Of a DNA stretch of 30,098 nt, positions 1 to 30,098 are shown one piece after another; within the stretch, counting starts at the first letter, position 1; every line of letters starts with the position of its first letter. The notes beneath the pieces were generated by a model, which saw nothing but the letters and a program-made list of their open reading frames with translations, searched no databases and had not been told where the DNA came from. The stretch covers positions 1-30,098 of the IMG/VR virus record IMGVR_UViG_3300027963_000234; one strand, 5' to 3'. Origin of the DNA: a virus. A program made the position numbers and the translations under genes.

Positions 1-247
1 TGTGAGCAGTTGTTTTACCACCACCAAAAGCAATAAAAGGTTCTTCAACAAATACGTGAGTTATAAAGTAATACTTTTTTAACTTTGCTAATTTGTTTTC
101 AAACAATTTTGCTCTTTCTTCAAGCGGTGTTTCTGGTTTAAACTTTATTAAATCAGAAGATACTATCTTTTTGTCTAAATCCAAAACGGCAATGCCAATC
201 TTGGAGGAACTTACATCAAGTCCCAAAATCATTGGAGTGTTGTTCAT
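1..247 (-). CDS. RuvC-like Holliday-junction resolvase, N-terminal part (3' end beyond the window)
   Basis: This is the first 82 residues of a protein whose frame stays open to the left window edge. The sequence MILGLDVSSSKIGIAVLD (residues 6-23) is the first strand pair of an RNase H/RuvC fold, with the likely metal-binding Asp at residue 11. FVEEPF (66-71), with Glu68/Glu69, fits the second acidic position, and it is followed by a Gly-rich FGGGKTT turn. Proteins of this type cleave four-way DNA junctions; in phages they remove branches from replicated DNA so that it can be packaged. The ATG at 247 lies one base after the stop of the upstream gene (TAACATG), and only a weak TTAGA precedes it, so translation is probably coupled. 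A second ATG at residue 6 has no Shine-Dalgarno and was not chosen. It is co-oriented with the structural genes, which suggests late expression. The family call is fairly firm; cleavage specificity cannot be judged without the C-terminal half. Confidence 0.82.
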   Translation of the reverse strand, partial: MNNTPMILGLDVSSSKIGIAVLDLDKKIVSSDLIKFKPETPLEERAKLFENKLAKLKKYYFITHVFVEEPFIAFGGGKTTAH

Positions 248-248
248 G

Positions 249-1421
249 TTAAATATCTAATTTTAATTTAAATGTAAAATCTCTATCTTCTGTCTTCTTA
301 ACAGGTTCTGCAACATTTGCAATAGCAATGAGATTTTTATTTTCATCGTAAATACCTATTTTTGTTATATAGGTTGTTTTCTTGAAAGGTGGTTCTGGGT
401 CAGAATATGACGCGGAAGTAGTGTTTTTGATAACCATTTCAGCTTCTGAAAAAGAATATGAAGAAGAATAATATACATTCAAATTGGTTGAGGTTTTATC
501 TATAAATGTTGGATTATTTGAATGATTTAATTCTCCTCTTGGAGCATGTGCAAGCATGGTGATAACAGGCGTATATGTCGTACCTTTAAAATCCATTGTA
601 TAACTATAGGCAGAACCAGAATTAGAAGTTGATGGCATATTTAAACCATCATTCATTCCCCATCCAAAGTATAACCACGAAGTTTGTTGTGGGTCTGTAA
701 TATCATCGAGATAATCTACATAATTAGTCTTTATTGTCCAACTACCAGTAAGTAACAAAAATCCTTCATTATATAACGCAACACCAGCAATTGAACCAGA
801 ACCAACAGAACCCGATGGTCCAACTTGTATTAATTCGCCATTTCTTTTTACATCCTGTACTTCTGCTATCAAAGTGCCAGTATAAAACATTTTTAAGTTT
901 ATTGTACCTTTTTCAATTCCAGAACCAAAGAAAATACTAGGAATATTAATCAAATTCATTTTTTGATCGCTTTTATCTCCAAAAGAAGATGAAAATGAAT
1001 AATGTCTTGATAAAGGTAGATAATAATTTAGTGTATTTCTTAATGCGTCAATGTGGGGTCTGCTTTCGCCTTGCGTATAAAACTCTCTTATGACAGATGC
1101 TGATAAAGGATAACTACCAGTTATTATATCACCATAACTAAAATTTGAATTAAATTGAGAAGTTGAAACTGTTTTAAAAGCAGACAACCCACCAGCTTTT
1201 GTTATAAATGGATAAATTAATTGCGAAGAATCTCTATCAATATTTTCTTCATATAAACTAACGTATCCATTTGGAACACAACCGACGCTGGATGTGAAAG
1301 AGCCAGATTTTACAACTTTATTGTTATAATAAACTTGCCCTTTAAAAACATAAAAATTAAATTTTGGGTGAGTTTCTATCCTGTTGTAGAATATATCGTT
1401 TTCACCAAATTTGTAAATCAT
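249..1421 (-). CDS. Putative virion structural protein, second member of a tandem paralogous pair
   Basis: This 390-residue protein is not assignable to a named family. It has no signal peptide or membrane segment and is rich in Ser, Thr, Gly, Tyr and Asn, as is usual for beta-rich virion proteins. Residues 291-390 match the C-terminus of the upstream 339-residue protein. Both have an Asn-Pro motif (SNNPTF, 301-306), a hydrophobic VIKNT strand, YITKIGIY (351-358) followed by NLIAIA, and EPVKK (372-376). A mid-protein strand pattern (EKGTINLKMFYTGT) also corresponds. The N-terminus (MIYKFGENDIFYNRIETHP) is not shared. The ATG at 1421 lies six bases past the upstream stop, with an A8 tract directly in front and no Shine-Dalgarno, so translation may depend on coupling. 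Position in the tail block suggests a tail, neck or decoration component; this is inference. Confidence 0.8.
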   Translation of the reverse strand: MIYKFGENDIFYNRIETHPKFNFYVFKGQVYYNNKVVKSGSFTSSVGCVPNGYVSLYEENIDRDSSQLIYPFITKAGGLSAFKTVSTSQFNSNFSYGDIITGSYPLSASVIREFYTQGESRPHIDALRNTLNYYLPLSRHYSFSSSFGDKSDQKMNLINIPSIFFGSGIEKGTINLKMFYTGTLIAEVQDVKRNGELIQVGPSGSVGSGSIAGVALYNEGFLLLTGSWTIKTNYVDYLDDITDPQQTSWLYFGWGMNDGLNMPSTSNSGSAYSYTMDFKGTTYTPVITMLAHAPRGELNHSNNPTFIDKTSTNLNVYYSSSYSFSEAEMVIKNTTSASYSDPEPPFKKTTYITKIGIYDENKNLIAIANVAEPVKKTEDRDFTFKLKLDI

Positions 1422-1429
1422 TTTTTTTA
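1421..1429 (-). promoter_or_regulatory. A8 tract spanning a stop/start junction without a Shine-Dalgarno
   Basis: The minus strand reads TACTAAAAAAAATG: the stop of the 339-residue gene, five further A and the ATG of the 390-residue gene. No GGA/GAG element lies within 20 bases upstream, unlike most other starts here. Re-initiation by ribosomes finishing the upstream paralogue is the simplest explanation. Confidence 0.55.
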
Positions 1430-2446
1430 GTAGTCAAGTCTGACTCTTAAAGTAAGTTCGTTTGTTGGGTCTTTCTTTAAAGGTTCAGAAGTTTTAGCAA
1501 CAGCGAGTAATTCATTATCAGCAGAATATAAGCCGACAGTTGTTATGTAAGAAACTGGCATATCTGTTGATGTGTTCTTTACAATCATCTTGCTGCTTGA
1601 AAGATATGTAGGATTAGATGAATAATTGAAGTCATTGTGTGCAGCACGACAGAAATAAACAGTTGAATTTAATTCTGTTGTATTGTTGAATGAAACATTA
1701 TTTATTCTTCTACGCAAAACATTCATATTTGTTTCAATTGTTGAACCAGATAAAATAACATTTCTAACAGCAGCACCAGCAGAACCAGAGCCATAAAACG
1801 CTGCATTAAATAATGATGCAGTTACAACAGCAACACCGGCTTGATAATATACAAGACCGTATGCTGAAGTTGTGCTTGTTTTATAAAGTACAGCATACTC
1901 GCCAGCAGGAGAGTTTATTCTATAATCATTTTGTGCATTTGTATCTTCAATAGTGAATAAAGTACCAGAAGAAGGTGTGTTGTATGCGCCTGTCATAAAT
2001 GACATAGAGAAAGAACCTTTCTTAATTTCATCTTTTGTTAATAAACGAGAGAAATTAAAAAACAATACTTCACTTAATTTATTACCGCCAGCAGAAATAT
2101 CTCCATCTTCATCAAACTTCATTATGCTACCAGTTGCATCATATCCAACTAGCATTTGTGCCATTTGATTGTAAATGTTTATTTTTTTAGAATTTTGAGT
2201 GCTATTTGAGCCTGATAAACCAGAATCAGAAGAATAGCCCATACTTAAATCAACAATGTGATTTGCGGAAGAACTTAAATAAGGATAATCATAAACTGAT
2301 TGGAACATTCCGTGAGAATAATTTTTAATATTTGCGTCACTATATGTTCCAGAAAACAAAGTTCCAGTTAAAGGGATTGCTTCATTGAGTAAGGTTCTTG
2401 TTGAAACTACATCGTTTGTAGATAAATTTTTGAACGTTGTTGCCAT
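1427..2446 (-). CDS. Putative virion structural protein, first member of a tandem paralogous pair
   Basis: This 339-residue protein shares with its downstream neighbour a C-terminal module (residues 266-339). The shared elements are SSNPTY (276-281), MIVKNTS, YITTVGLY (300-307), NELLAVA and EPLKK (321-325), ending in alternating charged and hydrophobic strands (LRVRLDY). KKGSFSMSFMTG in the middle matches EKGTINLKMFYTG of the paralogue. Composition is Ser/Asn/Thr-rich with no Trp and few Cys. The N-terminal 80 residues differ from the paralogue and may carry a distinct attachment function. The start at 2446 has AAGGA nine bases upstream, and the gene follows the 301-residue protein by 14 nt. 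No named family is recognised. A structural role is inferred from composition, duplication and position. Confidence 0.82.
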   Translation of the reverse strand: MATTFKNLSTNDVVSTRTLLNEAIPLTGTLFSGTYSDANIKNYSHGMFQSVYDYPYLSSSANHIVDLSMGYSSDSGLSGSNSTQNSKKINIYNQMAQMLVGYDATGSIMKFDEDGDISAGGNKLSEVLFFNFSRLLTKDEIKKGSFSMSFMTGAYNTPSSGTLFTIEDTNAQNDYRINSPAGEYAVLYKTSTTSAYGLVYYQAGVAVVTASLFNAAFYGSGSAGAAVRNVILSGSTIETNMNVLRRRINNVSFNNTTELNSTVYFCRAAHNDFNYSSNPTYLSSSKMIVKNTSTDMPVSYITTVGLYSADNELLAVAKTSEPLKKDPTNELTLRVRLDY

Positions 2447-2460
2447 TATTTATATCCTTA

Positions 2461-3366
2461 TTATACTACTTTTGCAAATCTAACTGGAACGTCAATGGTA
2501 TAGCCAGTAGTAACGCCAGTTATTCTAATGTTGCTATCAACATAGTAGCAATTTGTTGGTGTTGCATCTACATTATTTATATTTGTCGTTGAACCAAGCA
2601 AATTAAACAAATATGTACTTGAATTTAAATCAAGAGATGCTTGTATTTTAAATTGCAAATAAGTCCCTCTAGGACCAGCAATTACCATGCCAGAAGAGTT
2701 TGTTGTTCTGTCTGTTATCTCTTTAACATAATCAATATCTGAATCTGCGGAGAAATAATAACTGGCTATATTATCGTCGTCAATAAACGAAACTACTGCT
2801 CTAGAATTGTCAATTGTACTAATAATATTGCCTAATCTATTATCTATTTGTAGAATATATTGAGTTTCAACTAAATCAGAATCAATTGCAAAAGCAGGAG
2901 ACACTTCAGATGTATCTAAGCCTTGGTCTGTTCTGATAGCACCTCCGTTTGAAGGAGTCTCTCCGAACAATACGCCAGTTGCAGTTCCAAGACTTGTTTC
3001 GGTATCAGTATCAACAGCTACAACAAATACATTAGAAGAATGTCTTTGAAATCCAGTAACAACATCATTCAGTTTCACAACTGGTAAATAAAGAAGGTTG
3101 TTTCTTGAAATAGATAATAGTTTAGATTTTAATGAGATAGTATTATTCGTAAATGCTTCAAATACAGGTGATTGAAGAATGTCAAGGTCATAATAAGCAG
3201 AACCACTTGGATGATTCTTGTTGTAAAGACCATAATTTATTTCATCATCACCAAAAGCAAACTTGACAATTCTAAAAGAACCATCGCCTTTTGCCAATCT
3301 AAAACGACCAGTATCTGTTAAAACTGCATCGAGTACAATATCGCCGCTATTATCTAAAAATGCCAT
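2461..3366 (-). CDS. Putative tail-associated protein with tail-collar-like N-terminal module
   Basis: This 301-residue protein begins with a compact module at residues 1-50: VLDAVLTDTGRFRLAKG, then FRIVKFAFGDDEINY. The pattern LTxxGxxxLxxG followed by a beta strand and FxxGDD resembles the N-terminal collar domain of gpH-type tail fibres (LTxxGxxxL ... GDG), which attaches fibres to the baseplate. The same pattern opens the 325-residue protein at 9156-10133. The remainder is beta-rich, with Asp/Asn/Ser/Thr-heavy turns, and ends IDVPVRFAKVV. The start is well supported: GAGG sits eight bases before the ATG. It sits between the FN3-like protein and the tandem paralogues. I infer a baseplate-attached or fibre-base component. 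The collar resemblance is a pattern match by eye, not a verified homology. Confidence 0.8.
   Translation of the reverse strand: MAFLDNSGDIVLDAVLTDTGRFRLAKGDGSFRIVKFAFGDDEINYGLYNKNHPSGSAYYDLDILQSPVFEAFTNNTISLKSKLLSISRNNLLYLPVVKLNDVVTGFQRHSSNVFVVAVDTDTETSLGTATGVLFGETPSNGGAIRTDQGLDTSEVSPAFAIDSDLVETQYILQIDNRLGNIISTIDNSRAVVSFIDDDNIASYYFSADSDIDYVKEITDRTTNSSGMVIAGPRGTYLQFKIQASLDLNSSTYLFNLLGSTTNINNVDATPTNCYYVDSNIRITGVTTGYTIDVPVRFAKVV
3217..3366 (-). other. Tail-collar-like N-terminal module of the 301-residue protein
   Basis: Residues 1-50 carry VLDAVLTDTGRFRLAKG and KFAFGDDEINY. Compared with residues 1-43 of the 325-residue protein (VIDLQLTQFGKQLLSQG, then YYSFFDN and VLYD), the shared skeleton is V-x-D-x-x-L-T-x-x-G-x-x-x-L-x-x-G-x-F, an aromatic strand and an acidic turn. 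The likely role is an attachment module joining different distal parts to a common site. Confidence 0.5.
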
Positions 3367-3393
3367 GTTTAAACCTCTACAATAAATAGTGTG

Positions 3394-5778
3394 TTATAAA
3401 TTTTCTTTATCTATTTCTACATTTAACTGTAAATTCAAATCAAACATTTTTCCTGTTTTTTTGGAAACAAATCTTAATTTGAATTTTTTACCCCAAACTG
3501 GACTTGGAGAATCGCCCAAAACACTTGCATTTCCTGTAGTATATATGTCGTATGCACTTTGCAAAGTATTCAACATATTATTTCCTACAGTTTGTAAGAT
3601 TTCTGGTTTTATAAGTAAAAGCTTTTTAAAACTTTTATTTTTCATTAAAACTGAATAATTTTCTTTTATATTAATTATTTCTGTTTTTAAATAAATTGCA
3701 CCATCATTATCAACCATTTCTATTTCATATACATCTGTTGGATTAGAATAATTTCCATGAAAATCAATTGTTCTAAAAACATAATAATATTTTCTATTTG
3801 GCACTATATTATCTATAAAACTTGCAGAAGATGCTTTGATAAATGTTTTTGTATCATAATCAGTAGTAACTGTGCTTAATAGATTATTTTGTATATCTAA
3901 ATAAGAAATTGGTTTTTTTGTGGTTCTGTAAATTTGAAATCCAGACGCTATATCATCTGATTTAAATTTTTGTTTTGCTTTAGGTATTGAAGCAAACATA
4001 GTTTGTATGTTTTTGGATTGATTAGCTGAATCATCTGGATTAATTACATAAAATTCTTCTTCCTCTTCGCCTGTAGAGTTGTTAAAAAATAGTTTAATTT
4101 TATTATTTATGTTTTTAAATGGAATGGTTAAAATTTCTGGTCTTAATGGAGCATCATCAATAATTCTGTTTGTTATGTTATAAACAGGTACTTCAACTAA
4201 TGTTATTAATGGAGAAGTTATATAATCAATACCTATTGACCTTGTTACAGTTGTGATAGCCGCACCACCATATCCAAATGTTATGTCTTCATTTTTAACA
4301 TCTGTAGTCACATTTGATGCAATTGAATTACCAATTACTAAAGTATAAGCAAAAATTTTGTATTCATAATTTGTATCATATTTTACTTGTGTATCGATAA
4401 ACTGAAGTGAATCAACATTAGCAGAGTTTGGTATCCAAAATGTTTGTATTGGAGTAGAAGAACCAGATTTATATTTACTAATTTTATAAAATACAGCTTC
4501 TGTATATGCAGTTTCTCCGCTAATAACTTGAGAAAAATTTCTTTGTGTTTGTTGAACAAGTTTTCTTAATTTACCATAAAACAAAACGTAACTTAAATTT
4601 CTAGTAAATTGATTGTTATATTCCACAAGCTTAACAGTTTCATCGTCAATTCCAAAAACAATAGAATTATCTTGGTTTGTTTTGTTTAATGTATAATCTT
4701 GTTGTGTTAAAAGCCACCAATTATATAAATCATATAATTTTACAGAACCCGTTACCAATTCTGTTGATATGCTTGTCTGAATTCCTTGTTCATATATTGA
4801 AGTATCAATCTCTGATATGTTATCAGTATCAACATTAAAAGAATAATTAACTTTTTCTTCTGATAAGTAGAAATCTGCAACTGATGCGCTGCTATTAATG
4901 ACATAATTAATTAAAGATAATGTAAGACCAGAATCTTTTAATAATGTTGAAAAACTTGAAAATTTATCCATTGTAATGTTGATTTCGTTATACATTGGAT
5001 AAAGCTCTTTGTATTCACTTAACTTGTTTATTTCAGTTAATTGTTCTGGTGGGATAATAATATTGGTCATTTTACCAGTAATATTATTAAAATTTGAACT
5101 TCCTCCTACGCTTAGAAGTGCAACTTTTTCTAATGCTTTAGCATATAGATTATGATATTCACCACCATTATTTAAGTTTGTAAATGCTTTAGTTTGTAAA
5201 GTATTAGATTGAACAAATTTTATATTATTATTTAATGTTACAAAATCACTAAATTTTTCTGATTTTCCGTATAAATCAACTTCTTTTTTAGCGTACAAAA
5301 TAGCATACATATTTGGTAACAATTTTTCTTCTATTGTTGTAGAAGAAATTACTTTTTCATATTGTTCAATTAAAAAATTATATTCATATTTTATTTCACA
5401 TGAATTAACTTTTTCTGTTATTCCACAGTAATAAGCATCATTTAAATCGTAATAACCATCTGTACTGCAAAAATGGTCTGAGGTTAAATTCACTAACAAA
5501 CTTGAAGATACAAATTCATTAAATTGCTGTATTCCTTGACCGGGTATAGTGACAGTATAAGAATAAGAATCAACATAAGTTGGAAAAGTAGAAGTATTAT
5601 CAGTAGTAGTTAAGATGTTTTCCTTAACAATAGCACTATTTTGTGAATTTTCAAATATATCTTTAGTAACAAAATTGGTGCCGGTAATATACAGCCCAAC
5701 ATCAAAAAGGCTTTTTATAGGTAATGGGTTGTCAATATTTTGTTTTTCTACAAATTTTATTTTTCTACTAATTGGCAT
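3394..5778 (-). CDS. Putative baseplate or tail protein with two FN3-like domains
   Basis: This 794-residue protein has two stretches with the beta-sandwich signature of fibronectin type III domains. Around residues 425-490, VFYKISKYK leads to a Pro-rich strand and YDTNYEYKIFAYTL. Around 605-690, GFQIYRTTKK leads to PNRKYYYVFRTIDFHGNYS. The Tyr-rich 'NxxYxYxxxAxxxxGxxS' ends are typical of FN3 F-G strands. The C-terminus (KKFKLRFVSKKTGKMFDLNL) is a separate basic and hydrophobic strand module. A Cys-containing patch near residues 100-130 (DHFCST, YYCGITEKVNSCEIKYEY) is unusual in this Cys-poor set. The start overlaps the end of the upstream gene by 11 nt, with TTAGAG ten bases ahead of the ATG, implying coupled translation and perhaps fixed stoichiometry. 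FN3 folds in phages usually sit on the outer tail surface. The overall function is unknown. Confidence 0.82.
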   Translation of the reverse strand: MPISRKIKFVEKQNIDNPLPIKSLFDVGLYITGTNFVTKDIFENSQNSAIVKENILTTTDNTSTFPTYVDSYSYTVTIPGQGIQQFNEFVSSSLLVNLTSDHFCSTDGYYDLNDAYYCGITEKVNSCEIKYEYNFLIEQYEKVISSTTIEEKLLPNMYAILYAKKEVDLYGKSEKFSDFVTLNNNIKFVQSNTLQTKAFTNLNNGGEYHNLYAKALEKVALLSVGGSSNFNNITGKMTNIIIPPEQLTEINKLSEYKELYPMYNEINITMDKFSSFSTLLKDSGLTLSLINYVINSSASVADFYLSEEKVNYSFNVDTDNISEIDTSIYEQGIQTSISTELVTGSVKLYDLYNWWLLTQQDYTLNKTNQDNSIVFGIDDETVKLVEYNNQFTRNLSYVLFYGKLRKLVQQTQRNFSQVISGETAYTEAVFYKISKYKSGSSTPIQTFWIPNSANVDSLQFIDTQVKYDTNYEYKIFAYTLVIGNSIASNVTTDVKNEDITFGYGGAAITTVTRSIGIDYITSPLITLVEVPVYNITNRIIDDAPLRPEILTIPFKNINNKIKLFFNNSTGEEEEEFYVINPDDSANQSKNIQTMFASIPKAKQKFKSDDIASGFQIYRTTKKPISYLDIQNNLLSTVTTDYDTKTFIKASSASFIDNIVPNRKYYYVFRTIDFHGNYSNPTDVYEIEMVDNDGAIYLKTEIINIKENYSVLMKNKSFKKLLLIKPEILQTVGNNMLNTLQSAYDIYTTGNASVLGDSPSPVWGKKFKLRFVSKKTGKMFDLNLQLNVEIDKENL

Positions 5779-8700
5779 TATTTAACTCTAATTTTGAAAA
5801 TACGTATGACGAATCAACATTATAATCTAATGTATTTGAAACAATTAGTTGTTTGGCAACATTAGTTTGCTCTTCATCGCTTAAATTAATATTTAAATTA
5901 TTTAAGATATTGTTGGTATTAAGTATATTGTTATTAACTATAAAATTGATATTTGGCACAATTTTATTTGTTTGGTTTTGTGACTGAACCAAGTTTTCAA
6001 CTTGTTCTTTTTCTACAATACAAAATTCATTATAAATATCGTATTCAAAGCCAGTATCAATTCCGATATTAAGAAGTTTGTTATAATGTTTTTTAATTTT
6101 TATTATAATGAATCCACTTAAAGAGTCGTAATCATTTTTGTTTAACAATTTCCAAATTGGTTTATTAACATCGTTTTGCTCAAAACCAGCTAAATATTCA
6201 ATTTGACAAATTGTTTGAAAGTTTAATTTCATAAAATTTTTGGTACTTGGATGCACAAATGGATCGAAATTAAAAGAGGACAAATCAAATCTTGTCTCAC
6301 TTACTTCAGAAACCATAAGGCTTTTTATTTGTAAAGGTAGCGATAAAAGTGAGGATGTAATATTGGATGTGCCTGTTGTTGTTTCACTTGTGTTAGATAC
6401 TGCATCAGAAGATTTAAATATTTTATTTTTTATTTCATTTAAAATACTATTACTTGATAAAATATTAAATTTATCAATCGTTGTGATTGATGTTGTATTG
6501 TTTGTAGTATCATTTACAGATGATGGTCTTAGATTGGCTTCTATAATAGAATTCGTTAAAGAAGAAAAGTTTGATAAATCTTCTTCATTTTTAGTTTCAA
6601 CATTCGCATTAGTACATAAATCATTGATTGAAAAAGTTCTATCAGCATTATAAAATGAACTATTATCAAAAACCTTTTCTGCATCGACTAAAAGAGAATC
6701 TTTTGTTATAAAAGAAAGTTGTATATCTGTACTTAAGTTAGGCGATAAATTATTGGATATTGAAATTTTAGTATTTGTAGAATTTATTATTTCACTTGCT
6801 GAGTTTGTGTTATATCTTCTTTTAGAAGAACTGTTTTTAACTATAGATTTATTAACAATATTATCGTAATTTGGCAAATTTAAATTTGAATTATCAATAC
6901 TATTGATATTATAAGATTCGTTTTTGTCAATTGTTACAGAGGATGGAGACAAATAGCAAGTGCTGTAAGTTACAATATCTGATAAATTATTTGCGTCTTC
7001 TTTTGATAATTTGCTTGTCAATAGAAAAGAACTAATGTTATTAAATGGGAAGTATTTTAATATTTCATTGCTAGTGCGACTTTTAAATAATGAATTTGAA
7101 ATTTTTGGTATGCCAAGCTCTAGTGCAGTATTGTTGGTTTCAATAAAACTAATACCTATTTTTTTAGTATCAGAATCAATAACATTAGAAAATTGTTTAT
7201 AAACATTTAATACTTTTATATTATTTGAATTTTTAGATTTTGTATTTTTATCTTGTTTTTCTTCCAAAGAATATTTATTAATTAAAAATTCTATTAGCTC
7301 ATTAACTTTATTTAAAACAGACGTTATTTTTTGAGGACTTGTAGTAGAAGGATTTAATAAATTATAATAATATTTTACATTATTGTTTAAATTTTTATTA
7401 AGTTTATATTGTTTTTCTATTGTAAATAATAAAGATGGTACATAAATCCAAGGTGAATTTTGTATCGTAATTCGCTGGTCTATAGTTCCTTGTTGCACAG
7501 CCGTAGTGGTATTTAATGAGGCATATTTAGAATTTTGAAGCGAAACGAATTTTTTAGTTTGTTTATTTTCAGATACAGAAAACATATCACTTCTATCTGC
7601 TTCATACAAATAATTTAATAATAAGTCTTTTGCACGGTTTAAGTTATCAATTTTATCATAAATTATTTGATTTGTATTATCCTCTATATCAATTTCTACA
7701 GCATATGTGTATTCTCCCGCAGTTATTTTAGACATTTCAAAATCAGAAAATGTAAATATTCTATAGTTTTGGGCAGCAGGAAGCACAATTTCTGAAACTG
7801 ATGCGACTTTTCTTAGTGAATCTAATGTAACAAAACTTGGCAACAAAGAGGCAAAGTTATTGTTATTTAAATCTACAATTGATGTAGAATACAAATAATT
7901 GTAAGGGTCATAAAAAGAAATTTTATTAGTTATATTTCTAAAACTGTTTTGTGATGTGGATATAATTTTTTTATCTGGTGTGTATTCATTAAATGAATAT
8001 ACAGTAGAATCTATTGTTTTTACTCTTTTTCTAATTATATTTAATTTTTTTATTTTTATAAAATCTGTTGATTTAGAAAAATCATAAATTTCTTGATTTT
8101 TGTTGTTTTGTTTTAAATATGAAATAATATCAAATACAAAAAACGCAGAATATGAATTATCTTTTTGTCTAGAAACGTATAAATCAGATAAATAAGTTTT
8201 ATTTATATTTGTATTTATATTATTAACAGATAATGTTGTAGAATTTACAGTATCAACAAGACTAAGATTTGCTAGTTCTCTAGAATCTACAATTTTTTTA
8301 TTAGTTACTGCGACTATATTTAATGGTTCATTTGTAGTTTCTTGTCGAGCCGTTGAAATTTTTTGTTTATAAAACTTACCATTTTTTCCTTTAAATGGTG
8401 TTCCAATAAAAAAATTGTTATTGTTATCTGTTAATACGTATGATTCATTAACAACTTGACTATTGCTTATAACTTCTTGTTTTGAAACAAAACCTAATAC
8501 ATCATAATTGTCAGTTAAATTTAATTCAAACTTGTTTATTAGTTCATCAAAATTAATATAAGCAAACGCAAACACATCCAAATGTTGTTTATTTGGATTT
8601 TTACTTGTAAATCTTATTTGTTTATTGTATTTATAAATATTGGCATTTGCTGCATTAGATAGTTCAGCTTTTAATACACCATTTGCATAAAAATCTTTAA

Positions 8701-9130
8701 AACTAAAAATTTGCTCTGTATAATCGTTAATATTTGTTAAATTTTTTGAATCAAAATTAAAATTATAACTTAACAATTCATTTGTTAAATTGGAGCTTAA
8801 ACTTTGTATAACCTTTACATATATAAAATCTAAAAAATTAATATTATTTAAAACTAAAGAAGATTGGAAATTTTCGTTACTTAACGTTGATAATCCAATA
8901 TCAAGAAAGAAGTTTTTATTTTCTATCTGTTTTTCGCTTAATGCCACAGAAGAGTTTTGTACAGTTTTATTACCAGAAATTCCTGTCTTTACATATTCTC
9001 TGCTGCTATTAATGTGGGGGTTTGATTCTGGCTCTGGGTCTGTGCCGGTTGAAATAGATATATTTTCTATTTTTATAGTTGGCAATAATTCACCAAACAA
9101 ACTTTCTAAACCATTAAATATTAATGCCAT
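5768..9130 (-). CDS. Large Asn/Ser-rich structural protein of unknown function
   Basis: This 1120-residue protein is unusually rich in Asn, Ser, Lys and Ile, with Asn clusters such as DNNNNFF and NNNILNTNNILNNLNINL. No catalytic motif, signal peptide or membrane segment is visible. The N-terminus (MALIFNGLESLFGELLPT) is hydrophobic and looks conserved. A more ordered C-terminal part (about residues 950-1060) contains FDPFVHPSTKNFMKLNF, ICQIEYLAGFE and PIWKLL, followed by GFIIIKIKKH, and may be the functional core. The coding DNA is the most AT-rich of the window (sampled lines of 13-20 percent G+C against about 25-35 elsewhere), which explains much of the Asn/Lys bias. It starts 26 nt after the 325-residue gene ends, with AAGG 14 bases ahead of the ATG. 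It overlaps the FN3-like gene by 11 nt, suggesting partners in one substructure. No family is recognised. Confidence 0.8.
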   Translation of the reverse strand: MALIFNGLESLFGELLPTIKIENISISTGTDPEPESNPHINSSREYVKTGISGNKTVQNSSVALSEKQIENKNFFLDIGLSTLSNENFQSSLVLNNINFLDFIYVKVIQSLSSNLTNELLSYNFNFDSKNLTNINDYTEQIFSFKDFYANGVLKAELSNAANANIYKYNKQIRFTSKNPNKQHLDVFAFAYINFDELINKFELNLTDNYDVLGFVSKQEVISNSQVVNESYVLTDNNNNFFIGTPFKGKNGKFYKQKISTARQETTNEPLNIVAVTNKKIVDSRELANLSLVDTVNSTTLSVNNINTNINKTYLSDLYVSRQKDNSYSAFFVFDIISYLKQNNKNQEIYDFSKSTDFIKIKKLNIIRKRVKTIDSTVYSFNEYTPDKKIISTSQNSFRNITNKISFYDPYNYLYSTSIVDLNNNNFASLLPSFVTLDSLRKVASVSEIVLPAAQNYRIFTFSDFEMSKITAGEYTYAVEIDIEDNTNQIIYDKIDNLNRAKDLLLNYLYEADRSDMFSVSENKQTKKFVSLQNSKYASLNTTTAVQQGTIDQRITIQNSPWIYVPSLLFTIEKQYKLNKNLNNNVKYYYNLLNPSTTSPQKITSVLNKVNELIEFLINKYSLEEKQDKNTKSKNSNNIKVLNVYKQFSNVIDSDTKKIGISFIETNNTALELGIPKISNSLFKSRTSNEILKYFPFNNISSFLLTSKLSKEDANNLSDIVTYSTCYLSPSSVTIDKNESYNINSIDNSNLNLPNYDNIVNKSIVKNSSSKRRYNTNSASEIINSTNTKISISNNLSPNLSTDIQLSFITKDSLLVDAEKVFDNSSFYNADRTFSINDLCTNANVETKNEEDLSNFSSLTNSIIEANLRPSSVNDTTNNTTSITTIDKFNILSSNSILNEIKNKIFKSSDAVSNTSETTTGTSNITSSLLSLPLQIKSLMVSEVSETRFDLSSFNFDPFVHPSTKNFMKLNFQTICQIEYLAGFEQNDVNKPIWKLLNKNDYDSLSGFIIIKIKKHYNKLLNIGIDTGFEYDIYNEFCIVEKEQVENLVQSQNQTNKIVPNINFIVNNNILNTNNILNNLNINLSDEEQTNVAKQLIVSNTLDYNVDSSYVFSKLELNNAN

Positions 9131-9155
9131 ACAATAAATACAACCTTAGTAAAAA

Positions 9156-10133
9156 TTAAACATCACAGTTTTCAATATCTTCATCAACAATATTAGATTG
9201 ATAAATACTAATTGGTAATACTTGATTTAAATCATCGCATTCATAATCATCATCAAGTAGATAATCCAGTTTTTTCATTCTTTTAACAGATTCGCACACC
9301 AAATTAGTTGGTATTTGTTCGTCATATGATATTTGCAAATAATGGTCAATAAACTCAGATGTTTTTGGTAATAAATCATCTGAAAATGGTAGTGGTACTA
9401 ATTGTTCATAACTTGATGAAATTGCATCGGCTGTTGTGCCACTACTTACTGTTTCAACAAGAAAAGCAAAAATATCAAAATTTTCTTTTTCAAAATCAAC
9501 ATTATTCTCCAAAACTTGTAACAGCAAATACTCTTGCGTTACTTTAAATGTTGTAGAGTCTGAAAAACTTCCAACATATTTTATGTTTTGATTTGTTGTA
9601 AAGTTTGTTATTGTAGCAATATCTATTGGTTTAACTGTATATGTGATGTTTGCGTTAAGTTGTGGTATCTTTTGAACATTGTAAGAACTTGAATATGCAG
9701 TTTCAACTGACCCAGATAACTCTCCATTTAAAAATACAACAGAAAAGTTTGGCGATTTTTGATTTCCTAATTCTGAATTTCCAAGTGGTAAAAGCTGAGA
9801 ATAAGCAGCTTCTGCTGGGTTTGCGAAAGAAAGCACAGAAGATTCTGGTTGATTAGCCAATCTTGTTCTGTTGGTTTCAGAAAAAGAACTTATTGCTGTT
9901 TCTCTGCTTGAAAAAACATATTGAGTTTTATTGTATGGAGTTTCTTCTTGTATTCTGTCTTCAATATCAATACTATTTTCTTGCACAAGGCCAGAATATG
10001 CTGAGTCGTACAAAACATTATTATCAAAAAATGAATAATAAAAAGGTTTAAATTTACCTTGTGAAAGTAATTGTTTTCCAAATTGTGTTAATTGTAAATC
10101 AATTACTTCTTCTTTTTTATTAAAGAACGACAT
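9156..10133 (-). CDS. Putative tail-associated protein with tail-collar-like N-terminal module
   Basis: This 325-residue protein opens with MSFFNKKEEVIDLQLTQFGK and continues QLLSQG, FKPFYYSFFDN and VLYD (residues 1-43). This is the same LTxxGxxxLxxGxF plus aromatic-strand layout seen in the 301-residue protein, and it resembles collar modules of tail fibres. A helical acidic stretch follows (IDIEDRIQEETPYNKTQYVFSSRET), then a beta-rich middle. The C-terminus is strongly acidic (LLDDDYECDDLNQ, VDEDIENCDV) with three Cys in the last 50 residues. The start overlaps the stop of the 3013-residue gene by one base (TAATG), with AAAGG 12 bases ahead, so translation should be coupled. Position directly after the giant matches the place of the fibre gene in P2-type tail operons. 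Function is inferred. Confidence 0.82.
   Translation of the reverse strand: MSFFNKKEEVIDLQLTQFGKQLLSQGKFKPFYYSFFDNNVLYDSAYSGLVQENSIDIEDRIQEETPYNKTQYVFSSRETAISSFSETNRTRLANQPESSVLSFANPAEAAYSQLLPLGNSELGNQKSPNFSVVFLNGELSGSVETAYSSSYNVQKIPQLNANITYTVKPIDIATITNFTTNQNIKYVGSFSDSTTFKVTQEYLLLQVLENNVDFEKENFDIFAFLVETVSSGTTADAISSSYEQLVPLPFSDDLLPKTSEFIDHYLQISYDEQIPTNLVCESVKRMKKLDYLLDDDYECDDLNQVLPISIYQSNIVDEDIENCDV
9999..10133 (-). other. Tail-collar-like N-terminal module of the 325-residue protein
   Basis: Residues 1-45 show VIDLQLTQFGKQLLSQG, an aromatic strand (PFYYSFF) and an acidic turn before VLYD. The alignment to residues 1-50 of the 301-residue protein needs only a two-residue gap. It is probably an attachment module; similarity to gpH collar domains is a pattern match only. 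Confidence 0.5.
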
Positions 10134-13100
10134 TATTTAAGACCTTTATTTATTTTTGAAGATAAGTTTGATATTGCCGAATTTGTTTTACTTATAGAGT
10201 CAGATAAAATAGTCTCTGTAGGACTTACTTGATTACTTGCTTCTCTATATCTATAATTATTGTTAGATTCTTGTTTTGAACTACTATTTTTAGAGGAGCC
10301 TAATTCTGGAACTGTAAATCTCTCGTTTGATAAGGTTCCAACTGTTTTTTCAGTTGTGAAAACAGATGTTCTCGTGGTGTCGTCTGGTGCTTGGAAATCA
10401 ATTGCTGTATTGATATCAGCAAGTTCAACTAATGAGAAAAAGTCATAAGGCCAGTTATAACTATATTTTACATCAGTAAATAGATTTTCGTTTATATTAT
10501 TAAAGATTGTTATATCTTTAATTAACTTATTGTTTGTATCTACAGCTTTGTTACCAAGATATTCATTGTAATCTATCTTTGCTCTTTGTTTGACTTTGAA
10601 AACCATCCATTGTAAATTAGTATCTATTGTTTGGTTTCTAAGCGCATTAGCATGACCCATTAATTCATTATAAAGAAGTTTGTGAGAAATAGTGGCTGTT
10701 TTCTTTTCTACTTTACGTGAATTAACAGGTGGCAAGTTTTGCCAAATATATGAAAGGTCATTTTGGTCTAAATAATAATCAAACTCAAATACATACATAG
10801 AAACTGGCGTTGTTTCGTTGTTGGTCTTGAAATCAAACATTGGTGGAAATACATATTTATCTAAATATGTTACCATTTGTTTGATTGTATTACCCGCATC
10901 ATCTGAGCCGTCAGAACTTGGTTCAGCTAAACCTAAAGAAATATCTGCTGTTTTTCTTGGAATTTCAAAGAACTTTTTAACACCATTTTCTTCAATATAT
11001 GGAACAGCGACAACTGCTTCATAAACTTTTTTAGATTTTTGTAATTTACCCAACTTAACAGGTTCAGTAGAAAATCCAACAAGTTTTGTTAAATCTCTAA
11101 TACTTGTAGAAGCGTTGTAATAAGAACTACCAGTTGCCAATGGATGATATTGAAGCCAATTATCTGGGATTGATTCAATTTGAATAAACACTCCTTCGTT
11201 ATCTTGTGGAATTTTTCCAAATTGATGCCAAATTCCATATGGTATTGCTTGTCGTCCTGTAGTTGAAACTTCATCACCATCTAATGCAGTATCATTAAAA
11301 TTGAGCATTGGAGTTTCAAATTTTGTTTCTATATTCCAAGCATATGTAATGTCATTTGTTTTTAACAGTCTATTGTTGGTAAGAGTATTAACATCGGAAT
11401 TAACAATAGTTTTATAATTTTGAATGTTCAAACAAGCACTAAGATGCATACAGTTGTTATTCAAATTTGTTTTAGATAATAAGAAGTATGAACCGCTTAC
11501 AGAATCTTGTGATGTAGGAGGGAATACATTAACTGTGCCGCTTACATATTCTGTGCCTACTGATGAAGTCCAAGCAGCCTGTCTTGTATCGAAGCGCAAA
11601 TAATTAATATTACTGTTTTGAATAATTTCTTGAATTGTATATTTTTTGGTTTCTGTTGCTTTGAAAACAATATCTGCCCAAGATTCACCATAGTAATAAG
11701 GTGGTGTATAGATTGGATTATAGCCCAATCTAGCGTCCCTAGTATAATAATTACCAGCACTATTGCCATTTGATGGATTTAAAGTACCACTATTAATAGA
11801 AGCGGCAAAGTCTGGTCCAAATGCAGATGGTCTGGAATAAAGTGTGAAAGTTTCGCTTAATGTTTTGTTTCCTTTATACGCAGCATAAACAGAAGCAGTA
11901 TAATCAGAAGAAATATCAAATTTAATACTTTGAGATAAAACATAATCTAAGTTTGTATCGGGGTCTTGTGGTAAGTCATAATTTAATGGGAAATAATTTC
12001 TATTTTCGTTTAATGAACGATAGATTTTTAATCTTGCACCATAAACAGAACCAGAAGTTAAGTTAAGATTTAATGTATTTTCTGGTTTTGATTGTATTGA
12101 TGTTAATTTTTGCTCAGATAAAAAGAAATTAACGGTTTCTGCTAAGAAATTGTTAATCATATACTTGTATTTATTGTCACCATCAGACTTAAGGATACTT
12201 GTACTAATACCATCTTCTCCAGAAGCAGATAATTTGTTGATAAAGTTTCTATATCTTAAATTTGTGCTTGCTGATGGGTGAGATTCAAAGTCATATAGTG
12301 TAATATTTTTTGTATATTTATCTGGCTGCAAGATTGCTTCAAATGGCAATCTTTTAGTAATAACTGCATCATCATTATTTCTTGCAACTATCATAGCATT
12401 AGACCCGCTTCCGTTAGCATTTGGAACATCAATTGCTTTATAACTGTAGAATGATGCAGATAGGTCAGAGTCTAAAACTGGTTTTTGCAACAATGCATAA
12501 TCAACGGCAATACCAGATTTTATCGTATTGTATAAAATACCGGGTGCCATAAATGGTGTTATGAAATTTCTGTGTTTAATATCATCGCCAAATACTGAGG
12601 CGGTTATAAACGAACTAGATGCTAATGAAGAAGAAACATATGGCAAATAAGAAGAAGAAAATGCAGTTGCAATATCTACTGTTCTGTCGGCTGGGAAAAA
12701 TCCTTTGTATGGTATAAATTTAATATATGCATTACATTCTAATGTAATTTTGAGTGGATCGACTAAATCTTTGTGGTCTTCTTTAACAACAGAAAAGTTT
12801 TTCATAAATTCTGTGTTTGTATAAGTTTTATAAAACACATCAGAATTATTATCAGAATAATTTGCGTCGGCACCAATAATTTGTAAATTATTTAATATGC
12901 TAATATCTTTGGACGATAAATAATCACTAATTTTATTTTCTAATCTAAATTCTGGTATTAATGAGCCATTTTTTCCTATGTAACTAATGTCATCTGCATA
13001 TTCATCATATGAATTATAAAATGGATTAATTGATGAAGAAGAATATGTACCATCATTGTTTAAGATTGTTGCTTTTTGTGCAGCGGACCAATAAGCATCA

Positions 13101-16100
13101 CCAAAACCAATTGGAAGTGGAAATGCTGGCGCGCTTAGATTTTTTCCAGTTGGCGCAACAAAAGAATTTAAATTTTGTACCATATGTTTTCTACTAAACA
13201 AAGGTGAAATTTTTAATTGTGCAGCACTACTTGTTGAACTATAGTAAAAAGAATGGTTATTTTGTAAAATTCCTGCTCCATCTCCATTTGTTTTTACGCC
13301 AGCACTATTTGTTGTGCGTGTATCAAAAGATTGAATTGCGTCCAAAGCCCACATGCTTTGACTAGATATCGTAATTGAACCGTAAGAAGAACTGCTATTC
13401 AAGGTAATTCTATCAGATTGTGAATCTCTCCAGAATTGATTATCATAATTTGTTCTTTTTCTAACAATTTTCTTATATCTGTTTATTGCAGATGGATAAA
13501 TATTTTCTTGATATTTTAATGAATTAAATTTGTTTATTGGACTTGAATTGCTTTGTAAAGCACCTCCAAGATATAATTTGGTAATTGTACTATATGACTT
13601 ATTTTCACACTTAGTTAAACCTAGCAAATAATTAAATTCATCATTACAGAAAAGTTCTGTCTCATTTTGATTGCTAAAAGTAATTTGCAAGTTTGAAGAC
13701 AATTTTCCATCACTATATCCGAGAGAAGCAAGAATTGGCTTTCTAGAAACAACATAAGGCTCAGAATAAAATCTATTTGAATTTCTTGTGTAAATTGTTA
13801 CTAAATTACCTGTTGGTCCTGTTACGGTAACTGGTATTGTATCAACGTTGCCAAATTGGCTATTTTTAATTTGCAGTTTTACTGATGGATGTGTTGAACG
13901 ATATAATTGTTTAAATGTTGGATATTGGTATAAACCATTTCTCAAAATCATAAGTGCATTAAACAATCCTGCTTCACTAGAAACAGATGTAACAATTGAA
14001 CTTGTAAGTGATGACAAAGAAGATGTTATAGAGCCTAGGCTATCATAGCCAACGCTTTCAACGATTACTGTATTTAATCCAGAGGAGTCAATTGTAGTAA
14101 TAGCACCAGTTAAAACGAACTGAGAGCCGCTAAGACCAACATCCGATACCGATACAAAAGGAATTTGTTGGACAACAGAACTAGTGCCTTGTGGTACTGT
14201 AACCAAACTATTGTTTAAACTAAGTTGTGCAACATTTCCACTTGTTATTCCTTGGGTAAGAGAAGCTGTAATCCAAGAATAACCTGCGTCTTTTCTGGGA
14301 ATTTGATAAGAAACAAAACCATTATTATAAGTGCTTCTCAAGCCATTATCATCAAATCTATACAATGTGTTTCTATTGACTTTGTGAATAGATGGAATGG
14401 TTGCAGAACCACTCATTAGCCCACCAAAATCAGAATGTCTTGCAAGTAATTGATTGTAGTTATATCCTATTGTACCTTCAATTATTTCTGGCGTGTAGCT
14501 TGAAGATTCGATTGTAAGATTGTCATTTACTCTTCTTGCATCGCCAATAACTTGTTTGTTTCTAAATGGTAATGCGTTGTAAGCAGAAAATTCTTCTGCA
14601 TATCTGTTTAGATATCCTCTTGAATTTGTTCTTAATTCGCCGGGTGCAGAGAATCTATTTCCAATTACAGTTTTGTATGGTGTTCTTGTTGGTAATTCAA
14701 AATCAACTCTGTCATCATTTGGAGCAGTTCTTAAAACAGTTCTAAGTTCAGTTTGTGCTAAATTAACTGTTCCTGTTTGGTCAGTTAAAAGCATGTTGTT
14801 GTTTGTTCTACCAACTGTGTGCAGGACTTCGTAATTACTTCTAAAATTACCTAAATTGTAAGAAGACGTAGAATATTGAATATTTGCTATATTTACAGGT
14901 TTTTTGCTTGTGCCTTCTCTGTAATAATAAGCTCTCTTGTGTGCTCTAACAGGATAAGAAGGTTCGTCTGGGTTTCCTTCTGGGAATGGATAATCAGCGC
15001 CTACAAAGCCCATTGTTGCTTGATAAGAAGAAGTTCCAAGTTGTCCAAGCAACAATTTCCAAGCCTCTGGACGGCTTGTATAAGTGTCTGTTCCCCTGTT
15101 AAGTGCAACGTGTCTGGATTGTAATCCACCAACCCATTGTTCTGTAAATGGACCTTGCATTGGCTTTTCTTTATTTGGTCCATAGGTGTCGTTGTGTAAG
15201 TTGGTGATAATAACGCCACTTATAAAGTTCTCTACAACATCTGCATTATAACCAGTTGTAATATTACCACTTATAAAATTAGCTGGTATTGCAATATCAG
15301 ACTTTAATACTTCTCCGTATCCCAAAGAAGAAGAAAGATAGTCACGACCATGAACTACGTTAAAAGAATATTTAATTTTCTTGTTTGGATTTTTAACATC
15401 AGAAATATCTTTTAATAATGATGATGTGTTTTCTACACCAATGAACAAATAGTTTGCAGGTACATTGATAACGTCATCTGCATCCATTGGTCCGTGTGGA
15501 GCAGTAGCAATCTTTAAGAAATCAATCTTATTATTTTTATGTAAATTTGTACCACCCTTTATTTCACTAACTTCATCGACAACATATCTTGTTGGTGTTG
15601 TGTATTTTCTATTTAAAGCAGAAGCAGCAACAGACAATATTCTACTTCTGCTATAATTTGAGGATGATACAGAAGAAGAAAGTGGTGCAGTATCTCTCTC
15701 AGCGCGATTTAACCAATAATCAGCATTATCGGATTCTAAACCAGTTAATGGTCTGTGTCCAAATTTCCAATTATAAACAAGCTTATTAATTGATTGAGCA
15801 CCAGCTTCTGGGTCTGTTCCCTTGAATTCAATTGTTGGGAATTTGTTCCAGTATTTATTTCTTTCTAAAATGTGACTTTCAATAACATTAAAAATCTTTT
15901 CAGATACGTTAGCAGATGCTGGTGTAAGTTGTGAAATAAATACAGATATTGCAGAATCTAACCATTTATATAAATCTACGTATTTATCAAGACTTGGAGT
16001 GTTTTGTACTCTCTCAAAAAATAACTGTCTAAGTTTAGACATATCTTTATATTCTTGACGATAACGATTTACAGGCTCGCCAATCAAATTATTAAATTCA

Positions 16101-19100
16101 ATAATGGTGCCAAACATATTCAACATTTCTTCTGAAATGCTTTGGTACATGCTTTTTTCGAATGTATAATAATAATTTGCAGGTCTTGTTTCTCTTGTAT
16201 AAACCAAATCATCTTGTGTTAAGACTTGAATTGTGTCAAGAGAATCTAAACTTTCTGGTAATTGTTGTTTTGCAGCAAATACATATTCAACATTCACAAC
16301 TTGGTCGTCATTTGGTAAGAAGAAATCACCACGACCAGTATATTGATGGTTCAATATATCACCAAGCCAACCATATCTATTTAGAAGCTCCAAAGAACCA
16401 GAGGTTGCATCTGGAACTATAAATTGGGCAACTTTATTAGTTGGATTACCGGGGTCACCACCATCAGAAGAGGTAATAGTTGCAAAATCCCAATTTAATG
16501 CTAATGTTTCTATTTGTGGTACATAAGTGCCAGAAATGGAAGTTACAGAAGGGACATAAGCATTTCTGTAAGCATGTAAAGAGCCATAATTTGATGCATC
16601 TTTTGAATGTGCTATTATAACATCATTTTCAAGATAAGATTGCCAATATTTAAGTGTTGAAATTTTGGTATCTGTTCTTGTTAAAACATTTTGTGAAGAT
16701 GTGAAATTAAGAACGTGTGAGCCAATATAAAATCTTTTTGCTTTTGAGAAGAAGTTTTGTCCTCTTGAATTGTTAATACTTTGAGTTAATAAAAATTCAC
16801 TCTCGATTGTATCAAGATTTGTTTTGACGCCATAAAATTCAATTGTATATGTAGCTGAGTTAGTAGTGCCAGAAACAGCATCAATATTTTCATACTTATC
16901 TGGTCTTACTCTAACGGCAAAATTCCATTTTGAATTATCATATACGTTTAAATAAACAGAAGATGTTAAATTAACATATGTGCCATTATAATCGGTTAAT
17001 TGAAAATAAGCATTTTTTGATTCTTGTTCTGGTCTAACAGCATAAACTTGGAAGTTAATATCATCAGAACCGTTCCAAGTTAAATTGTTTGCACTTGCGG
17101 AGTTCGCTTCGTGCATACCGAATAAAGACGAAGAAAGGAAAGGATATGAAACATAAAGTGGTTCTCCTTTTTCAAATCTTCTGGGGAATATTACTTCTGT
17201 TTCAGCGGTCATTCCCATATAAGAAGCAGAAGTATTGCCGGGTATATATGAAAGAGAGCTTGTTATAGAAGCATCAGCGAATTGATATACTGTTGTATCA
17301 AATCTGTCAGTATCGTTAAAATCAACAAACTTCTTTTTTACTGCGGTAGAATATGTGTTGTCTTGCAATTTATATGTTGAACCATCAGCATACAAATTCA
17401 TTTTGATTAATTCTGAATCTACACCAAAACAGCGAATTAAATTACGATATGATTTTTCTGTTCCTTTAGACTTTAAAATTCCATCTAAATTGTTGTAAAT
17501 ATTTAAATAAATTTTGTTTTTTACATCATTTAAAGATGAACTAAAAAATACAGCATCATTTCTATTAATGAAAAATTCTGAAATTTCAGATTCAACAAAT
17601 ATTTCTGGTGTTATAAAACCGGAATTTTCCAGCAATCTATTAGCAAAAGTAATTGGTTTATCAGAACCACTTGTGTAGTTCATGTTTTTAATTTTAGTTA
17701 AAAACCAAATTTGTTGATATAAATTATCAAAATAAGAAGAAATTACTTGAACAAGATTTGGTAACAAACCTTCGCCACTTTTCTCTTCTTCTTCTCTTAT
17801 CCATTGTGGTATATAATTGTAGATTGCAGCATTGTTTTCTGTATCATGCTCAAAGCTTTCATCGATTAATGTTTGTAGCGATGAAGTATAATCTGGATGT
17901 ATTGCATATACAGTAGGGTCTGGTTGTTCTGAAAAATTACTAGATATTAAAGCAGAGCCAGTATTTCTACAATCTTCTTCATATCCAACAAAAGTACCAT
18001 TTGAAATTCTACCAGAATAATCTAATATTATTGAATCATACGATGAAGAACCTACTATACCTTCATTAAACTTGAAATATACACCTAAATCAGTATTGGC
18101 ATCGTCCGTATTTGTTCCGCCATTTACATTTGTAAGCCAATTAAATTTTATGTCTTTTTCTGTTCTTGCTGTTTTCCAGTATCTGAATTCATCGATGGAG
18201 CCAGATAATTTACCCCAACCAAGTGCTGTACTAGAACCAGAATAAGCGGTAATCAAAGAACCAATCGTAGCCAACATTGCGCCAGTTACTGGCTGTAATG
18301 AAGTTCCAAATGTTATATTATCGTTTAATTCTCCATTAACATAAAATTTTGTGTTAATAGTAGAACCTGTGTTCTTTAAAACAACGGAATATTGGTTCCA
18401 GCCAGAGGATGTTAATTCTGATACAGTTACATCACCAAGGCGAACTCTACTAAATCCGTTTGTTCCAGATTGTGCAGTAAGATAAAACGAAGATAATGCA
18501 GTTGTAGAACTTGTTATTTCTAATACCAATCTACCATAATCAATACTAGAAGAATTTTTATTGTTCCATAAATCAAAAATAACTTCTTTTTCAGTTTTGG
18601 AAGAATCAAAGCCCTGTTTATTTAACCAAAATTCTATTGTTACGCCGTTTGTTAAGTCGTAATCTAAATTACTTGCTCTTTTATATTCTTCTGAATAGTA
18701 ATTAGAATATTTAAATTTTTCAACTAATGTACTGCCAGATGTATTTGGGCCACCTTTAATATAAATATAGCTAGAAGTTACAGAATTACCATATCCGCCT
18801 ACTAAAGAACCAGTTCTTGTACCCCATCCATTTGGAGAAATTGACACATAACCAGTATATCTTGGATATTTGTTGTCAAATATCCACTTGTCAAAATTAG
18901 AGGAAGTATTAAAAAATTGTATTTTCTCTTTTAATGAACCATCATATGGATATTGTTGAGAAATTCTTGTATATGCATCACTATAATATTTGCTTGCTAG
19001 ACCAAATTTAGCAAAACTTCTTGGATTTGAATAATCAACTGGTGGAACAAATCTGTTGATATCGATTTGTTTTTGTTCTATAAATTCTGCTGATTCTATT

Positions 19101-19174
19101 TCTGAACCTAGAGTATCTAAACTCTGCGATGCAACTACCTTTGGAACACTAGAAAAAATACTTTTTAAACTCAT
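10133..19174 (-). CDS. Giant (3013-residue) baseplate/tail protein with two LamG-like domains flanking a P2 gpI-like segment
   Basis: A single uninterrupted frame of about 9 kb. Residues 168-400 are a LamG/concanavalin-like sandwich (GVTIEFWLNKQGF, FYVNGELND, GSIDEFRYWKTART). Residues 440-600 resemble the P2 gpI tail protein (YIPQWIREEEE, then ILKSKGTEKSYRNLIRCFGV). Residues 655-870 are a second LamG-like unit (YLNVYDNSKWNFAVRVRP, FYIGSH, ISTLKYWQSYLEN). Further compact, probably conserved blocks are RHVALNRGTDTYTSRPEAWK (about 1355-1375), NRFSAPGELRTNSRGYLNRY (about 1505-1525), SIHKVNRNTLYRF (about 1595) and AVVAVPYIEENGVKKFFEIP with MYVFEFDYYLDQNDL (about 2710-2810). The rest is Ser/Thr/Asn/Tyr-rich beta material. 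It follows the 497-residue gene directly (stop then ATG) with AAGG nine bases ahead. I infer a giant wedge or peripheral baseplate protein, perhaps replacing gpI or gp7, with sugar-binding sandwiches facing the host. A giant fibre is the alternative. Confidence 0.85.
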   Translation of the reverse strand: MSLKSIFSSVPKVVASQSLDTLGSEIESAEFIEQKQIDINRFVPPVDYSNPRSFAKFGLASKYYSDAYTRISQQYPYDGSLKEKIQFFNTSSNFDKWIFDNKYPRYTGYVSISPNGWGTRTGSLVGGYGNSVTSSYIYIKGGPNTSGSTLVEKFKYSNYYSEEYKRASNLDYDLTNGVTIEFWLNKQGFDSSKTEKEVIFDLWNNKNSSSIDYGRLVLEITSSTTALSSFYLTAQSGTNGFSRVRLGDVTVSELTSSGWNQYSVVLKNTGSTINTKFYVNGELNDNITFGTSLQPVTGAMLATIGSLITAYSGSSTALGWGKLSGSIDEFRYWKTARTEKDIKFNWLTNVNGGTNTDDANTDLGVYFKFNEGIVGSSSYDSIILDYSGRISNGTFVGYEEDCRNTGSALISSNFSEQPDPTVYAIHPDYTSSLQTLIDESFEHDTENNAAIYNYIPQWIREEEEKSGEGLLPNLVQVISSYFDNLYQQIWFLTKIKNMNYTSGSDKPITFANRLLENSGFITPEIFVESEISEFFINRNDAVFFSSSLNDVKNKIYLNIYNNLDGILKSKGTEKSYRNLIRCFGVDSELIKMNLYADGSTYKLQDNTYSTAVKKKFVDFNDTDRFDTTVYQFADASITSSLSYIPGNTSASYMGMTAETEVIFPRRFEKGEPLYVSYPFLSSSLFGMHEANSASANNLTWNGSDDINFQVYAVRPEQESKNAYFQLTDYNGTYVNLTSSVYLNVYDNSKWNFAVRVRPDKYENIDAVSGTTNSATYTIEFYGVKTNLDTIESEFLLTQSINNSRGQNFFSKAKRFYIGSHVLNFTSSQNVLTRTDTKISTLKYWQSYLENDVIIAHSKDASNYGSLHAYRNAYVPSVTSISGTYVPQIETLALNWDFATITSSDGGDPGNPTNKVAQFIVPDATSGSLELLNRYGWLGDILNHQYTGRGDFFLPNDDQVVNVEYVFAAKQQLPESLDSLDTIQVLTQDDLVYTRETRPANYYYTFEKSMYQSISEEMLNMFGTIIEFNNLIGEPVNRYRQEYKDMSKLRQLFFERVQNTPSLDKYVDLYKWLDSAISVFISQLTPASANVSEKIFNVIESHILERNKYWNKFPTIEFKGTDPEAGAQSINKLVYNWKFGHRPLTGLESDNADYWLNRAERDTAPLSSSVSSSNYSRSRILSVAASALNRKYTTPTRYVVDEVSEIKGGTNLHKNNKIDFLKIATAPHGPMDADDVINVPANYLFIGVENTSSLLKDISDVKNPNKKIKYSFNVVHGRDYLSSSLGYGEVLKSDIAIPANFISGNITTGYNADVVENFISGVIITNLHNDTYGPNKEKPMQGPFTEQWVGGLQSRHVALNRGTDTYTSRPEAWKLLLGQLGTSSYQATMGFVGADYPFPEGNPDEPSYPVRAHKRAYYYREGTSKKPVNIANIQYSTSSYNLGNFRSNYEVLHTVGRTNNNMLLTDQTGTVNLAQTELRTVLRTAPNDDRVDFELPTRTPYKTVIGNRFSAPGELRTNSRGYLNRYAEEFSAYNALPFRNKQVIGDARRVNDNLTIESSSYTPEIIEGTIGYNYNQLLARHSDFGGLMSGSATIPSIHKVNRNTLYRFDDNGLRSTYNNGFVSYQIPRKDAGYSWITASLTQGITSGNVAQLSLNNSLVTVPQGTSSVVQQIPFVSVSDVGLSGSQFVLTGAITTIDSSGLNTVIVESVGYDSLGSITSSLSSLTSSIVTSVSSEAGLFNALMILRNGLYQYPTFKQLYRSTHPSVKLQIKNSQFGNVDTIPVTVTGPTGNLVTIYTRNSNRFYSEPYVVSRKPILASLGYSDGKLSSNLQITFSNQNETELFCNDEFNYLLGLTKCENKSYSTITKLYLGGALQSNSSPINKFNSLKYQENIYPSAINRYKKIVRKRTNYDNQFWRDSQSDRITLNSSSSYGSITISSQSMWALDAIQSFDTRTTNSAGVKTNGDGAGILQNNHSFYYSSTSSAAQLKISPLFSRKHMVQNLNSFVAPTGKNLSAPAFPLPIGFGDAYWSAAQKATILNNDGTYSSSSINPFYNSYDEYADDISYIGKNGSLIPEFRLENKISDYLSSKDISILNNLQIIGADANYSDNNSDVFYKTYTNTEFMKNFSVVKEDHKDLVDPLKITLECNAYIKFIPYKGFFPADRTVDIATAFSSSYLPYVSSSLASSSFITASVFGDDIKHRNFITPFMAPGILYNTIKSGIAVDYALLQKPVLDSDLSASFYSYKAIDVPNANGSGSNAMIVARNNDDAVITKRLPFEAILQPDKYTKNITLYDFESHPSASTNLRYRNFINKLSASGEDGISTSILKSDGDNKYKYMINNFLAETVNFFLSEQKLTSIQSKPENTLNLNLTSGSVYGARLKIYRSLNENRNYFPLNYDLPQDPDTNLDYVLSQSIKFDISSDYTASVYAAYKGNKTLSETFTLYSRPSAFGPDFAASINSGTLNPSNGNSAGNYYTRDARLGYNPIYTPPYYYGESWADIVFKATETKKYTIQEIIQNSNINYLRFDTRQAAWTSSVGTEYVSGTVNVFPPTSQDSVSGSYFLLSKTNLNNNCMHLSACLNIQNYKTIVNSDVNTLTNNRLLKTNDITYAWNIETKFETPMLNFNDTALDGDEVSTTGRQAIPYGIWHQFGKIPQDNEGVFIQIESIPDNWLQYHPLATGSSYYNASTSIRDLTKLVGFSTEPVKLGKLQKSKKVYEAVVAVPYIEENGVKKFFEIPRKTADISLGLAEPSSDGSDDAGNTIKQMVTYLDKYVFPPMFDFKTNNETTPVSMYVFEFDYYLDQNDLSYIWQNLPPVNSRKVEKKTATISHKLLYNELMGHANALRNQTIDTNLQWMVFKVKQRAKIDYNEYLGNKAVDTNNKLIKDITIFNNINENLFTDVKYSYNWPYDFFSLVELADINTAIDFQAPDDTTRTSVFTTEKTVGTLSNERFTVPELGSSKNSSSKQESNNNYRYREASNQVSPTETILSDSISKTNSAISNLSSKINKGLK
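16565..17212 (-). other. Second LamG-like domain of the 3013-residue protein
   Basis: Residues 655-870 include FQVYAVRP, AYFQLTD, YLNVYDNSKWNFAVRVRP, YTIEFYGV, FYIGSHVLNF and ISTLKYWQSYLENDVIIAHS. The last element corresponds to GSIDEFRYWKTARTEKDI of the first LamG-like domain. The 'K-W-N-F-A-V-R-V-R-P' strand pairs with its WNQYSVVLKN. It is less canonical than the first copy. Confidence 0.6.
17375..17857 (-). other. P2 gpI-like segment of the 3013-residue protein
   Basis: Residues 440-600 start with a predicted helix ending YIPQWIREEEE, continue with helices (ISSYFDNLYQQIWFLTKI) and reach ILKSKGTEKSYRNLIRCFGV before a strand (LIKMNLYADG). In P2 gpI-type tail proteins a 'hxxKGT-x-x-(A/S)-hRxxhxxhG' helix precedes a short strand in the same way. 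The match is by eye and limited to this block. Confidence 0.6.
17975..18673 (-). other. First LamG/concanavalin-like domain of the 3013-residue protein
   Basis: Residues 168-400 run from GVTIEFWLNK (first strand with the EFW core) through VIFDLWNN, RLVLEI, WNQYSVVLKN, FYVNGELND and GSIDEFRYWKTART to GVYFKFNEG. This strand order, with the paired 'W-x-x-Y-x-V-V-L-K-N' and 'Y-V-N-G' elements, is the usual LamG/pentraxin pattern. Such sandwiches often bind glycans; binding is not shown here. Confidence 0.8.
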
Positions 19175-20668
19175 TTAGGTAACCTTAAATTTGAATACTT
19201 CTGGTTGTTCGATATAAGTGTTCATATCACCATTGTAATATGCAAGCTTTATACCATAACTATAACCTTGTTCTAATATTGACATATCAAAATCAAAATA
19301 ATTTCCAGAATTATCAAATGAAAGTTCGCTAAACTTTTCGCTACCTGTGCTAAAAGGAATTACTTCCAAATCATCAACTAATCTAAATATTTTATATGAG
19401 CCACTTTCTATTATCGATGGTTCAATATATGTGTTTGCAACAGTATAAATGTTTGGACTCCAATCTTTATTACGTGCAAAAATCTTAAATCTTGCAATTT
19501 CATCTTTCGAATAATATTGTTTCATATTTGTAATTTTACTTACATATGTTGTATATGGTGCTGGTTCTGATGTTTCAAAATCAATAATATCTATAGAACC
19601 AGTATAATAACAAGTTGTAAATGATGAATTGGACCACCTATCAAAGACTTGCGATGCTGTTGTATTAAGAGCAAATGTAGCAGAATATACACCAGTTTTA
19701 ACCCAAGAGCCAGTAACAGGATTATTTGGTGTTGCAGCAATGGTTACACTACCTGTTAAATCAGTATGAATTTTAACATAAATATTTCCTGTTCCAATCG
19801 TTGGAATATCATAAAGTCTACCACGGAAATAATTGTACAAGTAAATTGTGTGTAAGTTTTGATCTGCTGGTAAGTTAGAAGAACTTGCGTAAAAGTTGGA
19901 TCTGTCATCTTTTACAGCATCATTCCATCTTGCTTCAAGGTTTGGTCTATAAAAAAAGTATTCTGATGAACGAGCAAAGAATTTTTTTGTATAATAACTT
20001 ATAGATGCACCATTTGGATTAAATGGTACAGATGCTGAAGTTATTCCAGATGAATTTGAATAATAAGCTTCATTGCTTGAAGTTAATTTAAGTAACAAAC
20101 CATAATTTGGTCGCGAACCAGTAATCCATTGCTCAACAATTGAAGTTATATCAATGTTTAAGTTTTCAAGACCAGTTTCAAAATATTGAGAAAAAGCAGA
20201 AGAGGTAAGATAATCACCACCTTGATTTACCCAAGCAGCACCACTTGCGGCATTTGCCCAAGTAGTTCCTATACCACCATAGGTTAAATCAGAAAACTCT
20301 TCCATATCGAGTCCTCTACCCTCTTCCCACGACCTTGAAACAGGAAATGCATTTATTGTATATTCATAAGGAGTTGTACTTGAATGTGGTGCGTTATAAA
20401 GATTTAAGTAAAACTTCACGTTACCAGATACAGGAATTTTTTTGTTTGTTCTATCGGAAGCAAGGTCTGAAATTGGAAATTGAATCAAAAATCTCATTAT
20501 TTGTTGCGCTTCATTATCAGTAATTGTTGAACCTGTTTTATAAAGCGAAAACACCTCTAGAATATCTGCCCTTCCCATATTAGAGCCAGTTGCTCTTGTA
20601 TTACCGTCTGTTTTAAATGCGTTTGTTATTGAAGCATCTTTTTCAGCATAATATCTTTTTATAGCCAT
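19175..20668 (-). CDS. Baseplate-region protein with DNRLRE-like N-terminal domain
   Basis: This 497-residue protein lies between the gp6/J-type gene and the giant. Residues 1-200 have the layout of DNRLRE-type beta-sandwich domains. They start with YYAEKDASITNAF, contain IMRFLIQFPIS and VKFYLNLYNA strands, then SRSWEEGRGLD, and finish with IDITSIVEQWITGSRPNYGL (171-190), the characteristic 'D-h-T-x-h-V-x-x-W-x-x-G-x-x-N-x-G-h' signature. A second part (about 210-290) contains KKFFARSSEYFFYRPNLEAR and LYNYFRGRLYD; the C-terminus is a further sandwich ending in VFKFKVT. The ATG shares one base with the stop of the upstream gene (TAATG), with AGGAA 12 bases ahead. In bacteria DNRLRE domains occur on surface proteins and adhesins. 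Here a connector between wedge and giant protein, or a peripheral appendage, is likely. Confidence 0.82.
   Translation of the reverse strand: MAIKRYYAEKDASITNAFKTDGNTRATGSNMGRADILEVFSLYKTGSTITDNEAQQIMRFLIQFPISDLASDRTNKKIPVSGNVKFYLNLYNAPHSSTTPYEYTINAFPVSRSWEEGRGLDMEEFSDLTYGGIGTTWANAASGAAWVNQGGDYLTSSAFSQYFETGLENLNIDITSIVEQWITGSRPNYGLLLKLTSSNEAYYSNSSGITSASVPFNPNGASISYYTKKFFARSSEYFFYRPNLEARWNDAVKDDRSNFYASSSNLPADQNLHTIYLYNYFRGRLYDIPTIGTGNIYVKIHTDLTGSVTIAATPNNPVTGSWVKTGVYSATFALNTTASQVFDRWSNSSFTTCYYTGSIDIIDFETSEPAPYTTYVSKITNMKQYYSKDEIARFKIFARNKDWSPNIYTVANTYIEPSIIESGSYKIFRLVDDLEVIPFSTGSEKFSELSFDNSGNYFDFDMSILEQGYSYGIKLAYYNGDMNTYIEQPEVFKFKVT
20069..20668 (-). other. DNRLRE-like domain of the 497-residue protein
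   Basis: Residues 1-200. The strongest support is the block IDITSIVEQWITGSRPNYGL followed by LLKLTSS, together with an N-terminal 'D-A-S-I-T-N' strand and the WEEGRG turn. The family signature is recalled rather than searched. Confidence 0.6.
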
Positions 20669-22464
20669 TATAATACAGTTCCTATTATGTCAGAATTTGG
20701 ATATTTAATTTCAAAAATATGGTCTTCTGGGATTGAGACATATCTACCGTCAGCAGATTTATTGGCCTCAATATCATATCCTACATCGGAATATACGCCA
20801 CCAACTCTATTAAAAATAGTAACTTTTTTAACATCTGCAATAGTTGGAACTTTTTGTAACGCTACCATAACATCTGTTAAATATATTGGCTCTCCAATTT
20901 CAAATTTTCTTTTAAATTCTTCTTTTACTGCTTTAATACCATCATCTAAAGCAGAATATTTACTTTCTTGTTGTGTTGCTTTAATGCTAAATTTAATACC
21001 TATATTGACTACTTTTGCATCAAGAATATCAACAGTATCATTAACCATTTTTACTCTTGAAAGCCAAGTCTTTAAATTTTGTTTAATTGTAGTATTTGCA
21101 CTAACTAAAAATCCATTTGAATCTTCGGATAAAACATAAAGATTTAAATTTCTTTTTATAGAGTCAGCATCACGAACAATATTACATCTTGCTATTGAGC
21201 CAAACTTGGCTGGCATTGCATAAGTAAATGCTTTGTAGTCTTCTTTTGTTACTGCTCTATTTTGAGAAGCGAAATAATTCAATGCTCTAATTTTTAACTC
21301 TTCTGTTGTTGGAACTGTGGTGCTTCCAATTATAGGAAATTCATTATCAATTTCTAATGAAGCACGTACAGCATTTTTAACATCATTAGACAAATTTGCT
21401 TCGTCTGCAAAACTAAAACTTGGACTTACTACTTGGCTTAAACTTCCAACAGATGCATTTACATTATTTACGGAATTTGCTCTATAAACAACAGTCAAAG
21501 TTGTATTTGATGGACCAATTCCAAATTTGTCATTTTCAACTAATCTTGTTGGGTCAAAAGAGGTATCAGAAAAATAGTTTTTAGCGTGCATTTCTAAAAC
21601 AGTATTTTTTGGGTCAAATATATCGTTTTCAGTATCTATTGCAGAATCTGAACCGTGACCAAATTGCAAATAAGTGTTTATTGCAGTTCTTTCAACAGTA
21701 AATCTTCTAGCAACAACAAATGGTTTTAATATCGATGGAATACCATCTGATAAAGCATTTGGGTTAGTAGTTTCAGAATAAATTATGTTTTGTGCCAACG
21801 AATCAACTTCATAATATTCATTCCCTTCGGCATCTACAACACTTATAATTTCTGCTATATTATTAGAACCTAAACCAACCTTTCTAAACTTTTCAAAGTC
21901 TCCAATTGTAATGGTTCTTCTAAAATTATTGCCAGATATTATTCTTCCATTTGCTTTAATTGCATACTCTGTAGGTAATCCAGTAGTATCATCTATTTTA
22001 GAGGCAATAACTAAATTTTTACTACTTTTAAATTGCACGTTTTCAGCTAATATAAAATTAACACCATTAGTTGTAGAAAATACGCTATTTCTTAATAAAG
22101 TAGGAACATATCTGGTATCTGGTCCTAATCCAGAAGCAACTGCTGGAATTGAAATATAAAATGTAGCAATTCCAGTTGAAGAAGGAGCAAGTTTGTTTCT
22201 ATATCCAAGTTGTCTCGCTATTTTAATAACGTTGTTGTATTCGTTGGCTGTATCAAAAAAAGATTCATTTACTTGATAATCTAAATAGAATGATAAAGTA
22301 TCGCCAATATAGGATACAGTTTCAAACATAAGAGAAGCAAAAGAGTTTTGGCTAAAATCTTTTACTGTATCGCCATAATATCTTTGTGCATAATCAAGCA
22401 AATCTTGCTTAATAGAATTATAATCTCTGCTAGTGTATTTTATGCTTGGTTTGCTTTTTGACAT
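20668..22464 (-). CDS. Baseplate wedge protein, gp6/J family (baseplate J-like)
   Basis: This 598-residue protein matches the baseplate J/gp6 family along its length. Residues 5-90 have the classical N-terminus: YTSRDYNSIKQDLLDYAQRY, then TVKDFSQNSFASLMFETVSY, IGDTLSFYLDYQVNESFF and IKIARQLGYR. Residues 402-429 carry the family's second hallmark (NRAVTKEDYKAF, then PAKFGSIARCNIVRD). The C-terminal part holds the YLTDVMVALQKVPTIADVKK block. In T4, gp6 dimers form the inner ring of the baseplate and drive the sheath contraction signal; this protein should occupy that position. It lies directly after the gp25/W gene (37 nt gap) and overlaps the next gene by one base. AGGAA lies 14 bases ahead of the ATG, a rather long spacing. 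This is one of the best-supported calls. Confidence 0.93.
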   Translation of the reverse strand: MSKSKPSIKYTSRDYNSIKQDLLDYAQRYYGDTVKDFSQNSFASLMFETVSYIGDTLSFYLDYQVNESFFDTANEYNNVIKIARQLGYRNKLAPSSTGIATFYISIPAVASGLGPDTRYVPTLLRNSVFSTTNGVNFILAENVQFKSSKNLVIASKIDDTTGLPTEYAIKANGRIISGNNFRRTITIGDFEKFRKVGLGSNNIAEIISVVDAEGNEYYEVDSLAQNIIYSETTNPNALSDGIPSILKPFVVARRFTVERTAINTYLQFGHGSDSAIDTENDIFDPKNTVLEMHAKNYFSDTSFDPTRLVENDKFGIGPSNTTLTVVYRANSVNNVNASVGSLSQVVSPSFSFADEANLSNDVKNAVRASLEIDNEFPIIGSTTVPTTEELKIRALNYFASQNRAVTKEDYKAFTYAMPAKFGSIARCNIVRDADSIKRNLNLYVLSEDSNGFLVSANTTIKQNLKTWLSRVKMVNDTVDILDAKVVNIGIKFSIKATQQESKYSALDDGIKAVKEEFKRKFEIGEPIYLTDVMVALQKVPTIADVKKVTIFNRVGGVYSDVGYDIEANKSADGRYVSIPEDHIFEIKYPNSDIIGTVL

Positions 22465-22501
22465 AATTATTAATTATTTCCTAACATTTATAAATAGTAT
22501 A
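22465..22501 (-). promoter_or_regulatory. Longest intergenic gap, holding the gp6/J ribosome-binding site and a possible weak promoter-like element
   Basis: This 37-nt gap is the largest in the window. On the minus strand it contains TATTTATAAATG, close to the T4-type late element TATAAATA, followed by TTAGGAAATAATT, which supplies the Shine-Dalgarno for the ATG at 22464. It is AT-only apart from a few bases and has no stable hairpin or T-run, so it is not a terminator. Similar octamers are expected by chance many times in DNA this AT-rich, so the promoter reading is weak. Confidence 0.3.
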
Positions 22502-22867
22502 TTAGACAGAAACTGTAAGTGTAGTAGGAGCAGAACCAGAAATAGAAAATTTTATTGTAATACTCAATCCATTTTGTGATGATGCAGTTTCTTCAATTTT
22601 TAGTTCTGTTACATTAATATAAGAAAGATATTTAGAAATTTGTGAAAATATTCTGTTTTTTAATCCTTCAACAGTAGAAGTGGTTAAGTTTTGAAATATA
22701 TATCTTTTTAAGCCAACTCCATATTCAACATCTATTCTTTCGCCGGGATTTGTTAATAAAAGATTTAAAAGATTTTGTCTTGCATTTCCGACAGTAGTTG
22801 TGTGAGCAGAAACTCCAAACACTCCATCTACTCTTAATGGTAGTATTGGTGCAATTGTACTAGGCAT
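22502..22867 (-). CDS. Baseplate wedge protein, gp25/W (lysozyme-like) family
   Basis: A 121-residue protein whose residues 29-60 (ARQNLLNLLLTNPGERIDVE, then YGVGLKRYIFQN) are the hallmark of the gp25/W family: helix, 'L-L-T-x-P-G-E-R', then 'G-x-G-h-x-x-h-h-F'. The family forms part of the wedge core next to gp6/J and is shared by T4, P2 and contractile injection systems. Length is typical (110-135 residues). I place the start at 22867 rather than the upstream ATG at 22891 because AAGGAG at 22878-22883 sits 11 bases before it, while the upstream ATG lies before that site and would add a basic MRTRRNRI leader. At 22867 the ATG shares one base with the stop of the giant upstream gene (TAATG), so translation should be coupled. 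Confidence 0.92.
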   Translation of the reverse strand: MPSTIAPILPLRVDGVFGVSAHTTTVGNARQNLLNLLLTNPGERIDVEYGVGLKRYIFQNLTTSTVEGLKNRIFSQISKYLSYINVTELKIEETASSQNGLSITIKFSISGSAPTTLTVSV

Positions 22868-25800
22868 TATTCTGTTTCTCCTTGTTCGCATTCATTGCCA
22901 TTATCGTCGTATGGCCTTCTTTCTAGTATTCTATCTTTTGTTATTACAAATGGACCAACTGGTCTTAACAGAGTATTTACTCTTTCCATTAAAGCATCTG
23001 GTCCTTTTGTAAGATTTGATAAAATAGGATTTTTATATTCTGTATCTTCCCAATTGTAAAATATATCAAAAAATATCTGGCAAGCTTCTTTAGATTTATA
23101 AAAATTCAAGAATTTTTCATCAAAAGTAACTTGTTGTGCTGCAACCCATTCGTCGGCAATTCCTATGGTTTTAACATAAGTTTCGGTTATGAACGCACAA
23201 ACAGCAGACATATATTTTTGCAACGGAACACAATAATAAAACAAGAATCTAAATTCTTCACTCTCATACAGTTCTTTTACCAAACAATCATGATTATATT
23301 GATTAGTACCACTATTTGGGTCAAATGATGCCAAAGTATCATTAATCATATCTATTTCTGCCTGTACAATTGGTATAATATATTGTGAATTTTTTATCCC
23401 GTCAGAATTTAAATCGCATACAGGTAAAAAGTATGCCTTTTCTAACATATTAATATTTGTATTAATTGATGGTAAATCAGAAAAAACATTTTTTGGAGGC
23501 ACATAACTTAAACGAAGACCGTACTTAATACCCAATGTAGAGCCAGTAAGTTGGTATCCTTGTTCTTGTGAGCCAGTAACAGATAAATCACCAAATAATT
23601 TAAACATTTCCGTATTTTGAACTTCAGTTGGCAATGTACCAATCCATTCTTTGAAGGAATTTGCATTTACAACACCAAATAAATTTTCTGGTCTGTTTAT
23701 TATTTCTTCTGGGATTACAGTTCCAGAAATAGGGACCGTTCTATCTTGTAACTTGACATATCTTTCTAAAAAGAAAAATCCATTTGGATTTTCTTGAAAT
23801 TCATATGCATTTAAATAATCAATAAATGCAGAATCAGATAATATTACATCTTTTAGTGAATCCAAAGGATTTTTATCGCTACTACTAGCAACATCAAAAT
23901 ATGAATTACTTCCATTTCTTAAAATATTGAAATTATCAGAATCTAAAAAGTATTTACGAATATTAGTTTTTGTTGGAGTTGTATAAATATGGGCAGCAAA
24001 GTTAGAGGACATTGCAGATATTTCATCTTTTAAAATTTTACGCAACAATATTTTAGCTTCTACTTTTGTATCTCTAATTGCTTGTAAAACCATTTCTTTT
24101 CTTATTCTTTTAAGAGATGGATTTGTAATTGATTGTTCATTTAACTTATTCATAACTGTAATCAACATTTGTTTCATAGATGTGCCGACATTGTTTTGAA
24201 TATTGCTAATTGTAGTCAAGATAGTTTTTAATTGATTTATTAAATTGTTTGATGCAGAATTACTTGGGTAATTTGCAACAAATGTTTCATAAAGTTGTGG
24301 TATTGATTGAACAGTATCAGAACCTTCGCTAAATATCTTTAATGCGTCATATTCTGATGCTCTTGTATTTAAAATTGGTTCAAAAGTTGAATAATTTTCT
24401 TCAATTTTTGAAAATTCGCTATTTCTAATTGAATCAATCAATATTATTGTTGATTGCTTTAAGTCTTTCAAGATTTCATTCATTTGTTCTAAAAATTTAA
24501 AATCTTTATTTTTTACAAAGTAAAAATCTCTTATCATAGCGTTGATTGAATCCATCGCTTGTTGTTCAACGTCCGTGAGAGTAATTTCTTCAGCAATTAA
24601 TTTTCTAGATACGACTTGAACGCATTGTTCTAAAAATTGTAAATAATATTCATCATTTACAGTATTAAGTATGCCTCTTGGTTGATTTAAAAGACCTTTT
24701 TCTATTTTTGTCAAAATATAATCAATATATAATTCATCTATTACTTTATCATAAGAAACAACAAACTTATTATATAATGGCATACATCTTAAAATTGCCT
24801 CAGAAATATAAATTCTAAGAGTAGTAACTACTGCTACTTGTAAGTTAGCAGCCATAATAGAAGATAAAGGTTTAATATATGGCACTAATTCACGGCATTC
24901 TGGAGAATAAGCTAATTGAATATCGTCAGACAATTTTCTTTGTAATTCTGTCATAAGTTGGCTTAATTCGTCAAAATTAACAATATTTTCTACTTTTGGC
25001 TCGCAACCAAACTCTGGTATTATTGAATCCGCCACACCTAGCCAGCCTGTTCTGGCTGGTGGCTTAATGTAGATTGGAGGTTGGTCTTCTGTTCCGCCAT
25101 ACTTAGTGTAATCTAAAAACACAACTCTAGGATTATTTGTTTTTCTTTCTAATGTATCTGGGTCTAATTCAATATCCTCTTGAGTTATTTTGTCATTTTG
25201 ATAATCATATCCAAAAAGATAAGCTTCTGGTTCTGATAATGATTGATTTATAAATTTGAAACCTCTATCGGCAATAGAATCGTAGTTGTCAATTGTTATT
25301 TGCTGTGGCGTTGAATATTGACCAATAGAAATTTTAGAATTAACAAACGAAATAAAACAATCAGCTTGTGGAGAATTTTGAATATAAGATGGTAAATATT
25401 GTTCTTTTAATTGTCTTATATTATCATCTAAATCATATCTAGATTGATAGATAACATTGTATGTTTCAATCTTTGGAACTTTTCCAATCAACAAAGTAGA
25501 AGTTAGAGCTTCAATTTGATCAAACTGAATATCAGATGGTATTTTTAATTCTTTTATTTCTGTTAATTCAGATTCAGTCAAAACTGCAAGTCTGTTTAAA
25601 TTATCCGAAGATATATCACCGTCTTTAAGCGCAAATTGAGAAAATAATAAATGATATTTTTTACCAATTGGTACAAAATCTGGATATCTAGAAGTGTTAA
25701 TAGTGAAACTATAATCTTCTTTTTTACCAAACAAAATTCTTTTTGGTGTTTCTGCATCTGTTCTAGCATTATAAGATGTTGTTCTTGTAAAAAACGCTTT

Positions 25801-28800
25801 TGGTGCCAAACCATCGAAATCACCAGTAGCCTCTATGAGACTTTGACGAGTTAAATTAGCAACGGTTGTTGGAAAATAATTATCTGATGTTTTCTGTGGT
25901 TTAAATGGTATAGATAGTGGAACATCTTCTTCTTGTTCTTGACTATTATATAAAGTAGCAATTACGTCGTCAGTTCTCTTAATGTGTTTAACGTAATCTC
26001 TTCCATTTTTATCAGATAAAATTGCATTTAAAAATGCAACTGGCTGTTTTGAAAAAACCGAACCTTTATCAAATATAGTTGGCTCTTTAAACAAATCATT
26101 TAAGTAAGAAGTTTTTATAGAAGTGAAAAATAAATCATTTGCAGAATTTTGTACAGCTTGTACGCTGCTATTGTTAAGTGGATTACTATACAATGAAGTT
26201 CCACAAGAATCGCTTTCCAAGGCTGAATATGGGCTTGTTAAAGAGGCAGAACCATACATAGCAGATATTAATCTATCGCCAGCATAATTACCCAAACCTG
26301 TAGCAGCTAACTCTGTTAATAAAGTTAAATTTTCTTCTGCACGTTGTTGCATCCCATCAATTTGGTGTCTTATTTGGTCGTCAGTTAGTCCTTTACCAGA
26401 AAGTATTGATTCTCTTAATTCTGTGAATCTTTCTATTGATTCTGGTGTAGCACAAACGGATAAATTAGCTGGAATTTGTGCATCTATAAAATCTGCTGCT
26501 TTAATTTCAAAATTATTAAGTATTTCATCTGGAACTAGATTTCCAATTGTCGAAAATAAAGAGGCTATGGAAGATTCATTTGGAAATAATTGTGCTAATC
26601 TAGGCTCTTTTGCGCGCAATACACTTTTAAGATATTTTGCTTTATCAGAGGATAAATTTCCTTTAAGTAAATCCACAAGTTCAAATGGTGTTAGCGAAGT
26701 AGATACCGTTTGTAAATACGATGCTACTTCTTCAGTTGTCACGCCAGATGCTCCTTGACCACCAAATATCTGAGCTACTGCTTCCAACAAAGCCTGTTCT
26801 TGCTCCGCGTTATCCAAAGGAGGGCAACCAAATGTTTCACGCAACATATCTAAAATTACATTAGCAGGATTTTGTCCAGTTACTGCCGCTTCTGCAACAT
26901 TAACTAAGGTATCTAATAACGAACATAAGGATGTTAAAAGAATCTCAAGTAATTTTAATATTACTTCTTGTATAATTTCAGAAATTAATTTAATAATTAA
27001 TTCTTTTACTACCTGTGATAAAGCCTTCCATAAAGTTGAAAAAAATGCACCAATATCTGGAATTGTAGGAAGCGGAGGAAGCGTAATATCAAAATGTAAT
27101 TTACACCATTCAATTTCAAGGGTATTTAAGAAATTTAACCAAGTTACTTTTGCATTATCATCTGGTGTTGGACAATTATAGGAATTAACTAATTGTGTTA
27201 ATAATTTAACACCGGGAAATTTTAACAAAATAGCGTAAAGTTCATCTGCACTAACAAATTCAAAAAATGCATCAACATAAGCTTGCATAATAATTTGTTG
27301 AATTTGTCCAAGTGTTTTACCAACAGAATTTTTGCCTAGTTGATTACGATAATTTGCTAAATCTTGTTGTTTTTGTTTTAATATTTGTTGTGCATCTACT
27401 ATTTGTTGTTGTAGTGTGTCTTCTTCAAATCCTGCTGCTTGTTGTATTTCATTGAAAGTTTCTATTATTGAAACTGGTTCGTTTGGTAGAACAGTTGCAC
27501 TTTCCACTACCACGCCACTTGTATCACTTGTTGTTGAAGAACTATCAGAAGTTGTACTTGTAGTATCACTTGTAGTATCAACATCGGGACCAGAACCAGT
27601 AGTACCATCACTAGAACTCGTTCTTTGTCTTGAATTATCATTAGAGTTTGTTCTTTGTCTAGAAGAACTTGTTCTTTGATTTGCTCTTTGATATGTTTCG
27701 TTTAGTGTGCTTTTGGATGCATTAATATTATTTTGTAATTCGTCTTCGTATTCTTTTTGTTCTTGAAATTCTTGTGAATATGAGCCACTAGAAATTTGAT
27801 TATTTACATAATTAAATGTATTAAAAAAAGATGAAGCAATATCGTTTTGCTCTAAGACGGAATTTACTTTGTTTATTACTTCTACTTTTTTATCTGATGG
27901 TAGTAATTCTAAAAATTTAGCCATTTGTAATGGAGTAAAATTTTTAAACGATGCTTGAAGCATTTTAGTTAAAATTTCTTCAAAACTAAAACCAGTAGAA
28001 ATACATTGAAACAAAGATTGAAACAAAGACAATAAACCGCAAAAACCATAATCATTTAAAATAGAATCGTATATTTTTATTAAAGTTGCTTTACCACCTG
28101 CTTTTTTAATACCAGAAATTCTACTTTTAAAATCTTTTATAACGTTAAATGTTTTAAAAGCATCGCTATTTTTTACAGATTCATCTAATTTTTTAAAAAA
28201 TTCACCATTTTGTTCCGCAATAAGTTGTGCAGCAGTTAATTTATCTCTTTCGGTATCTTCTTTGCACGCAAACTTATTTAATTTATCTGCGACCATATCT
28301 GGAAATGAATAAACGGAATCTAATAATCTATTAGAAACTGTATTGCCATATTCTGCAACTGCATTAGCAATACATTCTGCTAATGATTCTTCGTCGTCAA
28401 ATAATTTATTTTGTCCATAATTGACGGTAATATTTGGATATGTATATTCAAGTAAAAATTCTGTCCAATCTGGAGCTTCAATTGCTATTGATTCGTCATA
28501 CATTTCATCAATTCTAGAAAGATATGCGATGATTGTTGGATTATTCAAAGGACTTTCATCGATATATTTATCCAGCTTTTTCTCATTCACAATGTAATCT
28601 GGGCATCCTGTCTCTTGAATTGTGATTTTATCTATTACAAATTCATCTGTAATTCCTAATATCATTTTATCTGCTTTTCTTACGTCAGAAAACCAACTAA
28701 CAAATGATGGTATAAATGTTCCAAAAGTATCAAAATTATTATCTACTAATATGTTATTAAGTGCAGATTCAATTATGCTAAATTCATATACTAACGAAGT

Positions 28801-29487
28801 TTCATTAGTGATACTACCAATTATAAATTCCTTGTTTGTTCCTTCAACAACAATACTTCCATTATCAACGTTTCTAAGTGCAGCTTGGAATTTTCCATAA
28901 ACACCCAAAGTTTTTGTCAATCTATCTAATTTAATACCTAAAGTATTTAAATCTAAAACAATTTGATTGCTTGAAGGAACAACCTGTTGATTAAAAGCTA
29001 ATGGGTCTTCTGAGTCTGGTGCTAAACCATCAAAGTTAAAAGCATTTATAGTATATAAAATTTTTAAGTTTGAATTTGGCTCTAATGGTAAAAACCAATC
29101 AGCAGCTTCAATAACTGGACCCGAATCTTCATATCCATTTACCAATATATCTACTATCAAATCAGTTTCTAATTTATTATAGTATCTAAGCAATCTTCTT
29201 GCAGCTACTGGCGCATATTCTTTAGCACGACTAGCATAGTTGTCGCCAACATCCGTATATTGTGTGACTATAACAATGCTATATTGACAAGTCTTTTTAT
29301 TTAAAAATGGTTGTTTATCGTCTAGTGTTGTCCAATCTGGAACGATTGCATTTGGGTCTGGTGTGCAAGTAGGGCATGGAATATCAACTGGTATATTATC
29401 TTGTGCAAAATCTTCACAAGTATTTTGTTGCAATTGAGCAATACTTCCAGTAAAATCGGATGCAAATTGTTGATATTGTTCTGCCAT
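22867..29487 (-). CDS. Giant (2206-residue) structural protein of unknown function upstream of the baseplate wedge genes
   Basis: No family was recognised with confidence. Visible features in order: a Cys-containing N-terminus with a CPTC pair at residues 38-41 followed by PDPNAIVPDW; an ordered region with ILYTINAFNF and other strands; a largely helical part (about 380-560) rich in Leu/Lys/Phe; a disordered Gln/Ser/Thr linker (about 560-670) with repeated QRT units and a Thr/Ser/Asp tract; a strongly hydrophobic helical segment (about 816-870; VVKELIIKLISEIIQEVILK, then LLEILLTSLCSLLDTL); then a long mixed half ending in an acidic tail. The start at 29487 has AGGAA seven bases ahead, overlapping the upstream stop. 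It directly precedes gp25/W and gp6/J, so a baseplate hub, tail-tip or tape-measure-like role is plausible, but none is shown. The hydrophobic helix would suit a membrane-active or packed coiled-coil region. Confidence 0.8.
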   Translation of the reverse strand: MAEQYQQFASDFTGSIAQLQQNTCEDFAQDNIPVDIPCPTCTPDPNAIVPDWTTLDDKQPFLNKKTCQYSIVIVTQYTDVGDNYASRAKEYAPVAARRLLRYYNKLETDLIVDILVNGYEDSGPVIEAADWFLPLEPNSNLKILYTINAFNFDGLAPDSEDPLAFNQQVVPSSNQIVLDLNTLGIKLDRLTKTLGVYGKFQAALRNVDNGSIVVEGTNKEFIIGSITNETSLVYEFSIIESALNNILVDNNFDTFGTFIPSFVSWFSDVRKADKMILGITDEFVIDKITIQETGCPDYIVNEKKLDKYIDESPLNNPTIIAYLSRIDEMYDESIAIEAPDWTEFLLEYTYPNITVNYGQNKLFDDEESLAECIANAVAEYGNTVSNRLLDSVYSFPDMVADKLNKFACKEDTERDKLTAAQLIAEQNGEFFKKLDESVKNSDAFKTFNVIKDFKSRISGIKKAGGKATLIKIYDSILNDYGFCGLLSLFQSLFQCISTGFSFEEILTKMLQASFKNFTPLQMAKFLELLPSDKKVEVINKVNSVLEQNDIASSFFNTFNYVNNQISSGSYSQEFQEQKEYEDELQNNINASKSTLNETYQRANQRTSSSRQRTNSNDNSRQRTSSSDGTTGSGPDVDTTSDTTSTTSDSSSTTSDTSGVVVESATVLPNEPVSIIETFNEIQQAAGFEEDTLQQQIVDAQQILKQKQQDLANYRNQLGKNSVGKTLGQIQQIIMQAYVDAFFEFVSADELYAILLKFPGVKLLTQLVNSYNCPTPDDNAKVTWLNFLNTLEIEWCKLHFDITLPPLPTIPDIGAFFSTLWKALSQVVKELIIKLISEIIQEVILKLLEILLTSLCSLLDTLVNVAEAAVTGQNPANVILDMLRETFGCPPLDNAEQEQALLEAVAQIFGGQGASGVTTEEVASYLQTVSTSLTPFELVDLLKGNLSSDKAKYLKSVLRAKEPRLAQLFPNESSIASLFSTIGNLVPDEILNNFEIKAADFIDAQIPANLSVCATPESIERFTELRESILSGKGLTDDQIRHQIDGMQQRAEENLTLLTELAATGLGNYAGDRLISAMYGSASLTSPYSALESDSCGTSLYSNPLNNSSVQAVQNSANDLFFTSIKTSYLNDLFKEPTIFDKGSVFSKQPVAFLNAILSDKNGRDYVKHIKRTDDVIATLYNSQEQEEDVPLSIPFKPQKTSDNYFPTTVANLTRQSLIEATGDFDGLAPKAFFTRTTSYNARTDAETPKRILFGKKEDYSFTINTSRYPDFVPIGKKYHLLFSQFALKDGDISSDNLNRLAVLTESELTEIKELKIPSDIQFDQIEALTSTLLIGKVPKIETYNVIYQSRYDLDDNIRQLKEQYLPSYIQNSPQADCFISFVNSKISIGQYSTPQQITIDNYDSIADRGFKFINQSLSEPEAYLFGYDYQNDKITQEDIELDPDTLERKTNNPRVVFLDYTKYGGTEDQPPIYIKPPARTGWLGVADSIIPEFGCEPKVENIVNFDELSQLMTELQRKLSDDIQLAYSPECRELVPYIKPLSSIMAANLQVAVVTTLRIYISEAILRCMPLYNKFVVSYDKVIDELYIDYILTKIEKGLLNQPRGILNTVNDEYYLQFLEQCVQVVSRKLIAEEITLTDVEQQAMDSINAMIRDFYFVKNKDFKFLEQMNEILKDLKQSTIILIDSIRNSEFSKIEENYSTFEPILNTRASEYDALKIFSEGSDTVQSIPQLYETFVANYPSNSASNNLINQLKTILTTISNIQNNVGTSMKQMLITVMNKLNEQSITNPSLKRIRKEMVLQAIRDTKVEAKILLRKILKDEISAMSSNFAAHIYTTPTKTNIRKYFLDSDNFNILRNGSNSYFDVASSSDKNPLDSLKDVILSDSAFIDYLNAYEFQENPNGFFFLERYVKLQDRTVPISGTVIPEEIINRPENLFGVVNANSFKEWIGTLPTEVQNTEMFKLFGDLSVTGSQEQGYQLTGSTLGIKYGLRLSYVPPKNVFSDLPSINTNINMLEKAYFLPVCDLNSDGIKNSQYIIPIVQAEIDMINDTLASFDPNSGTNQYNHDCLVKELYESEEFRFLFYYCVPLQKYMSAVCAFITETYVKTIGIADEWVAAQQVTFDEKFLNFYKSKEACQIFFDIFYNWEDTEYKNPILSNLTKGPDALMERVNTLLRPVGPFVITKDRILERRPYDDNGNECEQGETE
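22878..22883 (-). promoter_or_regulatory. Shine-Dalgarno site deciding the gp25/W start
   Basis: AAGGAG on the minus strand lies inside the last codons of the 2206-residue gene, 11 bases before the ATG at 22867. It is the strongest such site in the window and argues against the in-frame ATG at 22891. Confidence 0.8.
26878..27042 (-). other. Hydrophobic helical segment within the 2206-residue protein
   Basis: Residues about 816-870 read as a long run dominated by Ile, Leu and Val with regularly spaced Lys/Glu (KELIIKLISEIIQEVILKLL, then EILLTSLCSLL). The heptad-like charge pattern suits a packed amphipathic or coiled-coil helix more than a plain membrane span, though the second half is uncharged enough to insert in a membrane. 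Confidence 0.5.
27611..27690 (-). repeat. Short imperfect repeats encoding QRT/Ser-rich linker units in the 2206-residue protein
   Basis: On the plus strand GTTCTTTG recurs at 27620, 27650 and 27671 (spacings 30 and 21), each preceded by a purine-rich AGA stretch. In the protein this reads NQRTSSSRQRTNSNDNSRQR, then TSSS, so three (N/R)QRT units alternate with Ser/Asn spacers. It is followed downstream in the protein by a Ser/Thr/Asp tract. The repeats look like an expandable disordered linker rather than a DNA-level functional element. Confidence 0.6.
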
Positions 29488-29495
29488 ATTAATTC

Positions 29496-30098
29496 CTAAG
29501 TTAAACTACAATGTCTGCTATTAATATAAAATTGTCCCCAAGGTTCTAAATAAATGTTTTCAACTGCATTTATTTGCTGTTTTATAGAACCATTTACTGG
29601 ATTTGTTCCAATTGTAACTTCTGTTAATAATCTAAATATTTGTGCGCTAGAAATTGCACCCAATGGAGCAGAGCCGGGAAGAGGAATAATTGCAGGAGGC
29701 ACAGCAGCCATGAACTCACTTAATATTGAAGCCATAACGTTTATTTTTATCATCAAATTATCAATTATATTCATAATATATTTAAAACAATAAACAAGAT
29801 TATCGCCTTTTGGAATTGGTTGCAACTTTCTAATTTTATTTGGCAACTTAATAGGAAAAAAGAGATTTACTAATTCTAAAGCGGCTGGTGTCAATAGTTC
29901 AGACAAAGCTAATTCTGTTGTATCATTACCTGCTATTAATTCAATAGAGCCTAAATCGTTTGGCACAATCGCATCTCCATTAGAATTTACTTCTCCTTTA
30001 TCTCCAGTATTTAAAAAATTACCTTTACCAGTAACTAGTTTAATTCCATTTTCTCTTGCAATAATTCTGACACCATCTGCTTTAATGCCGATACCAGA
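29496..30098 (-). CDS. Partial hypothetical virion protein (5' end beyond the window)
   Basis: The frame is open to the right window edge, giving at least 200 residues. The GTG at 29966 is an internal Val codon, not a start: the upstream frame reads GIGIKADGVRIIARENGIKL, then a Gly/Asn/Asp-rich stretch, continuous with the rest. The beginning is beta-rich, with alternating Ile/Val strands and Gly turns reminiscent of trimeric spike or hub strands, but this is weak. The middle (LALSELLTPAALELVNLF, IMNIIDNLMIKINVMASILS) is helical and hydrophobic and is followed by PPAIIPLPGSAP. The C-terminus has VNGSIKQQINAVENIYLEPW. It ends in TAG, one of only two TAG stops in the window; that stop overlaps the Shine-Dalgarno of the 2206-residue gene. 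Function is unknown; its place before the giant and wedge genes suggests a tail protein. Confidence 0.7.
   Translation of the reverse strand, partial: SGIGIKADGVRIIARENGIKLVTGKGNFLNTGDKGEVNSNGDAIVPNDLGSIELIAGNDTTELALSELLTPAALELVNLFFPIKLPNKIRKLQPIPKGDNLVYCFKYIMNIIDNLMIKINVMASILSEFMAAVPPAIIPLPGSAPLGAISSAQIFRLLTEVTIGTNPVNGSIKQQINAVENIYLEPWGQFYINSRHCSLT

Follow-up and report, generated by a model that had tools for sequence, protein, structure and literature searches.

A giant protein with a LamG, gpI-like, LamG arrangement, encoded after gp25 and gp6 in a marine virus, is probably an enlarged third baseplate wedge subunit

In phage P2 and in the type VI secretion system, the third subunit of the baseplate wedge links two copies of gp6/TssF (PMC6300606, PMC4604203). 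Within each wedge, TssG and gp7 hold a pair of gp6 copies together (PMC6300606), and residues 37–152 of TssG resemble TIGR02242, the prototype of which is P2 gpI (PMC4604203). The gpI/TssG fold combines a helical bundle with a trifurcation domain, and gp7 of T4-like phages is part of a (gp6)2(gp7)1 heterotrimer. The annotation of gp105 from Sinorhizobium phage phiM12 records similarity to both gp7 and TIGR02242. P2 gpI is small (176 residues) and has no LamG domain. Large forms of gpI/gp7, regarded as unusual in the original prediction for the locus described here, are nevertheless known: gp7 of T4 comprises 1032 residues, gp104 of A511 (encoded right after gpJ and containing an RGT motif) 1309, the baseplate wedge initiator of Synechococcus phage ACG-2014f 4225, and gp7 of Prochlorococcus phage P-HM2, encoded directly after gp6, 4454. 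The cyanophage counterpart in Sf-CH3 has 3335 residues and bears the annotation virion structural protein. Carbohydrate-type folds inside wedge proteins are known from few cases. AlgoCIS Alg11 is a wedge protein with two carbohydrate-binding modules, and Alg12 of the same system fuses a gp6-like part with a gp7-like part that is enlarged and laterally exposed (PMC8894135). Gp119 of Bacillus phage Vp4 (831 residues) is a baseplate wedge protein, the third (BW3) in the scheme of that study, which contains CBM folds and was experimentally shown to bind cells (PMC11406892).

The window analysed here is the whole stretch of 30,098 bases, itself a virus record. Its minus strand contains, at 10133..19174, one open frame of 3013 codons with an ATG start and zero internal stops; position and length had been predicted correctly, without the strand. 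The features of this region are as follows.

22502..22891, minus strand: gp25-type baseplate wedge protein, 129 residues (PF04965, E 8.3e-9)
20668..22464, minus strand: gp6/J-type baseplate wedge protein, 598 residues (phrog_219, E 4.5e-19)
19175..20668, minus strand: gene for a 497-residue protein, invariably located between the genes for gp6 and the giant protein (synteny)
10133..19174, minus strand: giant gene, whole frame including the stop, 3013 residues (full-length relatives)
18863..19090, minus strand: N-terminal helical segment, residues 29–104 (model; kept in all relatives, mean pairwise identity 0.456)
17921..18859, minus strand: LamG1, residues 106–418, with Pfam Laminin_G_3 at 168–343 (Pfam, model and structure search)
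17375..17902, minus strand: gpI/TIGR02242-like helical segment, residues 425–600 (sub-threshold, recurrent, in-register matches)
17420..17479, minus strand: motif ILKSKGTEKSYRNLIRCFGV, residues 566–585 (sequence)
16460..17359, minus strand: predicted LamG2, about residues 606–905 (model; tandem-LamG chains over 106–920)
15821..16177, minus strand: conserved helical segment, residues 1000–1118 (identity 0.568; common to the immuto and Mel-JY01 proteins)
10385..15757, minus strand: C-part, residues 1140–2930 (no known family; conserved blocks as well as insertions that vary; encoded by its own gene in some relatives)
9156..10133, minus strand: gene for a 325-residue protein directly downstream of the giant gene, syntenic in relatives (synteny)

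The giant protein comes from a marine virus of bacteria.

The genes for gp25, gp6, the 497-residue protein and the giant protein follow one another from upstream to downstream, all in the same direction, and the order gp25, gp6, 497-residue protein, giant N-part, C-part, 325-residue protein is invariant in every relative contig long enough to cover it. This order parallels W-J-I of P2 and gp6-gp7 of T4 and the cyanophages. Thus, the giant gene occupies the gpI-type position after gp25 and gp6/J, except that one extra gene (that of the 497-residue protein) separates it from gp6. Together with the gpI-like segment described below, this position makes it probable that the giant protein serves a contractile-tail baseplate as a strongly enlarged third core wedge subunit, corresponding to P2 gpI, TssG and the gp7 of marine T4-like phages.

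A scan of viral contigs retrieved 51 relatives of the giant protein. Most have frames between roughly 2900 and 4100 residues long, and their alignment to the window protein extends to about its residue 2930. In relatives L023, L026/L027 and L042/L047, the N-part and the C-part are encoded by separate, touching genes, with similarity moving to the second gene between residues about 1117–1160 and 1145–1290; in L028, the split lies elsewhere, near residue 1640. That separate genes were joined in the window by an assembly or sequencing error, a concern already voiced in the original prediction, would fit these few two-gene relatives but has a negligible probability: the same full-length frame in most relatives refutes it, and the second genes of the split relatives begin at their own ATG, most of them in another frame and several behind a Shine–Dalgarno-like leader. 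In view of the full-length relatives and their shared gene order, the giant frame is therefore real and not an assembly fusion. In the tree of the core, L026 and L027 group with L023 and the fused forms L034 and L039 in a supported clade (100/100), while L042 and L028 are placed elsewhere on a backbone that the tree does not resolve, so that split forms are scattered among fused ones. Their different places suggest several events of separation or joining, of whatever number and direction. The two-gene relatives would also mark the boundary between a minimal wedge protein (about 1120–1160 residues) and an add-on module.

The predicted structure covers residues 1–1145 of the 3013 (AlphaFold). 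Residues 106–418 were confidently modelled as a LamG/pentraxin sandwich (VIA Z 20.5, rmsd 2.8 over 216 residues), and Pfam Laminin_G_3 matches residues 168–343 above its cut-off (E 1.7e-8; 35.2 bits versus 27.6). The same profile matches 27 of 39 relatives. The assignment of LamG1, originally predicted at residues 168–400, is thus secure by profile as well as by predicted structure. A second sandwich, at about residues 606–905, was also well modelled. Tandem-LamG chains (laminin LG4-5, neurexin) align across residues 106–920 and span both sandwiches, with 342–351 aligned residues versus about 175 for single-LamG chains, and the LamG2 region of relatives of the Microcystis-phage (Mel) type resembles LamG1 of the window (P 6e-5). 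The Laminin_G_3 search of the giant protein returned only one stretch and did not detect LamG2; the second LamG-like unit, originally placed at residues 655–870, is thus supported by its predicted fold, but not by the Pfam profile. Both LamG1 and LamG2 are single-copy in nearly all relatives. Residues 1000–1118 are the best-conserved part of the protein (mean pairwise identity 0.568). Among the matches listed for the whole N-part model, which are dominated by LamG1, there was no baseplate protein (Foldseek, VIA). About 2100 residues follow LamG2, in agreement with the more than 2000 predicted; their reputed beta-rich character can be judged only within the modelled region.

Between the two sandwiches, the gpI-type helix motif that had been predicted was found at residues 566–585 (ILKSKGTEKSYRNLIRCFGV); K166, G167 and G180 of the gpI-like segment are invariant in 50 relatives. 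The P2 gpI family is represented by both TIGR02242 and Tail_P2_I (PF09684). Over 50 homologous segments, TIGR02242 was the most recurrent NCBIfam model (14 segments, the next model 3; best E 0.0096) and, among Pfam models, Tail_P2_I recurred most often (13 segments, the next model 4; best E 0.033 and 0.024), although E values near 0.01–0.1 on homologous segments are not independent tests. Within the window's own family, TIGR02242 matches 8 of 38 segments. When whole records were searched with TIGR02242, the sole match in phage immuto and in record G008 was the counterpart of the giant gene, at the KGT motif; with Tail_P2_I, the same outcome was obtained for LR756508. No Tail_P2_I protein above the cut-off was found elsewhere in the relatives' records. 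The curated cut-offs of Tail_P2_I and TIGR02242 were passed by no single member, whole-protein HMMER searches included, which is why the protein is referred to as gpI-like rather than as a member of the family. Searching the relatives' records with a gpI HMM (alignment A3) gave zero matches, P2 gpI used as the query retrieved nothing beyond near-identical copies, and PDB sequence searches with alignments A1 and A2 gave chance matches only.

In profile–profile alignments, the KGT motif fell in register with the KGT/RGT helix of ten gpI proteins (P 0.007 to 0.0004). With hhalign, alignment A6 matched gpI in register with P 0.0005, and the segment of the Mel type did so with P 0.00043; none of 60 column shuffles came as low, the best giving 0.024. 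The match to the N-termini of cyanophage-type gp7 was short and in register (A6, P 8e-5; A1, P 1e-4; lowest of the shuffles that aligned, 0.055). The best shuffled values were only 0.024 to 0.055. A T4 gp7 profile gave no signal against the segment, but this comparison is empty, since T4 gp7 is not detectable even against P2 gpI. A structure search with the isolated segment 425–600 gave no credible PDB match (Foldseek, VIA) and is uninformative because the model is poor (mean pLDDT 65.5). Recurrence, record-wide match, profile alignment and gene position share sequences and are, therefore, not independent of each other. Even so, homology of residues 425–600 to gpI/gp7 is strongly suggested at the sequence level. 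The gpI-type segment predicted at residues 440–600 is thus backed by recurrent in-register matches and by gene position, but by no match above threshold; the arrangement of LamG, gpI-like segment and LamG beside gp25 and gp6 is supported by profiles, model and gene order.

Likeness to P2 gpI comprises the helix motif in register and a shared operon location downstream of gp25 and gp6/J, in a protein of 3013 instead of 176 residues and with LamG domains. The cyanophage gp7 proteins share the size of thousands of residues and the motif in register, and are encoded directly after gp6; P-HM2 gp7, however, has its KGT motif near residue 220, versus 570 here, which leaves less room ahead of it, and no overall BLAST similarity to the giant protein was detected. 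Further counterparts are gp109 of the Flavobacterium phage immuto (1265 residues; host Flavobacterium sp. LMO8), WWT39511 of the Microcystis phage Mel-JY01 (1336 residues), both from cultured phages, and an ORF of LR756508 (1400 residues), all three encoded after gp6 and a homologue of the 497-residue protein. The immuto and Mel-JY01 proteins are homologous to window residues 441–1114 (hhalign E 2e-22). All three are annotated as hypothetical or are unannotated, and all lack a clear LamG1 and the C-part; the unit common to those of immuto and Mel-JY01 (gpI-like segment, LamG2 and helical segment) may thus be the older one. No relatives of residues 405–1145 were found in bacterial genome contigs. 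VrlC of HTVC008M and gp106 of A511, considered as counterparts, gave no signal.

AlgoCIS resembles the giant protein in having an enlarged gp7-like part and carbohydrate-binding modules within the wedge, but there it is Alg11, rather than the gp7-like protein, that carries these modules, and the sections of that report consulted here mention no LamG (PMC8894135). Vp4 Gp119 shares carbohydrate-binding folds within a wedge protein; they are CBM rather than LamG, and binding was demonstrated (PMC11406892). Giant gp7 proteins are already known from cyanophages, but the LamG–gpI–LamG family and its domain make-up are apparently not described; the open-access literature searched for LamG in baseplate wedges nowhere describes this arrangement, which would join the few wedge proteins with carbohydrate-type folds. 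A giant hypothetical protein of many uncultured marine viruses, and the unannotated relatives in immuto and Mel-JY01, would thereby gain an identity.

By analogy (PMC6300606), residues 425–600, and probably also 1000–1118, would form the helical core that joins two gp6 copies per wedge, LamG1 and LamG2 would sit on it as fixed sandwich domains, and the C-terminal 1800 residues would lie at the periphery; assembly with gp6, like all function of the giant protein, is deduced in this way. The LamG domains, the sheer size of the protein, further LamG-, MAM- and pentraxin-type matches in the C-parts of some relatives, and the lack of a gpI match above the cut-off would also suit a receptor-binding adhesin or tail fibre that happens to be encoded next to the wedge genes, with the KGT motif a chance match. 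This is improbable, as a conserved N-part containing a single gpI-like segment and a single helical one is present in 51 of 51 relatives, gpI-family matches recur among the homologous segments, the in-register alignments exceed what column shuffles produce, and no other gpI candidate was found.

A stronger form of the wedge-subunit reading, overlapping with it, would make LamG1 and LamG2 genuine receptors for host glycans. LamG folds are able to bind glycans, and carbohydrate-binding modules do occur in the wedge proteins Vp4 Gp119, which binds cells, and Alg11; LamG folds also fill structural roles, however, and the conservation of both domains comes close to that of the core (mean pairwise identity 0.415 for LamG1 and 0.375 for LamG2 versus 0.456), with no hypervariability. 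Such conservation gives no sign of receptor-binding surfaces that change rapidly, and we regard the receptor reading as doubtful. Of the baseplate role originally proposed, the gene position next to the wedge genes and the gpI-like core are supported, whereas the receptor-binding surfaces placed directly in the wedge are not. Quite unlikely is the further idea that the flanking LamG domains act as host-glycan sensors in the wedge, coupling binding to the hinge without fibres, and that gain of C-terminal LamG domains shifts hosts.

If the enlarged wedge subunit contacts the host at all, the C-terminal part is a likelier site than LamG1 or LamG2, and it could carry or dock fibres. Variation is concentrated in its 1800 residues, with large insertions in relatives, chiefly near residues 1611 and 2110 of the giant protein. 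Some relatives may have gained more LamG there: Laminin_G_3 domains are present in 5 of the 19 C-parts scanned, and MAM- and pentraxin-type matches occur in some as well.

The gene for gp055 of Pelagibacter phage HTVC008M (L202:33435-36485), annotated as 'head closure Hc2', directly follows gp6, and its product contains the KGT motif (ISLYKAKGTKAANEIFFRALF), the helix motif common to the gpI-like segment of the giant protein, P2 gpI and cyanophage gp7. gp055 looks like a gp7/gpI-type wedge protein under a wrong annotation, contrary to the reported absence of gp7 from pelagimyophages (PMC7029224).

Genes accompanying the giant gene in the window
2461-3366, minus: 301-aa protein, begins MAFLDNSGDIVLDAVLTDTGRFRLAKGDG
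19175-20668, minus: 497-aa protein whose gene separates gp6 from the giant gene
22867-29487, minus: second giant ORF, 2206 aa

The 497-aa protein, for which family matches were sought and none passed, was found by locus comparison in 53 loci, including the lineages of Flavobacterium phage immuto, Microcystis phage Mel-JY01 and LR756508; it is another conserved baseplate-region protein without annotation. The 301-aa protein was matched (38-51% identity) in immuto, Mel-JY01, LR756508 and the viral records L149 and L164, in all five downstream of the giant-gene homologue. The 2206-aa ORF lies directly upstream of gp25 and overlaps its start; among the relatives, the locus comparison detected sequence similar to it at no more than 11 loci. 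No clear Shine-Dalgarno sequences preceded the minus-strand starts at 19174, 20668, 22464 and 10133 of the window, where the leaders were only A/T-rich.

In the relatives, additional LamG copies were observed at several different sites of the C-part (residues 1140-2930 in the giant protein), and LamG1 of the related record L031 was doubled or interrupted.

Additional C-part LamG copies, by related protein (residue positions)
L011: 1529-2267
L013: 1809-1946
L014: 1880-2002
L021: 1332-1433
L043: 1208-1279
L049/L052: 1847-1948
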